Shown in pieces: positions 1 through 64,000 of a stretch of 64,000 nucleotides of DNA. The notes under the pieces were generated by a model. It saw only the letters and a program-made list of their open reading frames with translations, was not told the DNA's origin and did no database searches. This stretch comes from an uncultured Sediminibacterium sp. GTDB taxonomy: Bacteria > Bacteroidota > Bacteroidia > Chitinophagales > Chitinophagaceae. The stretch's first letter is position 1, and the number at the start of each line of letters is the position of its first letter. The stretch spans positions 68,279 to 132,278 of the forward strand of contig NZ_CAMLMJ010000009.1 of assembly GCF_946481145.1 (NCBI RefSeq), written 5' to 3'. The translations under genes and the position numbers were made by a program.

Positions 1-143
1 GATAAATCCGCGTTCTATCTAAGCAGCCAAATAAGATTAGGAACTATTATTTTTTAGAAGCCTGCTTTAATAATTTCAAAAGACCTCTCTATCGATGATT
101 TTCTCATTTTTGGCAGATTTCAACCCTTGATTCGCATTATTTG
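1..143. repeat. Dispersed intergenic repeat, copy 1 (cut by window edge)
   Basis: This block matches, in reverse complement, the DNA at about 58358-58492, with roughly 80% identity by eye over 140 bases. Shared landmarks in order are GATAAATCC, GTTCTATCTAAGCAGCC, CTCAT..TTTGGCAGATTTCAACC and ATTCGCAT. The half-palindrome that opens the element is cut by the window start. The rest of the region up to the first gene (144-281) is AT-rich and holds no ORF I can support. No transposase is present. Confidence 0.7.
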
Positions 144-281
144 TTAAGGAAAACTAAAAAATAAAATTACCGCCTTCAAAACCAGTCTATCCGACGCCAA
201 GATTATCCTAAAAATATCCCCTGCAATTAAATTTTCATTATCATTACCGAAATTTGTAGGGATAGTAAAAATATACTTTTA

Positions 282-1979
282 ATGTTTCGTGGGATATACA
301 GAATAGTGGCATTGCCACTCGTGATTGCTTCAAGCTATGTGAATGCACAACAGGTTCCCAGAACCTGGTATCAGATGGATTTTGCAAAAGATTCATTCTA
401 TGGTATTAGTTTGAATAAAGCCTATGATTTTCTTCGCAATAGTCAGAAAAAACCACAACCAGTTATTGTAGCAGTACTTGATTCAGGTGTCGATACTACC
501 CATGAAGACCTGAAATCTGTTTTATGGCGCAATCCAAAAGAAATACCGGGGAATGGAATAGATGATGATCATAACGGTTATATCGATGATGTATATGGAT
601 GGAATTTCTTAGGAAACAAAGATGGAAGAAATGTAAAGAAAGCGGCCGATGAACGCTCAAGGGTATTCCACAGATGGAAAAATCAGTTTGCTGATAAAGT
701 GATCAACTTTGACCAACTCACGGAACAAGAGCGTGATCAATTTGCACTTTGGAAGAAAGCCTTGAACGAATTGAATTTCAGTGCAGAAGAACAGATGGAA
801 CTGATGTTTGTAGAAGTAACCACCAAGGCACTGAAAAAGCATGATAAAGTGCTTCGTCAGGAAATGGGTTGTGAAGAATACAATTTTGAAAAACTGGAAA
901 AGTTTCAGCCAACCAGCAGAACAGGAAAAGAAGCCAAAATGGGTTTCCTCACCTGTATGAAAATGATTGGCCTTGATGCAGAAGAAAAAAACACAGTTTT
1001 ACTATCACAACTGGAAGAATATATTGACGGAAAAAAATCGGCCTTCGAATCAAAAGAAAAAGCACCTAAAGATTATCGTGCTGAAGTAGTGGGCGACAAT
1101 TACTTTAACCTCAATGATCGTTTTTATGGAAATGCCGATGTGATGGGCCCAAATCCGGATCATGGCACCCATGTAAGTGGATTAATTGCCGCACAACGTA
1201 ACAATGGATTGGGTATTGATGGCGTTGCAGATAATGTAAAAATCATGATGTTGCGGGTAGTGCCTGATGGAGACGAATACGACAAAGATATTGCACTTGC
1301 CATTCGCTATGCGGTAGATAATGGTGCCAAAGTAATCAACATGAGTTTTGGCAAATCCTTCTCCCCTGAAAAAGTATGGGTAGACAGTGCAATTCGTTAT
1401 GCCGAAACAAAAGATGTACTCGTATTGCACTCTTCAGGCAATGAAGGAATAAATATTGATGAAAAAGAAGTATTTCCTAATCCGCGTTTAAAGCAATGGA
1501 ATACTATCGCCAGTAATTTTATTACCGTAGGTGCAAGTAGTGATCCGAAAATTACGGGTAACCTTACAGCTGAATTCAGCAATTATGGCAAAGAAATGGT
1601 GGATGTATTTGCACCAGGTGTAAAAATCTATTCTACCATGCCAGGAGGTAACCAATACGGCAACCAACAGGGCACGAGCATGTCTACCCCAATTGTAACG
1701 GGTATTGCTGCTTTAATCAGATCCTATTATCCAAACCTGTCTGCTATTCAGGTAAAAAAGATCATCGAGAAATCTGTATTGATACCTGATACTAATAATC
1801 TTTGTTTCCGACCAGGGCCAAAAGCGGATATTGTTCCATTTGCAACTTTATCAAAATCAGGAGGTATCGTAAATGCATTTAATGCCATAGTAACTGCAGA
1901 CCAGTTTAATACGGCAAGTACCACCACTAATAATACAGAAGTAAAACCTTCTGCCATTAAAAAAAATAAAGCACATTAA
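282..1979 (+). CDS. Secreted S8 (subtilisin-like) serine peptidase
   Basis: This is a subtilisin-family endopeptidase of 565 residues. The N-terminus is a signal peptide ending near YVNAQ, so it acts in the periplasm or outside the cell. The catalytic triad is visible: Asp67 in AVLDSGVDTTH, His294 in DHGTHVSG and Ser466 in GTSMSTP. About 225 residues separate Asp and His, much more than in subtilisin. The extra block is charged and helical-looking and is typical of Bacteroidota members of the family. There is no clear type IX sorting domain at the C-terminus, which ends in a Thr/Asn-rich tail. The DinB-like gene starts only 3 bases after the stop, so the two are probably co-transcribed. Confidence 0.93.
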   Translation: MFRGIYRIVALPLVIASSYVNAQQVPRTWYQMDFAKDSFYGISLNKAYDFLRNSQKKPQPVIVAVLDSGVDTTHEDLKSVLWRNPKEIPGNGIDDDHNGYIDDVYGWNFLGNKDGRNVKKAADERSRVFHRWKNQFADKVINFDQLTEQERDQFALWKKALNELNFSAEEQMELMFVEVTTKALKKHDKVLRQEMGCEEYNFEKLEKFQPTSRTGKEAKMGFLTCMKMIGLDAEEKNTVLLSQLEEYIDGKKSAFESKEKAPKDYRAEVVGDNYFNLNDRFYGNADVMGPNPDHGTHVSGLIAAQRNNGLGIDGVADNVKIMMLRVVPDGDEYDKDIALAIRYAVDNGAKVINMSFGKSFSPEKVWVDSAIRYAETKDVLVLHSSGNEGINIDEKEVFPNPRLKQWNTIASNFITVGASSDPKITGNLTAEFSNYGKEMVDVFAPGVKIYSTMPGGNQYGNQQGTSMSTPIVTGIAALIRSYYPNLSAIQVKKIIEKSVLIPDTNNLCFRPGPKADIVPFATLSKSGGIVNAFNAIVTADQFNTASTTTNNTEVKPSAIKKNKAH

Positions 1980-1982
1980 TCG

Positions 1983-2495
1983 ATGAGCAAACCAGTAGCA
2001 GGCGATTACCCACCTTATTTTGAAGGTTATATCAGTAAAATTGATGCTGAAAGTATTTCGGAGATAAAAAATAAATATGCCACAGCACTGGAAAATTTTT
2101 ATACCAGTTTGCCCGAAGCCAAAGCAGATTTCGCATACGCTCCCGGAAAATGGACTTTAAAAGATTTACTGCAGCATGTGGTAGATACAGAAAGGATTAT
2201 GTCTTATCGCCTGCTTAGAATAGCCAGAAACGATGCTACTCCCCTTGCTTCCTTTGATGAAAACAGTTATGCAGAACAGGCAGCCGCATCAATCAGATCA
2301 TTTGACGATATTAAGGAAGAGTTTATGGCAGTAAGAAAATCAACCAACCTTTTACTTCAATCTATCCAACCCACCCAATTTGATAATGCAGGTGTTGCAA
2401 GTGGTATGAGAATAACTGCAAATGCCCTCGTGTATATTATTTATGGACACATGATGCACCACCGGAGCATTATTGAGGAACGTTACTTGGGGTAG
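1983..2495 (+). CDS. DinB-family (DinB_2) putative metal-binding protein
   Basis: The 170-residue protein has the four-helix DinB/YfiT pattern. A first conserved His lies in LLQHVVDTER and a C-terminal pair lies in HMMHHRSIIEERY, placed as in the family's metal site. Family members are metal-dependent enzymes, often thiol transferases or hydrolases, but no substrate can be assigned here. It follows the S8 peptidase by 3 bases and is probably translated from the same message. Its stop codon TAG is also the first three bases of a tandem heptamer array (TAGACCA, TAGACCA, TGGACTA, TGGACTT). Confidence 0.85.
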   Translation: MSKPVAGDYPPYFEGYISKIDAESISEIKNKYATALENFYTSLPEAKADFAYAPGKWTLKDLLQHVVDTERIMSYRLLRIARNDATPLASFDENSYAEQAAASIRSFDDIKEEFMAVRKSTNLLLQSIQPTQFDNAGVASGMRITANALVYIIYGHMMHHRSIIEERYLG

Positions 2496-2520
2496 ACCAT
2501 AGACCATGGACTATGGACTT
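2493..2520 (+). repeat. Tandem heptamer array at a stop codon (TAGACCA type)
   Basis: Four 7-base units, TAGACCA TAGACCA TGGACTA TGGACTT, begin exactly at the TAG stop of the DinB-like gene. The array is partly self-complementary (CCATGG centre). The same units recur as a hairpin at 28202-28234. Confidence 0.75.
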
Positions 2521-2527
2521 CCTCAGA

Positions 2528-2562
2528 AAACCTAACACCTAATACCTAGCACCTAATACCTA
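2528..2562 (-). repeat. Tandem heptamer array (TAGGTNN) overlapping a gene end
   Basis: Read on the minus strand there are five units: TAGGTAT, TAGGTGC, TAGGTAT, TAGGTGT, TAGGTTT. The lipoprotein gene runs into the first unit, which encodes its last residues, and stops at the TAG that opens the second. The array therefore supplies the stop codon. Confidence 0.75.
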
Positions 2563-3344
2563 CCCCCCTCATAATCACAATTATCCTCATCGCAAAGTAA
2601 TTTTTGTAATAGCGGATTACTGAGTACGTCCTTATAATTCATTGCTTTACCATTTACCCAAATAGTTTGATAGACCAGCCTGATACCATGGCTATAATCA
2701 ACATACCAGTTAACGTGTTTGGTATAAAGGGGTTGAATAGGCTTACCGTCTGGCTTATGCCACCCATATATGGCTACACGGTCATTTTTCTCATATACTT
2801 TTAGGGCCGTACTAATAACCACATCTTTTTTAATGCCAGCGATAAGTCCTGCCCTACCCTTGCGCTGTCCTTCAATCATGAGATGATGTTGCCACATCGT
2901 AACGGTACTATCCCTGAACGCAAACATGGGTATGGGGTCCAGTTTCACTTTGGCTTGCTGGTAAATATCGTTGACCATTTTTCTGGTAGGTAAAAAGCAA
3001 TGGTACTGATCTGCTACTTTTTGTGCTGTCTGTGGCGTTAATGGTATCCTGGCCCAATCGGCATTGGTTCCGATTGATAGATAGTCGGGCATTACATAGT
3101 AAACCGCTTTGATTTTTTTACCCTTTACATCTTTTATTTCCGCACGAATAGGAACAAAATGGTTTAAAAAAGCGGGCATATTACCGGCAGACAATAATTC
3201 TAAGGCGATTGTTTCTCTCTGCTTCCATTGCTGGGCGGCAGTTTTCTGATAAAAAGAAGATCCAGTGGTGCCCTGGCTAATCTGCAAAGGGGTAATTGAT
3301 CTGCAGGATGCTAATAAAATAATGAGCAGCAAAAAACGGTACAT
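2553..3344 (-). CDS. Conserved hypothetical lipoprotein
   Basis: I do not recognise a named family. The 263-residue product starts with a short hydrophobic segment and a lipobox (LLASC, Cys at about residue 14), so it should be a lipid-anchored envelope protein. The body is soluble, with aromatic-rich stretches such as HVNWYVDYSHG and a possible metal- or ligand-binding set of His residues (MWQHHLMIEG). No repeats or membrane segments follow the lipobox. Its last three or four residues and its stop codon lie in a tandem heptamer array, so its C-terminus may have been reshaped by that repeat. It faces the DinB gene tail to tail. Confidence 0.6.
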   Translation of the reverse strand: MYRFLLLIILLASCRSITPLQISQGTTGSSFYQKTAAQQWKQRETIALELLSAGNMPAFLNHFVPIRAEIKDVKGKKIKAVYYVMPDYLSIGTNADWARIPLTPQTAQKVADQYHCFLPTRKMVNDIYQQAKVKLDPIPMFAFRDSTVTMWQHHLMIEGQRKGRAGLIAGIKKDVVISTALKVYEKNDRVAIYGWHKPDGKPIQPLYTKHVNWYVDYSHGIRLVYQTIWVNGKAMNYKDVLSNPLLQKLLCDEDNCDYEGGRY

Positions 3345-3377
3345 GAGTTAAAAATAAGTCTCTTAAGGCAGTAGGCA

Positions 3378-3404
3378 TAAAAAAAGAGACCCGTAGGTCT
3401 CTTT
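3378..3404 (-). terminator. Intrinsic terminator after the YceI gene
   Basis: On the minus strand a 9-bp stem AAAGAGACC / GGTCTCTTT closes a 4-base loop and is followed by a run of T. It lies 24 bases past the YceI stop codon. Confidence 0.85.
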
Positions 3405-3427
3405 CTATAAAGATACAAAATAGTTGC

Positions 3428-3985
3428 TTATTTAGCAAAAAGGTGAATTGCCAGTTGCACATCATTAGAAGGACCTTTGTACAAAATACCAAAGGTAGTT
3501 CTGTCTACGCTGAAGTAAGCTTGTCCGAAAAATCCTTTCTCGCTTGCACTACGGATATTAGCATTGAATTTTACTGGTATGCTTGCTCCTTTCAGTGATA
3601 AATTACCATTGATTTCGCAATTGGTATCGCTGGTATAATTTACAGAGCTGATGGTGTAGGTAGCCTCACCAAATTTTGCAACATCAAAAAAATCAGCGCT
3701 TTTCAAGTGACCAGCCAAACGATCGCCTGCGCCATCGGTTACTTTAAGATTAGCAAGATCAATTACAAAAGATCCACCGGTAAGTTTACCGTTGTCTATT
3801 TGTACCGAACCACTTTTAAGTGCAAATGTTCCGGTATGAAAATCACCTGCTTTGGATCCGATCCAGTCAATGCGGCTTTTTTCAGTCACAGCTAATGTAA
3901 TAGGAGCTTTTTTCTTTAATACAGTAAAAGAAGAAATGCCAATGATCATGGCGGCACTTACCAGACTAAGAACTAGTTTTTTCAT
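3428..3985 (-). CDS. YceI-family periplasmic lipid-binding protein
   Basis: YceI proteins form an elongated lipocalin-like beta barrel that binds polyisoprenoid-type lipids. I place the start at the ATG for MKKLVLSLVSAAMIIG because a signal peptide begins there. An ATG ten codons upstream would add a hydrophilic MPYNCKNKKT that spoils it. The mature part has the family landmarks: IDWIGSKAGDFHTGTF near the start, GHLKSADFFDVAKF in the middle and RTTFGILY near the end. Length (185 aa) fits the family. It is divergent from sucC and followed by its own terminator, so it is probably monocistronic. Confidence 0.9.
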   Translation of the reverse strand: MKKLVLSLVSAAMIIGISSFTVLKKKAPITLAVTEKSRIDWIGSKAGDFHTGTFALKSGSVQIDNGKLTGGSFVIDLANLKVTDGAGDRLAGHLKSADFFDVAKFGEATYTISSVNYTSDTNCEINGNLSLKGASIPVKFNANIRSASEKGFFGQAYFSVDRTTFGILYKGPSNDVQLAIHLFAK

Positions 3986-4107
3986 GGTTTTTTTGTTTTT
4001 ACAGTTATAGGGCATCGTAAAAATAGGGAAATTAATGTTTCAACAATAAAATTTCTAGGTAAATCTGAATGGCTGATTCTCTTATCTTCGCAAAAATTTT
4101 TCCGCGT

Positions 4108-5319
4108 ATGAATCTCCATGAATATCAAGCTAAGGAACTCCTTAAGAAATACCATGTACCCGTACAGGAAGGTATTGCGGTGGATACAGTAATGGCTGCT
4201 GAGGAAGCTTATCGTCAGATTAAGACCCAAACCGGCAATAATTTTGCCGTAATCAAGGCCCAAATACATGCCGGAGGCCGTGGAAAGGGTAAAATTGAGG
4301 GTACAGAACAAAGAGGTGTTGCCGTAGCAAAAAGTGTGGAAGATGTGGCAACTATTGCCAAAAATATACTGGGAGGTACCCTGGTAACCATTCAAACTGG
4401 TGCCGCAGGTAAAAAAGTAAATAAAATACTGGTTGCCCAGGATGTTTACTACCCTGGTCCAAATTCGGTAAAAGAGTTTTACCTCTCCATCCTGCTTGAT
4501 CGTGCAAAAGGCATGAATGTAATCATGTACAGTACGGAAGGTGGAATGGATATTGAAGAAGTAGCCCATAATACCCCAGAAAAAATATTTAAAGAGTGGG
4601 TACACCCGGGTGGTGGCTTACAGGGATTTCAGGCAAGAAAAATTGCCTTTAACCTTGGCTTAAGTGGAGAGGCCCTTAAAAACTGTGTAAAATTTGTAAC
4701 CAATCTTTATAATGCCTATGTCGGATTAGATTGCGGCATGCTGGAAATCAACCCGCTGTTTAAAACAAGTGATGAAAAAATCATCGCGGTTGACTGTAAG
4801 ATGAATATCGACGATAATGCACTGATGCGTCATGCAGATACAGCCGCTTTAAGGGATGTATCTGAAGAAGATCCTACAGAAGTAGAAGCCGGTCAGTACA
4901 ACCTGAACTTTGTTAAACTCGATGGTAATGTAGGTTGTATGGTAAACGGTGCTGGATTGGCCATGGCTACCATGGACATGATTAAACTAAGTGGTGGTGA
5001 ACCCGCTAACTTCCTGGATGTGGGTGGTACAGCAAATGCACAAACTGTTGAAGCTGGTTTCCGCATCATCATGAAAGATCCAAACGTAAAAGCTATCCTG
5101 ATTAATATCTTTGGCGGAATTGTACGCTGCGACCGTGTAGCTGCAGGTGTAATTGAAGCTTACAACAAACTGGGAAATATCAATATCCCGATCATTGTAC
5201 GTTTACAAGGAACCAATGCAGTTGAAGCGAAAAAACTGATCGATGAAAGTGGATTGAAAGTTCAATCTGCCATTGAATTAAGTGAAGCAGCCGCTCTGGT
5301 GAAAAAAGCAGTAGCTTAA
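4108..5319 (+). CDS. sucC: Succinyl-CoA synthetase (ADP-forming) beta subunit
   Basis: SucC with SucD carries out the reversible step succinyl-CoA + ADP + Pi to succinate + ATP + CoA in the TCA cycle. The start is the ATG for MNLHEYQAKELL, the standard N-terminus of the family. An in-frame ATG 39 bases upstream is rejected because it adds unrelated residues. The ATP-grasp domain shows KAQIHAGGRGKGK, and the C-terminal domain carries GGTANAQTVEAGF and NIFGGIVRCD. Length is 403 aa, slightly above the usual 385-390. The alpha-subunit gene sucD is not adjacent. A strong hairpin terminator follows at once, so the gene is transcribed alone. Confidence 0.96.
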   Translation: MNLHEYQAKELLKKYHVPVQEGIAVDTVMAAEEAYRQIKTQTGNNFAVIKAQIHAGGRGKGKIEGTEQRGVAVAKSVEDVATIAKNILGGTLVTIQTGAAGKKVNKILVAQDVYYPGPNSVKEFYLSILLDRAKGMNVIMYSTEGGMDIEEVAHNTPEKIFKEWVHPGGGLQGFQARKIAFNLGLSGEALKNCVKFVTNLYNAYVGLDCGMLEINPLFKTSDEKIIAVDCKMNIDDNALMRHADTAALRDVSEEDPTEVEAGQYNLNFVKLDGNVGCMVNGAGLAMATMDMIKLSGGEPANFLDVGGTANAQTVEAGFRIIMKDPNVKAILINIFGGIVRCDRVAAGVIEAYNKLGNINIPIIVRLQGTNAVEAKKLIDESGLKVQSAIELSEAAALVKKAVA

Positions 5320-5338
5320 GTATAAATTATTATCTGAT

Positions 5339-5380
5339 AAAAAGCCTTTTATAATCTTTTATAAAAGGCTTTTTCTTTTT
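5339..5380 (+). terminator. Intrinsic terminator after sucC
   Basis: A perfect 16-bp stem (5339-5354 with 5359-5374, GCCTTTTATAA in the left arm) closes a 4-base loop and runs into a T-rich tail. It lies 19 bases past the sucC stop. Confidence 0.9.
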
Positions 5381-5480
5381 ATTCCACCTCTGCGAAAACC
5401 TCATTATCTCTGTATCTCTGCGGTGAACACTCTCCCCATTCACTACAGAAGAAGTGGCAGAACAATGTAACACAGAGGAA

Positions 5481-6107
5481 TTAAGGTTCTATTAGCAGCA
5501 CTTCTGTTACCGCACTAAAAGAATACCGAAGCCCACTTTTTACTTCCACACATTCAAATCTTTTTCTTCTAAGTGCTCCTTTCATAAAGACACGGCCATT
5601 CTCTGTTTGAAATAATTGTCCGGAAGGTATTTCTGCCACAGGTATCAATCCCGTTTGTTGTTGTTTATTGTATTTACGAAGTACGAGTAAAAGGTCTGTT
5701 TCCCCATTAGCTGTTGCTGCCGGGTTCATAATAGAGCGCTGCAAAGCCATTCGCACATCATCGGGAAATACGCCCAACTGAACAAAATCGTATAACAATG
5801 CACTGTAGCAGTTTTTCCATTCCCTTCCATGTGCTTCCACCCTATTGCGGTATTGTTCGAATGTAAGTAAGTGAGCCAACTCGTGTAATAACGTTATGAG
5901 GAATTCATATTTATTCAGGTCACCGTTTACCGAAATACGGTGATTCTTGCCCATACTGGCATGCCTGTAATCCCCTAAAACAGATTTTCTTTTTTTGGTG
6001 ATAGTTAGGTGTACTTTGTATTGCTGGATATACACAACAACTTTTTCAAAGCTGCCCTCCGGAAGAAAAGCAGCCAGCGCCTGCATGGGATGCTCAGCTT
6101 TTGGCAT
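5481..6107 (-). CDS. SprT-like zinc metalloprotease-fold protein
   Basis: This 208-residue protein has the SprT-like zinc site: HELAH at residues 75-79 and a third histidine at 93 in EAHGREWK. SprT/Spartan relatives bind zinc. Some cleave DNA-protein crosslinks, but the role of bacterial short forms is not settled. The C-terminal part (ENGRVFMKGALRRKRFECVEVKSG) is basic and looks like a small beta domain with no clear zinc-ribbon cysteines. The gene overlaps the upstream membrane-protein gene by 14 bases, so it is the last gene of a four-gene minus-strand operon otherwise made of membrane proteins. Confidence 0.82.
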   Translation of the reverse strand: MPKAEHPMQALAAFLPEGSFEKVVVYIQQYKVHLTITKKRKSVLGDYRHASMGKNHRISVNGDLNKYEFLITLLHELAHLLTFEQYRNRVEAHGREWKNCYSALLYDFVQLGVFPDDVRMALQRSIMNPAATANGETDLLLVLRKYNKQQQTGLIPVAEIPSGQLFQTENGRVFMKGALRRKRFECVEVKSGLRYSFSAVTEVLLIEP

Positions 6108-6486
6108 TCTTTTTTGGATTCTGTTTCAGGAATAAACGGACTTCCACCCAGGTATAAATCATATACAAACCCAGCGAAGCATATACAGATGTATTACTCT
6201 TGTCTTTCCCCACTATTGAAAGATAAACGAGTATCGCCACGGCAAAACCAATGAGTTTAATACCCATTCCAGCCATTACCGCCCTTACAATGGCATTTGG
6301 ATTAGCATTCGATGCCGCTTTTATCTGTAAGAGGAGGCTGATCAGGGTGAATAAAAAGAGTAGGATATTGGCAATGGTAACCACTTCATATCGCATCCCC
6401 ATTCCTTCCAGCCTGCTTTTGGCTACCAAAATCAACGCATTAATACCAAGGAACAGCAGTAACAGAGGTTTAATATGTTTCGACAT
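6094..6486 (-). CDS. Four-helix membrane protein, ATP synthase subunit I (AtpI)-like
   Basis: Four hydrophobic segments fill most of the 130 residues. The middle motif NPNAIVRAVMAGMGIKL and the ending YMIYTWVEVRLFLK..KK resemble the uncharacterised protein that sits between AtpZ and atpB in many Bacteroidota (recalled, not searched). Proteins of that position are thought to help F-type ATP synthase assembly. Here it lies 5 bases after the AtpZ-like gene, but no atpB follows. A SprT-like gene comes next. The family call is tentative. Confidence 0.55.
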   Translation of the reverse strand: MSKHIKPLLLLFLGINALILVAKSRLEGMGMRYEVVTIANILLFLFTLISLLLQIKAASNANPNAIVRAVMAGMGIKLIGFAVAILVYLSIVGKDKSNTSVYASLGLYMIYTWVEVRLFLKQNPKKNAKS

Positions 6487-6491
6487 AGGTA

Positions 6492-6701
6492 TTATTTTTT
6501 GGAAGTATCTCTGATTAATTTAACCAGTAATCCTGTTAGTGCCAGCAAAGGCAGTATCCAGATAAATAAGGGTTGTTTAACATGCACCCTGGCATCTATC
6601 CATCGACCCAAATATACTGCGGCAAGTAATAGGATGATCCACTGAGAAGCCATTCCGGCATATTGAAGGTAAGAAACGGGTTTCCGCTGTTTCTTATTCA
6701 T
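6492..6701 (-). CDS. AtpZ/AtpI-family small membrane protein
   Basis: The 69-residue protein has two transmembrane segments (about residues 17-33 and 45-61) joined by a short polar hairpin with GRWIDARV. This is the layout of AtpZ/AtpI, small proteins encoded at the head of F-type ATP synthase operons and implicated in Mg/Ca transport or c-ring assembly. It overlaps the upstream gene by 8 bases and is followed by the AtpI-like gene, so translation is coupled. The synthase genes themselves are not in this window. Confidence 0.75.
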   Translation of the reverse strand: MNKKQRKPVSYLQYAGMASQWIILLLAAVYLGRWIDARVHVKQPLFIWILPLLALTGLLVKLIRDTSKK

Positions 6702-7089
6702 TGGATATATCTGCTTTGGGTATCACCAATGCAATGGTATCCAATGCAGCAGGTGTATTTCCTGAGAGTACTTTTTTCACTCCGTCTATATACTGTTCTT
6801 TATAACGTATAGCCTGTTCCAGGGAATCAGTGCGCATTTTCAGCGACTGCAGCGCGGCCCTGCTTTCTCTTGTTCCGTAACCCGGTATATAATATTTAAG
6901 CGGAGAAAATGCAATAAGCGCAATGGTTAGTCCAACAAGAATCACAAATACCGTACTTAATCCAATATACACACTAAGCCTCGACAAACGGAAGGTAACC
7001 ACTTCTTCAAATGTGTCGTCATTCATCACAACAAGGCGATAATTATTGCGAATGCGTTTAAGGTTACTATTATTCTCTGTACTGGCCAT
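6694..7089 (-). CDS. Membrane-anchored coiled-coil protein; N-terminal half of an M23-type peptidase
   Basis: The 131 residues hold a short cytoplasmic segment with RLVVMNDDTFEEVVTFRLSRL, one transmembrane helix (about 38-62), the phrase KYYIPGYGTRESR and a coiled coil (LKMRTDSLEQAIRYKEQY). From memory, this arrangement is the N-terminal half of Bacteroidota M23-family cell-wall peptidases. The LytM/M23 zinc domain that should follow is absent. The gene ends and overlaps the AtpZ-like gene by 8 bases. It is the first gene of the minus-strand operon and is divergent from porW. It could be a stand-alone regulator of a peptidase or a shortened relic. Confidence 0.55.
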   Translation of the reverse strand: MASTENNSNLKRIRNNYRLVVMNDDTFEEVVTFRLSRLSVYIGLSTVFVILVGLTIALIAFSPLKYYIPGYGTRESRAALQSLKMRTDSLEQAIRYKEQYIDGVKKVLSGNTPAALDTIALVIPKADISNE

Positions 7090-7173
7090 AAGGTAAAATC
7101 AGGTTAAAGGTAATGATGATTCTGCTTTTACCCATCTCAGAAAGGGAAATAACTGTATTTTTAAAGTGTTTTT

Positions 7174-10110
7174 ATGGAGAGAAATGCAAGATTTATATTA
7201 CCCGTGGTAGCCTATATACCCTGTATAGTTGCTTTGTTGCTGTTTGCCCAAAACAGTACCCTGGCCCAGCCATATACAACCATCGAAGTAAAAAAGGATA
7301 AACCTTACGAAAACCGCACCCTCCCAGCCGAGAAAACAGGCAATAAAAAGTTTACCCTTCCAAAGAGGATTTATAATAATACCGTTACGCATTTCAACTA
7401 TTACTTCAATGCCAACCAGCGGTTGAATGAAATTTTGGAAAGGGCCACTGAATCGCACCGAGACGATTATACCCAGCTATTGTCGTTTTATGATTACGAC
7501 CTGGAAACAACAGCACAGGATCATATAGATACAGTTTTGTATAAATGTACAGCGGGCATTCTGTTACATGATCTTAGAAGCGATTGGGTAGACAACCTTT
7601 ATATGCTCATGGGTCGGGCATATTTGTTAAGAAAGGATTTTGATTCTGCCCAGATGGTATTCCAATACGTGAATTATGCATTTGCTCCGAAAGACGACGG
7701 CTATGATATTCCCATCGGAAGTAACCAGAGTAATGCAGGAGGGGTATTCTCTATTGCCACAAGTGAAAAAAGAAATCTCTGGAAAAAACTAACTACAACA
7801 CTCCCCAGCAGAAATGAAAGTTTTATCTGGATGGTCAGAACTTATCTTGAACAGGAAAAAACAGCCGAAGCTGCCGGATTGCTTGCCCTGCTAAGAAGCG
7901 ACGCACTCTTCCCAAACAGGTTACAGCCTTCACTCGATGAATTAAGTGCCTACCTGTTTTATAAACTGAATGCTTACGACAGCGCCGCCACTTACCTCGT
8001 ACGCTCTTTAAAAAAAGGTAATGATGATCTTGCCAGAGCTAGGTCTTATTACCTTGCTGGGCAACTATACGAACTCGCCGGAAACAATACAGCTTCCATA
8101 CAATCTTACCAAACAGCCATCAGGTATTCTACTGATCCTTTTATGGAAGTTTATGCAAGACTGAACATTGCTGCTCTTTCTACTGGCGATAAAGAAAATG
8201 CGCTACAGGAGAACCTGAACGAATTACTCAAAATGGCCAAAAAAGATAAATACGATGTGTACCGCGACATCATTTATTATGCTGCTGCCAAGCTTGAGTT
8301 GTCCAGAAAAAATTACCCAACAGCACAACAGTTATTGTTAAAAAGCATTGCATATAGCAACGATAATCCGCTACAAAAGCAAGAAAGTTTTCTTTTACTG
8401 GGCGACTTGAATTATGATCGAAAATCGTATGGTCAATCATTCCGTTTTTACGACAGTATTCAGGTTAGTATGCTGAAAGAAGCAGAGCAGGAAAGAATTA
8501 CTAAACGTAAACCAGCGCTGCAACTCATTTCAGAGAATGAGGAGAATATTATTCGGGAAGATAGTGTTCAGTTGATTGCTGCAATGCCGGAAGCTGATCG
8601 TTTGAGTTTGCTTAAAGGACTACTTAGAAAACTGAGAAAAGAAAGAGGTTTAAAAGAAACGGACGAACCCTCTTTCGGTAGTGATATTCCTGCAGATAAA
8701 AACCAGGCCGCTGATTTATTCGCCAATAATTCCGGAGAATTTTATTTTCAGAATGCCAATTTAAAGAGCCGTGGTTTTAATGAGTTCACCAAAATTTGGG
8801 GCAACAGACCAAATGTAGATGGCTGGAGAAGACAATCCGCAGTTGACAAAGTATTGCCCGCTGTAAACCAGGCTACTGTATCTGCCGATAATAAAACGGT
8901 TGATAAAAAACAAGAGCTTTCGCTGGAAGCATTACAGAATTCCATCCCATTAACTCCGGAACAAAAAGAAATATCCAATATCATTATTGCAAGAGGACTA
9001 TTGGAAAACGGAACAATCTTCATGGATCAGCTTAATGACTACCCATCGGCAATTGAAGCTTATGAATCTTTATTGAAAAGATTCCCTCGTTCAGCAGAAG
9101 CAGAAGAAGCAAGCTTTAAACTGATTCAATGCTACCGTAAAAGCAATCAAATTTCCGCCGCTGATTCACTGGAAGCTGTCTTCACCAAAAATTTCGCAGA
9201 TAGTCGCTTCCTTGCAGGTACACCAAATTCTTCAAACAAGGACCTGGCTACAACCAGTTATAACAATATTTACAACTTATTTGTAGAAGGAAAATTTGAA
9301 GCGGCAATTGCGGCTAAAAAACAAATTGAGCTACAGTTTAAAAACTCTAAGTGGACTCCCCAGTTATTGTATATTGAATCCATTTATTACATCAAAAAAT
9401 CTGAAGACAGTATTGCCATCGACCGGCTGGAGCAATTAATTACGAATTTCCCAACATCGCCCCTTACTGAAAAAGCGGCAACTATGATTGATGTACTTCA
9501 AAGAAGAAAGGAAATTGAATCATACCTCACGAATTTAACTGTTGAGCGACCAACTGAATCAATTACCAGGGGTATAGACCTTACAGGCCCGGCAACCATC
9601 ATCAATACAACAACGAAAAAGGATTCAACAGATACTGATATCCCAAAACCGAAGGAATTAAAACCTGCAGCAGGACTAAATCTTGTTAATGCAGTTAAGT
9701 CGCCTAAACTTGATCTGTCTGAACCAGAATATGAGTTTATACCTGCAGATACACAGTATGCTGTTGTGGTATTAAACAAAGTAGACGGCATGTTTGTGGG
9801 CGAAGCCAGAAACGCTGTGAACAGATTCAACCAGGAGCGCTTTTATAACAAACGATTACCCATTAATACCGTTACAATTGTTCCGGAAACACAACTTTTA
9901 CTGGTGGGCCCATTCCTTAGTGCGAGTGAAGCAGTAAGCTATACAGATCTTATTAAACCGCAGGCAGCCAAAAGCATATTACCCTGGTTAAGTGCTGAAA
10001 AATATGGATTTAATATTATCAGTCCTGCCAACCTTCGGATCTTGCAGCAGAAAAAAGATATTGCCGCATTCCGGGAATTTATGCAAAAGGCTTTACCTGG
10101 TAAATTTTAA
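7174..10110 (+). CDS. porW: Type IX secretion system TPR protein PorW/SprE
   Basis: PorW (SprE in Flavobacterium) is a periplasmic TPR protein needed for type IX secretion and gliding. It connects outer-membrane and inner parts of the machine. The N-terminal block after the signal peptide (NTVTHFNYYFNANQRLNEIL, then DDYTQLLSFYDYD) is the family's typical opening. Degenerate TPR repeats follow across the 978 residues, and a second repeat set starts near residue 620 (YPSAIEAYESLLKRFPRS). The C-terminus (YAVVVLNKVDG...) is a small SPOR-like alpha/beta domain. Characterised PorW proteins are lipoproteins. Here I see a type I-like signal ending in TLAQ and no lipobox. A type IX gene porQ lies 4 kb downstream. 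Confidence 0.85.
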   Translation: MERNARFILPVVAYIPCIVALLLFAQNSTLAQPYTTIEVKKDKPYENRTLPAEKTGNKKFTLPKRIYNNTVTHFNYYFNANQRLNEILERATESHRDDYTQLLSFYDYDLETTAQDHIDTVLYKCTAGILLHDLRSDWVDNLYMLMGRAYLLRKDFDSAQMVFQYVNYAFAPKDDGYDIPIGSNQSNAGGVFSIATSEKRNLWKKLTTTLPSRNESFIWMVRTYLEQEKTAEAAGLLALLRSDALFPNRLQPSLDELSAYLFYKLNAYDSAATYLVRSLKKGNDDLARARSYYLAGQLYELAGNNTASIQSYQTAIRYSTDPFMEVYARLNIAALSTGDKENALQENLNELLKMAKKDKYDVYRDIIYYAAAKLELSRKNYPTAQQLLLKSIAYSNDNPLQKQESFLLLGDLNYDRKSYGQSFRFYDSIQVSMLKEAEQERITKRKPALQLISENEENIIREDSVQLIAAMPEADRLSLLKGLLRKLRKERGLKETDEPSFGSDIPADKNQAADLFANNSGEFYFQNANLKSRGFNEFTKIWGNRPNVDGWRRQSAVDKVLPAVNQATVSADNKTVDKKQELSLEALQNSIPLTPEQKEISNIIIARGLLENGTIFMDQLNDYPSAIEAYESLLKRFPRSAEAEEASFKLIQCYRKSNQISAADSLEAVFTKNFADSRFLAGTPNSSNKDLATTSYNNIYNLFVEGKFEAAIAAKKQIELQFKNSKWTPQLLYIESIYYIKKSEDSIAIDRLEQLITNFPTSPLTEKAATMIDVLQRRKEIESYLTNLTVERPTESITRGIDLTGPATIINTTTKKDSTDTDIPKPKELKPAAGLNLVNAVKSPKLDLSEPEYEFIPADTQYAVVVLNKVDGMFVGEARNAVNRFNQERFYNKRLPINTVTIVPETQLLLVGPFLSASEAVSYTDLIKPQAAKSILPWLSAEKYGFNIISPANLRILQQKKDIAAFREFMQKALPGKF

Positions 10111-10185
10111 CGAGTAGGAAGCCATGCTTCCATTACTCTTACTTAGTTTTACGCATCGTTTTTTTAGAACCAATAGAGGATTGTT

Positions 10186-12591
10186 ATGTCAAAAACCGTT
10201 CGCATTTTCTGGCGCATTTTTTTCTGGTCCCTGGGCGGAGGAATTTTATTCCTTCTGATGATTAACTGGGGCTGGCTGGGCAGTATGCCTTCCATTGATG
10301 ATATAGAAAACCCATCTGCCTCCCTGGCTAGCCAGGTATATGCACAGGATGGTACACTGATGGGTAAATATTACCTCAATGGCGAAGACAGGATCAATGT
10401 TAAATACCAGGATATCAGCAAACATGTGATACATGCACTGGTAGCAACTGAAGACGAACGCTTCTACAACCATAGCGGTGTTGACCCAAGGTCTTTAGGA
10501 CGTGCCCTTGTATTTCTTGGAAGAGAAGGTGGTGCCAGTACCATTACGATGCAAACAGCAAAAAACCTCTTCACAGACAACTGGAGCACGCGTAATATTT
10601 TCCTGCGTATGATCCAGAAGATCAAGGAATCGATTATTGCGATAAAACTGGAACGCAACTTTACCAAAGAAGAAATCATCACGCTATACCTTAACACAGT
10701 TGCGTTTAGTGATAATGTATATGGAATCAGGAATGCTTCTAAAACATTTTTCCAAAAAGAGCCAGACCGTTTGAATATTGAAGAGTCTGCCGTATTGATT
10801 GGTATGTTGAAGGGAGCCACCATTTATAATCCCAGACGTAATCCAAAACTTGCCCTCGACAGGCGTAATACCGTTATCAATCAAATGGTTCGTAACGAAT
10901 ACCTGACGGATGCGGAAGCTACCATACTGAAGCGCAAGCCGATAGAACTGAACTATAAAAAGCTGGATGAAACTGCTGGTCTTGGCCCCTATTTCAGGAT
11001 GATACTTGCGGAAGAAATGAAAAAATGGTGCAAGGAAAACAAGAAGAACAATGGCGACCATTACAACCTTTACAGGGATGGATTAAAGATTTATACTACT
11101 ATCAATCCAAGAATGCAGCAATATGCGGAGGAAGCCGTTGCCAAGCACATGAACTTCATGCAGAAGCTTTTTAATAACCAGGCCAATATTAAAAACAAGT
11201 CGATCTGGAAAGGTTATGAAAATGTATTGGAAGCTGCTATGAAACAAAGCGACCGATGGAGAAATCTCGACCGAGAGGGTATGTCAGCAGAAGACATCAA
11301 AAAAACCTTCTACGAAAAAACACCCATGCGCATATTTGCCTGGAACAATAACAGGGAGACAGATACACTCATGACGCCCTATGATTCTATTCGTTACCAC
11401 AGACAGATGCTACAGGCCGGCTTTATGGTAATGGACCCGCTTACTGGGGAAATTAAAGCATGGGTTGGGGGTATTGGTTTTAAAACATATAAATACGACC
11501 ACGTAAATTTCAATACAAAGCGTCAGGTAGGTTCTACCATGAAACCTTTGCTGTATAGTCTTGCCATCGAAGAAGCCGGATTTACCCCAAACACAACTGT
11601 TTACGATGAACAACAGAATTTTGGCGGCTATGGGCTAGTACCAGCAACCAGCAGGTCTTGCCAGGGTGGCGCTTTACCAATGGCATCGGCATTGGCTTTT
11701 TCACGCAACTGTGCATCAGCCTATATAATGAAGCAATTAGATGGAGAAGGAAATAATGGTGCAAAAAGATTGGTGAATTTTCTTGAGCGTTGCGACTTTA
11801 AGACCAAGATAGAACCTTATCCATCCATTGCGCTTGGATCATGCGAAATTTCATTGTATGAAATGATGCAGGGCTTCAGTATGTTTCCTGGAAGAGGTTT
11901 TAATGTAAAGCCAATGTATATTACCCGTGTTGAGGATCGTAATGGTAATGTACTGGCAACTTTTACGCCAAAGCGTAAGGAAGTAATCAGCGAAGTAACG
12001 GCCTATTCAGTAGTAAAAATGATGCAGGGAACAGTACAGGTGGGTACCGGACGCGGTATCTGGGGTTACGGAATGCCGTCGGTTGAAATGGGTGCCAAAA
12101 CAGGAACTACCAATGATAATAGTGATGGCTGGTTTATGGGATATACACCTCAGTTAATGGCTGGTGCATGGGTAGGAGCCGATGATCGTTTTATTCACTT
12201 TAATAAAGAGAGCGCATGGGGACAAGGTGGTCGAGCTGCTATGCCAATATGGGCTTATTTTTTCAGTAAGGCCGCAGCAGATCCGAATTGCGGTATTGAT
12301 AAAAGTGCCCGCTTTGTAAAACCAGATGTGATGAATAACGATATCATCATCGATTACCTTAACGATTCAACACCTATACTGGGAGGAGAAGGAGAAGATG
12401 TTGGAACAGGTACTTCAGAGGATTATGAAGTGCCGCAAACCATAAAACTAGAAGATATCGCCCCTGAATCAGATATCAAAATAAACCCACCAAAAACACC
12501 GGAGAAAAAAGAGGGGAAGGGTTCAACAACCCCACCCCCGGCGGAAAAACCCAAAGCGGTTTTACCAAAGAAACCCGGAGGAGGGAAATAA
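10186..12591 (+). CDS. Class A penicillin-binding protein (PBP1A-like)
   Basis: This bifunctional peptidoglycan synthase is anchored by one N-terminal helix (about residues 8-28) and works in the periplasm. The glycosyltransferase (GT51) domain shows the EDERFYNHSG motif with catalytic Glu89, then GASTITMQ. The transpeptidase domain has the three penicillin-binding motifs: Ser450 in STMK, SRN at 506-508 and KTG at 638-640. The last 60 or so residues are Pro/Lys-rich and probably disordered. Length (801 aa) is normal. It starts 75 bases after porW, so it may be read from the same transcript. Confidence 0.93.
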   Translation: MSKTVRIFWRIFFWSLGGGILFLLMINWGWLGSMPSIDDIENPSASLASQVYAQDGTLMGKYYLNGEDRINVKYQDISKHVIHALVATEDERFYNHSGVDPRSLGRALVFLGREGGASTITMQTAKNLFTDNWSTRNIFLRMIQKIKESIIAIKLERNFTKEEIITLYLNTVAFSDNVYGIRNASKTFFQKEPDRLNIEESAVLIGMLKGATIYNPRRNPKLALDRRNTVINQMVRNEYLTDAEATILKRKPIELNYKKLDETAGLGPYFRMILAEEMKKWCKENKKNNGDHYNLYRDGLKIYTTINPRMQQYAEEAVAKHMNFMQKLFNNQANIKNKSIWKGYENVLEAAMKQSDRWRNLDREGMSAEDIKKTFYEKTPMRIFAWNNNRETDTLMTPYDSIRYHRQMLQAGFMVMDPLTGEIKAWVGGIGFKTYKYDHVNFNTKRQVGSTMKPLLYSLAIEEAGFTPNTTVYDEQQNFGGYGLVPATSRSCQGGALPMASALAFSRNCASAYIMKQLDGEGNNGAKRLVNFLERCDFKTKIEPYPSIALGSCEISLYEMMQGFSMFPGRGFNVKPMYITRVEDRNGNVLATFTPKRKEVISEVTAYSVVKMMQGTVQVGTGRGIWGYGMPSVEMGAKTGTTNDNSDGWFMGYTPQLMAGAWVGADDRFIHFNKESAWGQGGRAAMPIWAYFFSKAAADPNCGIDKSARFVKPDVMNNDIIIDYLNDSTPILGGEGEDVGTGTSEDYEVPQTIKLEDIAPESDIKINPPKTPEKKEGKGSTTPPPAEKPKAVLPKKPGGGK

Positions 12592-12698
12592 TGACTGCTA
12601 ATCAAGGATTGAATAAGACCTGGCATATGGTTTATAGCGATTATAACTCATGGCCTATTGATTTTAGCTGAACCATAAGCTATAAATAACCAACCCGT

Positions 12699-12725
12699 AA
12701 TTCAACGCTTGATTCGCACTACAAA
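12699..12725 (+). repeat. Fragment of the dispersed repeat tail
   Basis: The stretch TTCAACGCTTGATTCGCACT matches the end of the repeat at the window start (TTCAACCCTTGATTCGCATT, 124-143). It also matches, in reverse complement, DNA at 63889-63909. It is a short relic lying just before the HAD gene. The preceding 12592-12698 holds imperfect inverted repeats (TATGGTTTATAGC, GAACCATAAGCTATAAA) and no gene. Confidence 0.5.
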
Positions 12726-12734
12726 CAGAAGGAC

Positions 12735-13427
12735 ATGAATGATTTAAAAGTTATTGCTTTTGATGCGGATGATACCCTTTGGGTAAATGAACCCTATTTC
12801 AGGGAAACTGAAGACAGGTTTTGTGAATTACTGGAAGACTATCTCCCCCATCATTCAGTTGCAAGGGAACTACTACAGGTGGAAATCAGGAACATCAACT
12901 TATATGGCTATGGTGTAAAGGGTTTTATGCTGAGTATGATTGAAGCAGCCATGGAACTTTCACAAAAGACCATCAAGGTCGATGTAATTGAGAAGATTAT
13001 TGAACTTGGTAAAGAATTACTAGAAAAGCCCATTATTCAATTAGAAGATGTGGAAGATGTACTTCAATCATTACATGGAAAATACAAACTGGTTGTTGCC
13101 ACAAAAGGAGATTTACTGGACCAGGAAAGAAAATTAAGGAAGTCGGGACTCGAACATTATTTTCATCATATTGAAATTATGTCTGAGAAAAGAGACAGTG
13201 ATTACCTTAAGCTGTTAAAACATCTGGATATTCAACCTTCACAGTTTATGATGCTGGGTAATTCGCTGAAGTCTGATGTTTTACCTGTGCTGGATATTGG
13301 TGGACATGCAGTACATATTCCTTATCATACCACCTGGGCACATGAAACCATCGATAAAGATATTGAACATGTCAACTTCAGGCAGGTTAACTCTATTAAA
13401 GACGTTTTATCTTTTTTGCTTCCATGA
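12735..13427 (+). CDS. HAD-superfamily hydrolase
   Basis: The N-terminal motif FDADDTLW gives the HAD nucleophile Asp10 and acid Asp12. Motif II is the Thr in VVATKGD, and the C-terminal MMLGNSLKSDV holds the Mg-binding acidic residue. The cap is helical (residues about 18-85). HAD proteins with this plan are phosphatases or dehalogenases. The substrate cannot be read from sequence. The 230-aa cytosolic product is encoded in a two-gene unit: its stop overlaps the next start as ATGA. Confidence 0.85.
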   Translation: MNDLKVIAFDADDTLWVNEPYFRETEDRFCELLEDYLPHHSVARELLQVEIRNINLYGYGVKGFMLSMIEAAMELSQKTIKVDVIEKIIELGKELLEKPIIQLEDVEDVLQSLHGKYKLVVATKGDLLDQERKLRKSGLEHYFHHIEIMSEKRDSDYLKLLKHLDIQPSQFMMLGNSLKSDVLPVLDIGGHAVHIPYHTTWAHETIDKDIEHVNFRQVNSIKDVLSFLLP

Positions 13428-14047
13428 AAACCTTACTCGATATTAATAGCTGGAATCGTAAAGACCAGTTTCGTTTTTTTAATCAATTTGAAGAGCCTTT
13501 TTTTGGCATAACGGTTCAGGTAAATTGCGGCAGGGCTTATAAAGTGGCAAAGGAAAACGGTTTTTCTTTTTTTCTTTACTACCTCCATGCTTCTCTAAAA
13601 GCAGCGAATGAAACTACCCCATTTCGTTACCGGATTGAAGGGGAACAGGTGTATATATATGATCAGGTAAATGCTTCTCCAACGATCAACAGACCTGATG
13701 GCACTTTTGGGTTTTCTTATATGGATTATGATCCTGATTTTTCCATTTTTAGTGCCAATGCAAAAAATATAATTGATGAAGTTCGTAATACCTCTGGATT
13801 GATTCCTGCAATTTCAGGTGAAAACGTGATTCACTATTCATCAATACCCTGGCTAAACTTCACGAGTTTATCGCACGCCAGGAGTTTTAGTTTCAAAGAT
13901 TCCTGTCCGAAAATTTCATTTGGTAAAATGACCGGATCAAATGACGATGCTCAAATGCCGGTTTCCATTCATGTCCATCATGCATTGATGGATGGCTTTC
14001 ATGTTGCAACATTTGTTGACCGCTTTCAGGAACTTTTATTGAAGTAA
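13424..14047 (+). CDS. Chloramphenicol acetyltransferase-like (CatA-fold) acyltransferase
   Basis: The 207-residue length and the HHALMDG motif near the C-terminus (His185-His186, Asp190) match the CAT family, whose catalytic His lies in HHxxxDG. The N-terminal DINSWNRKDQFRFF also fits. Type CAT enzymes move acetyl from acetyl-CoA to chloramphenicol, but many chromosomal relatives in Bacteroidota have no known substrate, so a resistance role should not be assumed. The start overlaps the HAD gene by 4 bases, implying a joint pathway. It faces porQ with only 7 bases between the stops. Confidence 0.85.
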   Translation: MKTLLDINSWNRKDQFRFFNQFEEPFFGITVQVNCGRAYKVAKENGFSFFLYYLHASLKAANETTPFRYRIEGEQVYIYDQVNASPTINRPDGTFGFSYMDYDPDFSIFSANAKNIIDEVRNTSGLIPAISGENVIHYSSIPWLNFTSLSHARSFSFKDSCPKISFGKMTGSNDDAQMPVSIHVHHALMDGFHVATFVDRFQELLLK

Positions 14048-14054
14048 GGAATTA

Positions 14055-15089
14055 CTACAGGGAATTACCTTTCAGGTTAAAATTGAAAGAAAACTGGTGA
14101 AATAATTGTTGCTGGTAAAAGCCGCTAGCATATCGGATATGCAATTTTGGAAGTATTACCGATGCCCCAAAGTTAAACCCATTTAAACCATTACTGATAT
14201 TGAATCCGTTCAGGTCGTAACGTCTTTGGAAATTATAGCCGGTAGTAAATTCAATTTTTTCATGCGGATAAAATTGGGCTGCAATAACAATATGGTTGAA
14301 TACTTTTTGTAGTGTATTGGATTTTGAAAAATCATCATCACCCTCCCCTGCCCTGAAACTGGTATCGTTATAAAAATTATTGAACCGGTGTAAGTCGTGA
14401 AAGCTTAAAGAGAATTGTACAGGTGCATTTTTAAGTCGTTTTGAAATACCCATCTGCAGATCAAAAGGCAATTCTTCTTTCCTACCCGAACCGGCGTAAG
14501 TACTTAACTGGGTTCCCATATTTTTTACCACCACTGCAGCTTGTATTCCTTCTTCAGGGTCGTGGTAATTCAAGCCAACATCCATGGCTACGCCAGAAGA
14601 TCGGTATTGACCATAACCTGAATGAATAAATTTAAGGGTTGTTCCATACCACCATTTTTCTTTATGGCTTCTTGATGCCATAACCTGAACAACATAATCC
14701 CGGGGGGTAAACCTGCCGAAGATATTACCACTGGCATCTGTTTGGTCAATACTTCCGTAGTTGAAATAATTAATCCCTATTCCCAGATTGGTTTTAGCCT
14801 CTTCCAAATGCCAGCCACCCGTAATACTATAATTGCTGATCCCGGCAATAAATGCATTAAAGGATGTATTGATTTGCTGGTGCATATCGTTCCGTAGCAG
14901 GGCAGGATTTTGAAAAGCCATACCTACATCCTTTCCGGAAGAACTGATGTTTAATCCACCCAGCGCAGCAAGTTGAGCGGTATTGGGTTGCTTTAAAAAA
15001 TTAAACACAGCATTGCCACCCAATGTTTGGGATTTTCCCATATACCCTATGAGGAAGAAACAAGATGTTATTAGAATCCGGTAATGCAC
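14055..15089 (-). CDS. porQ: Type IX secretion system protein PorQ
   Basis: PorQ is an outer-membrane beta-barrel protein of the FadL-like PorV/PorQ group and is part of the type IX attachment complex with PorU, PorV and PorZ. The 344-residue product has a signal peptide ending near GKSQT. The family opening GGNAVFNFLKQPNTAQLAALGG and the phrase GMAFQNPALL follow. Alternating aromatic beta strands fill the rest, and an aromatic strand (FYQQQLFHQFSFNFNL) closes the barrel. The gene is separate from the other por genes, as is usual. With porW it shows that the organism has a type IX system. Confidence 0.88.
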   Translation of the reverse strand: MHYRILITSCFFLIGYMGKSQTLGGNAVFNFLKQPNTAQLAALGGLNISSSGKDVGMAFQNPALLRNDMHQQINTSFNAFIAGISNYSITGGWHLEEAKTNLGIGINYFNYGSIDQTDASGNIFGRFTPRDYVVQVMASRSHKEKWWYGTTLKFIHSGYGQYRSSGVAMDVGLNYHDPEEGIQAAVVVKNMGTQLSTYAGSGRKEELPFDLQMGISKRLKNAPVQFSLSFHDLHRFNNFYNDTSFRAGEGDDDFSKSNTLQKVFNHIVIAAQFYPHEKIEFTTGYNFQRRYDLNGFNISNGLNGFNFGASVILPKLHIRYASGFYQQQLFHQFSFNFNLKGNSL

Positions 15090-15194
15090 AATACAATCAA
15101 AACTAATATAACTGGGGAAGAAACCGGGAGGCTTTCTGTTATATTCTTAGAAATAAGAAATCCTGTTCCCTCTAAACCGGAAGCTGATGAAAAG

Positions 15195-15221
15195 AAAAAA
15201 TCCTCCATTAAAATGGAGGAT
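15195..15221 (-). terminator. Intrinsic terminator after lon
   Basis: On the minus strand ATCCTCCATT / AATGGAGGAT form a perfect 10-bp stem with a 2-base loop, followed by TTTTTTCTTTTC. It lies about 90 bases beyond the lon stop. The DNA between holds only a 7-codon reading frame on the plus strand (15244-15267). Confidence 0.8.
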
Positions 15222-15311
15222 CTTAACCCTTAAAACAACCAACATGAAGAAAATGTTGATGCTTTAATAACAATATTGTAGGCCAAAAGTTGACTTAAAA
15301 GATGTTTTTAT

Positions 15312-17714
15312 TTAAACCAGTGCAATATCCACAACCTGCTGCATGGTTTTAACATAATGGAACTGGAGTCCGCGAATGAAATCGCCTTCAATTTCCTTTA
15401 CATCTTTTTCATTTTGCCAGCAAAGAATGATCTCTTTAAGTCCGGAGCGCTTGGCAGCCAACACTTTCTCTTTGATACCCCCTACTGGCAGTACTTGACC
15501 GCGTAGGGTAATTTCCCCCGTCATAGCCAGATAAGGTTTTACTTTTCTGCCGGTAAAAGCAGAGGTAAGAGATGTTAGCATGGTTATTCCGGCGCTAGGG
15601 CCATCTTTAGGCACTGCACCTTCCGGAACGTGAATATGGATAGATTTCTTATTAAATGCCTCGGGATCAATACCATATTTCCTTGCATTGGCCTGAAGGT
15701 AACTAAGTGCTGTGCTGGCACTTTCCTTCATCACATTACCCAGATTACCGGTTAGTTTAAGATCACCCTTTCCTTCACCAAGTATGGTTTCAATGAACAG
15801 GATATCACCTCCAACATAAGTCCAGGCCAAGCCAACAGCTACCCCGGGCATATTGGCGGTTTTATAGATTTCATTACTATACCTTGCCTGACCCAGTATC
15901 TTTTCAACATCAGCGGCTGTTACCGTTGATTTTACTTTATTCTTAATTGCCAACTCTTTTGCCTGATAGCGCATAATGGATGCCAGTTGCCTGTCGAGCT
16001 CACGCACCCCACTTTCCCTGGTATAATTTTCAATGACTTTTTCAATTACTTTATCATTGATTTTAACGGGCACTTTTGCCAGTCCATGCGCTTCTTTCTG
16101 TTTAGGAATCAGGTGACGCTTGGCAATTTCTACTTTCTCCTCAATAGCATAACCACTCAGGTCGATAATTTCCAAACGATCCCTCAATGCAGGTTGGATG
16201 TTCTGGAGATTATTGGCAGTGGCGATAAACAATACCTTGCTGAGATCGTATTCCAGTTCCAGGTAATTATCATAGAAACTGTTGTTCTGCTCCGGATCCA
16301 ATACTTCCAGTAATGCAGAGGATGGGTCGCCTCTGAAATCGTTTCCTATTTTATCAATCTCATCCAGTATCATTACCGGATTAGAAGATTTGCATTTACG
16401 GATATTCTGGAGAATACGTCCGGGCATTGCTCCTATATAGGTTTTACGGTGTCCGCGTATTTCACTTTCGTCGTGCATACCACCCAAACTCAGGCGAACA
16501 TATTTTCTTCCAATGGCATGTGCAATTGAACGACCAAGGGAGGTTTTACCGATACCCGGAGGACCTAAAAAACACAGTATAGGGCTTTTCATGTCGCCCT
16601 TTAATTTCAGTACTGCAAGGTATTCAAGGATACGGCTTTTGATTTTAGACATGCCATAATGGTCGATATCGAGGACTTTTTTGGCATTCTTGAGGTCGTA
16701 ATTATCGTCTGTATGGTCGTTCCATGGCAGATCGAGCATTAGGTCGAGATGGTTATATACAACCGAATAGTCGGGTGTACTTGGGTGCATGCGCTCCAAT
16801 TTTTCGATACCAGTTTTAAAGAGGTTCTTAGCAGCATCCGGCCATTTTTTCCCTTCTGCTTTTTTCTTCATTTCGGCTATTTCTCTTTCGTTGGTATCGC
16901 CACCGAGTTCTTCTTTGATGCTTTTCAGTTGTTGCTGAAGAAAGTAGTCACGTTGCTGCTTATCGATTTCGGTGCGCGTTTTATTCGTAACCTTATCCTT
17001 GAGTTCAGCAAACTGCAGTTCACGTTGCAGTATCTGGATCAATTTTTCGGCCCTTTGATGGATATCATGTATCTCTAACAGTCCTTGTTTTTCGGCAAGG
17101 TCTGAGTTGAGGTTACTACTCACAAAATTGATGAGGAAGGAAGGATTCTCGATATTTTTAAGAATAATCGAAGCTTCTGTCGGCAGGTTGGGTGAAAGCT
17201 GAATAATTTGGGTAGCAAGGTCCTTAATGCTACTTACTATAGCATTAAAATTTTCTTCTACCGGAACTTCGTCATCCGCAAGCATGCGAATAGCGGCCCT
17301 GAAATAAGGGTCTTCAGAAACCATGTTCAGTAGTTCGAACCTTTTTTTACCCTGGATAATGATGGTTGTTCCACCATCAGGCATTTTTATCAGTTTAACT
17401 ACTTTGGCGATGGTACCAAAAGTGCAAAGGTCCTTGGGTTCAGGGTCTTCGATATTTACATCTTTTTGGGCAAGCACACCGATCAGCTTATCTGTTTTAT
17501 AGGCTTCATTAACGGCCTTGATACTCTTATCTCGTCCAACCGTAATCGGCAAAACAACGCCCGGAAATAACACGGTATTTCGAAGGGGCAGAATAGGAAG
17601 TGTATCGGGGATAATGGTGTCTTTATCAAAATCGCCGTCATTCTCATTAATAGGAATGATGGGCATAAAGTCTGTATCGTCTTCCGATCTGAAAAAAAGT
17701 TTCTCTTTCAACAT
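15312..17714 (-). CDS. lon: ATP-dependent protease Lon
   Basis: Lon degrades misfolded and regulatory proteins in the cytoplasm. The 800-residue protein has the N-terminal substrate domain (LPILPLRNTVLFPGVVLPI), a central AAA+ domain with Walker A GPPGIGKT (384-391) and Walker B VMILDEIDKIG, and the C-terminal protease domain. The catalytic dyad is Ser707 in PKDGPSAG and Lys750 in GGIKEK, 43 residues apart as in E. coli Lon. A possible TAnnTTTG box (TATTTTTG, minus strand, 17781-17788) lies about 70 bases upstream of the start. The gene stands alone between two terminators. Confidence 0.97.
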   Translation of the reverse strand: MLKEKLFFRSEDDTDFMPIIPINENDGDFDKDTIIPDTLPILPLRNTVLFPGVVLPITVGRDKSIKAVNEAYKTDKLIGVLAQKDVNIEDPEPKDLCTFGTIAKVVKLIKMPDGGTTIIIQGKKRFELLNMVSEDPYFRAAIRMLADDEVPVEENFNAIVSSIKDLATQIIQLSPNLPTEASIILKNIENPSFLINFVSSNLNSDLAEKQGLLEIHDIHQRAEKLIQILQRELQFAELKDKVTNKTRTEIDKQQRDYFLQQQLKSIKEELGGDTNEREIAEMKKKAEGKKWPDAAKNLFKTGIEKLERMHPSTPDYSVVYNHLDLMLDLPWNDHTDDNYDLKNAKKVLDIDHYGMSKIKSRILEYLAVLKLKGDMKSPILCFLGPPGIGKTSLGRSIAHAIGRKYVRLSLGGMHDESEIRGHRKTYIGAMPGRILQNIRKCKSSNPVMILDEIDKIGNDFRGDPSSALLEVLDPEQNNSFYDNYLELEYDLSKVLFIATANNLQNIQPALRDRLEIIDLSGYAIEEKVEIAKRHLIPKQKEAHGLAKVPVKINDKVIEKVIENYTRESGVRELDRQLASIMRYQAKELAIKNKVKSTVTAADVEKILGQARYSNEIYKTANMPGVAVGLAWTYVGGDILFIETILGEGKGDLKLTGNLGNVMKESASTALSYLQANARKYGIDPEAFNKKSIHIHVPEGAVPKDGPSAGITMLTSLTSAFTGRKVKPYLAMTGEITLRGQVLPVGGIKEKVLAAKRSGLKEIILCWQNEKDVKEIEGDFIRGLQFHYVKTMQQVVDIALV

Positions 17715-17842
17715 ATATCGTTTTCAGTCTTAAGCCAGAATGGCATGAATTATTTTCCATTTACCCAAAGGGTAAGTCTGCAAAAATAAGTCAATATTGA
17801 TGCCATGCCCTTAAAAATGGATGAATCGGTACAAACTGTCGC

Positions 17843-17880
17843 AAAAAAAAAATCTTCCACCTGAGGTGGAAGACCTTTTT
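17843..17880 (-). terminator. Hairpin terminator after the small lipoprotein gene
   Basis: The stem TCTTCCACC / GGTGGAAGA with loop TGA is flanked by A-runs on one side and T-runs on the other, so it could stop transcription on either strand. On the minus strand it is preceded by two more small hairpins, CTTCTTGCAAGAAG and CCCGATTTAATCGGG (17881-17912). Confidence 0.8.
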
Positions 17881-17939
17881 CCCCGATTAAATCGGGAAAG
17901 CTTCTTGCAAGAAGTAATATTGTCTAAAAACAAATACTA

Positions 17940-18119
17940 CTAGTGAGCAGCTGGAGCAGTTGTGTCAGCTTTTGCTGTAGTGTCAGCAGCAGCAGCAGTT
18001 GTGTCAGCAGCTGGAGCTACAGTTGCAGTTGTGTCAGCAGCAGGAGTTTCAGAAGTTTCACCTGAATTACATGCAGCGAAGAAACCTGCAACAGCTAAAA
18101 TTGCGAATACTTTTTTCAT
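17940..18119 (-). CDS. Small Ala/Asp/Thr-rich lipoprotein
   Basis: The 59-residue product begins MKKVFAILAVAGFFAAC, a clean lipoprotein signal with Cys at residue 17. The mature part is low-complexity, made of repeats of the type PAADTTA / AADTT. Such peptides are common and abundant in Bacteroidota and their function is unknown. They may be unstructured periplasmic spacers. The start is placed at this ATG because an upstream in-frame ATG (48 bases earlier) would put a hydrophilic stretch before the signal. The repetitive DNA makes long open frames on both strands, so the opposite-strand ORF is a shadow. Confidence 0.75.
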   Translation of the reverse strand: MKKVFAILAVAGFFAACNSGETSETPAADTTATVAPAADTTAAAADTTAKADTTAPAAH

Positions 18120-18197
18120 TGTACTTGTTTTTTTTAGTTTTATTTGGTCGCAAAGATAAAGTTCCATTTGGCTTTTACAAACTTTTAACAGCTTTTT

Positions 18198-19511
18198 TTA
18201 CTTTTTCCTGAAAAAGATTCGAACGGGCACCCCTTTAAAATTAAAGCTTGTGCGTAGTTGATTCTCCAGATAATTGCGATAAGGTTGCTTAATATCATCC
18301 GGATAATTGGTAAAAAAGGCAAAAGAAGGTACGACAGTAGGCAATTGGGTCACATATTTAATTTTCACAGTATTTCCTCTAACAACCGGAGCATGGTATG
18401 CCTGAACTGCCTTCAGCATAACATCATTTAACTGGGAAGTTGGGATTTTACGCTTTTTGTTTTCGTACACTTCAAGGGCTATTTCTATGGCTTTGAATAT
18501 CCTTGTTTTATCCTTAACCGAAATAAAAAGCACTGGCACATCTGTAAAAGGTGCAATTCTTTGCTTTAAAGTTTTTTCATAATCACGCGCTGTATTCGTT
18601 TCTTTTTCAACGAGATCCCACTTATTTACAAGCACTACTATTCCTTTTCCTTTTCGTGTGGCAAGACTAAATATGGTAACATCCTGGGCAGTAATTCCTT
18701 TGTCGGCATCCAGTACAAGGAGGCAAACATCTGCCTCATCCATGGCTTTGATGGCACGTATGATGGAATAAAACTCCAGGTCATCTTTTTCCTTACTCTT
18801 TTTGCGGATCCCTGCGGTATCGATCAGCATAAATTCCTTCTGAAATAGCTTGTAATGGGTATGGATGGTATCACGGGTGGTTCCGGCGATATCGCTAACG
18901 ATGGTCCTTTCCTCCCCGATAAGGGCATTCAAAAGAGAAGACTTACCAACATTCGGCTGACCAATAATGGCAAATTTGGGCAGTCCGTCTTCTTTTAGTG
19001 TATCTGCAGCATCTTCAGGTGAAATTCCGCCAGCGATTGCATCCATCACTTCTCCGGTTCCACTACCGGAAATACTGCTGATAAAGAAATTATGTTCAAA
19101 TCCAAGGCTATAAAACTCGGTTGCTTCCAACTCACGTGTCCCATTATCAACCTTATTAACCACCACATAAACAGGCTTTGTGGTTCTTCTAAGCATATCA
19201 GCCATGGCCTCATCGAGGTCAGTGATACCAGTAGCTACATCCACCATAAAAACGATGGCGTTAGCCTCATCGATGGCAATTTTTACCTGTTTGCGTATTT
19301 CCTTCTCAAAAATGTCTTCGGTATTGGGCACAAATCCCCCGGTATCGATCAGGTTAAACACTTTCCCGTTCCAATCTGCAATACCGTATTGTCTGTCGCG
19401 GGTAACGCCGCTGATATCGTCAACAATTGCTTTTCTTGTTTCCAATAAGCGGTTAAAGAAAGTGCTTTTCCCCACATTCGGCCTACCCACGATGGCTACT
19501 GTATAACCCAT
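18198..19511 (-). CDS. der: Ribosome biogenesis GTPase Der (EngA)
   Basis: Der is an essential tandem-GTPase that helps 50S subunit maturation. The 437 residues contain two G domains, each with a P-loop (GRPNVGKST near residue 8, GQPNVGKSS near residue 183), a DTGG or DTAG switch II motif, and NKVD / NKWD specificity motifs. The C-terminal KH-like domain includes VPVRIFFR. The length is typical. It lies 61 bases downstream of era on the same strand, so both GTPases may form one transcription unit. Confidence 0.97.
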   Translation of the reverse strand: MGYTVAIVGRPNVGKSTFFNRLLETRKAIVDDISGVTRDRQYGIADWNGKVFNLIDTGGFVPNTEDIFEKEIRKQVKIAIDEANAIVFMVDVATGITDLDEAMADMLRRTTKPVYVVVNKVDNGTRELEATEFYSLGFEHNFFISSISGSGTGEVMDAIAGGISPEDAADTLKEDGLPKFAIIGQPNVGKSSLLNALIGEERTIVSDIAGTTRDTIHTHYKLFQKEFMLIDTAGIRKKSKEKDDLEFYSIIRAIKAMDEADVCLLVLDADKGITAQDVTIFSLATRKGKGIVVLVNKWDLVEKETNTARDYEKTLKQRIAPFTDVPVLFISVKDKTRIFKAIEIALEVYENKKRKIPTSQLNDVMLKAVQAYHAPVVRGNTVKIKYVTQLPTVVPSFAFFTNYPDDIKQPYRNYLENQLRTSFNFKGVPVRIFFRKK

Positions 19512-19572
19512 AATTCATCAATTTAATTAAACTAAATATTAAAATAATATCAGTAAATAATTGGTTATCATA

Positions 19573-20445
19573 TTATTGATAGCCATATTCATTTAACTGC
19601 ATTTCATTATCTCTCCATTTTGGCCTTACTTTCACGAACAGTTCGAGAAAAACCTTCTGGCCGATAAAAGCCTCTATATCGGTTCTGGCTAGGGTGCCTA
19701 TTTGTCGAATCATCTTCCCTTTCTCTCCTATAATAATGGCTTTCTGACTTTCCCTTTGCACAATGATGTCTGCCTGAATTTTCACCAACTGCTCTTTTTC
19801 TTTGAACTCGTTTACGAGTACTGCGGTATGATAGGGTATCTCATCTCCGAACAACTGGTAAATTTTTTCCCTGACCATTTCACCCACAAAAAATTTCGTT
19901 GGAAGATCGCTCAGGTCATCTTCACTGTAAAAAGGGGCACCTTCCGGCAGATAACTCATTACTGCATCCAACAATTTTTGCAGGTGCACTTTTTGAAGTG
20001 CCGATATTTTTACCAATTGTTTGCAATAAGGCTTGCCAGCAAAAAAAACTTCCGCCTCAGCTATTTTACCATTGGCGGCTGTATCTATTTTATTCAATAC
20101 GAGTATTGCGGGAACTTTAAGTCTTAGGGCACTAAATATCTGGTCACATTCCTCAAAATTGTCATTTGAATCTACCAGTAATAATGCCAAATCGGCATCT
20201 TCCAAAGCCCCTTTAACCGACGACATCATCCGCTCGTGCAATTTGTATTTAGGGTCAATGATGCCAGGGGTATCTGAAAATATCACCTGGTATTCACCTG
20301 GTTTATTAAGAAACGCCTTTATGCGGTGACGGGTGGTTTGTACCCTTGGGGATACAATGGCCATTTTTTCGCCAATAAGGGCATTCAGCAAAGTGCTTTT
20401 GCCGGCATTGGGTCGTCCAAATATGTTTACAAATCCTGATTTCAT
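19573..20445 (-). CDS. era: GTPase Era
   Basis: Era binds 16S rRNA and helps 30S assembly. The 290 residues show a P-loop GRPNAGKST (residues 10-18), SDTPGI for switch II, NKID for guanine specificity and a C-terminal KH RNA-binding domain with GEKGKMIRQIG. It is upstream of der in the same direction. A degenerate GTC-rich repeat (about 20457-20495) lies just upstream of the start. Confidence 0.97.
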   Translation of the reverse strand: MKSGFVNIFGRPNAGKSTLLNALIGEKMAIVSPRVQTTRHRIKAFLNKPGEYQVIFSDTPGIIDPKYKLHERMMSSVKGALEDADLALLLVDSNDNFEECDQIFSALRLKVPAILVLNKIDTAANGKIAEAEVFFAGKPYCKQLVKISALQKVHLQKLLDAVMSYLPEGAPFYSEDDLSDLPTKFFVGEMVREKIYQLFGDEIPYHTAVLVNEFKEKEQLVKIQADIIVQRESQKAIIIGEKGKMIRQIGTLARTDIEAFIGQKVFLELFVKVRPKWRDNEMQLNEYGYQ

Positions 20446-20456
20446 AAAATAAGTCC

Positions 20457-20495
20457 GGAGTCAGAAAGTCGAGAAGTCCGGGAGACAAGAGAATA
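20457..20495. repeat. Degenerate GTCCGGGA-type octamer repeat
   Basis: Imperfect units of about eight bases (GTCCGGA, GTCAGAAA, GTCGAGAA, GTCCGGGA) lie just upstream of era. The same unit is found in much better shape at 59093-59128 and 59186-59246. The rest of 20496-20610 has no gene. Confidence 0.45.
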
Positions 20496-20630
20496 CTACT
20501 TAGAGGAATAAGTAAGCAGAATAGAATAGCCAATTGGCTTTTATTTATTCACTATTTTCTTCAGTATCCAGAGTAGCCTCTAGCCGAACCTGAAAATCCT
20601 TATCTGATTTTCTCCGGGTTTTTAAACCCT

Positions 20631-20662
20631 AAAAAAACGTCAGGCCCCATTTCGAGGCCTGA
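20631..20662 (-). terminator. Intrinsic terminator after the initiator tRNA
   Basis: On the minus strand TCAGGCC pairs with GGCCTGA around a loop, followed by ACGTTTTTTT. It is 16 bases beyond the tRNA 3' end. A second small stem (GGGTTT / AAACCC, about 20614-20629) follows. Confidence 0.8.
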
Positions 20663-20677
20663 GATTTATATTTTCTG

Positions 20678-20749
<72 letters not shown>

Positions 20750-20804
20750 ATTTATTGGAGTGCAAAGGTACGGTTGTGAAGGTTCTCTTCCAAATATTAT
20801 TTAA

Positions 20805-21539
20805 TTAATCATCCGATTTTCGCTTGATTGTAGCACCTCCGCTGGTATTGATATCACGAATTAATCCTGCACCTTTATAATATACAGAGCTTGCTCCACT
20901 GGCGGTGGCATTCAATTCTTTATTTACTGTAATCCTTACAACAGAGGCGCCCGAGGCATCTACTTTACATTGCTCTGAACTAACATCATACCCTCTGATA
21001 TCACTTGCTCCATTTGCATTAATGCCCAACATTTTTACCGTGCCATTGATGGTGATTCTTGACGCACCCGAAGCTTCCAGACTTAAGTCTGATACGGTAA
21101 GATCGCCTTTAAAATCACTGGCCCCAGACATTTCAACCTTTAATTTATCGAGATTTAATTTACCTGCCACTTTCACATTGCATGCACCACTGGCTTCAAT
21201 ACTTCTTAGGTCCTTGAAAGTTACATAAGCTTTCATTTTATGGTTACCCCATTTTTTCCAGTTCAATCCCTTTCCATCAAAATATATCCTCAATGTACTT
21301 CCACGCATTTCCGTACGTATTCTTCCTAATACTTCTGAAGAACTGGCACTAACAGCAACAGCATCTTCGGTACCCTGTGAAAGGTAAAGATCAATAGCGC
21401 CGGACACATCAATGGCCGAAAATCCTTTCAGGTTCCGGGGTTCTGCATTTTCATCGTGCACCAGGTTCTTTTCAATTTGTGCCATAACCGGCACCAGAGA
21501 GGTGGCTATAAAGGCAAAAAGTAAAATTATCCGTTTCAT
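20805..21539 (-). CDS. DUF2807 (GIN domain) secreted protein
   Basis: The 244-residue protein starts with a signal peptide ending at VMAQ. It carries the head-GIN/DUF2807 fold, a right-handed beta arrangement with repeated ASGAS / NGAS turns spaced about 20 residues apart (EASGACNVKV, EMSGASDFKG, EASGASRITI, ANGASDIRG, DASGASVVRI). The phrase FSAIDVSGAIDLYLSQG is the family's usual opening. Members are abundant in Bacteroidota, are exported, and have no proven function. The name auto-transporter adhesin is only a label. It is divergent from the riboswitch-controlled receptor gene. Confidence 0.88.
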   Translation of the reverse strand: MKRIILLFAFIATSLVPVMAQIEKNLVHDENAEPRNLKGFSAIDVSGAIDLYLSQGTEDAVAVSASSSEVLGRIRTEMRGSTLRIYFDGKGLNWKKWGNHKMKAYVTFKDLRSIEASGACNVKVAGKLNLDKLKVEMSGASDFKGDLTVSDLSLEASGASRITINGTVKMLGINANGASDIRGYDVSSEQCKVDASGASVVRITVNKELNATASGASSVYYKGAGLIRDINTSGGATIKRKSDD

Positions 21540-21626
21540 AAGAGGGGTTTTGAGTGTAACGGCTATTGCTCGTTAAAGTTACAGTTGCTGGTAATTACTG
21601 CAATGATTACTTTTGTGACGATCATT

Positions 21627-21715
21627 CCTCGGGGTGCTTCCCCCGCCTAAGGCGGGAGAGGCTGAGATAATACCCGTTGAACCTGAACAGGGTAATTCCT
21701 GCGAAGGGAAGGCGT
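21627..21715 (+). promoter_or_regulatory. TPP riboswitch (THI element)
   Basis: The core signatures are all present: CGGGGTGC at the 5' stem, CTGAGA at 21662-21667, ACCCGTTGAACCTGA, then GGGTAATTCCTGCGAAGGGAA. An extra GC-rich hairpin (CCCCCGCCT / AGGCGGGAG) fills the variable P3 arm. Binding of thiamine pyrophosphate should lower expression of the TonB receptor gene that starts about 75 bases downstream. I did not find an unambiguous terminator or anti-terminator in the spacer, so control may act at translation. Confidence 0.95.
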
Positions 21716-21788
21716 ACATTTTTTTGGTCGTACCTCTCTCCTATTAGCTATTTCCCTGTTCCCATTTGTAAACTTTTAAACGTTAAAA

Positions 21789-24173
21789 ATGAAAAAGTTT
21801 TTGGGAACAATGTCACTGACATTCCTCATCCTGCTCGCATCCGGGCAAACAAAAAACCTCCTAAGAGGCCGCATTACTGACAAAACCACTCACCAGACTA
21901 TTTCTGGTGCCCTGGTTAGTATTAACCAGTTCCAATCTACCTCAGACGAAGAAGGGGTATTTACCATTAGCTGGTCAGGCACTACGAAGCCGGTTTTAAA
22001 GGTAAAAAGTCTTGGTTACCGCGATTTCCAGTTAAACCTATCCTCAGGCACTTCCGACAAAATGCTGGAAATTGAGCTCGAACCCACCAGCCTGTTTCTT
22101 CAACCACTGGAAGTAAAATCCATTCGGGCGGCAGATAAAGCACCGTTTGCCAAAAACAATCTATCCAAAGATGAGATTGCTAAGGTTAACCTTGCTCAGG
22201 ATATTCCTTTCATACTTAACCAAACCCCTTCTGTTGTGGTGAATTCAGATGCAGGGAACGGTGTGGGATATACCGGCATTCGCATTAGGGGAACAGATGC
22301 TACACGCATCAATGTTACCCTGAATGGCATACCTTATAACGATGCTGAAAGCATGGGTACTTTTTTTGTAAACCTGCCCGACTTCGCCTCGTCTGTTAAC
22401 AGTATTCAGGTACAAAGAGGGGTTGGAACATCTACGAATGGAGCCGCAGCTTTTGGCGCAACTATTAATCTGTCTACCAACGAATTCAATGAAAAAGCCT
22501 ACACTGAATTCAACAATAGTTATGGTTCTTTTAATACCAGGAAACATACTTTAAAAGCAGGTACCGGTTTGATGGGTAAACATTTTACCCTCGATGCAAG
22601 GGTAAGTAGTATTCAAAGTGATGGATATATCGATCGCGCTAAAAGTGATCTTAAATCATTTTATGTTAGTGGCGCCTGGTTAAACCAACGCTCTTCTCTC
22701 CGCTTCAATGTTTTCAGCGGAAAAGAAAAAACCTATCAGGCATGGTACGGTGTATCAGCATCGTTGCTCAACACTGACCGTACCAATAACCCGGCTGGCA
22801 CTGAAAAACCCGGAACACCTTATGATAACCAGACCGACAATTATACCCAAACACATTACCAGTTATTCTTCAACCATGCATTTAATAGCCATTGGTCTTT
22901 TCAATCCGCTAGTTTTTTAACCCGTGGATATGGTTATTATGAAGAATACAAAGCGGGGCAACAATATTCAAAATATGGATTGCCCAATCCGGTAGTTGGT
23001 GGCGTACCTGTTACCAGTACCGACCTGGTACGCCAACGCTGGCTAAACAACTATTTTTATGGTCAGAATATTTCCCTACAATACCAAAAGAAAGGAAATG
23101 AATTTACCGTTGGCGGCGGATGGAATACGTATACCGGAGATCATTATGGCACACTTCCTTGGCTGCAAACAGGAACTGCACCGGCAGGATATAAATACTA
23201 TAACCACCCTGCAATTAAAAAAGATGCCAACCTATTTGCTAAGTGGCAACAACTGATTGTTTCGCATGTATATGGGTTTGTGGATCTGCAGTACAGACAT
23301 GTATCTCATAATATGACAGGCTTTCAAAATAATCCAACATTATTGGTTAACCGGAATTTCAATTTCTTCAACCCAAAACTGGGTATTACTTATCGAAAAA
23401 ATAGCTGGCAGGCTTTCCTGAGTTATGCCATCGGACAAAAAGAACCCAACCGTGATGATTTTGAAGCGGGTACAATTAACCAACCCAAAGCAGAGAAATT
23501 ACAGGATGTGGAAGCCGGTCTAGAATACAAAAAAAGTACTTATCAGTTTGCTGCCAATTTTTATTACATGCATTATGTTAATCAATTGGTGCTTACCGGA
23601 CAGATCAATGATGTTGGTGCATATACCCGTTTTAATGTGCCCAATAGTTACAGACTGGGGATTGAGTTACAGGGTACATGGAAACCCTCTTCCTGGTTAG
23701 CGGTTGGTGCAAACCTTTCCTTAAGCAGGAATAAAATCAAATCGTTCACTGAGTATACCGACAACTATGATTCCGGTAATCAGGATGCCGTACTAAGAAA
23801 CAATACAGACATTTCTTTCTCTCCCGGAACAATTGCCGGAACACAACTAATGTTTTACCCGGTTAAAGCACTTGAACTTGGACTGATCGGAAAATATGTG
23901 GGCAAGCAGTATATGGACAACAGCCAGTTAAGCAGAAGTGAATTGAAAGCATTTGCCACGCAGGATTTACGCATTATCTATAGCTTTAACAACAAAAACT
24001 TTAAACAGGTGCAGTTAACTGCTCAAATAAATAACCTGTTCAATAAACGCTACGAGCCGAATGGCTACAGTTATAGCTATACAAGTGGTGGTGTGTTTTA
24101 CACCGACAATGGCTATTACCCAATGGCAGGAAGGAACTTTGTGGTTGCGGTGAATTTGAAGCTGGGAGAATGA
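21789..24173 (+). CDS. TonB-dependent outer-membrane receptor, probably for thiamine or a precursor
   Basis: The 794-residue protein has a signal peptide (MKKFLGTMSLTFLILLASG), a carboxypeptidase-regulatory-like domain (about 26-100; GRITDKTTHQTISGALV) and a plug domain (about 110-220; IRIRGTDATRINVTLNGIPYND, then VQRGVGTSTNGAAAFG). A 22-strand type barrel ends in RNFVVAVNLKLGE. It moves a ligand across the outer membrane using TonB energy. The upstream TPP riboswitch points to thiamine or a thiamine moiety as the ligand (inference from regulation). No inner-membrane transporter or thi gene is next to it. Its TGA stop is also the first triplet of a heptamer array. Confidence 0.9.
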   Translation: MKKFLGTMSLTFLILLASGQTKNLLRGRITDKTTHQTISGALVSINQFQSTSDEEGVFTISWSGTTKPVLKVKSLGYRDFQLNLSSGTSDKMLEIELEPTSLFLQPLEVKSIRAADKAPFAKNNLSKDEIAKVNLAQDIPFILNQTPSVVVNSDAGNGVGYTGIRIRGTDATRINVTLNGIPYNDAESMGTFFVNLPDFASSVNSIQVQRGVGTSTNGAAAFGATINLSTNEFNEKAYTEFNNSYGSFNTRKHTLKAGTGLMGKHFTLDARVSSIQSDGYIDRAKSDLKSFYVSGAWLNQRSSLRFNVFSGKEKTYQAWYGVSASLLNTDRTNNPAGTEKPGTPYDNQTDNYTQTHYQLFFNHAFNSHWSFQSASFLTRGYGYYEEYKAGQQYSKYGLPNPVVGGVPVTSTDLVRQRWLNNYFYGQNISLQYQKKGNEFTVGGGWNTYTGDHYGTLPWLQTGTAPAGYKYYNHPAIKKDANLFAKWQQLIVSHVYGFVDLQYRHVSHNMTGFQNNPTLLVNRNFNFFNPKLGITYRKNSWQAFLSYAIGQKEPNRDDFEAGTINQPKAEKLQDVEAGLEYKKSTYQFAANFYYMHYVNQLVLTGQINDVGAYTRFNVPNSYRLGIELQGTWKPSSWLAVGANLSLSRNKIKSFTEYTDNYDSGNQDAVLRNNTDISFSPGTIAGTQLMFYPVKALELGLIGKYVGKQYMDNSQLSRSELKAFATQDLRIIYSFNNKNFKQVQLTAQINNLFNKRYEPNGYSYSYTSGGVFYTDNGYYPMAGRNFVVAVNLKLGE

Positions 24174-24270
24174 GAAATGAGAAATAAGAAATATGAAATA
24201 AGAAATAAGAAAGGAATTGTTAGATTTACTTTCTTATTTCTTATTTCTTATTTCATATTTCTTATTTATT
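24171..24270. repeat. Long heptamer hairpin between convergent genes
   Basis: The left array is TGAGAAA TGAGAAA TAAGAAA TATGAAA TAAGAAA TAAGAAA, starting at the receptor's stop codon. After a short spacer the inverse array follows (24229-24267) with one unit more than its pairing partner. The paired arms are 33 bp or longer. The opposite gene's stop (TAA, 24262-24264) lies inside the right array. The T-rich end makes it a plausible bidirectional terminator. Confidence 0.8.
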
Positions 24271-24567
24271 TTTTTCTTGCCACGCAAGCATCCCTCCTGT
24301 TACATTAACCAGGTTTTGAAATCCCATGGTACCGAGGATTAGGCATGCCTGGCCGCTGCGGTTACCGCTGCGGCAGTAGACATAGATGGTTTCATCTTTC
24401 AGGTCTTCAATTTCATCAACCTGCATGGTTTGTACTTTGCCTAAAGGCAATAGTATTCCACCGATATTAAATTCTGCATGTTCGTGAGGTTCCCGAACAT
24501 CTACCAGGTGAATTTGTTCTCCAGCATCCAATTTTGCTTTGAGGTCTTCAACAGTAATGGTTTGCAT
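24262..24567 (-). CDS. Single-domain rhodanese-like protein
   Basis: The 101-residue cytosolic protein is one rhodanese domain. The opening VEDLKAKLDAGEQIHLVDVREPHEHAEFNIGG gives the VDVRE..E motif. The active-site loop is CRSGNRS, with the persulfide-forming Cys. Such proteins carry or transfer sulfane sulfur; no specific acceptor can be named. It starts 15 bases after the PASTA gene and is probably in the same operon. Confidence 0.9.
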   Translation of the reverse strand: MQTITVEDLKAKLDAGEQIHLVDVREPHEHAEFNIGGILLPLGKVQTMQVDEIEDLKDETIYVYCRSGNRSGQACLILGTMGFQNLVNVTGGMLAWQEKNK

Positions 24568-24582
24568 GATAATTAAGCTTGA

Positions 24583-25431
24583 TTATTTGTATTGACTAGG
24601 TGGAGGAATCATGATTTTTCCTGTATCGCGAATAGGTCCGACACTACTGATGTACATATCCATCACCTGTCCCTGACGAATTTTATTGGGCATTCTGTTC
24701 CCTGCATCATCGAGTAACTCAGACAGGTAATCCGGAGACTGGCGAACGACAAAAGCAGTGGCAGAATCGCGGATATTGCCCATGGCTACGATTGCTCCAA
24801 CATTGATGCTTAAACTGGAAAGATAGGAACGTGCTTCGCTTAATGTCATGCCGACAAGATTCGGCACATCCATTTCATTGCCACCTAATCCACTACCCAA
24901 CACAAAACTGATGGTGGCACCAAGTGGAACTTTATCGCCTTCTTTTACGGCTACGCCATTATAAAGTTGTTCGAGCACGGAGTTTCTTGCGATATCGGGT
25001 TTATAGGTGATGGCCCCCATTTTCAATTGCAGGCTTTGCAGGTACAATTCCGCACTTTTTACAGAATAGCCAATTAAACTGGGCATTTCAACCTGTGGTG
25101 GAACCATTCGGTTAACCGTAAGATAAATGGTTCTACCCGATTTTACCGTTGCATCGGCTTCCGGTGTTTGTCTAACCACCGCCAGTTTGGGAATGCTGTC
25201 TACATAAACCGAATCCTGAATTTCTACTTCAAATCCGGCCTGCTCTAATAATTGCGTGGCTGCGGTTACTTCCTGTCCGGTAACGGAAGGAACTTTTGTA
25301 ATGTTACCGTAGCCGGTAAACCATCCAAGTAAAGAGAAAAAGAGTATAATCAGTATCAGAACAATACCTAAAGCTGCAAGCATATTAACCCACAGCGGTT
25401 TTTCGGTGATCTTCTTTATAAATTGTTTCAT
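24583..25431 (-). CDS. PASTA-domain single-pass membrane protein
   Basis: A short cytoplasmic tail is followed by one transmembrane helix (about residues 16-38). Three PASTA domains come next, opening with VPSVTGQEVTAATQLLEQAGF, MPSLIGYSVKSAELYLQSL and VPNLVGMTLSEARSYLSSL. PASTA domains bind muropeptides or beta-lactams in kinases and PBPs. Here there is no kinase or transpeptidase domain, so the protein may act as a cell-wall sensor or scaffold (inference). It lies next to ddl, which supports a peptidoglycan link. The C-terminus ends in a Pro-rich tail. Confidence 0.88.
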   Translation of the reverse strand: MKQFIKKITEKPLWVNMLAALGIVLILIILFFSLLGWFTGYGNITKVPSVTGQEVTAATQLLEQAGFEVEIQDSVYVDSIPKLAVVRQTPEADATVKSGRTIYLTVNRMVPPQVEMPSLIGYSVKSAELYLQSLQLKMGAITYKPDIARNSVLEQLYNGVAVKEGDKVPLGATISFVLGSGLGGNEMDVPNLVGMTLSEARSYLSSLSINVGAIVAMGNIRDSATAFVVRQSPDYLSELLDDAGNRMPNKIRQGQVMDMYISSVGPIRDTGKIMIPPPSQYK

Positions 25432-25524
25432 TGGCTGATATAAACCTAAAATGTCTATCGAATATTAACCAAGTTAAAGGTTTCCCCTTGGGTACCAAAC
25501 CCCTGGCCAACGTTTTTTATAATT

Positions 25525-26505
25525 TTAACGAAGTGCCTCATTAACCAGCGCCGTATAAAATTCTTTGAGTGATTTCCCCATTGCCCTTACCTGCTGTGGT
25601 ATTACGCTCGCATCGCTTTGTCCGGGTACAGTATTTACTTCGAGCATAAAAGGCTGTTGCAGTTCTTGTTCATAAATAAAATCGATACGTACTACCCCCC
25701 TGCAATTAAGCACTTCATATACTTTTTTTGCGGCGGCTTCAAGCTGCGATTTCATGGTATCGGTAATTTGTGCCGGTGTAGTTTCTACACTTTTGCCCTG
25801 ATATTTTGCTTCAAAATCAAAGAATTCATTTTTGGTTTCAATTTCGGTAATAGGTAATACCTGGATATTACCAGCAGATTTAAATACGCCAATCGTAAAT
25901 TCTCTTCCGCTGATAAACTCTTCCACCAGTAACTGGGTATCTTCTTTAAAACCCTTTTCCAGTGCCAATGGAAGTTCTTCTGCAGTATTCACCTTACTCA
26001 TACCTATACTACTACCTCCGCTATTGGGTTTTACAAAAACAGGTAATCGAAGTTTACTTAAAATAACTTCCGGTTCAACAGGTGTGTGTTTGAATACATG
26101 CATTGATTGCGCCACATGAATGCCACTAAAAGCAGCCACTGCAACTGTATAACGTTTGTTCATGGTTAATGCTGAAGTGGCAGCATCACAACTGGTATAA
26201 GGCAACCCGAGCATATCGAAATAGCCTTGTAATTTACCATCTTCTCCGGGTGTTCCGTGTATGCATAAAAGCACTACATCAAAATGAACCTGCGAACCTT
26301 TATCAGTAATGGAAAAATCATCTCTATTCACTTTCGACTTCTCGCCGGCTTCATTTTCATACCACCATCCGGATGAATTGATATCGATTTTATATACATC
26401 AAACAGATCTCTGTCGAGGTTATTGCCAACTGTTACTGCGCTTTTATAACTAATCTGGGCTTCTCCGCTTAATCCGCCCGTAACCAAGGCCAGTTTTTTC
26501 TTCAT
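25525..26505 (-). CDS. ddl: D-alanine--D-alanine ligase
   Basis: Ddl joins two D-Ala with ATP to give the dipeptide for peptidoglycan precursors in the cytoplasm. The ATP-grasp enzyme has the usual elements: CIHGTPGEDGKLQGYFDMLG near residue 75, FVKPNSGGSSIGMSKV in the central domain, and RIDFIYEQ..MLEVNTVPGQS with the Mg ligands near the end. I start at the ATG for MKKKLALVTGG. An in-frame ATG 63 codons earlier reads through a repeat and is rejected. The final length is 326 aa, standard for the family. Gene order here is ddl, PASTA, rhodanese. Confidence 0.95.
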   Translation of the reverse strand: MKKKLALVTGGLSGEAQISYKSAVTVGNNLDRDLFDVYKIDINSSGWWYENEAGEKSKVNRDDFSITDKGSQVHFDVVLLCIHGTPGEDGKLQGYFDMLGLPYTSCDAATSALTMNKRYTVAVAAFSGIHVAQSMHVFKHTPVEPEVILSKLRLPVFVKPNSGGSSIGMSKVNTAEELPLALEKGFKEDTQLLVEEFISGREFTIGVFKSAGNIQVLPITEIETKNEFFDFEAKYQGKSVETTPAQITDTMKSQLEAAAKKVYEVLNCRGVVRIDFIYEQELQQPFMLEVNTVPGQSDASVIPQQVRAMGKSLKEFYTALVNEALR

Positions 26506-26541
26506 GATAATTTTGCAGGTTTTCAACAAAGATAGAAGAAT

Positions 26542-26599
26542 GGCAGATGTCAGATCGCAGATATAAAATAAATCTGGGATCTGCCATCTACCATCTGCC
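26542..26599. repeat. Heptamer hairpin (GGCAGAT unit)
   Basis: The left arm is GGCAGATGTCAGATCGCAGAT (26542-26562) and the inverse right arm is 26572-26599. The right arm has one 7-base unit more. It lies upstream of ddl. The same unit forms the rpsK-rpsD hairpin at 53829-53884. Confidence 0.75.
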
Positions 26600-26601
26600 A
26601 T

Positions 26602-26705
26602 AAAAAAAGGTGAAGAAACTACCCGTCTCTTCACCTCACGTTGACGGGAAATATCACCCGCCGTTACTAGTTGTCGTATGTTCAGATACAACAATAATTG
26701 ATAGT
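26602..26705 (-). ncRNA. Candidate structured RNA ending in an intrinsic terminator
   Basis: On the minus strand, after the ferredoxin gene, three hairpins follow one another. The first is GTTGTAT / ATACGACAAC with a 2-nt bulge plus a 1-nt extension. The second is GGCGGG / CCCGTC with an 8-nt loop. The third is a 9-bp stem AGGTGAAGA / TCTTCACCT ending in seven T. The 3' strand of the second stem (CCCGTC) is also perfectly complementary to GACGGG in the terminator loop, so two folds compete or a pseudoknot can form. It may be a small RNA, or simply an elaborate 3' end of the ferredoxin mRNA. The terminator is certain; the rest is inference. Confidence 0.4.
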
Positions 26706-26774
26706 ACTAATTTACAAAATACCCCCGGTAATTGCAAGCTTTCAGGTCAAAAGTTTAGCACAGGGTATTGTGCA

Positions 26775-27122
26775 TTAAATGTGCATTTTCTCCTTTTTTG
26801 CGAGCAGCTCATCCACTGTTTCCTGGTACATTTCATCAGGAACGCAACAGTCTACCGGACATACCGCCGCACACTGTGGTTCTTCATGAAAACCCTGACA
26901 TTCTGTACACTTGTTAGGTGTAATATAATAAGTATCAACACTAATGGGCTCAAAACGCTGGTCAGCGTCTACAACTGAGCCATCCATCAGGGTAAAACTT
27001 CCTTTTATGGTAGTTCCATCTGCAATTGCCCATTCTACACCGCCTTCATAAATGGCGTTATTAGGACATTCGGGCTCACAGGCACCGCAATTGATACACT
27101 CTTCGGTTATTTTGATAGCCAT
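26775..27122 (-). CDS. Dicluster 4Fe-4S ferredoxin
   Basis: This 115-residue cytosolic electron carrier has two cluster-binding Cys sets: CINCGACEPECP near the N-terminus and CTECQGFHEEPQCAAVCPVDCC toward the end. The long linker between the sets and the extra Cys residues are typical of the YfhL/Alvin-type ferredoxins. The gene is divergent from a LuxC-like acyl-CoA reductase, a pairing I recall from other Bacteroidota, which suggests a possible electron partner. The divergent spacer is 59 bases. Confidence 0.93.
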   Translation of the reverse strand: MAIKITEECINCGACEPECPNNAIYEGGVEWAIADGTTIKGSFTLMDGSVVDADQRFEPISVDTYYITPNKCTECQGFHEEPQCAAVCPVDCCVPDEMYQETVDELLAKKEKMHI

Positions 27123-27181
27123 ATTAATGGGTTTGTTGGGTTAGTGATTCTACATTTGCTTTCCAAAAATACGGTTGACAA

Positions 27182-28180
27182 ATGATTTTACAAGAACGAA
27201 TTCAATTAATGGCCCGCTTGGGGGAATATATGCTGGGAAAGGATGAAGCATGGATGGAAGTTCGAGAACGTGCCTATCGTGAAAATGCCTGGTTTATTCC
27301 TGAATTCCAGGATTTGGCTATTCAACAGATTGCTACTCATTTTCTTCAACCCGACCTGCTTCAGCAATTGGCAGTAGATTATGGTGTAAAAGATACTCCC
27401 GCAAACCCACATACCGTTGGTATTGTGATGGCAGGAAATATTCCACTAGTTGGCTTTCATGATTTTCTGGCAGTTTTTATCAGTGGGCATCCCATGGTCA
27501 TTAAAACTTCCTCTAAAGATGAATGGCTCATCAAACACCTGGTTAAAAAACTTTACGAATGGGAAATCACCATTCAGAACCAGGTATCCTTTGCAGAGCA
27601 GTTAAAAGGCTGTGATGCATATATAGCTACCGGCTCTAATAATGCAGGCAGGTATTTTGAATACTATTTTGGAAAATACCCGAATATCATCCGTAAAAAC
27701 AGGACCTCAGTAGCTGTGTTGGATGGTAGTGAAACGAAAGAGGAGTTAAGTCTGCTAGCAGATGACATACAACGTTATTTCGGACTCGGATGCAGGAATA
27801 TTACGCAGTTATATGTACCTGAAAGTTATGATTTCGTACCTGTTTTACATGAATTGAAGCGATACGAGTACCTGATGGATTACCACAAATACAAACACAA
27901 TTACGATTACCACCTGGCATTATTGATCATGGGGAATAAATACTACATGAACAATGATTCATTAGTGTTAACCGAAAATATCTCTCCATTCTCGCCGGTT
28001 AGCCAGGTTCACTACCAATTTTACAAGGATAAGGAGGCCCTGACAAAAATGCTTTCCGAAAACCTGGATATTCAGTGTGTGGTTGGACATGGCTTTATTC
28101 CAATAGGTCAGGCACAAAGTCCTGGCTTAACAGATTATGCCGACGGTGTTGATACTATGGCATTTTTGCAGCAATTATGA
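27182..28180 (+). CDS. LuxC-like acyl-CoA reductase
   Basis: The 332-residue protein resembles the LuxC reductase family, which reduces acyl-CoA or acyl thioesters to aldehydes with NADPH. The Rossmann-type motif GIVMAGNIPLVGFHDFLAV and the catalytic Cys204 in FGLGCRNITQLY are visible, as is TGSNNAGRYFEYYFG. It is shorter than LuxC (about 480 aa), as is usual for the Bacteroidota branch. No lux operon partners are present, so bioluminescence is not implied; the natural substrate is unknown. A TACATTTG box (27151-27158) about 24 bases upstream fits the -7 element of a Bacteroidota promoter. Confidence 0.85.
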   Translation: MILQERIQLMARLGEYMLGKDEAWMEVRERAYRENAWFIPEFQDLAIQQIATHFLQPDLLQQLAVDYGVKDTPANPHTVGIVMAGNIPLVGFHDFLAVFISGHPMVIKTSSKDEWLIKHLVKKLYEWEITIQNQVSFAEQLKGCDAYIATGSNNAGRYFEYYFGKYPNIIRKNRTSVAVLDGSETKEELSLLADDIQRYFGLGCRNITQLYVPESYDFVPVLHELKRYEYLMDYHKYKHNYDYHLALLIMGNKYYMNNDSLVLTENISPFSPVSQVHYQFYKDKEALTKMLSENLDIQCVVGHGFIPIGQAQSPGLTDYADGVDTMAFLQQL

Positions 28181-28201
28181 CAATAATTCGCTATAAATAC
28201 G

Positions 28202-28234
28202 AGACCATGGACTATGGTCTATGGTCCATGGTCT
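28202..28234. repeat. Heptamer hairpin (TAGACCA / TGGTCTA unit)
   Basis: AGACCATGGACTAT pairs with ATGGTCCATGGTCT around a 5-base loop, 21 bases after the LuxC-like gene. It shares its units with the array at 2493-2520, 25 kb away. The remaining DNA to the HtrA gene (28235-28476) holds no gene I can support. Confidence 0.7.
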
Positions 28235-28401
28235 ATTACCTTGCGCCAAGCCTCCCCTACAACCCAGGTTCGCATTATTGCATGGCTTAGCCAGTTTGCG
28301 GATAATTCGTTAACTTTAACATTGGCTTTCCTCTCGATCTACGAGGATTGCCGTAAAACATTTGTTAAATACTGTCAGAGGTATACTGTCAATTAAACAG
28401 C

Positions 28402-28436
28402 TTTGTTTATTTGCTGTCTGAAAGGCATATTATTTG
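28402..28436 (+). promoter_or_regulatory. Possible promoter of the HtrA gene
   Basis: TTTG at 28402-28405 and TATTATTTG at 28428-28436 resemble the Bacteroidota -33 TTTG and -7 TAnnTTTG boxes. Both the spacing (22 bases) and the -7 box (one base too long) are off the ideal. Confidence 0.3.
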
Positions 28437-28476
28437 ATCCAATTAGATTATTCAAATCATTAAAAGACCATGCATT

Positions 28477-29997
28477 ATGAATCTTAAGAACATTTTAGCC
28501 GTGGTTGCCATAAGCGCCACCACTGCTGTCCTCAGTGTTTGGGGTTTTAGCAAATACAACGATTACCAACGAGCAGGCATACAGGAATCCGGAAAGCTAC
28601 CGGTGAACTATGCTGGTTTTTTTGATAAAAACAATAATATGGCGGCTGCGATTGATTTTACGCCAGCAGCTACCAGTGCTACCCCTGCGGTGGTGCACAT
28701 AAAAACAAAAACCAAAGCTCGCCAGGTTAGTAATACACAACGTCAGCGTAGTAATCCTTTTGCCGATTTATTTGGTGACGATTTTGGTGATTTCTTTGGT
28801 GGTCCACGTGTTATTCCAGAGCAACGCGCAAGCGGTAGTGGTGTATTGATTACTGAAGATGGATACATCATTACCAATAACCACGTTGTTGATGGTGCTG
28901 ATGAAATCAACGTTACGCTGGCCAATAAGAAATCTTATAAAGCCACTTTAATTGGTACAGATCCAAGCAGCGATATCGCTGTAATTAAAGTTGAAGGGAA
29001 AGCCCTTCCATACTTAGTATATGGAAATAGTGATGAAGTAAAACTTGGGCAGTGGGTATTGGCAATTGGATATCCTTTAAATCTTGATGCCACTGTAACC
29101 GCCGGTATTGTAAGTGCAAAATCAAGATCAATCGGTATCAACAGCCGCCAAAGTCAAAGTCCGGTTGAATCATTTATTCAAACAGATGCTGCAGTTAACT
29201 CTGGTAATAGTGGTGGTGCCCTCATTAATACTTCAGGAGAATTGATCGGTATTAATTCAGCCATTGCATCTCCTACTGGTTCTTATGCTGGTTATTCTTA
29301 TGCAATTCCTGTTAATATCGTTAAGAAAATAGTTACCGATATCGTAAAATTTGGTACAGTTCAACGCGCTTTTATAGGTATTAATTACCCTAATGAAAAT
29401 CTTTCAGACGATCAGTTACGTGAACTGGAAAAAGAACTGGGCACTTCAATTAAAGAAGGAGAAGGTGTTATTATCACAGGAGTACCTGATGGTGGTGCCG
29501 CTGCCGCTGCTGGTTTGAAAAAAGGTGACCTTGTTACCAAAGTAAATGGAAATGTAGTTACTAATGGACCTGAATTACAAGAACAGGTTGCTTTATATAA
29601 GCCGGGCGATAAAATATCTGTGAGTTATAAAAGAGGCGGAAAAGAAAACACCGTAAACATTACCCTGAAAAACAAAGTTGGTACTACTGAAGTAGTAAAA
29701 TCTACTTCTGCTCTTGAACAACTGGGTGGCGAATTGGAAACCATTGATAAAAGTCTTGCTGCTGCAAATGAAATCAAAGGCGGTGTCCGTGTTAAAAAAG
29801 TAGGAACAGGATTATTAAGCAAAAGCAAAATGCAGGATGGATTTGTTATAACTGGCGTAAATGGACGTGAAGTAAAAACAGTTGCAGAACTACAGGAAGT
29901 ATTATCTTCTGTTAAGAGCGGTGTTGTTAGACTTGAAGGTATTTATCCTGGATTTGAAGGAAGTTATACTTACCCGTTAAATTTATCAAGAGAATAA
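28477..29997 (+). CDS. HtrA/DegP-type periplasmic serine protease
   Basis: Do-like proteases degrade or refold damaged envelope proteins. The N-terminus is a membrane anchor or signal (about residues 5-23). The trypsin-like domain carries the triad His136 (NNHVVDG), Asp166 (SSDIAV) and Ser245 (GNSGGAL). Two PDZ domains follow, starting near residues 290 (AFIGINYPNENLSDDQ) and 430 (GVRVKKVG). A flexible Phe/Gly/Asp-rich loop (FADLFGDDFGDFFGG) precedes the protease core, as in other DegP/DegQ proteins. Length (506 aa) is normal. It is monocistronic, with a strong terminator behind it. Confidence 0.95.
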   Translation: MNLKNILAVVAISATTAVLSVWGFSKYNDYQRAGIQESGKLPVNYAGFFDKNNNMAAAIDFTPAATSATPAVVHIKTKTKARQVSNTQRQRSNPFADLFGDDFGDFFGGPRVIPEQRASGSGVLITEDGYIITNNHVVDGADEINVTLANKKSYKATLIGTDPSSDIAVIKVEGKALPYLVYGNSDEVKLGQWVLAIGYPLNLDATVTAGIVSAKSRSIGINSRQSQSPVESFIQTDAAVNSGNSGGALINTSGELIGINSAIASPTGSYAGYSYAIPVNIVKKIVTDIVKFGTVQRAFIGINYPNENLSDDQLRELEKELGTSIKEGEGVIITGVPDGGAAAAAGLKKGDLVTKVNGNVVTNGPELQEQVALYKPGDKISVSYKRGGKENTVNITLKNKVGTTEVVKSTSALEQLGGELETIDKSLAAANEIKGGVRVKKVGTGLLSKSKMQDGFVITGVNGREVKTVAELQEVLSSVKSGVVRLEGIYPGFEGSYTYPLNLSRE

Positions 29998-30016
29998 TTC
30001 CTCCCAAAAAAGCTAT

Positions 30017-30053
30017 AAAAAAAGCGAATGAAGTAAGTTCATTCGCTTTTTTT
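30017..30053. terminator. Bidirectional terminator between htrA and the GH13 gene
   Basis: A perfect 16-bp stem (GCGAATGAA / TTCATTCGC plus flanking A and T runs) with a 5-base loop serves both convergent genes. It lies 20 bases past the protease stop and 4 bases before the GH13 stop on the other strand. Confidence 0.92.
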
Positions 30054-30056
30054 ATG

Positions 30057-31322
30057 TCAATATTGTTTGATATAGACTAAATAATCGCCCGGTAATAATT
30101 CAAAACTTTCTGCATTTGAAAAATGATATTGAATTCCGGAGAACAGGTTAACATAGCTTCCCTCCAACCATTCATGCGAAATAGGTATGATGCATTTTTC
30201 CTGTTCTGACAAATTCAACAACACCAGTACCTGATTATGTTCTTTCCGTCTGAAATAGGCCATTGCGGGTGCCGCCTCAACAGGAAGTATGAATGTTTCT
30301 CCTCCAGTAATTGCGGCATTCGATTTTCGCATTTGCAATAATGTTTGATAGAACGATTGTAAGATTGGTTCCTTATGCCATTCAATCTGATCTTTATCAA
30401 AGAATGCCAGTCGTTTCATATTGGGATTTTCCTGTCCACTATATATCAGTGGTATTCCTTGCCAGGTACAGGTAAATACGGCCCATGCTTTGGCGCAAAG
30501 ACCATACTTTTCATATTCGGTACCGTTCCAGCTATTTTCATCGTGGTTACTGGTAAAAAATAATTTACTTGCTCCTACAGGGTATTGTGAATAAGCATGT
30601 AATACTTCATGTAGTTGATGTAAACCTGTTTCACCTTTTACAAATTTTTCCGTTGTGTGCATCCACCACCATGCATAACTGGTATCAAATGCATTATGAT
30701 AATTCACTTCTTCACATTCTGCCAGCCAGTAACCAGGTTTTATTGCGTCGCAGCATGCCCTTGCTTCCATCCAGAAATCGAGTGGAACAAGATGTGCCAT
30801 ATCACATCGAAAACCATCAATATCAAACTCTTTCAACCAATATTGCATAGCTTCTACCATTGCCGTGCGCATGGCCTCCTGGTTAAAATCGAGATCAATC
30901 ACATCTTTCCATCCGTTTCTTTCAGTGAAATTACCCAACTCATCTTTTATATACCATTCAGGATGTTCGTTCGTCCAGTGATGGTCATAGCCAGTATGGT
31001 TCGCCACCCAATCAATAATAACCCGCATACCTAACGCATGCGCTTCATTGATTAATGCACGAAAATCATGTTCGTTACCGAATTCCGGATTAATACGGGT
31101 ATAACTGCTACAAGCATAATAACTGCCAAGTGTACCTTGTCTTTCTTCTATACTTATTGGAGTAACAGGCATTAACCAGAGTATATCTACCCCCATATCC
31201 TTTAATCTTGGAAGATGCTTACTAAAAGCTGTAAATGTTCCTTCTGATGTATACTGTCTGATATTGACTTCATAGATCGAAGCAGATTCGGCCCAGGGCA
31301 CTGGTTTAAAGCTATGACTCAT
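30057..31322 (-). CDS. GH13-family alpha-glucan hydrolase (alpha-amylase type)
   Basis: The 421-residue protein has no signal peptide, so it should act on intracellular glucans or maltodextrins. The (beta/alpha)8 barrel shows the GH13 conserved regions: VIIDWVANHTG, DGFRCDMAH with nucleophile Asp174, LAECEE with acid/base Glu202, and TSNHDENSW with Asp261. A short C-terminal beta domain ends the protein. Substrate specificity cannot be decided from these motifs alone. The gene is monocistronic; upstream is a long non-coding stretch. Confidence 0.9.
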   Translation of the reverse strand: MSHSFKPVPWAESASIYEVNIRQYTSEGTFTAFSKHLPRLKDMGVDILWLMPVTPISIEERQGTLGSYYACSSYTRINPEFGNEHDFRALINEAHALGMRVIIDWVANHTGYDHHWTNEHPEWYIKDELGNFTERNGWKDVIDLDFNQEAMRTAMVEAMQYWLKEFDIDGFRCDMAHLVPLDFWMEARACCDAIKPGYWLAECEEVNYHNAFDTSYAWWWMHTTEKFVKGETGLHQLHEVLHAYSQYPVGASKLFFTSNHDENSWNGTEYEKYGLCAKAWAVFTCTWQGIPLIYSGQENPNMKRLAFFDKDQIEWHKEPILQSFYQTLLQMRKSNAAITGGETFILPVEAAPAMAYFRRKEHNQVLVLLNLSEQEKCIIPISHEWLEGSYVNLFSGIQYHFSNAESFELLPGDYLVYIKQY

Positions 31323-31597
31323 TTTACGATGATACTGATTTTTAGGGAAAATCAGGTATTTATAGGTATTGTCAATGCTTTAAGGGCTTAATAGAATTGT
31401 TCATTAAAAATTCTTGGATAAAAAAAGTTAAGTATCGCATCATCGAAAGGGTAAACCTATTGAATTACATAAGTCAGAACAGTTAGATTGTACTTCCTTA
31501 ACAGTTATTGCCTGTTATAAAAACCCAGATGAGCCCAAAGATGTCATCAAAAACTGGCTTTGAGCTGTGGGCCATGAGCTTCATGATACGGGTATGA
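31323..31597. other. Non-coding stretch upstream of the GH13 gene
   Basis: About 275 AT-rich bases hold no supportable reading frame on either strand. It should contain the GH13 promoter, but no clear TTTG / TAnnTTTG pair stands out. Near its right end (31555-31580) is GAGCTGTGGGCCATGAGCTT, which resembles degenerate heptamer-array DNA. Confidence 0.5.
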
Positions 31598-31669
31598 TGG
31601 AACGCAGATCTTCATGATTTTCAAGATTTATCATGATAGATCTTGAAAATCATGAAGATCCGTGTTCTA
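31598..31669. repeat. Dispersed palindromic repeat, copy 2 (long perfect stem)
   Basis: GGAACGCA opens and CCGTGTTCTAT closes the element. Between them a perfect 21-bp inverted repeat (GATCTTCATGATTTTCAAGAT and its complement) encloses a loop with TTATCATGAT. The flanks match those of the element at about 58470-58520 and the half-element at the window start, while the palindromic core differs. Confidence 0.75.
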
Positions 31670-31767
31670 TTAATAGCAGACTGTGCGTTTTCGGCTATCA
31701 AATATTTATTTAAGTCACTGATTTTAAATTATCTAATTCGCAGGTCCACTTCGTATATTCCATTAAA

Positions 31768-31848
31768 AGCAGAAAGCCAATTAATGCACCAACAAGGCTT
31801 GCAGCTTGCAGCTTGTAGCATGCAGCCAAATTTCCCCGGACAACAATG
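31768..31848. repeat. Composite repeat with heptamer core, copy A
   Basis: The order is AGCAGAAAGCC, GCACCAACAAGGC, then heptamers GCTTGCA GCTTGCA GCTTGTA GCATGCA, then CAAATTTCCCCGGACAA. The first two blocks recur inverted at 36560-36592, and the last recurs inverted at 63947-63969. The heptamers between them differ from copy to copy. It lies just beyond the symporter stop codon. Confidence 0.65.
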
Positions 31849-31863
31849 GAATTGAACGCTAAT

Positions 31864-33579
31864 CTACGCAACCCTTCTTTGAAACATCTGAAAAATAACA
31901 CTCAATAATACTACTACCAAAGCACCCACCACATTCAACCATAAAAATCCAAGTCCGATAATATTGTATTTATCCAGCAGAAAACATGCAATCACAACAC
32001 ATTCTCCAAGAATGGCGGCGGCAAATACCGCATTTGCTTTTACTTGTTTCAGGTAGAATGCTACTAAAAATATACCCAATATCACCCCATAAAACAGGGA
32101 GCCCAATACATTCACCGCTTCAATAAGACTACCCATACCAGAGGCAAACTCTGCAGTGATGATACAGAATATACCCCATGCCAGTGTATAGTAACGCGAT
32201 TGTTTATACTCGCGGGCCGATTGTACAAGATTGCTATTATCACTTTCAATGCCCCTTAGCCTTTGATGAAAATCAATCATGGTACAGGATGCCAGCGAGT
32301 TCAATGCTGCTGCAATGGAACCCCAGGCCGCAAGAAAAATAATGGCAATCAATAATCCAACCAATCCTTTTGGTAAATAGTCGACCACAAAACGAAGAAA
32401 TATATAATTGGTATCGTTTGTATCTGACCCTGGACTTGCCTTAGCCAACACTTTTTTATACTTATCCTGAATGGTGACCAGTTTTTTCGCCCCAATGGTG
32501 ATACTGTCTTTATACAATTCATTCATTTCAATAGCATACAACTTGCTCCACTCCTGCTGTTTAAGTTGATGGGTATTGAATTCATTTTTCAAACCAGCCA
32601 GTTCATCTTTATAGCTTGTTTGCATGGCCTTTTCTTCCACCGCTTTATTAAAAAATACTGGTGATGGATTGAACTGATAAAAAGTAAATAATAAAGCTCC
32701 TAATAAAAGTATAAGAAACTGCATCGGCACTTTTACCAAACCATTCATCAATAACCCCACCCTGCTTTCTGTAGTATTTTTTGCAGTAAGGTATCTACCC
32801 ACTTGTGACTGGTCTGTACCGAAATAAGATAAGGCAAGAAAAAAACCACCAATTACACCACTAATAAGGTTATACCTGTCTTTCCAGTCGAACCCGTTTT
32901 CTGTTATCCCGGTTGTAATTACATTTAGTTTTCCTGTAGCACCACTAACTTTCAATGCTTCACTAAACCCAACTCCTTCAGGCAGATAATCAACTATCAG
33001 GTATCCGGCCACAAACATTCCGCCGAAGATGATTAATAACTGTAATTGCTGTGTATAGGCTACTGCTTTTGCTCCTCCGGTTACTGTATAAATTATCAGC
33101 ATGCCCCCCATAACTATATTCGTCCAGAATATATCCCAACCCATCAGCGACGACAGAATGATAGAGGGTGCGTATATGCTTATTCCAGTGGAAAGTCCAC
33201 GGGATAATAAAAACAGAAAGGAAGTAAAAGTTCTTGTTTTGAGATCAAATCTTTTTTCCAGAAACTCGTAGGCAGTAAAGAGCTTGAGTTTATTGAACAA
33301 AGGAACGAATGTGATACAAAGAATTATCATTGCCAATGGCAGACCAAAATAATATTGCACAAAGCGCATCCCATCTGTAAATGCCTGACCTGGAGCTGAT
33401 AAAAATGTAATGGCACTTGCCTGCGTACCCATGATGCTTAACAATACCAGGTACCAGGGCATAGTTCTATCGCTCAAAAAATATCCTTCGAGATTTTTGC
33501 TTGTCCTGCTCTTATATAAACCGTAGGTAATAATAGCCACCAATGTAACTACCAATACAATCCAGTCTGTTTTACTCAT
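31864..33579 (-). CDS. Sodium:solute symporter (SSS family)
   Basis: This integral inner-membrane transporter of 571 residues has about 13 predicted helices. It carries the SSS opening (DRTMPWYLVLLSIMGTQASAITFLSAPGQAF) and conserved small-residue helices. Family members couple Na+ entry to uptake of sugars, amino acids or sialic acid. A soluble insert of about 90 residues (roughly 315-400) lies between helices. The substrate is unknown, but it is the last gene of an operon with a PIG-L deacetylase, which points to an amino-sugar or glycoside (inference). Its ATG overlaps the stop of a 39-codon gene (ATGA). Confidence 0.92.
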   Translation of the reverse strand: MSKTDWIVLVVTLVAIITYGLYKSRTSKNLEGYFLSDRTMPWYLVLLSIMGTQASAITFLSAPGQAFTDGMRFVQYYFGLPLAMIILCITFVPLFNKLKLFTAYEFLEKRFDLKTRTFTSFLFLLSRGLSTGISIYAPSIILSSLMGWDIFWTNIVMGGMLIIYTVTGGAKAVAYTQQLQLLIIFGGMFVAGYLIVDYLPEGVGFSEALKVSGATGKLNVITTGITENGFDWKDRYNLISGVIGGFFLALSYFGTDQSQVGRYLTAKNTTESRVGLLMNGLVKVPMQFLILLLGALLFTFYQFNPSPVFFNKAVEEKAMQTSYKDELAGLKNEFNTHQLKQQEWSKLYAIEMNELYKDSITIGAKKLVTIQDKYKKVLAKASPGSDTNDTNYIFLRFVVDYLPKGLVGLLIAIIFLAAWGSIAAALNSLASCTMIDFHQRLRGIESDNSNLVQSAREYKQSRYYTLAWGIFCIITAEFASGMGSLIEAVNVLGSLFYGVILGIFLVAFYLKQVKANAVFAAAILGECVVIACFLLDKYNIIGLGFLWLNVVGALVVVLLSVIFQMFQRRVA

Positions 33580-33695
33580 GCGTAATTTTTAGTAAGCCAT
33601 TGAAAAAAAACAATCAGCCCGATAAGTACCAATAAGACCAGTAAATACCAGCCATTCCAGCTCTTAAAAAGGGGGATTTTTTCTTTGTTTTCCAT
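33576..33695 (-). CDS. Small single-pass membrane protein (39 aa)
   Basis: This reading frame encodes a hydrophilic start (MENKEKIPLFKSWNGW), one hydrophobic helix (YLLVLLVLIGLIVFF) and a short end (QWLTKNYA). Its stop codon overlaps the symporter start as ATGA, a strong sign of real, coupled translation. It sits between two clear operon genes. I know of no family name; it may be a partner or accessory of the symporter (inference from position). Confidence 0.7.
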   Translation of the reverse strand: MENKEKIPLFKSWNGWYLLVLLVLIGLIVFFQWLTKNYA

Positions 33696-33704
33696 TTGCT
33701 TAAA

Positions 33705-33848
33705 TTATCTGTTTCGAATTAAACTTCCTGCAAATAAACCGAGTGCCAATCCTATCAATAAACCGATACGAACATTTTTAATCAGTAATCCAAGTCCAAC
33801 TCCGATAATAACAATTGTAAATATTCCGATTTGTCTTCTTTGCTTCAT
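33705..33848 (-). CDS. Small two-helix membrane protein (47 aa)
   Basis: The frame begins MKQRRQIGIFTIVIIGVG and has two Gly-rich hydrophobic segments (about 8-22 and 28-43), ending SLIRNR. It starts 3 bases after the stop of the PIG-L gene and ends 9 bases before the next small gene, so it lies inside an operon. Function is unknown. The Gly-x-Gly helices and basic ends suggest an inner-membrane hairpin. It is short enough for ordinary gene callers to miss. Confidence 0.68.
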   Translation of the reverse strand: MKQRRQIGIFTIVIIGVGLGLLIKNVRIGLLIGLALGLFAGSLIRNR

Positions 33849-33851
33849 ACA

Positions 33852-36446
33852 TTAATGCTTAGGCATTGCGATAAGGTTTGCCAGTATTTTAAATGCCCCA
33901 GGATTACCTGCAGGTAATTGCCTGAACATCACCAAACTTACATAGGCGAAATTACCTTTCCCATGTGCTGCTGTAATCAAGCTTCCACTGCTGGCTTTTT
34001 CTCCCTTGTCGTTCATCGATAATGGAGCCTGATAACGGCTATCTGCCTGATCAGCCTGATAGGTACTACGCTCTTGTACCCAATCATAAAAATCGGCATC
34101 CGTTATTTTATTGGGTGTATTTAATACAGGATGATCCGGCAAAGCAAACCTAACTTCTGCATCTTCCTCAGTAACACGATTGGTTGAAATCTGGAAGGGG
34201 TATGGACCTATTTTAGGTGATGGAACTCCTCCCTGGTTTCGGTTATATTGAACAATCAGGTTGCCTCCATTTTCAACATAGCGCATCATCACATCATATT
34301 TTCCGGTAAGCCAGTCGTGCAGGTTATATGCACGTACTCCGGTAATAATTGCATCGAACTGATTGAGGTTCTCATTGGTTAAATCAGCATCATCTAATTC
34401 TTTCACTTCATAGCCTAATTGTCTGAGTGCTTCTGGTATTACATCTCCTGATCCAGGTATATAACCCACTTTTTTACCTTTTACCTTAATTTCTTCTTTT
34501 ACTATTTTGATGTGATCACGAAACGCGTAATTGATATTGGGTATATGATCATAACGAATAGACTTAAAATAATCTGAAAAGTTCAGGGTTTTTCCTTGTG
34601 GCGATATAATAGACATAGTAGCTTCAAGATATTGTGCTGCTGCGTTAGGATTATATACTGTAGCAAGTGGAATATCGATGATTTCACGTTGTCCTTTTAC
34701 ATAATCTCTTTTCTCCCGGCTGATTACAGGTTTAATTTTTTCCTGTCTGATATTCAGGGATGTGGTGACTTGTTTCTGCGAGAAATTTGAGCGGTAAACA
34801 ACATGCAACATTGAATCTGCCCTGTTTTTGCCATTCTCTTCTTTTACATTCAACAATACCACTGAAGGACTCATATACAATTCTATGTTTGGCACAATGA
34901 TAAAGGGCTGGTATAACTCGCCTCTTTCGGCATCTACATATTTATACATGACTGGTCTTTGAACCTGGAATTTCACTCCTTCGATTTCAATATCGAACCA
35001 TACGGTAAATAAAGGATCGTTCCAGGCTTTGCCGATCTCTTGCTGGTCTTCAACCACAAACATGCCATCGGTAGTTTTTGTTTTGCGAAGCCAGTAGGGC
35101 TGGGTCTGGTCTGAACCTTTGTCAGGAATGAGTATATGCGTGTATTGGTAATTTTTATTTTTTTCTGCCACCTGCATCACCACTGAATCTTTTTGTCGAT
35201 CAAACCGCATAGATCTGATGGTTAGGTTTACATCGCTTCTTTTATTCACAAAAAAATTGACCTTTACGCTATCTCCCATCAAGGCTGTTTCCTGTTGTGT
35301 AAAAGCTTCAGCAAATAACCCGGACGCATACTCAATAATTTCCTGTATCTCCTTTAGTTTCTGGGTTCTCCATGGGCCTGACGGCAATTTGCTCATCATT
35401 ACTTTATATACCTGTACCAATTGCGGAACAGATTTCTCGGGTTTCCTGAAATCGTATTGCGCCAGTATATCATCAATGCCATGTTGAATTTGCGCAAGTG
35501 GAGAATCTATTGACAACTGTATGGTTGTCTCTTTACCAGACCCATTTGTAAACACAACTGTTTTATCATGTTTAAGCCTTGACCAGCCTGTATTAATTCC
35601 ATCCATGAGGTCTGATACAGCAGAATCACCGGCGACATGTGCAAAATATTCAAATACCTCCCCTCTGCGTCTTGGCCGACCCTCCGCCTGACTTTTATGC
35701 ATGCTTCTTGCTTCTCCTCCCAGTTCACCATAACTTTTGCCAAGTAATGGATTATAAGCGCCAACTTCTATTTTTAATTGATTTTCGCTGATTGTATTGT
35801 TTCTTCCAAAATTGAAAGTGTTCCACAATAACCTTTTGGCGCGCCATGGTTTTAAGCCGTATCTAAACTGTTCCGGAAACTTTGTACTGTCTGCTGCAGC
35901 CTTATACGCTTCTTCTGCAATGATTGCAGATGCGGCATGGTGACCATGTCCGGCCCTTGCATCAGGCGGGAACCTTGCAATAATGATATCAGGTTGTAAT
36001 GATCGTATCATCCATACTGCATCAGCCAACACCTCTGTTCGGTTCCAAACCCTTAATGCTTCCTCAGAACTTTTACTGAATCCAAATTCATATGCCCTGG
36101 TGAAATACTGTTCAGATCCATCAATGGCTCTAGCGGCAAGCAGCTCCTGAGTCCTGATCATGCCTAATTCAATCCCCTGTTCAGGACCAATCAGGTTTTG
36201 TCCACCGTCACCTCTTGTAAGACTTAAGTATGCGGTTCGATATAGCTTTTCTTTTGCGAGATAAGGTAAAAGACCGTTGTTTTCATCGTCTGGATGTGCT
36301 GCCAGATACAAAACAGAGCCAAGTACATTCAATTTCTTGATCTGCTGGTAAATATCTGCGGCATTTGCCGTAACAGGTACGATCTGACCATAGATAATGC
36401 TAAAACCCAGCAACCCCGATAAAAGCAGTATACATTTTTTTTTCAT
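33852..36446 (-). CDS. Exported PIG-L family deacetylase with C-terminal extension
   Basis: PIG-L proteins are zinc amidases that remove acetyl groups from N-acetylglucosaminyl compounds. After a signal peptide ending near IYGQ, the catalytic domain shows the metal motif AHPDDE (residues 50-55) and a second site, GHGHH (166-170). The 864-residue protein is far longer than a PIG-L domain (about 230 aa). The rest has beta-rich regions and, near residues 650-800, a Rossmann-like class I GATase-fold segment (PGSGDVIPEALRQLGYEV, then ENGGNLIVQYNRNQ). Followed by two tiny membrane genes and a symporter, it probably frees a substrate in the periplasm for uptake (inference). Confidence 0.88.
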   Translation of the reverse strand: MKKKCILLLSGLLGFSIIYGQIVPVTANAADIYQQIKKLNVLGSVLYLAAHPDDENNGLLPYLAKEKLYRTAYLSLTRGDGGQNLIGPEQGIELGMIRTQELLAARAIDGSEQYFTRAYEFGFSKSSEEALRVWNRTEVLADAVWMIRSLQPDIIIARFPPDARAGHGHHAASAIIAEEAYKAAADSTKFPEQFRYGLKPWRAKRLLWNTFNFGRNNTISENQLKIEVGAYNPLLGKSYGELGGEARSMHKSQAEGRPRRRGEVFEYFAHVAGDSAVSDLMDGINTGWSRLKHDKTVVFTNGSGKETTIQLSIDSPLAQIQHGIDDILAQYDFRKPEKSVPQLVQVYKVMMSKLPSGPWRTQKLKEIQEIIEYASGLFAEAFTQQETALMGDSVKVNFFVNKRSDVNLTIRSMRFDRQKDSVVMQVAEKNKNYQYTHILIPDKGSDQTQPYWLRKTKTTDGMFVVEDQQEIGKAWNDPLFTVWFDIEIEGVKFQVQRPVMYKYVDAERGELYQPFIIVPNIELYMSPSVVLLNVKEENGKNRADSMLHVVYRSNFSQKQVTTSLNIRQEKIKPVISREKRDYVKGQREIIDIPLATVYNPNAAAQYLEATMSIISPQGKTLNFSDYFKSIRYDHIPNINYAFRDHIKIVKEEIKVKGKKVGYIPGSGDVIPEALRQLGYEVKELDDADLTNENLNQFDAIITGVRAYNLHDWLTGKYDVMMRYVENGGNLIVQYNRNQGGVPSPKIGPYPFQISTNRVTEEDAEVRFALPDHPVLNTPNKITDADFYDWVQERSTYQADQADSRYQAPLSMNDKGEKASSGSLITAAHGKGNFAYVSLVMFRQLPAGNPGAFKILANLIAMPKH

Positions 36447-36517
36447 ACGACAGGAATGGTGCTAACGAAGATAAAGGCTGGAAGATGATATGCCGCACCA
36501 TTTATAGAAAAAATCAA

Positions 36518-36593
36518 AGCTTGCAGTTATTGCTTCAAGCTGCGGGCTGCAAGCTACACGCCTTGATTGGTGCTTATTTTAGGCTTTCTGCTG
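36518..36593. repeat. Composite repeat with heptamer core, copy B
   Basis: AGCTTGCAG pairs with CTGCAAGCT (36518-36526 / 36547-36555) around further GCTTCAA-type units. The blocks GCCTTGATTGGTGC and GGCTTTCTGCT follow and match copy A (31768-31798) in inverse orientation. Intergenic, between the PIG-L and hydrolase genes. Confidence 0.6.
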
Positions 36594-36609
36594 TTATTGG
36601 CATAAATAA

Positions 36610-36640
36610 TAGGGTTTGCAAATTTGTTTTGCAAACCCTA
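36610..36640 (-). terminator. Hairpin between hydrolase and PIG-L genes
   Basis: A perfect 13-bp stem TAGGGTTTGCAAA / TTTGCAAACCCTA with a 5-base loop. The T-run after it is weak (TATTATTTATG on the minus strand), so termination is likely but not certain. Confidence 0.55.
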
Positions 36641-36702
36641 CTTAAAAGAAATATTCCATTACCACATTTACGCTTGTTCATATTTTAATTAATAATAAAA
36701 AA

Positions 36703-36737
36703 AGCTTGCAGCCTGAAGCTTGTGGCCTGCAGCTATT
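36703..36737 (-). repeat. Heptamer array starting at the hydrolase stop codon
   Basis: On the minus strand the TAA stop is followed at once by TAGCTGC AGGCCAC AAGCTTC AGGCTGC AAGCTTT. The units match the core of copies A and B, and a T-run follows. Confidence 0.65.
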
Positions 36738-37602
36738 AAAGCTTCAACAACACCGCCCTTACAGCCCTATAATGGCTCCAGGGTATGAAATGGTTTGCAC
36801 CGGGGAGTGTTAAGGTGTCGATGCTACGGGCATTTTTAAATTGTTTAACAGCGTAGTCGAGGTTGGCATAAGGTACAAGAATGTCTTTGTTGCCATGCAC
36901 AACAAATATTCTTGAGCGCACATTACCCATTTTTGGCGCAAGTAATTTGAGGTCTTTTTTCAGGAACCATAATTCCTCATTGGATGGCCGCATTGCTCCC
37001 GGTACTAAAAATTTAAGTGGATTATTCATGAATAAAGGGCGCCATCTTTCTGGCGTTTCCAATGCCGGATCAATTGAACCGGCAAGTATAACTAATGCAT
37101 CGAAATAATCTGGTCTGTCAACGGCCATCTGAACAATCAAAGGACCACCAAGGGAATGTCCCACGAGGTAAACAGGGCGGTGATTCTCTTCTTTAACAAA
37201 AAGCGCATTGATGATCATCGATTGGTCCTGCAGGTTCAATGCATCCCTAAAATCACTGTATCCAAAACCTGGTCGATCAACAGAAATCATCCTGTATTTC
37301 CGGAGTAATAAAGAATCGCGCATATAGCTTTCGAAAGCATCCCATGAACCGGGCGAACCATGAACGAATACAATGGTTGGGAGACTATCATTCCCAGTTT
37401 TCACATAATGCAATGTTCGTCCATTTACTTTCAGTCTTTGGATATCCAGGGGAACGCCAGCTTTTCTGAATTTCTCTAAAGCGGTTTCATCACTCATCCT
37501 GAATTTCATGCAACTCTCCCCTACTATTACCCATGTCAACAGTACCAGCACTAAAACAACCCCGGTTGTTTTCATAACCTTTTTAAATTTTTTCTGACGC
37601 AT
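36736..37602 (-). CDS. Membrane-anchored alpha/beta hydrolase
   Basis: An N-terminal helix (about residues 11-27) anchors or exports the 288-residue protein. The fold shows an oxyanion-hole motif HGSPGSWDAF, the nucleophile elbow GHSLGG with Ser150, Asp240 in HGNKD and His271 in GANHF. This catalytic triad fits an esterase, lipase or related hydrolase. The substrate is unknown. A second ATG nine codons in (MKTTGVV) is an equally good start, and better if the promoter lies after the terminator that ends at 37609, only 7 bases upstream of the first ATG. Confidence 0.88.
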   Translation of the reverse strand: MRQKKFKKVMKTTGVVLVLVLLTWVIVGESCMKFRMSDETALEKFRKAGVPLDIQRLKVNGRTLHYVKTGNDSLPTIVFVHGSPGSWDAFESYMRDSLLLRKYRMISVDRPGFGYSDFRDALNLQDQSMIINALFVKEENHRPVYLVGHSLGGPLIVQMAVDRPDYFDALVILAGSIDPALETPERWRPLFMNNPLKFLVPGAMRPSNEELWFLKKDLKLLAPKMGNVRSRIFVVHGNKDILVPYANLDYAVKQFKNARSIDTLTLPGANHFIPWSHYRAVRAVLLKL

Positions 37603-37608
37603 GGTATT

Positions 37609-37646
37609 TAAAAAAGGCCGTCCAGTTAATTTGGGACGGCCTTTTT
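37609..37646 (-). terminator. Intrinsic terminator after the M14 peptidase gene
   Basis: A 13-bp stem AAAAAGGCCGTCC / GGACGGCCTTTTT with a 10-base loop starts 3 bases after the stop codon. It separates this gene from the hydrolase gene immediately downstream. Confidence 0.9.
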
Positions 37647-37648
37647 AT

Positions 37649-40147
37649 TTATTGTCCTACAAGGAAAACAGCATTTGCCATTAAAAGTTTTCCATTCTCC
37701 CAGAAATTCCTGAACAATGGATTTTCAGCAAGAAAAACTACAGATCCTGAACCCATATTCTGCACACCGAACAGCATACCGTCTTTGAGTCTGTTTTTCA
37801 CTTTTGTTCCTGCAACGCCTGTTACGTAAGCTTCTTTTTTAAGCACGCCTACATTCCAGCCACCTTTCATAAACTCATACAGATTACCATCTTGTTTGAG
37901 TGTATAATAGAAGTCGGGATAACCAAATCCGAGTGGATGGGTATTATCAAGGTCAACTTTAAATATAGCCCCTGGAATCGCATTAGGTAAATAGGAGCGA
38001 TCTCTTTCACCATACTTTTTCACATCAACATAATCTCCTTTTTCTTCTTCTTTATCTGATTTTGTTTTCAATCCGAATTCAGCAGCCATGGCAGAAACAG
38101 AACCTTCCATGGCAATTATTTTACCACCACCACGCACAAAATCTTTTAATCGGTCAGCACCCGATTTTTCACCCAATGAGCGGAAATAGCCATCAGGAGC
38201 AATTATTACATTAAAATCTTTCAGGTTCATGCGTCCAAGATCACTTCCATTGATCAATGTAATTGGATAGTCGAGCATTCTTTCAAAATAATGCCATACT
38301 TCTCCTGCACCCAAAGAAGAGGCCTGATCGCCGGTTAATAAAGCTACTTTGGGAGCTTCACTGATGTTTTTAATATCTGAAGAACCAAAGTCTGCTCCCT
38401 GATCCATAAAGCCTGTTTCAACCACATCTGCCTGCACACCAAATTTCATACATGCACCATTGGTAATATCATTCCAATTAACAGTACCATTTCCTGTTTT
38501 AAGTACAATCAAAGTACCTCTGTCATAGTTTTTATTCTTATAACGGAATGGCTTTTCTGCAAAACGAACTTTAATATGCTGTTTCAGTAATTCAGCCAAT
38601 AGTTTGGCACTATTAAAAGAGGTATAAGGAATTAATAAACCATAGCTTGAATTCACTTTATTTACAACGGGTTGTTTCCAGTCGTTGCCCAAATCAAGTT
38701 TTTCTTTAACTGCATATCCTTTTACACCATAGGCATAGGGCAATGACCATGTTGTGATATCGTAGGTATTGGAATCATTCACAATTGTTTTTGGTTCCAG
38801 CAAAACCTTTGCCATCACAGCTTTTGGCTGGCAGGCACTTACTGCTATATTAAATCCTTCATCCGTAAAGTTTTCATCCTTTCCGGTAAAATAATTGAAG
38901 CCTCGGAAATTTTTATTGCTTACTGTTCCCCATTGAATACCATTTTTTTCAAGTAACTCAATAACCGGATTTAGTTTGTGTGGATCTGAAGCAGTTAATA
39001 CATAGGTCTTGTACTCCCCTACTTTACCGGACCTTCCATCATCAAAATATTTCTTAAACTCCGACATCAATTTCTCGTGATTACGGCTTGAAGTTTCAAC
39101 AGTTGATAACCCTGTAGTAAAATGATGCGTTGCCCTATCTACCAATGTAAGCGTATCCCCATCAGCAGTAACAACACCTAAACCACCCCTGCTATGTCCA
39201 CCCTGTTCATAGGTCATACCAATAGCCCCATTATAAATTGGGTAACTATCGCCATATGCAGGGTATAGCAAATCGAAACTTTCTTTGGTAAAAAACAACC
39301 AACCGTTTTTATCAAAATATGATGCATTATTTCTTCCAATCAGTTCCTGGAAGTCGCGTTGCCAGGTGGTAATTACTTCATGAAAAGGTTGAGCTGCAGG
39401 TGCAAAATAATAAGGTGAATTATATCCTTGTTCATGAAAATCAACATGGACCTGTGGCAGCCATGCGTTGTATTTTTTAATTCGTTGCTGTGTTTCTACC
39501 TGTGTTTGCCATGCCCAATCGCGGTTAAGGTCGAAATTATAGTGATTGCTACGACCACCTGGCCATGGCTCAGCATGTTCTCTTGCCATCGGATGTACAT
39601 TCATGTTATTTCCAACCATGGAATTAAACCAGTTAACATAGCGGTCGCGGCCATCCGGATTAATACAAGGATCAATAACAACGATGGTATTTTTTAACCA
39701 TTCTTTGGTTTGGGTATTGGCAGGATCAGTAAGAGCATGTATCATCAGTAATGCAGCTTCTGAAGAGGAAGGTTCATTACCATGTACATTATAACTGAGC
39801 CAAACAATACCTGGGGCTCCGTTTAATACTGGCGCGGCTTTATCTTTAGCTATGCCTGCCAGACGGAGATTATTTAATCGAATTGATTCCAGTTTTTGGA
39901 TATTTTCTGGCGTACCTACAAATGCCAACAGTAGTTCCCTTCCTTCGTTGGTAAGTCCGTATTGCTCAAGCTTAACCATGTCTGGTCTGGCTTTGGCAAC
40001 AGCATTGAAGTACTCAACAATTTTATGGTGTCTTGTATAACGTGTTCCGATTTTATATCCCAGGTAGGATTCAGGGCTCGGAACGTTTTGTGCAAAAGAT
40101 GCCGAAATAAGCATCAAAAAAGAAAGTAAGGAGATAATTGGTTTCAT
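37649..40147 (-). CDS. Exported M14-family zinc carboxypeptidase-like protein
   Basis: The 832-residue protein starts with a signal peptide ending SFAQ. The M14 catalytic domain has the zinc ligands in VHGNEPSSSE (His122, Glu125) and a later His in HVDFHEQG (about 238), plus DPCINPDGRDRY. The C-terminal third holds a GATase1-like segment (KVALLTGDQASSLGAGEVWHYFERML, then RGGGKIIAMEGSVSAMA). This matches a Bacteroidota group of large M14 proteins whose substrates are not known. It probably trims peptides in the periplasm. It is divergent from ggt, another peptide-processing exported enzyme. Confidence 0.9.
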   Translation of the reverse strand: MKPIISLLSFLMLISASFAQNVPSPESYLGYKIGTRYTRHHKIVEYFNAVAKARPDMVKLEQYGLTNEGRELLLAFVGTPENIQKLESIRLNNLRLAGIAKDKAAPVLNGAPGIVWLSYNVHGNEPSSSEAALLMIHALTDPANTQTKEWLKNTIVVIDPCINPDGRDRYVNWFNSMVGNNMNVHPMAREHAEPWPGGRSNHYNFDLNRDWAWQTQVETQQRIKKYNAWLPQVHVDFHEQGYNSPYYFAPAAQPFHEVITTWQRDFQELIGRNNASYFDKNGWLFFTKESFDLLYPAYGDSYPIYNGAIGMTYEQGGHSRGGLGVVTADGDTLTLVDRATHHFTTGLSTVETSSRNHEKLMSEFKKYFDDGRSGKVGEYKTYVLTASDPHKLNPVIELLEKNGIQWGTVSNKNFRGFNYFTGKDENFTDEGFNIAVSACQPKAVMAKVLLEPKTIVNDSNTYDITTWSLPYAYGVKGYAVKEKLDLGNDWKQPVVNKVNSSYGLLIPYTSFNSAKLLAELLKQHIKVRFAEKPFRYKNKNYDRGTLIVLKTGNGTVNWNDITNGACMKFGVQADVVETGFMDQGADFGSSDIKNISEAPKVALLTGDQASSLGAGEVWHYFERMLDYPITLINGSDLGRMNLKDFNVIIAPDGYFRSLGEKSGADRLKDFVRGGGKIIAMEGSVSAMAAEFGLKTKSDKEEEKGDYVDVKKYGERDRSYLPNAIPGAIFKVDLDNTHPLGFGYPDFYYTLKQDGNLYEFMKGGWNVGVLKKEAYVTGVAGTKVKNRLKDGMLFGVQNMGSGSVVFLAENPLFRNFWENGKLLMANAVFLVGQ

Positions 40148-40269
40148 ATATGCTAAAATGTGTTGTGAAAGTAGGGAAGAATACAGGTATCTGACAAGAA
40201 TCGGGTATTTTTTATCGACAGAAGGTGCTGAATGGATCAGGTCTCTGGTAAATGTGTTAATTTTCTGCC

Positions 40270-41991
40270 ATGAAAAAATGGTGGATTATTCCGTTAATCG
40301 GTTGTGCTTCTTTGTCTGTGTCGGCACAAAATATTCCTTCGATTGTAGGAAAAGGGAAAGCTATTGACCCTTATAAGTATTCCATTGTCAAAAAAGCCAA
40401 TTACCAAAAGGCTGCAGTTTCCAGTGCACACCCCCTGGCCAGTCAGGTAGGTGCCATGATTATGAAACAGGGAGGCAATGCTTTTGATGCAGCAATAGCT
40501 ACACAATTAGCTTTAGCAGTAGTATATCCTGCTGCCGGAAATATCGGTGGTGGCGGATTTTTACTTGCACGAAAAAAAGATGGTGAATTAATCGGGCTCG
40601 ATTACCGTGAAGCAGCACCTGAGGCTTCTAATAGAGACATGTACCTGGATGAAAAAGGAAATGCCAGGATTGCCTTATCCCAGAATGGCCACCTCGCATC
40701 TGGTATACCAGGAACGGTGGCCGGATTATTTGCTACCCTACCCTATGCCAAATTATCTTTTGCCCGTTTGATACAACCTGCTATAGACCTTGCAGAAAAA
40801 GGATTTACCCTAACAGAAAGAGAAGCTTTATCACTGAATAGTGTTAGGGAATCAATACAGAAATACAGCACAAGGCCAACGGCATTTATTAAAGCCGAAA
40901 AATGGAAAGCTGGTGATACACTATACCAAAAAGAACTTGCTGCAACTTTAAAAAGAATGCAGAAGGATGGTGCACAGGGTTTTTACGGTGGTGAAACAGC
41001 AAAACTGATTGTTGAAGAAATGCAGCGTGGTAAAGGCATCATTACTTATGATGACCTGAAAAACTATACGGCAAAATTGAGAGAGCCCATCCGTTTTGAT
41101 TACAGGGGGCACCATATCATCAGCTTTTCACCTCCAAGCAGCGGTGGAATATTGATTGCTCAGATGCTGAAAATGCTCGAGAAATATCCGGTTAATGCTT
41201 ATGGATTTCAAACTGCTAAAAGTGTGCAATTAATGATTGAAGCAGAAAGAAGGGCTTATGCCGATCGCGCAGAACACCTTGGTGACCCTGATTTCTGGGA
41301 TGTTCCTGTTGATAGCCTCATCAGCGAGCATTACCTCACCCAACGAATGGCAGATTACAACCCAGACAAAGCAGGAAATAGCGCACAAGTAAAAGCCGGA
41401 CTTATCCAACAAAGCGAAGAAACAACCCACCTAAGTATTATTGATGCACAGGGTAACCTCGTTGCTATCACCACTACACTGAATGGTGGATATGGAAGCA
41501 GAACCGTGGTTGGTGGTGCTGGCTTTTTTCTAAATAATGAGATGGATGATTTTAGCGTTAAACCCGGTGTACCAAATATGTATGGCGCACTTGGCGGGGA
41601 AGCCAATGCTATTGTGCCAGGCAAAAGGATGCTAAGTTCTATGACCCCTACCCTGGTGCTTAAAAACAACAAACCCTACCTAACCATTGGAACACCAGGA
41701 GGAACAACCATCCCTACTTCTGTTTTTCAGGCATTGGTAAACCTGATTGATTTCAGGATGGACCTCGACAATGCCATCAATAAACCCAAATTCCACCACC
41801 AATGGTTTCCTGATGAGGTATCTATTGAAAGAGATTTTCTACAGGATACCAGAAAACAATTGGAAGCAATGGGGTATAAAATAAAAGAAAGAAGTCCAAT
41901 AGGCAGAACTGAAGGCATCAGAATTCTAACAACCGGACTTCGTGAAGCGGTGGCAGATAAAAGAGGTGATGATTCAGTGGCAGGATTTTAA
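40270..41991 (+). CDS. ggt: Gamma-glutamyltransferase
   Basis: GGT cleaves glutathione and other gamma-glutamyl compounds in the periplasm. A signal peptide (ending VSAQ) precedes the large subunit. The proenzyme cuts itself before Thr385 in ETTHLSI, creating the N-terminal nucleophile of the small subunit. Other landmarks are GGGGFLLAR and a later SSMTPTLVLKNNKPYLTIGTPGG. The 573-aa length is standard. A DUF1572 gene starts 20 bases downstream and a Nudix gene follows, so a three-gene unit is possible. Confidence 0.95.
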   Translation: MKKWWIIPLIGCASLSVSAQNIPSIVGKGKAIDPYKYSIVKKANYQKAAVSSAHPLASQVGAMIMKQGGNAFDAAIATQLALAVVYPAAGNIGGGGFLLARKKDGELIGLDYREAAPEASNRDMYLDEKGNARIALSQNGHLASGIPGTVAGLFATLPYAKLSFARLIQPAIDLAEKGFTLTEREALSLNSVRESIQKYSTRPTAFIKAEKWKAGDTLYQKELAATLKRMQKDGAQGFYGGETAKLIVEEMQRGKGIITYDDLKNYTAKLREPIRFDYRGHHIISFSPPSSGGILIAQMLKMLEKYPVNAYGFQTAKSVQLMIEAERRAYADRAEHLGDPDFWDVPVDSLISEHYLTQRMADYNPDKAGNSAQVKAGLIQQSEETTHLSIIDAQGNLVAITTTLNGGYGSRTVVGGAGFFLNNEMDDFSVKPGVPNMYGALGGEANAIVPGKRMLSSMTPTLVLKNNKPYLTIGTPGGTTIPTSVFQALVNLIDFRMDLDNAINKPKFHHQWFPDEVSIERDFLQDTRKQLEAMGYKIKERSPIGRTEGIRILTTGLREAVADKRGDDSVAGF

Positions 41992-42011
41992 TATAAAAAT
42001 TTGAAACTAAT

Positions 42012-42545
42012 ATGCATTTCGAAGCTGGCTTTTTGAAAGACTCCATCAAGAGATTCAAATACTATAAGGAACTGGGCGACCATACATTTGCCCAGTTGGA
42101 AGAAAAAGACTTCTTTTTTCAACCTTCTGCTGAAAGCAATACCATAGCTGTAATTGTGCAGCATATGTATGGTAATATGCTGAGCCGCTGGACAAATTTC
42201 CTAACAGAAGACGGAGAAAAAGAGTGGCGTAAAAGAGATGCCGAATTTGAAAACACTCCCCTAAGTAAGGAAGATGTTCTTTCCTTTTGGAATGAAGGTT
42301 GGAACTGCCTTTTAAAAACATTGGAAAGTCTTCAACCGGAAGACCTGATGAAAACAGTTACCATTCGTACAGAGCCACTCACGGTATATGATGCTATACT
42401 CAGGCAATTAGCACACTATCCTTATCATGTAGGTCAGATTGTTTACGTCGGCAGAATGATTCGGGATACCGACTGGAAATCGCTGAGCATTCCTAAAGGT
42501 GAAAGCCTTAGCTATCTTGCATCTGTAAAAGCCGCCCAAAAATAA
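42012..42545 (+). CDS. DUF1572 (DinB-like) protein
   Basis: The 177-residue helical protein has the DUF1572 pattern: an early Glu-rich helix, QHMYGNMLSRWTNFLTEDGEK in the centre with the first metal His, and HYPYHVGQIVYVGRM near the end with the others. The fold is that of DinB metal-binding proteins, with no known reaction for this branch. It starts 20 bases after ggt and ends 21 bases before the Nudix gene. Confidence 0.88.
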   Translation: MHFEAGFLKDSIKRFKYYKELGDHTFAQLEEKDFFFQPSAESNTIAVIVQHMYGNMLSRWTNFLTEDGEKEWRKRDAEFENTPLSKEDVLSFWNEGWNCLLKTLESLQPEDLMKTVTIRTEPLTVYDAILRQLAHYPYHVGQIVYVGRMIRDTDWKSLSIPKGESLSYLASVKAAQK

Positions 42546-42566
42546 CTTCCTTTTAAATAAATATTC

Positions 42567-43154
42567 ATGCAATCTCCTGCCCGGATTATCAGTACAGAGA
42601 TCTTATCAGACAATTGGTACCTATTAAAAAAGATACACTACGAAATTCAAGAGAACAATGGTAATTGGAAAAAACAGGTTAGAGAGGTTTATGACAGAGG
42701 CAATGGAGCAACCATCTTGCTTTACAATAAACTTCAACAAACTGTTGTATTAACCCGGCAGTTCAGGCTGCCCAGTTTTGTGAATGGAAATGATCATGGA
42801 ATGCTGATAGAAACCTGTGCAGGATTACTGGACCATGATAACCCTGAAGATTGTATCAGACGTGAAACCGAGGAAGAAACAGGTTACCAGGTAACAGATT
42901 TAAAAAAGGTATTTGAAGCGTATATGTCTCCCGGATCAGTTACAGAAATACTTTATTTCTTCGTGGCTGCTTATAATAAAGACATGAAAGTATCCGATGG
43001 TGGTGGGGTGGCTGAAGAACAGGAACATATAGAAGTGCTGGAACTACCATTCAGAAAAGCACTTGAAATGATTGAATCTGGTGAAATAAAAGATGGAAAA
43101 ACCATCATGCTGCTTCAATACGCAGCTTTAAATCGACTTTTTGACCATAATTAA
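42567..43154 (+). CDS. nudK: GDP-mannose pyrophosphatase NudK-like Nudix hydrolase
   Basis: The 195-residue enzyme fits NudK, which hydrolyses GDP-mannose to GMP and mannose-1-phosphate. The opening EILSDNWYLLKKIHYE, VVLTRQFRLPSFVNG and the late YMSPGSVTEILYFFVA are family features. The Nudix box reads GLLDHDNPEDCIRRETEEETGY, with the catalytic RETEEE intact. The first acidic box position is Asn here where E. coli NudK has Glu (from memory). Substrate is inferred from the family. Confidence 0.85.
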   Translation: MQSPARIISTEILSDNWYLLKKIHYEIQENNGNWKKQVREVYDRGNGATILLYNKLQQTVVLTRQFRLPSFVNGNDHGMLIETCAGLLDHDNPEDCIRRETEEETGYQVTDLKKVFEAYMSPGSVTEILYFFVAAYNKDMKVSDGGGVAEEQEHIEVLELPFRKALEMIESGEIKDGKTIMLLQYAALNRLFDHN

Positions 43155-43191
43155 TTCTTTTTTAGCTGGTTTTGAAGTCTTTGGTACTGAA

Positions 43192-43222
43192 TTTGCACTC
43201 AGGTAGGTATTCTGTAAATTTG
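43192..43222 (+). promoter_or_regulatory. Bacteroidota-type promoter of tamB
   Basis: TTTG (43192-43195), a 19-base spacer and TAAATTTG (43215-43222) match the Bacteroidota primary-sigma consensus exactly in both boxes and spacing. Transcription should start near 43227, before the first codon of the transmembrane segment of tamB. Confidence 0.7.
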
Positions 43223-43240
43223 CGATAAACCCGTTCTGTT

Positions 43241-46200
43241 CTGAAGAAATCCCTCAAAATATTAAGGCGCGTACTACTGGTTATTTTAGCCCTGATTTTG
43301 TTGATCTTTATTGCTATCCAGACCGACTATGTTCAAAATAAATTGGTAGGCATTGCCACAAGCAGGTTATCCAAATCACTCGGAACCGAAATTAAGATTA
43401 AGTATATCAGCATTGGATTATTCAACAGGCTGAATATGGAGGGTTTATTGGTTCGAGACCGCTCAAAAGACACTTTATTATACGCTGGAAACCTTAAAGT
43501 GCGTATTACAGACTGGTTCTTTCTGAAAGACAAAGCCGTATTACGCTTTGTTGGACTGGAAGATGCCATCATTAAAATAAACCGGAAAGACAGCACCTGG
43601 AACTACCAGTATATTGTTGATCATTTCTCCTCTCCTTCTACCGATGAGAAAAAAGGAGGTGGTCTGGACCTCGACCTGAAAAAAGTTGACCTTAAGAATA
43701 TCAGGCTTGTAAAAAATGACAGATGGGCAGGAGAAAAAATGACCGTCGAAATGCAGAGCATGGTGCTGAATGCTTCAAAGGTTGATTTGAAGAAATCTAT
43801 TTTCCTGATAGATGATATTAAACTGGTTCAACCACTGTTTGCTGTTCAGGGTATTGCCGCACTTCGACCAGCTAAGATTCGACAACAACAACCACCAAGT
43901 AAAGACACAGGCTTGCAATTCAATGCGGGCAATATGTTGGTTAAAGCCAAAACTTTACAAATTGTTGACGGTAGACTTTTTCTAGATGGCAATGAAAAAA
44001 ATCCTGCTGCCTATTTTGATGGGTCACATATTCAATTGAGTAAATTAAATGGTACCCTCAACCAGGTTTCTTTTGTAAAAGATACCTTACGCGCAGACAT
44101 TGACCTATCTGTGAAAGACCGAAGCGGATTTCAGCTTCAGAAATTAAAAACCAAATTCAGGTTTACACCACAGATCATGGAGTTGGCGGCTCTTGATATC
44201 AGAACCAACAAGAGTAGAATTGGAAACTATTATGCGATGAAATTCACGGATTTTAATAAGGATTTTGGGGATTATGTAGAAAAGGTTGTGATGGATGCAC
44301 GTTTCCGTGAAGCAAGAATCAGTAGTGATGATATTGCTTTTTTCGCTCCTGAATTGAAAACCCTTAAAAGAAATATTGACCTTTCCGGAAACTATAAGGG
44401 AACGGTTGCGGATTTTTCTGTTGAAAGACTTTCAGCAAGATTGGGAAATAAAACCAATATCACCGGCAACTTTGCCATGAAAGGACTTCCCAATATCAAT
44501 ACCACACTAATTAATTTTAGTAATGGTGTGGTATCAACCAACTATAATGATCTATATAGTTTTATCCCCGCTTTGAAAGATATCAAAGATCCCAACCTTG
44601 CTGAACTCGGGAATATTATTTACCGCGGAGATTTTAAAGGCACTATTAACAATTTTGTTACTGCTGGTATGTTCAGCACTGAATTGGGTGGATTGAAAAC
44701 CAATATCAGTTTGAAACTACCTTCTAAAGGAGAACCCACTTATACGGGAAACCTTGAAACCACCCGTTTTAATATTGGGCGCTTCTTAAATACCAATTCA
44801 CTGGGTTTGGTAAACTTTAAAGGAGAAATTGAAGGAAGTAGTTTTGCTGTTGACAAGATTAAAACAACCCTGAAAGGAACCATCGATTCACTCAACTTTA
44901 ATAACTATACCTATTCGAATATAGTAACGAATGGTACTTTTCAGAAAAAGGCATTTTCTGGTGAACTGGAAATTGATGATCCTAATTTAAATTTCACTAC
45001 TTCTGTTGAAATTGATTTTTCAAAAGACGTGCCCAGCTTTAACGTGGTTGGTGACCTTGTTCAATCTAACCTGAAAGCTTTGAATTTTATTCAGGATCAG
45101 ATTGAATTAACCGGATTACTTGATGCTAATTTCACTGGCACCAATATTGATAACTTTCTGGGTACTGCAAAATTCCTGAATGCCGCTGTTAAAGACGAAA
45201 CCACCCGAATTAGTTTCGACTCGCTTAATATTACCTCCGTTCAGGAAGAAGGTATAAAAATATTACGCGTTGGCAGTAATGAATTCAGGGCAGAGATAAA
45301 AGGAGAATTCAGCATACTTGAATTACCCACCAGTATTCAATCTTTCTTGCATCACTATTACCCTGTTTATGTTGCAGCACCTAAAAGCATCCCTGAAAAC
45401 CAACGTTTTGATGTAAAGGTAAATACCAATTATATCGAACCCTATCTGCAGATTTTCAACAAAAGATTTACCGGTTTTAACGATGCCTCTTTATACGGCA
45501 GTATTGATACGAAGAAAAACGATATTCAACTAACCCTGAATGTTCCTTTTGGCAAAATCGACAATTATGCATTCAATGGTGTTCAGTTAAAAGGAGCGGG
45601 TAATATGGATACCCTTTCATTGAAAGGAGATATAACCACCATAACTATTGGCGACAGCTTAAGTTTTCCTGGCACAAACCTTTCCGTAACTGCGAAAGAT
45701 GATCACTCATTTGTGTCAATTAAAACCAGTGCCGATAACACACTGAATGATGCTAATCTGAACGCAGATGTTTATACCCTTTCTGATGGGGCCAGGATAC
45801 AATTTTTGCCATCTTCTTTTGTACTGAATAACAAAAAATGGAACCTGGAAAAAGAAGGTGAACTCGTTATCAGGAAAAATTTTGTACTAGCAGACAATGT
45901 TAAGTTTACACAAGGCTTTCAGGAAATCACCGTTGAAACAGAAGAAGAAGATGGTGGAAATACCAATAACCTGATCGTTAAACTCAGTAACGTAGTCTTG
46001 GGTGACCTTACCTCACTGGTGATGAAAAATCCAAGACTGGAAGGTATTACCAGTGGTGAAATAGTAATGCGTGATTTCTTTGGACAGTTTAATGCCGATG
46101 CAACATTATCTGCTGAACAATTCAGGTTTGATGATGACTCTGTTGGACTGGTAAAAATTAAAGCCGACTATAGTAAGAAGACTGGGGTTATCCGATACGA

Positions 46201-48031
46201 TATCATTTCTCCTAATCCTGGGTTTGATTTTCTGGCAAAGGGTTCCTATAACCTTAAGGATTCAATTGGAAATCCGCTTAGCAATGATATTACACTGAAC
46301 GATGCTAAAATTGGTTTCCTGAACCAATTCCTGACAGGTATTTTTTCTGACTTGTCGGGTCAGGCCAAAGGAAAACTATCTATAGGTGGTGATCCCGCCA
46401 ATCTTACGCTTTCAGGTAAGGTAAAATTATATGATGCAAGACTTAAAGTCGATTACACACAAGTTTATTACAACATTGATTCAGCAGAAATAAAATTTGA
46501 AGAAGATGGAATCGACTTCGGTCAATTTACCATTCGTGACAAATTTAAAAACACCGGCTCGGTAAGTGGAAAACTATACGAGCGTGGATTTAAAAATATG
46601 GCTTTTGATTTTGATCTTAAGACCAATAAATTATTACTGATTGATACAAAACCAGAAAACAACCAGCAGTTTTATGGCAATGCAATTGGTAAAGTCACCA
46701 CTTTTACACTGAAGGGACCAGAATCAAACGCGAAAATGACATTGGTTGCTGAGTCTACCGACAGCTCTCATATTTATATTCCAAACTCAACCAGCAGAGA
46801 AAGTGGCAGTGCAGACTTTATTGTATTTAAGGAGTATGGTACTGAAATGGCATCAGAAAAAAAGAACAGTGGATTTAACCTGTCTGTTGATCTTCGTTTA
46901 ACAGCTACCAACAAAACCCAGATTGATGTAATATTAGATGACCTTACCGGCGATGTGATTAAAGCGTCTGGCAATGGCACCCTACGCATAACTGCCGGAA
47001 CATCAGAACCACTGTCGATAAGGGGAAAGTATAATATCGAAAAAGGAAACTACGATTTCAATTTCCAGTCACTCATAAAAAAACCATTTGAGCTGATGCC
47101 TGATGCGGGCAATTTTATTGAATGGAATGGAGATCCTTTTAAAGCCGACATTCATATTGATGCACGCTATACCGCAGAACGCATTGCCTTATATGACCTG
47201 GTTTCCAATATTAACCTCAGTGGTGCAGCAAAGGGATATAGAGGGGAAGTATATGTGATTGCTCAGTTAAGGGACAAACTGACCCAACCGAAAATACAGT
47301 TTAAACTCGATTTCCCACAGGGCAGTCCGGTTAAAAGTGATAATGAACTTTCACAGTATATCACCAGACTGGAGAAGGATGAAAATGAAATACTGAAACA
47401 GGTATCCTTTTTAATTGTATTCAACACTTTCGCCCCACCAAGTGTTGGTAATGGTGGCGGCAATGGTGCCAATAATTCATTTACTACTATTGGAGCCAAT
47501 ACCCTTTCTCAAATACTCACCAAGGAGATCAATAAAATGTTTTCCAATTTCCTGTATAAATTAACTGGCGATAAAAGCCTGCGTTTTGATCTGGGAACTT
47601 CCTGGTACAGTAACAATGAACTAACCAATAGTATTGCAGGGGGGGCTATTAATAGTAATTCCATCGACAGATCTCGGGTAAACTTTAAGTTAGGAAAGAG
47701 CTTTTTCCAGGATAAAATGATTGTAACATTCGGAGGCGACCTTGATTTTAACGTGAGCAATTCTGCAGCTATAAAAAATGGCAACCTTCAATGGTTACCC
47801 GATCTGAATATAGAATTCATTCTTTCCAAAGACAGAAAACTAAGGGCTATATTGTTTAATAAAAACAGTCTGGATATATCTAACTCAAGCAGCGGAATTG
47901 GCAGAAGAAATCGATTTGGTGCCAGTATCTCCTACCGCCGTGACTTCGACAATATTTTCGCAAACAAGCCGGAAAATATTCAGTTTAAGGCACCAACAGA
48001 TACTACAGGTACAACTGGTGGGAAAAAATAA
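43241..48031 (+). CDS. tamB: TamB-like translocation and assembly module protein (DUF490)
   Basis: TamB-like AsmA-family proteins span the periplasm and help lipid transport or outer-membrane protein assembly. The protein of nearly 1600 residues has an N-terminal helix, long beta-rich repeats with alternating hydrophobic residues, and a C-terminal DUF490 domain (about 1250-1500; IEWNGDPFKADIHIDARY). No ATG exists at the true N-terminus. The open frame begins at 43229 and encodes KKSLKILRRVLLVILALILL, a signal anchor, downstream of the promoter. CTG at 43241 gives MKKSLKILRR and is my preferred start. TTG at 43298 would cut away most of the anchor. The stop abuts the next convergent gene with no gap. 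Confidence 0.85.
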   Translation: MKKSLKILRRVLLVILALILLIFIAIQTDYVQNKLVGIATSRLSKSLGTEIKIKYISIGLFNRLNMEGLLVRDRSKDTLLYAGNLKVRITDWFFLKDKAVLRFVGLEDAIIKINRKDSTWNYQYIVDHFSSPSTDEKKGGGLDLDLKKVDLKNIRLVKNDRWAGEKMTVEMQSMVLNASKVDLKKSIFLIDDIKLVQPLFAVQGIAALRPAKIRQQQPPSKDTGLQFNAGNMLVKAKTLQIVDGRLFLDGNEKNPAAYFDGSHIQLSKLNGTLNQVSFVKDTLRADIDLSVKDRSGFQLQKLKTKFRFTPQIMELAALDIRTNKSRIGNYYAMKFTDFNKDFGDYVEKVVMDARFREARISSDDIAFFAPELKTLKRNIDLSGNYKGTVADFSVERLSARLGNKTNITGNFAMKGLPNINTTLINFSNGVVSTNYNDLYSFIPALKDIKDPNLAELGNIIYRGDFKGTINNFVTAGMFSTELGGLKTNISLKLPSKGEPTYTGNLETTRFNIGRFLNTNSLGLVNFKGEIEGSSFAVDKIKTTLKGTIDSLNFNNYTYSNIVTNGTFQKKAFSGELEIDDPNLNFTTSVEIDFSKDVPSFNVVGDLVQSNLKALNFIQDQIELTGLLDANFTGTNIDNFLGTAKFLNAAVKDETTRISFDSLNITSVQEEGIKILRVGSNEFRAEIKGEFSILELPTSIQSFLHHYYPVYVAAPKSIPENQRFDVKVNTNYIEPYLQIFNKRFTGFNDASLYGSIDTKKNDIQLTLNVPFGKIDNYAFNGVQLKGAGNMDTLSLKGDITTITIGDSLSFPGTNLSVTAKDDHSFVSIKTSADNTLNDANLNADVYTLSDGARIQFLPSSFVLNNKKWNLEKEGELVIRKNFVLADNVKFTQGFQEITVETEEEDGGNTNNLIVKLSNVVLGDLTSLVMKNPRLEGITSGEIVMRDFFGQFNADATLSAEQFRFDDDSVGLVKIKADYSKKTGVIRYDIISPNPGFDFLAKGSYNLKDSIGNPLSNDITLNDAKIGFLNQFLTGIFSDLSGQAKGKLSIGGDPANLTLSGKVKLYDARLKVDYTQVYYNIDSAEIKFEEDGIDFGQFTIRDKFKNTGSVSGKLYERGFKNMAFDFDLKTNKLLLIDTKPENNQQFYGNAIGKVTTFTLKGPESNAKMTLVAESTDSSHIYIPNSTSRESGSADFIVFKEYGTEMASEKKNSGFNLSVDLRLTATNKTQIDVILDDLTGDVIKASGNGTLRITAGTSEPLSIRGKYNIEKGNYDFNFQSLIKKPFELMPDAGNFIEWNGDPFKADIHIDARYTAERIALYDLVSNINLSGAAKGYRGEVYVIAQLRDKLTQPKIQFKLDFPQGSPVKSDNELSQYITRLEKDENEILKQVSFLIVFNTFAPPSVGNGGGNGANNSFTTIGANTLSQILTKEINKMFSNFLYKLTGDKSLRFDLGTSWYSNNELTNSIAGGAINSNSIDRSRVNFKLGKSFFQDKMIVTFGGDLDFNVSNSAAIKNGNLQWLPDLNIEFILSKDRKLRAILFNKNSLDISNSSSGIGRRNRFGASISYRRDFDNIFANKPENIQFKAPTDTTGTTGGKK

Positions 48032-49570
48032 TCAGGGCAATATTTCGGGAATAGTAGCTATTGCATCTTTCAACCGATATACATAGAAATAGCGCACTAT
48101 TTTTCCTGCTCGCATTTGATTAATTATAATCGGATCTTCAACTGAGGTAAAGTATTTGTACAAATTGGTCTTTACATCATAGGGCAGATTAGAAGCAGCA
48201 ATAAAATAAGCATCTGCTCCTTTTTGCAATCCTCCCCTTGCTTTATTCAGCCATGCGAATTTATGCAAGTCCTGTAATTCACCCACTCCAATTAATTTCA
48301 TGCCGGTTTTTCTTGCTGTATAAAACTCCAGGTGACCACCAGGAAACCATTTGTTTGTTATTAATACAGCATCTTTTGGCATGGTGCCGGCATTAATATC
48401 TGCCTGATAAATTTTATTGAATTGTTCACTCATGGTTTCCCAGCCCGACAAGTCAAGTGTTGGACAATATTCACCATAGTTCTCTTTTTGCTGGCTACCA
48501 AAATTTACTGGTGAATAACGAACCAAAATTACCCCGGCTGTAAGCACAACAACAACCAATATAAAGGAAGCCTGTATCCATATCGGATAAATCCGGTTAC
48601 TGCTTTTCTGTAAAAACAGTGCCGCGATTAAATAGAGTGGTATGTATGCTGGTCCTGCCCAATGTGGTAAAGTTGGATTGAATAAGGATACGCCCCAGAA
48701 GATTAATATCATCGGAACACTCATCCATAAGAGCCAGGAGGTTACGCGCTTTCTACCAAACCGGATCCGGTTAGTAGCGATTGCGAATAAAGAAAGCAGC
48801 ATGAGGATATAGACAAACGGATGTTGGTACAATGCTTCGCCAACAACTTCTCTTCCCAACATATCCCATTGTAAACTAGTATTGGTTACCCTTGCAGAAT
48901 GAAACCGATAGGTAATAAAATCATACTCAAAGTTCCAATAAACAATAGGTACGATACAGAGAAGTGTAATCAGCACACCTGCATAAAGTCGCCAATTGGT
49001 TAACCATTGTATACGCGTAAATAAAAGAAATGCTCCAAAGCCTGCCCATAAGTATAATCCATGCACTTTACTAAGTGTAGCAAGTCCAATGGTTAAACCC
49101 AATAATAACCATACACCGAGATTTTCTTCTTCTCTTTTTAAGATGAGGTAAGCCATCAGGTATAAGGATGCTACCCAAAAGAGCATTTGTGGAGAGTCAG
49201 GTAAAATAAATAAACCAGCTATAAAACCTGTGTAAACAGACAAGGTATAAATAAGTGCTGCAAGCCACCCTACTCTTTCACTATCGATCAGTTTACCTAA
49301 TTTAAAAATGATCCATGTTGCAATAGCTGAACAAAGTATAGCTCCTAATCGTATTGTTACTTCATTTACCCACCACAAGTTCAAAGTAGTAAGTCGTATC
49401 AACCAACCAACCATTGGAGGATGATCAAAATGATTAAGGTCTGGCTGCAGGGCATAGGTCCAGTAGTACACTTCATCATTGCCCAATTCAAGGAACCCTG
49501 CGATGATGAGTTTTACAATAGCGCTGATAATAATCAGCCAAAAAACTTTTCTGCTATATTGTTGATACAT
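48032..49570 (-). CDS. GT39/ArnT-like integral membrane glycosyltransferase
   Basis: The 512-residue inner-membrane protein has about 11-12 helices. After the first helix it carries GNDEVYYWTYALQPDLNHFDHPPM, the acidic periplasmic loop (DE and DH) typical of GT39/GT83 dolichol- or undecaprenyl-sugar transferases. The C-terminal part is a smaller periplasmic domain with SNLPYDVKTNLYKYF. These enzymes move a sugar from a lipid carrier to protein or lipid A; the acceptor here is unknown. Its stop codon is adjacent to that of tamB, and it lies 35 bases after aroQ in the same direction. Confidence 0.88.
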   Translation of the reverse strand: MYQQYSRKVFWLIIISAIVKLIIAGFLELGNDEVYYWTYALQPDLNHFDHPPMVGWLIRLTTLNLWWVNEVTIRLGAILCSAIATWIIFKLGKLIDSERVGWLAALIYTLSVYTGFIAGLFILPDSPQMLFWVASLYLMAYLILKREEENLGVWLLLGLTIGLATLSKVHGLYLWAGFGAFLLFTRIQWLTNWRLYAGVLITLLCIVPIVYWNFEYDFITYRFHSARVTNTSLQWDMLGREVVGEALYQHPFVYILMLLSLFAIATNRIRFGRKRVTSWLLWMSVPMILIFWGVSLFNPTLPHWAGPAYIPLYLIAALFLQKSSNRIYPIWIQASFILVVVVLTAGVILVRYSPVNFGSQQKENYGEYCPTLDLSGWETMSEQFNKIYQADINAGTMPKDAVLITNKWFPGGHLEFYTARKTGMKLIGVGELQDLHKFAWLNKARGGLQKGADAYFIAASNLPYDVKTNLYKYFTSVEDPIIINQMRAGKIVRYFYVYRLKDAIATIPEILP

Positions 49571-49605
49571 GATGTTGCTGAAAATGCAAAGACCGTACCA
49601 ATAGA

Positions 49606-50028
49606 TTAGTGCCTTTCAATCAGCCAACGTATGGCTAATTCATATCCTTTAAGTCCTAATCCAAAAATACTCCCTGCCGACTTTCCTGAAACGTGCGACA
49701 ATTTTCTGAATTCTTCTCTTGCATGTACATTACTGATGTGAACTTCCACAACGGGTGTTTTTACCGCAGCTATGGCATCTCCCAATGCCACTGAGGTATG
49801 GGTATATCCAGCGGGATTCAATACTATACCATCATAACTGAATCCTACTTTTTGTATAGCGTCGATGAGCTCTCCTTCAATATTGCTTTGAAAATAGGTC
49901 AATTCAATTTGCGGAAACAGTTTTTGTAAGGATGAAAAATATTCATCGAATGGCATGTTACCATAAATATCTGTCTCCCTTTTGCCCAGTAAGTTGAGGT
50001 TTGGACCGTTTATGATGGCGATCTTCAT
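49606..50028 (-). CDS. aroQ: 3-Dehydroquinate dehydratase, type II
   Basis: AroQ performs the third step of the shikimate pathway, dehydrating 3-dehydroquinate. The 140-residue protein has all the type II landmarks: the INGPNLNLLGKRE opening, the lid Tyr in ETDIYG, QSNIEGELIDAIQ, LNPAGYTHTSVAL and HISNVHAREEFR. It works as a dodecamer in the cytoplasm. A strong terminator separates it from carA upstream, and the glycosyltransferase gene follows. Confidence 0.97.
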   Translation of the reverse strand: MKIAIINGPNLNLLGKRETDIYGNMPFDEYFSSLQKLFPQIELTYFQSNIEGELIDAIQKVGFSYDGIVLNPAGYTHTSVALGDAIAAVKTPVVEVHISNVHAREEFRKLSHVSGKSAGSIFGLGLKGYELAIRWLIERH

Positions 50029-50042
50029 AGTCCGAAGTTAGG

Positions 50043-50080
50043 AAAAAAAATGGCCACGGATCATTTGTAGTCCGTGGCCA
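50043..50080 (-). terminator. Intrinsic terminator between carA and aroQ
   Basis: A perfect 10-bp stem TGGCCACGGA / TCCGTGGCCA with a 10-base loop is followed on the minus strand by eight T. It begins 20 bases past the carA stop and ends 14 bases before the aroQ start. Confidence 0.92.
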
Positions 50081-50100
50081 GCATGTTGAAACGAATTATA

Positions 50101-51207
50101 TTAATTCATTCGGTCTTTGATCATGGTAAGAAAATCATCGAAGAGATACCTGCTATCGTGTGGACCAGGTGTGCTTTCGGGATGGTATTGTACGCTAAAA
50201 GCGGGTTTATCTTTTATCCTGATGCCTTCAATTGACTGATCGTTCAGGTTGATATGTGTAATTTCTACATTAGGGTGATTTCTTACTGCTTCAGGATCTA
50301 CACCAAATCCATGGTTCTGGGTAGTTATCTCACACTGACCTGTAATGATATTTTTTACAGGGTGATTGAGTCCACGGTGTCCATGGTGCATTTTAAAAGT
50401 TGGTATTCCATTAGCCAATGCCAGCAGCTGGTGTCCAAGACAGATCCCAAAAACAGGTTTGTTTTCTGTCAGCAGGTCTTTTACAGTAGTAACTGCATAA
50501 TCCATTGCAGCAGGGTCACCAGGACCATTGGAAATAAAATATCCGTTCGGGTTAAACTCTTTCAGTCTGCTTAAAGGAGTTTTGGCAGGATGTACCCTGA
50601 TATGCGCGCCTCTGTCTACCAGGCACTGAAGGATATGTTTCTTTACACCGAAATCGAGCACAGCTACTTTTATAGGAGCGTTTACATCACCCATTTCATA
50701 TTCTTCAGTAGTGCTAACGGTGCTTGCAAGTTCAAGACCATCCATATCAGGCACGCCAGACAGTTGTTGTTTTAATTGTTCAACATCCAATATCTCTGAA
50801 GAGATGATACAGTTCATAGCTCCTTTGGTTCTGATATGAGCTACTAAAGCCCTTGTATCTACATTATCGATGGCTACGATATTGTTTTCCTGCAGGTAGG
50901 CATTAAGATTGTTATTTGCCTGGATGCGACTGTATTGTTCTTCCAGATTTCGGGCAATAAGACCATGAATTTTTACGCTGCTGCTTTCTACATCAGATTC
51001 CTTCACGCCATAATTCCCGATATGAACATTGTTCATGATCAGTACCTGTCCGGTATAACTTGGGTCGGTAAATACTTCCTGGTACCCGGTCATACCGGTA
51101 TTAAAACAAATTTCACCCGTAGTAGTACCAGTTTTTCCAAAAGCGTGTCCATAGAAGACATTACCATCAGCCAGTACAAGGATAGCGGGTTGTTTTGATT
51201 GGGGCAT
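50101..51207 (-). CDS. carA: Carbamoyl-phosphate synthase small (glutaminase) subunit
   Basis: CarA releases ammonia from glutamine for carbamoyl-phosphate synthesis, feeding arginine and pyrimidine pathways. The N-terminal domain carries ALVLADGNVFYGHAFG-type and FNTGMTGYQEVFTDPSY motifs. The class I GATase domain has the nucleophile Cys in FGICLGHQ and the His/Glu pair in QYHPESTPGPHD. Length (368 aa) is typical. The large subunit carB is not adjacent. It lies after rplQ, behind a terminator. Confidence 0.96.
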   Translation of the reverse strand: MPQSKQPAILVLADGNVFYGHAFGKTGTTTGEICFNTGMTGYQEVFTDPSYTGQVLIMNNVHIGNYGVKESDVESSSVKIHGLIARNLEEQYSRIQANNNLNAYLQENNIVAIDNVDTRALVAHIRTKGAMNCIISSEILDVEQLKQQLSGVPDMDGLELASTVSTTEEYEMGDVNAPIKVAVLDFGVKKHILQCLVDRGAHIRVHPAKTPLSRLKEFNPNGYFISNGPGDPAAMDYAVTTVKDLLTENKPVFGICLGHQLLALANGIPTFKMHHGHRGLNHPVKNIITGQCEITTQNHGFGVDPEAVRNHPNVEITHINLNDQSIEGIRIKDKPAFSVQYHPESTPGPHDSRYLFDDFLTMIKDRMN

Positions 51208-51298
51208 AATTGTTTACGGTTTTACGGTGCAAAAAAAAGAATTGTTGGTTAATCTTGGCAAATAAGTTTCACACAATTGGTTTTTATGGCCTGCACAT

Positions 51299-51330
51299 AA
51301 AAAAAGCAAGACAAATAAGTCTTGCTTTTT
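51299..51330 (-). terminator. Intrinsic terminator after rplQ
   Basis: A 12-bp stem AAAAAGCAAGAC / GTCTTGCTTTTT with a 6-base loop, 22 bases past the rplQ stop, closes the ribosomal-protein operon. Confidence 0.9.
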
Positions 51331-51352
51331 ATGTAGAAATTGTTCTTTCAAT

Positions 51353-51898
51353 TTATTCAGCTGCTTTATCAGTTGAAGGAGTCTCGGTAGCTGTAGCTTC
51401 AGCGGCAACAGTTTCAGTTGCTGGAGCTTCGGCGGAAGCAGTTTCTGCTTTTTTAGTAGTGGCACGGCTACGACGAGTTTTCTTAGCAGGTTCAGCAGCT
51501 TGTGCAGCGCTTTTACCATAAATTTCGTTGAAGTCTACCAGTTCGATCATCGCTTTTTCCGCATTATCGCCTGGACGAATACCAAGTTTCAGGATACGGG
51601 TATAACCACCTGGGCGGCTTGCTACTTTAGGACCAACAACGGTGAAAAGTTCTTTCACAGCGGTTTTGTCTTGCAGGTAGCTGAATACCACTCTATGCTG
51701 GTGCATGATGGTTTCTTTGCTATCAGATTTCTTTGTTTTGGTGATCAGTGGTTCAACGTAAGTTCTCAGTGCTTTAGCTTTAGCCAAAGTTGTAACGATA
51801 CGTTTGTGTGTGATCAGTTGACTAGCCAAATTGGCCAGTAATGCTTCCCTGTGTGCTTTCTTACGACCCAGGTTGTTGATTTTGTCTCCGTGACGCAT
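51353..51898 (-). CDS. rplQ: 50S ribosomal protein L17 with Ala/Thr-rich tail
   Basis: The first 120 or so residues are L17 (bL17): [24 protein letters not shown] near the start, then [12 protein letters not shown] and MIELVDFNE. The C-terminal extension of about 50 residues ([15 protein letters not shown], then Ala/Glu/Thr repeats) is low-complexity and presumably disordered, a feature of Bacteroidota L17. It is the last gene of the infA-rplQ cluster, after rpoA and a large hairpin. Confidence 0.97.
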
Positions 51899-51953
51899 GA
51901 CTTGTTGTTTTTATACCCTACACCGTGTCAGGAATTGCAGAGCGTTTAAGAAT

Positions 51954-52020
51954 AGCTTCTAGCCTTTAGCTTCTAGCTTCTAGCAATTTTCTAGAAGCTA
52001 GAAGCTGGCAGCTAGCAGCT
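51954..52020. repeat. Heptamer hairpin between rpoA and rplQ
   Basis: Two 30-base arms (51954-51983 and 51991-52020) made of TAGCTTC / TAGCTGC-type units pair with five mismatches around a 7-base loop. The 14 bp next to the loop are perfect. The array starts immediately after the rpoA stop codon. No T-run follows, so it is unlikely to be an intrinsic terminator. Confidence 0.8.
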
Positions 52021-53021
52021 TAATTATCTAAGTTATCTAATCCAAGCTTGTTCAGATCCATACCGAAGCTCAGACCGCGTTCAGTTAATACCTGCTCAAT
52101 TTCAGAGAGGGATTTCTGACCGAAGTTTCTGAATTTCATCAGGTCTTCCTGCTCGTATTGTACGAGTTCACTCAGACTGTTGATTTTTGCTGCTTTCAGA
52201 CAGTTGAAAGCACGTACTGAAAGATCTAAATCTTCAAGTGGTGTTTTCAATACTTTACGCAGTTGCAATACATGCTCATCAACTACATCTTCTTTCTTAT
52301 CTTCTTTGTTATCGAAAGTGATGTTTTCGTCGGTGATGATCATCAGGTGCTGGATCAGGATTCTTGAAGCCTGTTTAACAGCATCTTCAGGATGGATGGT
52401 TCCGTCAGTTGCTACATCGAGGATCAGTTTTTCATAATCCGTACGTTGTTCCACACGATAGTTTTCAATAGCGTATTTAACGTTCTTGATTGGAGTGTGG
52501 ATAGAATCGATGGCAATATATCCGAATGGAGCATCTTTAATTTTGTTTTCTTCAGCAGGGATATAACCACGACCACGTGAAATGGTAAGTTCGATATCCA
52601 TTTTTGCAGAAGAATCCAGGGTACAGATCACCAGTTCAGGGTTCATAACCTGAAAATGCTGGGATACCTCACCTAACATACCTGCAGTGAATTCAGTGCG
52701 GTTTTTGATAGAAAGGCTGATCTTTTCAGTGGCTACATCATGCTCCACATGCTTTTTAAAACGTACCTGCTTCAGGTTCAGGATGATTTCGGTTACATCT
52801 TCTGTAATACCTTTCATGGTAGCAAATTCGTGGTCTACACCTTCGATTTTGATACCTACGATAGCATATCCTTCCAAAGAACTCAGTAATACCCTGCGTA
52901 AGGCGTTACCTATGGTAAGACCATAACCTGGTTCTAATGGACGAAACTCAAATTGACCTTCAAAATCAGTTGCTTTTTGTAAAACGATTTTGTCGGGTTT
53001 CTGGAAGCTTAATATGGCCAT
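52020..53021 (-). CDS. rpoA: RNA polymerase alpha subunit
   Basis: RpoA dimerises to start RNA polymerase assembly. The N-terminal domain shows GYGLTIGNALRRVLLSSLEGYA and the later RGRGYIPAEENK. The C-terminal domain that contacts UP elements and activators has EDLDLSVRAFNCLKAAKINSL and FGQKSLSEIEQVL. Length (333 aa) is standard. It is flanked on both sides by long intergenic hairpins yet remains in the conserved order rpsD-rpoA-rplQ. Confidence 0.98.
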   Translation of the reverse strand: MAILSFQKPDKIVLQKATDFEGQFEFRPLEPGYGLTIGNALRRVLLSSLEGYAIVGIKIEGVDHEFATMKGITEDVTEIILNLKQVRFKKHVEHDVATEKISLSIKNRTEFTAGMLGEVSQHFQVMNPELVICTLDSSAKMDIELTISRGRGYIPAEENKIKDAPFGYIAIDSIHTPIKNVKYAIENYRVEQRTDYEKLILDVATDGTIHPEDAVKQASRILIQHLMIITDENITFDNKEDKKEDVVDEHVLQLRKVLKTPLEDLDLSVRAFNCLKAAKINSLSELVQYEQEDLMKFRNFGQKSLSEIEQVLTERGLSFGMDLNKLGLDNLDN

Positions 53022-53085
53022 ATTAAAACTTTATTTTTTACTTGATTGTGGCGGAACCCATTATTGGTTTCCGGATGATATGAGA

Positions 53086-53143
53086 GAGTAGTGAGTAGTC
53101 AGCAGTGAATATTTTACTCATTACTGACTACTAACTATTCACT
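53086..53143. repeat. Heptamer hairpin between rpsD and rpoA
   Basis: On the minus strand TAGTGAA TAGTTAG TAGTCAG TAATGAG begins exactly at the rpsD stop codon TAG, giving stops in all three frames. The inverse array (CTGCTGACTACTCACTACTCTC) pairs with it imperfectly. No T-run follows. Confidence 0.78.
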
Positions 53144-53747
53144 ATTTAGAATACAATTCGACGATCAGTTGTTCCTTGATGTTCTCAGGAACATTCTCGC
53201 GCTCAGGATAGGTAATGAAAGTACCTTTCTTCTCAGCTTCATTCCAATCAACCCAGCTAAACTTAGGATTTTTACCACGGGTTTTGCTTACGATAGAAGA
53301 ATTATCCGCGCTCTTTGGCTTATAAGCGATGATGTCGCCTGGCTTACACTGGTAAGAAGGTACATTCATGATTTCGCCATTAACGGTGATGTGCTTATGG
53401 TTAACCAACTGACGAGCTTCAGGGCGGCTTGCTGTTAATCCCATACGGAATACAGTGTTATCCAAACGAGCTTCCAGTAATTTGATCAGGTTTTCACCAG
53501 TAACACCTTTCAGACGAGATGCTTCTTCGAAAGTTTTACGGAACTGACGCTCTAATACACCGTAAGTGTATTTAGCCTTTTGTTTCTCTCTAAGCTGTAA
53601 TGCGTATTCACCAAGGCTTTTACGCTTACGGGCAGCACCATGCTGACCTGGAGGGTTGCTGTTCTTACCTAACCACTTCCCGTTACCCAGGATTGGTTCA
53701 CCGAAGATTCTGGAAATTTTGGTCTTAGGACCAGTGTAACGTGCCAT
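53142..53747 (-). CDS. rpsD: 30S ribosomal protein S4
   Basis: S4 (uS4) is a primary 16S rRNA binder and, in many bacteria, a translational repressor of its own operon. The 201 residues start MARYTGPKTKISRIFGEPI. The S4 RNA-binding domain (RLDNTVFRMGLTASRPEARQLVNHKHITVNG) and the ending ERENVPENIKEQLIVELYSK are typical. No zinc Cys cluster is present, so it is the C-minus form. It is in the expected place before rpoA. Confidence 0.98.
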   Translation of the reverse strand: MARYTGPKTKISRIFGEPILGNGKWLGKNSNPPGQHGAARKRKSLGEYALQLREKQKAKYTYGVLERQFRKTFEEASRLKGVTGENLIKLLEARLDNTVFRMGLTASRPEARQLVNHKHITVNGEIMNVPSYQCKPGDIIAYKPKSADNSSIVSKTRGKNPKFSWVDWNEAEKKGTFITYPERENVPENIKEQLIVELYSK

Positions 53748-53828
53748 TTTTGTTGTTTTGCGATTTTTTAATGACGATCCGGTATCTTAAAAATCTAAAA
53801 TTGATAACGAACCCTGTTAATATTTGAT

Positions 53829-53884
53829 GATGTCAGATGGCAGATGTCAGATTTTATTATATCTGAGATCTGCCATCTGACATC
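53829..53884. repeat. Heptamer hairpin between rpsK and rpsD
   Basis: Two 24-base arms (53829-53852 and 53861-53884) pair with one mismatch around an 8-base loop. The units are CAGATGG / CAGATGT. It lies 8 bases after the rpsK stop on the minus strand, with no T-run. The same unit forms the hairpin at 26542-26599. Confidence 0.8.
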
Positions 53885-53892
53885 TAATATCA

Positions 53893-54303
53893 TTATACTC
53901 TTCTCTGCTTAGGAGGTCTGCAACCATTGTGTGGCAATGGGGTTACGTCTTTGATAGATACAACCTCAATACCTGATTGAGAAATAGAGCGGATAGCTCC
54001 TTCACGACCAGCACCTGGACCTTTTACAAATACTTCTACACGCTTCAGACCAGCTTCCAATGCAACTTTTGCAGCATCAGCAGCAGCCATTTGAGCTGCA
54101 TATGGAGTGTTCTTTTTAGAACCTTTGAAACCCATTTTACCAGCACTGCTCCAACTGATAACCTGACCGGTTTTGTTGGTAAAGCTGATGATAATGTTGT
54201 TGAAAGTAGCAGAAATACGTACTTCACCAGCCGCATCTACTTTTACTACTCTTTTCTTGGCAGCAGCTTTTGCACTGTTCTGCGCTTTTTGTGGTTTTGC
54301 CAT
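53893..54303 (-). CDS. rpsK: 30S ribosomal protein S11
   Basis: S11 (uS11) lies on the 30S platform and touches mRNA in the E site. The 136 residues include the basic N-terminal extension ([18 protein letters not shown]), [33 protein letters not shown] in the core, [14 protein letters not shown] and the ending PPKQRRV. It follows rpsM after a 178-base spacer, unusually long for this pair. Confidence 0.98.
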
Positions 54304-54481
54304 TTTCGTTTTTTGAGGTAGTCACCCCGAAATTATCGGGGTCCGTTTAACAATGAAAAATTCCGCACCGGGCGGAAACCGCTACACTCTCCTTTCCACC
54401 TGAGGCGGACTATCCAAGCTGTAGAGGATTTTTATAACAGCATGATGCTGAAATGAATTCATTCCAGCATCATGGTATCAT
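54304..54481 (-). promoter_or_regulatory. Structured spacer between rpsM and rpsK
   Basis: This 178-base gap is unusually long for two adjacent ribosomal-protein genes. On the minus strand it holds CATGATGCTG..CAGCATCATG (54441-54474, right after rpsM), then TCCGCCTCAGGTGGA, TTCCGC..GCGGAA, and ACCCCGA / TCGGGGT just before rpsK. The hairpins could be a processing site, an autoregulatory leader for rpsK-rpsD, or repeats. I cannot tell which. Confidence 0.4.
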
Positions 54482-54862
54482 TTATTTCTTAGGAGCTTTC
54501 TTCTTACCGGCAACTGTTTTACGCTTACCTTTTCTGGTACGGCTATTCGTTTTGGTACGCTGACCACGAACAGGCAAACCTTTACGGTGACGTAAACCAC
54601 GGTAACAGGCGATATCCAGCAAACGCTTGATATTCATCGACACTTCACTACGCAATGCACCTTCTACCTTAAACTCATTGTTAATGATGTTACGGATAGC
54701 AGTCTGCTCATCATCATTCCACTCATGTACTTTCTTGTCAAAGTCAATACCAGCTTGTGTTAAGATATACTGAGCGGTTGCACGACCAATACCAAATATA
54801 TAGGTCAGACCAATTTCGCCTCTTTTGTTCTTTGGTAAATCAATACCGGCAATACGAGCCAT
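54482..54862 (-). CDS. rpsM: 30S ribosomal protein S13
   Basis: S13 (uS13) lies in the 30S head and contacts tRNA and the 50S subunit. The 126 residues start [26 protein letters not shown]. The motif [25 protein letters not shown] and the Lys-rich tail KKAPKK are standard. It follows rpmJ by 64 bases. Confidence 0.98.
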
Positions 54863-54926
54863 ATTCTGATTTTAATTTTAAACTTTAATACTGGTACTAT
54901 TAACCCTCTGTTAATAGCACTAAAAA

Positions 54927-55043
54927 TTATCCCTGACGTTGCTTATAACGGGGATTCTTTTTGTTAATCACGTACAACTTGCCCTTTCTCTTCACGATCT
55001 TGCAATCTGCACTACGCTTTTTGATAGAAGCTCTGACTTTCAT
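54927..55043 (-). CDS. rpmJ: 50S ribosomal protein L36
   Basis: This 38-residue gene is too short for most ORF lists. It reads [20 protein letters not shown] and ends [12 protein letters not shown], a clear L36 (bL36). Only one Cys remains, so it is the zinc-free form. It lies between infA and rpsM, the conserved order, with gaps of 66 and 64 bases. Confidence 0.95.
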
Positions 55044-55109
55044 TGCTTTATTATTTATCGCTTTACTGCTTCCGGCTTCCAGCTTAAGCCTTCAGCGTTC
55101 TGCAAATGT

Positions 55110-55328
55110 TTACTTGTATCGGAAAATGATCCTTCCCCTACTCAAATCGTATGGACTCATCTCAACCCCTACTTTATCCCCAGGTAAAATTCTGATGTAG
55201 TGCATCCTCATTTTTCCTGAGATGGTGGCCAGGATTTCATGGCCATTTTCTAACTTCACCCGGAACATAGCATTGCTCAGGGCTTCCAGAATTACTCCAT
55301 CTTGTTTAATCAGCGGTTGTTTCGACAT
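55110..55328 (-). CDS. infA: Translation initiation factor IF-1
   Basis: IF-1 is a single OB-fold that occupies the ribosomal A site during initiation. The 72 residues contain the family phrases [36 protein letters not shown] and [14 protein letters not shown]. It opens the cluster in this window. The usual upstream neighbours secY and map are not there; the next gene upstream is a large unrelated exported protein. Confidence 0.97.
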
Positions 55329-55344
55329 ACTATTTTTGGGGCTG

Positions 55345-55352
55345 CAAAGATA
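55345..55352 (-). promoter_or_regulatory. Possible -7 box of the infA promoter
   Basis: TATCTTTG on the minus strand matches TAnnTTTG, 16 bases before the infA start, so the leader would be short. No clear TTTG is at the ideal distance upstream. Confidence 0.4.
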
Positions 55353-55456
55353 TTAGATTGCAACTGAAATATGAAAAAAATGGGGGAAAAATTCCCAATT
55401 TTGTGGAAAATGAGCTAAAATGATGGCCCTGAACCCCTTATAAAGGCAAATATAAC

Positions 55457-58258
55457 TCATCTAAACAATGCCACAGGCAAAATAATCTCCCAATAATTGG
55501 CCTGGGTTATCCCGCTAAACTCCTGATCGAGCAAGCGACTATACCTCAATCCAAAACTCACAGGCTCCTGGTTCCACCACTTTGTATCAAACATCAACTC
55601 TCCCCCCACCGATCCAAAATAGAATTTTCGGCCCGTTCGGAGGCTTTTTCCCACTGCCTGGTCATAAAATACATTCATCCGCACCCGCTGAAAATAAACC
55701 AACTGCCCAAAACCCCAGTCCGGGTAAAACAGGGGAAAATGATAATTGACCCCTATTTTATACATCCTCGGGAAATTTACCGCCCGATACCCCCTAGCAA
55801 AAGGAAAATTATCGGAGAATATATATTGGTTCATGGTATCACGCTGCTGTATTGCCCCCGTTAAAACCAGGTTATGCGTGGAAGCCAGACCGGGCAAATA
55901 CAATGCCCCATTTAAAAGTAATTGGTTTGCTTCAGTTTTACCCATTGCCATCCTGTATCTGCCGCCAAGGGCAATACCCCACCGGGGGAATATATGCTTT
56001 ATTGCCCGTTGCGATTGGGCTGAATAGGACATACTAAGATCAAGGTAATCAACACTCGCATCCCTGAATAATCTTTTCGCTATGCCTGTCCAGCTAACCT
56101 TATTCTGATTAAAACTGGCCTGCAACAAGAGGTTTCTATAAGATTTGCCTGAAGTCAGGTTTAAAGGTAACCGTAAACCTGCGCGCCAGGAAAATTCATT
56201 CCAGGTTAAAGTAGTATCCCTGTTCAGTGCCCCCGAACGCTGCCAGGTATTCGATATTCCGATAACCGGCTGCAGGTAGCTGCTTCCTCCAATTATATCA
56301 GCACTCAATTTATGACTACCCTCATTCTCGTTATAGGTATAGGCCATTTCCGATGCATAAGTATTCAACACATTCTCGCCGTATAAAGTGAAAGAATACT
56401 CCGGACGGTCATAATAAGGCCTCCAGCTATGAATATTAAACGGCTTTGTAAACTTTTTATATGGTTTCGTTTCAAAATTTCTATCCCGGATATTTTCCGT
56501 AAAGCCGAAGCTTTGGGTTTGAAGGGTATTCCCCGTATATAAAGGAACTAATTCTTTTACCTGTGTTATTTTCTCCCATTTTGGCGCAAAGGCAGCCAGT
56601 CTGTACCCATCTGCCGTAAAAACTGAACCAACCAGCTTTTGTCTGGTTAATACCCCCTGATAAATCCCTGTAGGGTAAGTTGCCAGTCTAAATGGACCTT
56701 CCGATTGCTTTCCATCGTCAATCACTGCCCATAACTCATCACTACCATTACCTGTTGAAGTAAATAAAAGCGTATCACCCTGTATCTGCAGGTATCCAAT
56801 TACACGATTTGAAGGGTTAAGTATTTTTCTCTCCGTATTGCCCCGTTCATTAAACCAACTGATGCCCATATTCCCGTTCCTTTCACGGTATATAGTATAA
56901 AAGCCTTCGTCGTTTTTCGCATAGCGTGGATAAGAATAAATTCTGTCTGATGATGAAAGCAGTGTATCAGCTTCCCCGTTCAATACTTTTAATTGTACTA
57001 ATGCTGCACTTCCATCAGTGCGCATGTCAACTGCCAGTATCTTTTGCAAATCGTTGGATATATCCGGAGAAAACAACCGCGTTCCAGACCTCACCAGCTT
57101 TTCTGTTTTGGTTGAAAGATCAAATATTTTTAAGGCATTGTATTCCACATTTGCCCACCGTGTATCCGGCTGATAGGAAGTATAAACAAGCTTATTCTTT
57201 TTATAGGTAAAGTAGGGGTCAATCGCAATATCCCTAACCACTATTTGCTCCCTGTTTCCGTCAGCAGATATTTTCATGAAACGGGGAACTGCGGAATTAC
57301 TGTTATGCAATGCGAGTATTGAACCGTCTTCCATTAGGGTTGGATAACGATCGTTCACTACATTGTTTTTTTCAATAGCGGTTATCCATTCCGGTTCAAC
57401 TGTTTCCGTTTTTTTCCACTGGGTTCTGTAATAAGATAATGCATCATCTACAAACCGGTTAAAAGAAATACCGGTATGTTTTTTAACAGCTCCCTGAAAA
57501 GGATAGAGCAATGGTTTAAACCTTGCTGCGTCGTTGGTGACTTTTTCCCACAGATCATCTCCATATTGTTTTCTGCCATAGGCTACCAGCAGATAACCCA
57601 GCTCATAATGATTGGGAACATAATGCTGCAAAGATCCATTACGCAGCTTCATATAGCTATAGGCTTTATCGGATCGATAAAGTGACCTGTAACCATTAAA
57701 AAAAGCAGGTAATTTTCCCCTCCCCTGTTTTGTGAGCAATGTTTCATTATAAACAGCATCCCCTTCAAAAAACCAGTCCGGAACACTGGCTGCATTGGCT
57801 ACTGCCTGCCCCTCTTCTCCCAATATTACAGATGCCAGTTTTGAAAAACCTTTGTTGAAATTATTATACTGTTGTACATGTCTGTATTCATGTACTGCCA
57901 GGTTACTTATCCAATCGTAGCCTCCAAGTTCAAAAGCATTTTGCGGAGCTGTGGTATAAAACTCACTACGATAGGGTACCAATCCTACATAGGCATTTGA
58001 AAACAAAGTGCGATGCTGCAGCACTATATTAATTTTCCGCAACCCGCCTCCCAGACTATTTTTATTCTGCAGTTGCAACCCATGAATAATTGAGGCAATC
58101 TTTGCAGCCTGCTTTTCATTTCCGGCTGGGAAAATAATGCGTGCAGTATCCGTTTCAATCTGTCTCCATTGCTGCGAAGATGGGTTCCCTCCAAAACGCT
58201 GAGCACAGATTTTCATGGAAAAAAACAATACACATATCACTGCGCATACATACCGCAT
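55457..58258 (-). CDS. Exported HExxH metallopeptidase-like protein with propeller and beta-barrel regions
   Basis: I place the start at MRYVCAVICVLFF, which gives a clean signal peptide ending ICAQ. An ATG nine codons upstream breaks it. Residues 100-160 hold HEYRH (113-117) and, 38 residues later, FFEGDA (Glu155), matching a gluzincin zinc site. Residues about 280-550 form TolB/PD40-like repeats (NDRYPTLMEDGSILAL, YPRYAKNDEGFYTIYRERNG). The last 300 or so residues are amphipathic beta strands ending in the aromatic-rich NYWEIILPVALFR, as in an outer-membrane barrel. The 933-aa protein is probably an outer-membrane protease or maturation factor. I know no characterised member. Confidence 0.7.
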   Translation of the reverse strand: MRYVCAVICVLFFSMKICAQRFGGNPSSQQWRQIETDTARIIFPAGNEKQAAKIASIIHGLQLQNKNSLGGGLRKINIVLQHRTLFSNAYVGLVPYRSEFYTTAPQNAFELGGYDWISNLAVHEYRHVQQYNNFNKGFSKLASVILGEEGQAVANAASVPDWFFEGDAVYNETLLTKQGRGKLPAFFNGYRSLYRSDKAYSYMKLRNGSLQHYVPNHYELGYLLVAYGRKQYGDDLWEKVTNDAARFKPLLYPFQGAVKKHTGISFNRFVDDALSYYRTQWKKTETVEPEWITAIEKNNVVNDRYPTLMEDGSILALHNSNSAVPRFMKISADGNREQIVVRDIAIDPYFTYKKNKLVYTSYQPDTRWANVEYNALKIFDLSTKTEKLVRSGTRLFSPDISNDLQKILAVDMRTDGSAALVQLKVLNGEADTLLSSSDRIYSYPRYAKNDEGFYTIYRERNGNMGISWFNERGNTERKILNPSNRVIGYLQIQGDTLLFTSTGNGSDELWAVIDDGKQSEGPFRLATYPTGIYQGVLTRQKLVGSVFTADGYRLAAFAPKWEKITQVKELVPLYTGNTLQTQSFGFTENIRDRNFETKPYKKFTKPFNIHSWRPYYDRPEYSFTLYGENVLNTYASEMAYTYNENEGSHKLSADIIGGSSYLQPVIGISNTWQRSGALNRDTTLTWNEFSWRAGLRLPLNLTSGKSYRNLLLQASFNQNKVSWTGIAKRLFRDASVDYLDLSMSYSAQSQRAIKHIFPRWGIALGGRYRMAMGKTEANQLLLNGALYLPGLASTHNLVLTGAIQQRDTMNQYIFSDNFPFARGYRAVNFPRMYKIGVNYHFPLFYPDWGFGQLVYFQRVRMNVFYDQAVGKSLRTGRKFYFGSVGGELMFDTKWWNQEPVSFGLRYSRLLDQEFSGITQANYWEIILPVALFR

Positions 58259-58319
58259 GTAACTAAATTTTACAACAAGATACATAAACCAATCATCTGA
58301 TAAAGCGGATCAATGGCAA

Positions 58320-58357
58320 ATGGCTATTAGCTATTAGCCGTTAGCTATTAGCCATTG
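58320..58357. repeat. Heptamer array (TTAGCYA unit)
   Basis: Units TTAGCTA TTAGCCG TTAGCTA TTAGCCA follow one another, and CAATGGC at one end matches the inverse of GCCATTG at the other. The same unit is present at 63921-63951. It directly adjoins the dispersed palindromic repeat. Confidence 0.65.
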
Positions 58358-58520
58358 ATGCGAATAAATGGTTGAAATCTGCCAAAATGAGTAAATCAAT
58401 AGAGGGGTCCTTTGACGTCATTAAAAGTAGACTCATAAGAAATAACAGCCCTTAATCTTTTTTGGCTGCTTAGATAGAACATGGATTTATCATGATAATC
58501 ATGATAAATCTGCGTTCCAT
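58358..58520. repeat. Dispersed palindromic repeat, copy 3
   Basis: About 140 bases match the window-start copy in inverse orientation, ending in ATAGAACATG. A 13-bp palindrome, GATTTATCATGAT / ATCATGATAAATC, and the closing flank TGCGTTCCAT follow (58472-58520). The copy at 31598-31669 has the same flanks but another core. Confidence 0.72.
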
Positions 58521-58578
58521 TTTCTGCTCTTATGTAATTACAATCCTTGAGTCGCCTTGATAATTTTTCAGTACATAA

Positions 58579-58603
58579 CAAAAAAAAGGGTACTGTTTTC
58601 AGC
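58579..58603 (-). terminator. Intrinsic terminator of the conserved hypothetical gene
   Basis: On the minus strand GGGTGCTG pairs with CAGTACCC (one G-U pair) and is followed by eight T, 22 bases past the stop codon. Confidence 0.85.
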
Positions 58604-58624
58604 ACCCTTTTCAATTGTTTATTC

Positions 58625-59029
58625 TTACATCGGATCTCGTGTCAAATGTATTTTAGTCATGTCTAAATAGTGATTTTGCAACTGGTGCACATAATGAACA
58701 TCCGGGTGATGGCGTCTGTCTTCCCTGTACCACATTTCAATTTTTGAAAAATCATTTGGCTGGGGTGTTACCAAACGAAACGATCCTTTCATATACTTCA
58801 CCGATCCATCTTCGTTTGACTGTTTTGCAAAGCTCAGTTTTGCAAGTGCATCATCGTTAAGCGGAAGTGGATGCAAATGATCGGTGGTAAACCAAAATTC
58901 CTGTACATCAGTTTGTACACAAACCTGTTTTTCATCACCGTTTAGGCGAACCACTTCACCCTCCCACATTTTTCCTTCATATTCCGCCATTACGTAGTCC
59001 CCGATTTTAATGTCGCTGAATTTAATCAT
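58625..59029 (-). CDS. Conserved hypothetical protein (134 aa)
   Basis: The protein has two parts. Residues 1-60 look like a small SH3- or Tudor-like barrel (IKIGDYVMAEYEGKMWEGEVVRLNGDEKQVCVQ). The rest carries the motif MWYREDRRHHPDVHYVHQLQN, rich in His, Arg and Tyr. I recall similar proteins across Chitinophagaceae and related groups but no function. There are no signal or membrane segments, so it is cytosolic. It has its own terminator and appears monocistronic. Confidence 0.6.
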   Translation of the reverse strand: MIKFSDIKIGDYVMAEYEGKMWEGEVVRLNGDEKQVCVQTDVQEFWFTTDHLHPLPLNDDALAKLSFAKQSNEDGSVKYMKGSFRLVTPQPNDFSKIEMWYREDRRHHPDVHYVHQLQNHYLDMTKIHLTRDPM

Positions 59030-59089
59030 ATGGCAATTCGTTTTAGGAGCATAAGTTAAGGATTTTTTGGATTGGGGGGAAATCTGGGA

Positions 59090-59284
59090 GTACGGAAGTC
59101 AGGGAGTCCGAGAGTCCGGGAGTCCGAAAGAATTTTTACAAACCCATACCTCAGTGCCTCTTTGTGTCTTCAGTGGCAATCTTCACCGGACTTTCGGACA
59201 TCCTGACGAAGGAAGGACGGACTTTCGGACTTTCGGACTCCCGGACTAATTTAATTTGCCACTGAAGACACAGAAAGGCACTGA
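59090..59284. repeat. Two interleaved inverted repeats (A-B-A'-B')
   Basis: A is a run of GAGTCCGG-type octamers (59093-59128), with its inverse A' at 59186-59246 (shared GTCCGGGAGTCCGAAAG). B is a 29-base arm (59151-59179, containing TTGTGTCTTCAGTGGCAA) with inverse B' at 59256-59284, two mismatches. The order A-B-A'-B' cannot form both stems without a pseudoknot. No gene lies in 59030-59294. Confidence 0.75.
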
Positions 59285-59294
59285 AGGAGTTGGG

Positions 59295-59675
59295 TTATTT
59301 TTTGGGGGTCTTTTTTTTGAGGGCAGCTTTTTCCAGATTTTCCAGCACCCTGAACTTAACGATCATGGTAATAAGCTTTACCGGTAAAGGTTTATCCAGC
59401 GGAAATTGAATGGCCCCCTTTGAAGTAACGTACCCTTCCAGTTCCTTTTTAAAATTCGACACACCTGAAGACGATGGATAAAAACCAATATGATGCTTCA
59501 TTGCAGCAAAATATACCAGGTTACCTTCCTGAAAAAAACAGGGCATCCCGTAACTGATTTTCTCCGTTGCTTTCGGTGCGGCCTTCTGCACTAGAGCACG
59601 CATCCTAATAAGTAACGCCTGCTTCTCCGGTGGAAAATCTGCAATGTAGGCATCTATGTTTTCGTAGGCTTTCAT
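59295..59675 (-). CDS. DUF1801 (YdhG/frataxin-like fold) protein
   Basis: The 126-residue cytosolic protein matches the DUF1801 family: IDAYIADFPPEKQALLIRMRALVQKAAPKATEKISYGMPCF, then LVYFAAMKHHIGFYPSSSGV. A Bacillus relative (Fra/YdhG) has a frataxin-like fold and has been described as an iron chaperone. Whether that holds here is not shown by the sequence. The C-terminus is Lys-rich. The next gene upstream on this strand is hmgA, separated by a perfect 31-bp inverted repeat. Confidence 0.85.
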   Translation of the reverse strand: MKAYENIDAYIADFPPEKQALLIRMRALVQKAAPKATEKISYGMPCFFQEGNLVYFAAMKHHIGFYPSSSGVSNFKKELEGYVTSKGAIQFPLDKPLPVKLITMIVKFRVLENLEKAALKKKTPKK

Positions 59676-59681
59676 TGAGGG

Positions 59682-59786
59682 GTGTGAATTGTCAATGGTG
59701 AATGGTGAATAGGAATGTTTAGATTGTAAAATACAAAAATAATACTCCTAATTCTCTATTCACCATTCACCATTGACAATTCACAC
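59682..59786. repeat. Perfect 31-bp heptamer hairpin after hmgA
   Basis: The arms 59682-59712 and 59756-59786 are exact inverses of each other around a 43-base spacer. On the minus strand, after the TAG stop of hmgA, the units are TGTGAAT TGTCAAT GGTGAAT GGTGAAT AG. The stop codon overlaps the arm by one base. Confidence 0.85.
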
Positions 59787-60943
59787 TATTCCGCCCAGCT
59801 CATCGTATAACCGGGATTTTCAATTTCCAATGCTTCCACTGTTAGTTGTAATGGATGAAAGGTATCTACCATTACGGCCAGCTCCTGTGTTTCTTTTTTT
59901 CCGATGCTTTTTTCAACGGCCCCAGGATGTGGACCGTGCGGGATTCCGGCAGGATGTAAAGTGATCATCCCCCTGGTTACATTTTTCCTGCTCATAAAAT
60001 CACCATCTACATAATACAATACTTCATCGCTGTCGATATTGCTGTGATTGTAAGGAGCAGGAATTGCTTCCGGATGATAATCGTATAATCTCGGACAAAA
60101 ACTACATACCACAAAATTATGCGCTTCAAATGTCTGGTGAACCGGAGGTGGTTGGTGAACCCTGCCTGTAATAGGTTCGAAATCGTGGATACTAAATGCA
60201 AAGGGATAACAGTATCCATCCCATCCTACCACATCAAAAGGATGATGTGCATAGTGTAACCCATATTGTACCCCCTTCTTTTTTGTTTTGATCAGAAAAT
60301 CACCCTCCTGATCGAAAGTCAACAGATCCGTTGGTACCCTTATATCGCGTTCGCAAAACGGTGCATGTTCCAATAACTGACCGTATTTGCTTACATAACG
60401 TTTGGGGTAACGGATCGGACTAAAACTTTCTACTATGAACAACCTGTTATCAGGAGTGTCAAATGAAATCTGGTAAATGGTTCCCCTTGGAATCACCAGG
60501 TAATCTCCATATCCGAATCGAAGCTGCCCGTATTGTGTTATTAAAACACCAGTTCCTTCATGCACAAAAATCATTTCATCAGCATCTGCATTTTTATAAA
60601 AATAATCGGTCATGCTTTGTGTCGGTGCAGCAAGAACTATATGACAATCATTATTAACCAATACAGGTTTGCGACTAGTCAGGTAATCTTTTTCAGGTTT
60701 AACATTAAACCCTTCAAAACTTCTGTGCTTCAACATTTTTTCCTCGGCTACCCTTGGTTGAACATTGATGGGCTCATCTGTATGAATAATTTGCGTTGGC
60801 GGATAATGATGATAAAGCAGGGAATAATCATTACTAAAACCTTCCGTTGAGAATAATTGTTCAGAATATAATGTTCCATCAGCTTTGCGAAACTGGGTGT
60901 GACGTTTATGGGGTATAGTTCCTAAACTATGATAATGTGGCAT
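59786..60943 (-). CDS. hmgA: Homogentisate 1,2-dioxygenase
   Basis: HmgA opens the ring of homogentisate in tyrosine and phenylalanine breakdown, using Fe(II). The 385-residue cupin protein has the C-terminal metal region NHSNIDSDEV and LHPAGIPHGPHPG. Other family stretches are HEGTGVLITQYGQLRFGYGDYLVIPRG and VGWDGYCYPFAFSIHDFEPITGRVHQPPP. It is about 50 residues shorter than animal and proteobacterial forms, as usual in Bacteroidota. The next pathway genes (maleylacetoacetate isomerase, fumarylacetoacetase) are not in the window. Confidence 0.85.
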   Translation of the reverse strand: MPHYHSLGTIPHKRHTQFRKADGTLYSEQLFSTEGFSNDYSLLYHHYPPTQIIHTDEPINVQPRVAEEKMLKHRSFEGFNVKPEKDYLTSRKPVLVNNDCHIVLAAPTQSMTDYFYKNADADEMIFVHEGTGVLITQYGQLRFGYGDYLVIPRGTIYQISFDTPDNRLFIVESFSPIRYPKRYVSKYGQLLEHAPFCERDIRVPTDLLTFDQEGDFLIKTKKKGVQYGLHYAHHPFDVVGWDGYCYPFAFSIHDFEPITGRVHQPPPVHQTFEAHNFVVCSFCPRLYDYHPEAIPAPYNHSNIDSDEVLYYVDGDFMSRKNVTRGMITLHPAGIPHGPHPGAVEKSIGKKETQELAVMVDTFHPLQLTVEALEIENPGYTMSWAE

Positions 60944-61032
60944 AAAATAATCTTAAGATTAAAAAATAAAAAAACTCAGCGTTAACTCAGCATTCTCCTG
61001 TTCTCTGCGGTGATTACACTCAATCTATAACG

Positions 61033-61158
61033 ATGAAAATCAACTCGAAAAAAGGAGAAGAGATTATTATTCTAGGAAAAAATCAATGATTTTCTACAAG
61101 AGAAAGCGAGAGTAGCAGGAAATAATATTTCCATACCCGTTTATCGATCCAATAAGTG
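61033..61158 (+). pseudogene. Possible frame-broken mini-gene
   Basis: An ATG at 61033 opens MKINSKKGEEIIILGKNQ and then stops. In the +1 frame the reading continues as KINDFLQEKARVAGNNISIP and runs to a stop at 61156-61158. The switch would lie at an A-run near 61076-61082. The joined product would be about 41 residues. I do not recognise it, and it may be chance. The surrounding 60944-61212 otherwise holds the upstream regions of hmgA and the Nudix gene. Confidence 0.25.
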
Positions 61159-61212
61159 AAATTTCGTTTAAATGGCATAGGTTGCAATCTCTCTGTGAAA
61201 TTAGGAAAGTTT

Positions 61213-61638
61213 ATGGATGAAGGAACCAAAAAATTATTCACGGCCGGACTGGTAGTTATCCAAGATCGGGAACTTTTGCTGGCATTCAGTAGTCGGAAAC
61301 AGGCTTTTTATTTGCCGGGAGGTAAATTAAATCCGGGTGAAGATGCGGTGACAGCACTAATCAGGGAAGTAAAAGAAGAACTGTCTATCCATATTTTACC
61401 AGAAGAACTGCAATGGTATTGCCATATTTCAGCTCCAGCTTATGGAGAATACCCGCCACTGATGATGGAACAAGATTGCTATTTCTATTCATTAAATACC
61501 ACACCGGTTGCTGATGCAGAAATAGCAGCAATTCGATTTTTCAGTTACCGTACATTCCGGGAAGAAGCCATACAGGTACCAGGTGTTGAACTGCTATTTC
61601 AACAGCTCGTTGATGACGATAAAGTAGATGCTTTATGA
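61213..61638 (+). CDS. Nudix hydrolase
   Basis: I choose the ATG for MDEGTKKLFTAGLVV, preceded by AGGAAA and giving a 141-aa Nudix domain. An in-frame ATG 19 codons upstream adds unconserved residues. The Nudix box GGKLNPGEDAVTALIREVKEEL is complete, with catalytic REVKEE. The opening AGLVVIQDRELLLAFSSRKQAFYLPGG is typical of small NTP or oxidised-nucleotide pyrophosphatases. The exact substrate is open. Its stop overlaps the next start as ATGA. Confidence 0.9.
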   Translation: MDEGTKKLFTAGLVVIQDRELLLAFSSRKQAFYLPGGKLNPGEDAVTALIREVKEELSIHILPEELQWYCHISAPAYGEYPPLMMEQDCYFYSLNTTPVADAEIAAIRFFSYRTFREEAIQVPGVELLFQQLVDDDKVDAL

Positions 61639-62129
61639 AAAGAATAGGTATTATCTCCGACACACACGGCTTTCTGGATGAAGCAGTATTTCATCATTTC
61701 AGTGATTGTGATGAAATATGGCACGCCGGTGATTTTGGCAATGATGCCCTGGCTGAACAACTCAGACAATTTAAACCACTTCGGGGAGTGTATGGAAATA
61801 TTGATGGTCAAGATATCCGATCTCTGTATCCTGAGTTATTGATATGGAACTGCGAGGAAATAAAGGTCATGATGCTTCATATCGGCGGATATCCACCCAA
61901 ATACAATACCCACTCAAAACCGCTTATTATTTCAGAGAAGCCTCAACTATTTATCAGCGGACATTCACATATCCTCAAAATTATGTTTGATGATAAGCTG
62001 CAATGCCTGCATATTAACCCCGGAGCCGCAGGAAAACAAGGCTGGCATAAAGTACGCACATTGGTAAAGCTAACTATCGATGGTAAAGACATGAAAAATT
62101 GCCAGGTGATTGAACTTGGAGGGCGGTAA
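61635..62129 (+). CDS. YfcE/MJ0936-type metallophosphoesterase
   Basis: The 164-residue protein carries the calcineurin-like metal sites in order: ISDTHG (first Asp and His), HAGDFG (bridging Asp), YGNID (Asn), and GHSH near residue 110 with the final His pair. This is the YfcE group of dinuclear phosphodiesterases. It overlaps the Nudix gene by 4 bases (ATGA), so the two probably work on the same kind of phosphorylated metabolite. Confidence 0.92.
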   Translation: MKRIGIISDTHGFLDEAVFHHFSDCDEIWHAGDFGNDALAEQLRQFKPLRGVYGNIDGQDIRSLYPELLIWNCEEIKVMMLHIGGYPPKYNTHSKPLIISEKPQLFISGHSHILKIMFDDKLQCLHINPGAAGKQGWHKVRTLVKLTIDGKDMKNCQVIELGGR

Positions 62130-62218
62130 ACAAATTTTATCTGGCAACCGTTCATCCCTATTTAACATGCTTGTGTATGAAACAGAGGTTTATATTAGGA
62201 ATTCAAATCCAAACTATT

Positions 62219-62644
62219 ATGCTAAGCAGAATTTCAAAAAAAATATTAACGACCTTACTATTTTGTTTCCTGCTGAACTTTTTGCAGGCACAATCTCACC
62301 CTGAAGAAACGGCTGTAAAAGCCTGTCTGGAGAATTACATGAGTGGTGTTGGTGATCGTGTTGAAAAAGCCTTTCATCCAACAGCTTTCATGAAATATAT
62401 TGACATTAATACCGGTGAATTTAAAGATGTTCCCATCGCAGAATATATTGCCCGTGTAAAAGCTGGTTCTGGTCCGGGTAAGAGAACCATCGGAATTGAG
62501 TCGCTCAATATTGAAAGTACAGCCGCCAATGCGAAAATTAAAATTGAAACAGATACGGTAATCTTATACGATTATATGAATATGCTAAAAATAAATGGAG
62601 AATGGAAAATTGTGAGCAAGATATTTTCAAGGGTAAATAAATAA
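62219..62644 (+). CDS. Exported NTF2-like (putative lumazine-binding) protein
   Basis: I start at the ATG for MLSRISKKILTTLLFCFLLN because it gives a signal peptide ending LQAQ. Upstream ATGs add a hydrophilic head. The mature part (about 115 aa) is an NTF2/SnoaL-type cone fold: VKACLENYMSGVGDRVEKAFHPTAFMKYID and the ending MLKINGEWKIVSKIFSR. This is the putative lumazine-binding family. Members bind small ligands; no ligand can be assigned. The following aminotransferase is also exported. Confidence 0.82.
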   Translation: MLSRISKKILTTLLFCFLLNFLQAQSHPEETAVKACLENYMSGVGDRVEKAFHPTAFMKYIDINTGEFKDVPIAEYIARVKAGSGPGKRTIGIESLNIESTAANAKIKIETDTVILYDYMNMLKINGEWKIVSKIFSRVNK

Positions 62645-62743
62645 ATGCGACTGTCGGCATCGCTCAGGTTAAAAACGAATACGCAAATCTGTTGCTTAAA
62701 ATCAGACAGTTTTAGTATCTTTTCATCACTAAAGCTGCTTATT

Positions 62744-63880
62744 ATGTCATCCGCTATCAATCGTCGCGACCTATTAAAATTGGGTTCTTTAACAGCCCTT
62801 GGTTTAGGATTAAGTGCCCCTTCCTGGGGTTTAGGTAATGAAGAAGGTTTAATAAGAACGCCTGTTGCACCTGATGGTTTGATTAACCTTAGTTCAAACG
62901 AAAACCCTTATGGTATTTCACCTAAGGCCAGAGAGGCTTTGCTTAATGCTTTGAATGAAGCGCATCGCTATCAATACAATCATGCTCACCTTAAAAATTT
63001 CAAGAAAGAAATCGCCGAACATTATGGTGTGAATGAAAACCAGGTGCTGGTGTCGGCAGGGTCTGGCGAGGCACTTGGATTGCTCCCACGCCATTTCAGC
63101 AATGGTAAACTGGTTACTGCCAATCCTACATTTGGCATACTTCCTGCAACTGCAAAAATGCTCGGGCAAGAAGTTATAGAAGTACCATTAACCCCCGATC
63201 AAAAACATGATTTACCAGCAATGCTTAAAGCGGTTGATAATAATACTTCATTGGTATATGTCTGCAACCCGGCTAATCCGAGTAGTACTATTGTTTCTTC
63301 CGCTTCATTGAAAAATTTCTGTATAGAAGCTTCTAAAAAAGCCTATGTAGGGGTTGATGAAGCTTATATTGATTTTCTCGATGCTCCGGACAATGAGTCC
63401 ATGATGCAATTGATAGAAAAACATCCGAAGGTTTTTGTTATAGGCACTTTTTCTAAGATTCATGCCATGGCTGGTTTGCGTATTGGCTGGGTAATCGGAC
63501 ATCCCACGCTGATCAAATCGCTTGCTGATAATTATTTTACCAGAACACAAATGTCGCTTTCCGCGCTTTCAATGAGTGCCGCGCTGGCCAGTTTGAAAGA
63601 CCCGGCCTGGCTCAAACAATGTAAAGATAAAAACGCTGCAGCAAGAGATTATGCATACAACGCCTTAAAGGCATTAAACATTGATGTGGTACGCTCCTAT
63701 ACCAATTTCCTCTTCTTCCCGATTCCAAATTATCAGGGCGACTTTGCCGCAGATATGCTGACAAAAAACATCTACCTGCGTTCCTCCAATTATATACATG
63801 GCAAGTGGGCAAGGGCAAGTGTTGGTACAATGGATGAAATGAAACAATTTATTGAAGTAATGAAAACGGTGAAAGTATAA
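62744..63880 (+). CDS. Tat-exported PLP aminotransferase (histidinol-phosphate aminotransferase-like)
   Basis: The start at MSSAINRRDLLKLGSLTAL gives a twin-arginine signal (RR at residues 7-8, then a hydrophobic segment). An in-frame ATG 33 codons upstream would bury it and is rejected. The rest is a class I/II aminotransferase: SSNENPYGISPKAREAL, AGSGEALGLL, CNPANPSST, and the PLP lysine Lys238 in GTFSKIHAMAGLRIGW. It resembles HisC in sequence, but export makes a histidine-biosynthesis role unlikely. A TATCTTTT box about 25 bases upstream may be its promoter. Confidence 0.85.
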   Translation: MSSAINRRDLLKLGSLTALGLGLSAPSWGLGNEEGLIRTPVAPDGLINLSSNENPYGISPKAREALLNALNEAHRYQYNHAHLKNFKKEIAEHYGVNENQVLVSAGSGEALGLLPRHFSNGKLVTANPTFGILPATAKMLGQEVIEVPLTPDQKHDLPAMLKAVDNNTSLVYVCNPANPSSTIVSSASLKNFCIEASKKAYVGVDEAYIDFLDAPDNESMMQLIEKHPKVFVIGTFSKIHAMAGLRIGWVIGHPTLIKSLADNYFTRTQMSLSALSMSAALASLKDPAWLKQCKDKNAAARDYAYNALKALNIDVVRSYTNFLFFPIPNYQGDFAADMLTKNIYLRSSNYIHGKWARASVGTMDEMKQFIEVMKTVKV

Positions 63881-63886
63881 CTACTC

Positions 63887-64000
63887 GGTTATAATGCGAA
63901 TTAAGGGGATGAACGTTGTTATAGCCGTTAGCCTTTAGCTATTAGCCATTGCTGTCCGGGGAAAATTTGCTAGCATCTTCTGAGCCACAGGCTACATGCC
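63887..64000. repeat. Cluster of intergenic repeats at the window end
   Basis: Three pieces follow hisC-like. First is AATGCGAATTAAGGGGATGAA, the inverse of the dispersed repeat tail. Next is a heptamer array ATAGCCG TTAGCCT TTAGCTA TTAGCCA (63921-63948). Last is a block with CTGTCCGGGGAAAATTTG that matches the end of composite copy A inverted, then AGCCACA GGCTACA units running off the window. Confidence 0.65.

Follow-up and report, generated by a model that had tools for sequence, protein, structure and literature searches.

Why should the stop codon of a ribosomal protein gene also be the first triplet of a tandem heptamer array, and why should that array form one arm of a hairpin? We considered this question in a 64,000-nucleotide stretch of a contig from an uncultured Sediminibacterium sp. 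(the window), in which the minus-strand gene rpsD (53142..53747) has the 3′ end ...TCTAAATAGTGAATAGTTAGTAGTCAGTAATGAG. Its stop TAG opens the series TAGTGAA-TAGTTAG-TAGTCAG-TAATGAG, with TAG, TAG, TAG and TAA read from the sequence at +0, +7, +14 and +21. The original prediction had grouped this series with stop-anchored arrays at 2493, 24171 and 2528-2562 and beside the stops at 36736, 52020 and 59786, and direct reading located every one of them. The array sites of the window are as follows.

53083..53143, minus strand: hairpin 3′ of the rpsD stop, with 5′ arm 53143-53115 (TAGTGAA-type heptamers), loop 53114-53112 and 3′ arm 53111-53083
53142..53144, minus strand: rpsD stop TAG, the first triplet of the array, read from the sequence; S4 domains of the gene by Pfam
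53829..53888: GATGTCA-unit hairpin in the gap between rpsK (S11) and rpsD; the S. goheungense counterpart has GATGTCT units and paired changes
51953..52020: TAGCTTC/TAGAAGC-unit hairpin in the rpoA-rplQ gap, adjoining the rpoA stop at 52020
2493..2562: TAGACCA and TAGGTNN arrays that fill a gap between convergent genes and provide both stops; missing in S. goheungense
24169..24274: AATAAGA-type unit hairpin in a gap between convergent genes, overlapping both stops; fold -43.8
59683..59785: GGTGAAT-unit hairpin beside the stop at 59786; fold -59.4; partly another unit class in S. goheungense
36702..36734: AGCTTGCAGCCTG array of period 14, adjoining the stop at 36736
28203..28233: TGGTCTA/TAGACCA-type array, not stop-anchored; S. 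goheungense has no array
31797..31826: GCTTGCA array, not stop-anchored; S. goheungense has no array
58312..58356: GCTATTA array, 5′ of a gene start and without a stop anchor; the L001 alignment has no counterpart
59097..59247: facing period-8 arrays (GGAGTCCG-type and CGGACTTT), octamers in the same layout; only a partial counterpart in S. goheungense

The hairpin after the rpsD stop is predicted to fold as RNA at -26.4 kcal/mol, with a z of -4.7 over the initial 90 nt of the gap. Within 2493..2562, the stop TAG at 2493-2495 begins the TAGACCA units, and the minus-strand gene 2553..3344 terminates within the TAGGTNN array, which it enters out of phase (...GGT AGG TAT TAG). This gene is stopped one unit into the array, and its translation ends ...EGGRY*, a C-terminus unlike that of the S. 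goheungense ortholog, which is without an array there. The stop TGA at 24171-24173 falls within a TGAGAAA array. For the arrays at 28203, 31797 and 58312, which the original prediction had not listed, the nearest upstream stops lie about 22, 37 and 270 nt away.

Abundance of heptamer arrays in the window and its relatives

With a lag-7 score of at least 12, the window contains 10 arrays, compared with a mean of 0.0 in ten dinucleotide shuffles; a looser cut gives 15, of which 14 are intergenic. Apart from lag 7, the range 4 to 13 yielded arrays at lags 8 and 12 only (two each), and lags 14, 16 and 21 gave 5, 1 and 2. We pooled the window with 800 kb of the 3.9 Mb genome of S. goheungense (G1, or G001), 400 kb of the 7.3 Mb genome of isolate DXS (G2, or G002) and 187-200 kb from each of four other genera (G3-G6, or G003-G006). 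Genes were called with a simple hexamer caller built for this analysis, the start positions of which are uncertain. RpsD is 98% identical between the window and S. goheungense (L001/G001), and the window is collinear with G001:C1 almost end to end, in pieces of 75-83% DNA identity.

Lag-7 arrays numbered 64 in 400 kb of S. goheungense and 84 in 400 kb of isolate DXS, with 0.0 expected from two shuffles of each sequence. Again most were intergenic (S. goheungense, 117 of 127 over 800 kb; DXS, 95 of 102 over 400 kb), and the density of intergenic arrays ranged among genomes from 0.5 to 23.8 per 100 kb, G001 and G002 being array-rich and G003 and G004 array-poor. Two nearly perfect arrays in G001:C1, one of ATTGTCC near 149020 (about 11 copies) and one of GAGTAGT near 164562 (about 15 copies), resemble recent expansions.

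Seven units were exactly common to the window and G1 (0.8 expected) and eight to G1 and G2 (3.0 expected, with 8 also the maximum of 300 shuffles); G1 and G6 had three in common (0.6 expected, shuffle maximum 3), and G1 and G5 none. Exact sharing was thus clear between close relatives only. The idea of a family-wide unit vocabulary was set aside: of 117 family genomes, 22 contained a GTAGTGAG-type pattern, yet 12 contained its reversed control. The pattern TTAGTCATTAGTCATTAG was found in none of six genomes.

Arrays, stop codons and reading frames

Do the arrays favor gene ends? The predicted excess at stop codons was borne out in the window and the pieces of six relatives, where an array lay within 10 nt of 83 of 180 stop-type gap ends, compared with 51.9 in 1000 simulations that placed the array block randomly within the same array-bearing gap, none of which reached the observed value. 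When gene-overlapping arrays were removed (39 of 161 gaps), 42 of 128 stop-type ends still had an array at this distance (28.5 expected; 0 of 1000 runs as high). For a distance of no more than 3 nt from the stop, the count was 60 against 28.6. Start-type ends showed no excess (25 of 142, 25.4 expected). In the window, G1, G2, G5 and G6, arrays were found in 39 of 169 convergent gaps and 18 of 209 divergent gaps (Fisher p 1.4e-4), or 39 of 198 and 20 of 246 with G3 and G4 included. Of 102 tandem-gap arrays, 57 were closer to the stop and 42 to the start; G5 and G6 taken by themselves had 9 of 13 closer to the start.

A serious explanation of these distributions, and the main rival of the reading that we set out below, is that the arrays are neutral debris: period-7 slippage and fold-back copying would act anywhere between genes, selection would purge the arrays that damage genes, and stop ends would be the sites at which arrays are tolerated. 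The strongly variable density among genomes fits this explanation, as do long, perfect arrays that look recent, such as the 15 copies near 164562 of G001. It is harder to reconcile with the lack of an excess at start-type ends, which border genes too, or with the greater frequency of arrays in convergent than in divergent gaps. We regard neutral debris as possible, at clearly less than even odds.

The phase of the unit relative to the stop, which had been expected to be fixed, is not: the distance from the stop to the array start spanned -22 to +42 and formed a broad hump at about 0 to +8. The stops overlapped by an array, or at most 3 nt before its start, were TAG in 20 cases, TGA in 16 and TAA in 13, compared with 850 TAA, 291 TAG and 273 TGA among all called genes in five of the seven samples. 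Because stop usage at arrays differs from that of all called genes, we deduced that the stop is often provided or altered by the array.

Stops in all three frames, the property from which the prediction had started, proved to be a tendency near stops and not a defining feature. On the sense strand, 51 of the 83 stop-near intergenic arrays closed every frame, compared with 18 of 83 on the antisense strand; among 129 far arrays, 50 did so on one strand and 48 on the other, and with shuffled unit columns the share was 33%. The sense bias was local. Discordant counts were 20:4 for arrays overlapping a stop and 22:6 for those 0-10 nt after it, and the bias was absent from arrays 11-50 nt off (11:8) and beyond (33:29). 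Closure of the three frames follows from the period of 7, and any period not divisible by 3 suffices; the same argument is already in print for TAACTGA repeats (PMC4679880). Lags 5, 10 and 11 would close the frames equally well and are hardly used, and the preference for 7 is therefore left unexplained by frame closure. The local sense bias would be accounted for by a filter that removes protein-lengthening arrays, as the neutral explanation also holds, and the stop signals within arrays are mostly a by-product of the seven-letter spacing.

Might the arrays nevertheless have been selected as a combined three-frame translation stop and mRNA hairpin, as originally proposed? The excess at stop ends and the sense-strand closure beside stops would be expected of such a module, and so would the observation that the 5′ arm closes more frames than the 3′ arm in 50 of 90 facing pairs, with the reverse in 19 of 90. 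There is no fixed phase, however; 32 of the 83 stop-near arrays leave at least one frame open, and the equally serviceable periods of 5, 10 and 11 are hardly used. The overlap of arrays with stops is, moreover, partly circular, as an ORF is by definition closed by the first stop it meets. We find this proposal scarcely credible.

Pairing, polarity and turnover of the hairpins

The hairpin half of the original prediction fared better. A strict inverted partner within 200 nt was found for 8 of the 15 window arrays (looser cut), for 56 of 84 arrays in the first 400 kb of G1 and for 27 of 102 in isolate DXS, with a null of 0-1.6% from shuffled places. Where such a partner exists, the predicted hairpins are strong (86 pairs; median fold z -6.0, 87% below -3); by the same strict-partner test, many arrays, most of those in DXS among them, do not count as hairpin arms.

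The facing pairs also have a direction. In 12 of the 15 unit classes seen at least twice (53 pairs, which are not independent events, as the unit classes have common ancestry), the same unit always formed the 5′ arm; the largest of these classes were GAGTAGT (18/18), AATGGTG (9/9) and AAATAAG (5/5), with cases in divergent gaps included. Three classes with seven pairs (AATGGCT, AAAGCTT and AAAACGT) were of mixed polarity, and 30 classes were met once. The 5′ arm was purine-rich in 68 of 90 pairs. Because polarity is mostly fixed, copying within a class seems more plausible than a separate origin at each site. Co-evolution of the two arms of a locus within G1 was also considered and proved weak: the partner of a locus matched slightly better than the arms of other loci, and was strictly the best match in 3 of 30 and 4 of 7 S. 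goheungense loci.

Dispersed intergenic stem-loops, within operons too, are familiar as REP/BIME elements, and the present hairpins might be REP-like elements mobilized by a Y1 (RAYT-type) transposase. They are dispersed intergenic palindromes of mostly fixed polarity, their unit classes recur, and Y1_Tnp matches were present in five of six genomes. Unlike REP/BIME, they have no single conserved palindrome; the arms are tandem heptamers, and units and copy number vary by site. The number of Y1_Tnp matches was uncoupled from array density (eight in the array-poor G003; four, one of them over the cut-off, in G001 and seven in G002, both array-rich), and five of nine regions around Y1_Tnp genes contained no lag-7 or lag-8 array. 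We therefore rejected mobilization by RAYT, which seems very improbable.

Could the hairpins be standard intrinsic terminators that happen to consist of repeats? Their position 3′ of stops and between convergent genes would suit this function, and by eye L204 and L209 show T after a short GC stem at the corresponding position behind rpsK. Nevertheless, only 8.6% of 93 ends had at least six T in the ten nucleotides after the 3′ arm, compared with a background of 10.2%, and none of the 14 terminator-like sites listed at 51000-60000 overlaps a heptamer hairpin. Because no T-run follows, the arrays are not standard terminators. The genes rpsK, rpsD, rpoA and rplQ usually form one operon, and with hairpins standing between them, strong termination would be unlikely unless each gene has a separate promoter. 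We consider this reading improbable.

How stable are the hairpins between species? Eight array gaps could be aligned between the window and S. goheungense. Stems are predicted in both at five of them (24174, rpoA-rplQ, rpsD-rpoA, rpsK-rpsD and 59676; fold energies -26 to -59), and at three the arrays occur only in the window. In the rpsK-rpsD gap, three units have changed at one same position and the opposite arm has changed too, such that all three pairs are kept; in the rpoA-rplQ gap, TAGCTTC corresponds to a GAGCTNT-like unit in S. goheungense. Over the five sites, two-sided changes kept 13 pairs and broke 4, and one-sided changes left 14 positions still pairing and broke 29, which is mixed support for selection on pairing.

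We then compared 20 loci of the genus, those among 30 fetched whose RpsD was at least 90% identical (L190 is G001 itself), together with the window. In the rpsK-rpsD gap, 5 of 21 rows had significant lag-7 repeats and stems with z<-3, built of GATGTCA/T, GGTTTGT or ACGAAGN units, 4 had other stems with z<-3, and 12 had weaker stems or none; owing to the short gap, the z of L204, L208 and L209 includes the stem of a downstream leader, and an automatic step that misplaced the rpsK stop in L204 and L209-L219 was not relied on for these rows. At the position of the heptamer hairpin of other species, L193 has another palindrome (CCCTGAGTGAGCGAAGCGAATCGAAGGG...). In the rpsD-rpoA gap, which was too short in two loci, 4 of 19 rows had lag-7 repeats with stems of z<-3 and a further 2 had other stems below this limit; L196 has a lag-7 repeat with a weak stem there.

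A wider set of rpsD-rpoA gaps, from the family and beyond, comprised 66 sequences (the window and 65 of 80 loci), of which five were dropped, one with too short a gap and four without a recognized rpoA start. Among the remaining 61, lag 7 was significant (p<=0.01) in 10 gaps (9 with new shuffles), compared with 0-3 for lags 5, 6 and 8-11. Of these ten, L033 and L041 are stemless, and L022, L037 and L044 have stems that fall short of significance (z -0.9 to -2.2). One record, L036, is titled as a Phycisphaerales MAG and has an rpsD 75% identical to that of the window; it is perhaps a misbinned contig.

Because the hairpins are missing from many relatives, they must be dispensable. Their absence, and the many changes that break pairs, are what neutral debris would predict; the stems kept at five of eight aligned sites despite a change of unit, and the mostly fixed polarity, are not. 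In Sediminibacterium, close relatives have the hairpin, a hairpin of other letters or none at the same ribosomal-protein gene ends, and this makes the genus a natural test. If selection acts on the stem, its function is directly testable; if not, the genus offers a clean case of period-7 mutation pressure halting at gene ends.

Proposed origin and known heptamer systems

We observed the arrays and their hairpins, the excess at stop ends, one polarity in most classes, different units at one site and some paired changes. From these we propose, with a probability of about one half, that heptamer repeats of the STRR or SSR kind, often in facing pairs from which DNA or RNA could fold a long stem, act as rapidly renewed 3′-end stem-loops. 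Slippage, together with copying from a small vocabulary in each genome, probably creates and renews the units, and the second arm is probably an inverted copy of the first. Arrays would settle at the 3′ ends of genes, at positions that in relatives hold another stem-loop or none, most likely serving as stem-loops at mRNA 3′ ends or between cistrons (stability, pausing or partial attenuation). The period of 7 would supply a free stop in each frame, so that an array reaching an open frame would be harmless, and this filter may explain the sense bias beside stops. A stronger form of the proposal is that of a self-renewing regulatory hairpin, in which the overall design (a position next to the stop, arms of heptamers, a polarity that is mostly fixed and a stable stem) is kept while period-7 slippage replaces the letters wholesale and rebuilds both arms, leaving the element invisible to sequence and covariance searches; we consider this form doubtful.

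The original prediction knew of no named element of this sort. The kind has in fact been named, as short tandemly repeated repetitive sequences (STRR) and as heptanucleotide SSR or LSSR, in PMC2670836 and PMC4692102, and the present repeats share the characteristics of these groups: 7-bp tandem units, mostly intergenic, at many loci and with hairpin potential. The STRR of filamentous cyanobacteria (PMC2670836) are likewise 7-bp and intergenic, with hairpins possible both inside an operon, as between hupS and hupL, and 3′ of genes; a part in stability, coupling or termination was suggested for them, with no settled role. Our arrays are from another phylum; a single genome has several classes of unit, and the unit can differ between species at an orthologous site.

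In Xanthomonas and Nostoc, according to PMC4692102, GGGAATC and GGGGA(T/C)T heptamers lie on the sense strand within 50 bp of stop codons, some overlapping the stop; two Xanthomonas genomes contain 70 and 75 inverted pairs in convergent orientation, and GGGAATC-type repeats are rarer than expected between divergent genes. Location near stops and convergent pair polarity are thus common to both systems. Those units are G-rich quadruplex units, one type per study, whereas none of the common classes in our unit lists has a GGG tract, and our arrays also occur in divergent gaps (18 of 209). TAACTGA direct repeats, according to PMC4679880, occur in Beggiatoaceae, Cyanobacteria and five Bacteroidetes, and their presence at ORF ends was attributed to three-frame stops; they lie mostly just 5′ of start codons and are almost never inverted, with one inverted case. 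Heptamers with stops in three frames are common to both, whereas our arrays favor stop ends and form facing pairs; TAACTGA is missing among the common units listed, and start ends have no array excess. The 2007 survey of LSSR by Mrazek, as cited in PMC4679880 and PMC4692102, found heptamers to be the commonest long unit and proposed polymerase slippage; as so cited, it dealt with repeats generally and not with facing pairs.

Our search of open-licence papers found no account of heptamer hairpins in Chitinophagaceae. What looks new, judging from the sequences compared, is that the same stop-adjacent sites (rpsK-rpsD and rpsD-rpoA) in related Chitinophagaceae are occupied by hairpins made of different heptamers, by other stem-loops or by neither, and that 12 of 15 recurring classes have one polarity.

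Two further RNA elements were noticed. At the gathering score, an Rfam 15 search of the whole window returned a TPP riboswitch and tRNA only and no match to a hairpin, with just sub-threshold look-alikes at 53700-53900. The TPP riboswitch (21620-21726, plus strand) lies 5′ of a TonB-dependent receptor-like gene at 21789. On the minus strand 5′ of rpsD, at about 53757-53820, is a leader-like element with a conserved stem, covarying arms and the loop ATTTTAGATTTTT, with which a downstream TAAAAAATC could pair as a pseudoknot. Its loop is present in 20 of 31 sequences, with no Rfam match at the gathering score, and the element is also found in L190, L191, L193, L194, L196, L204, L205 and L208-L219; it is possibly an S4 autoregulatory leader.
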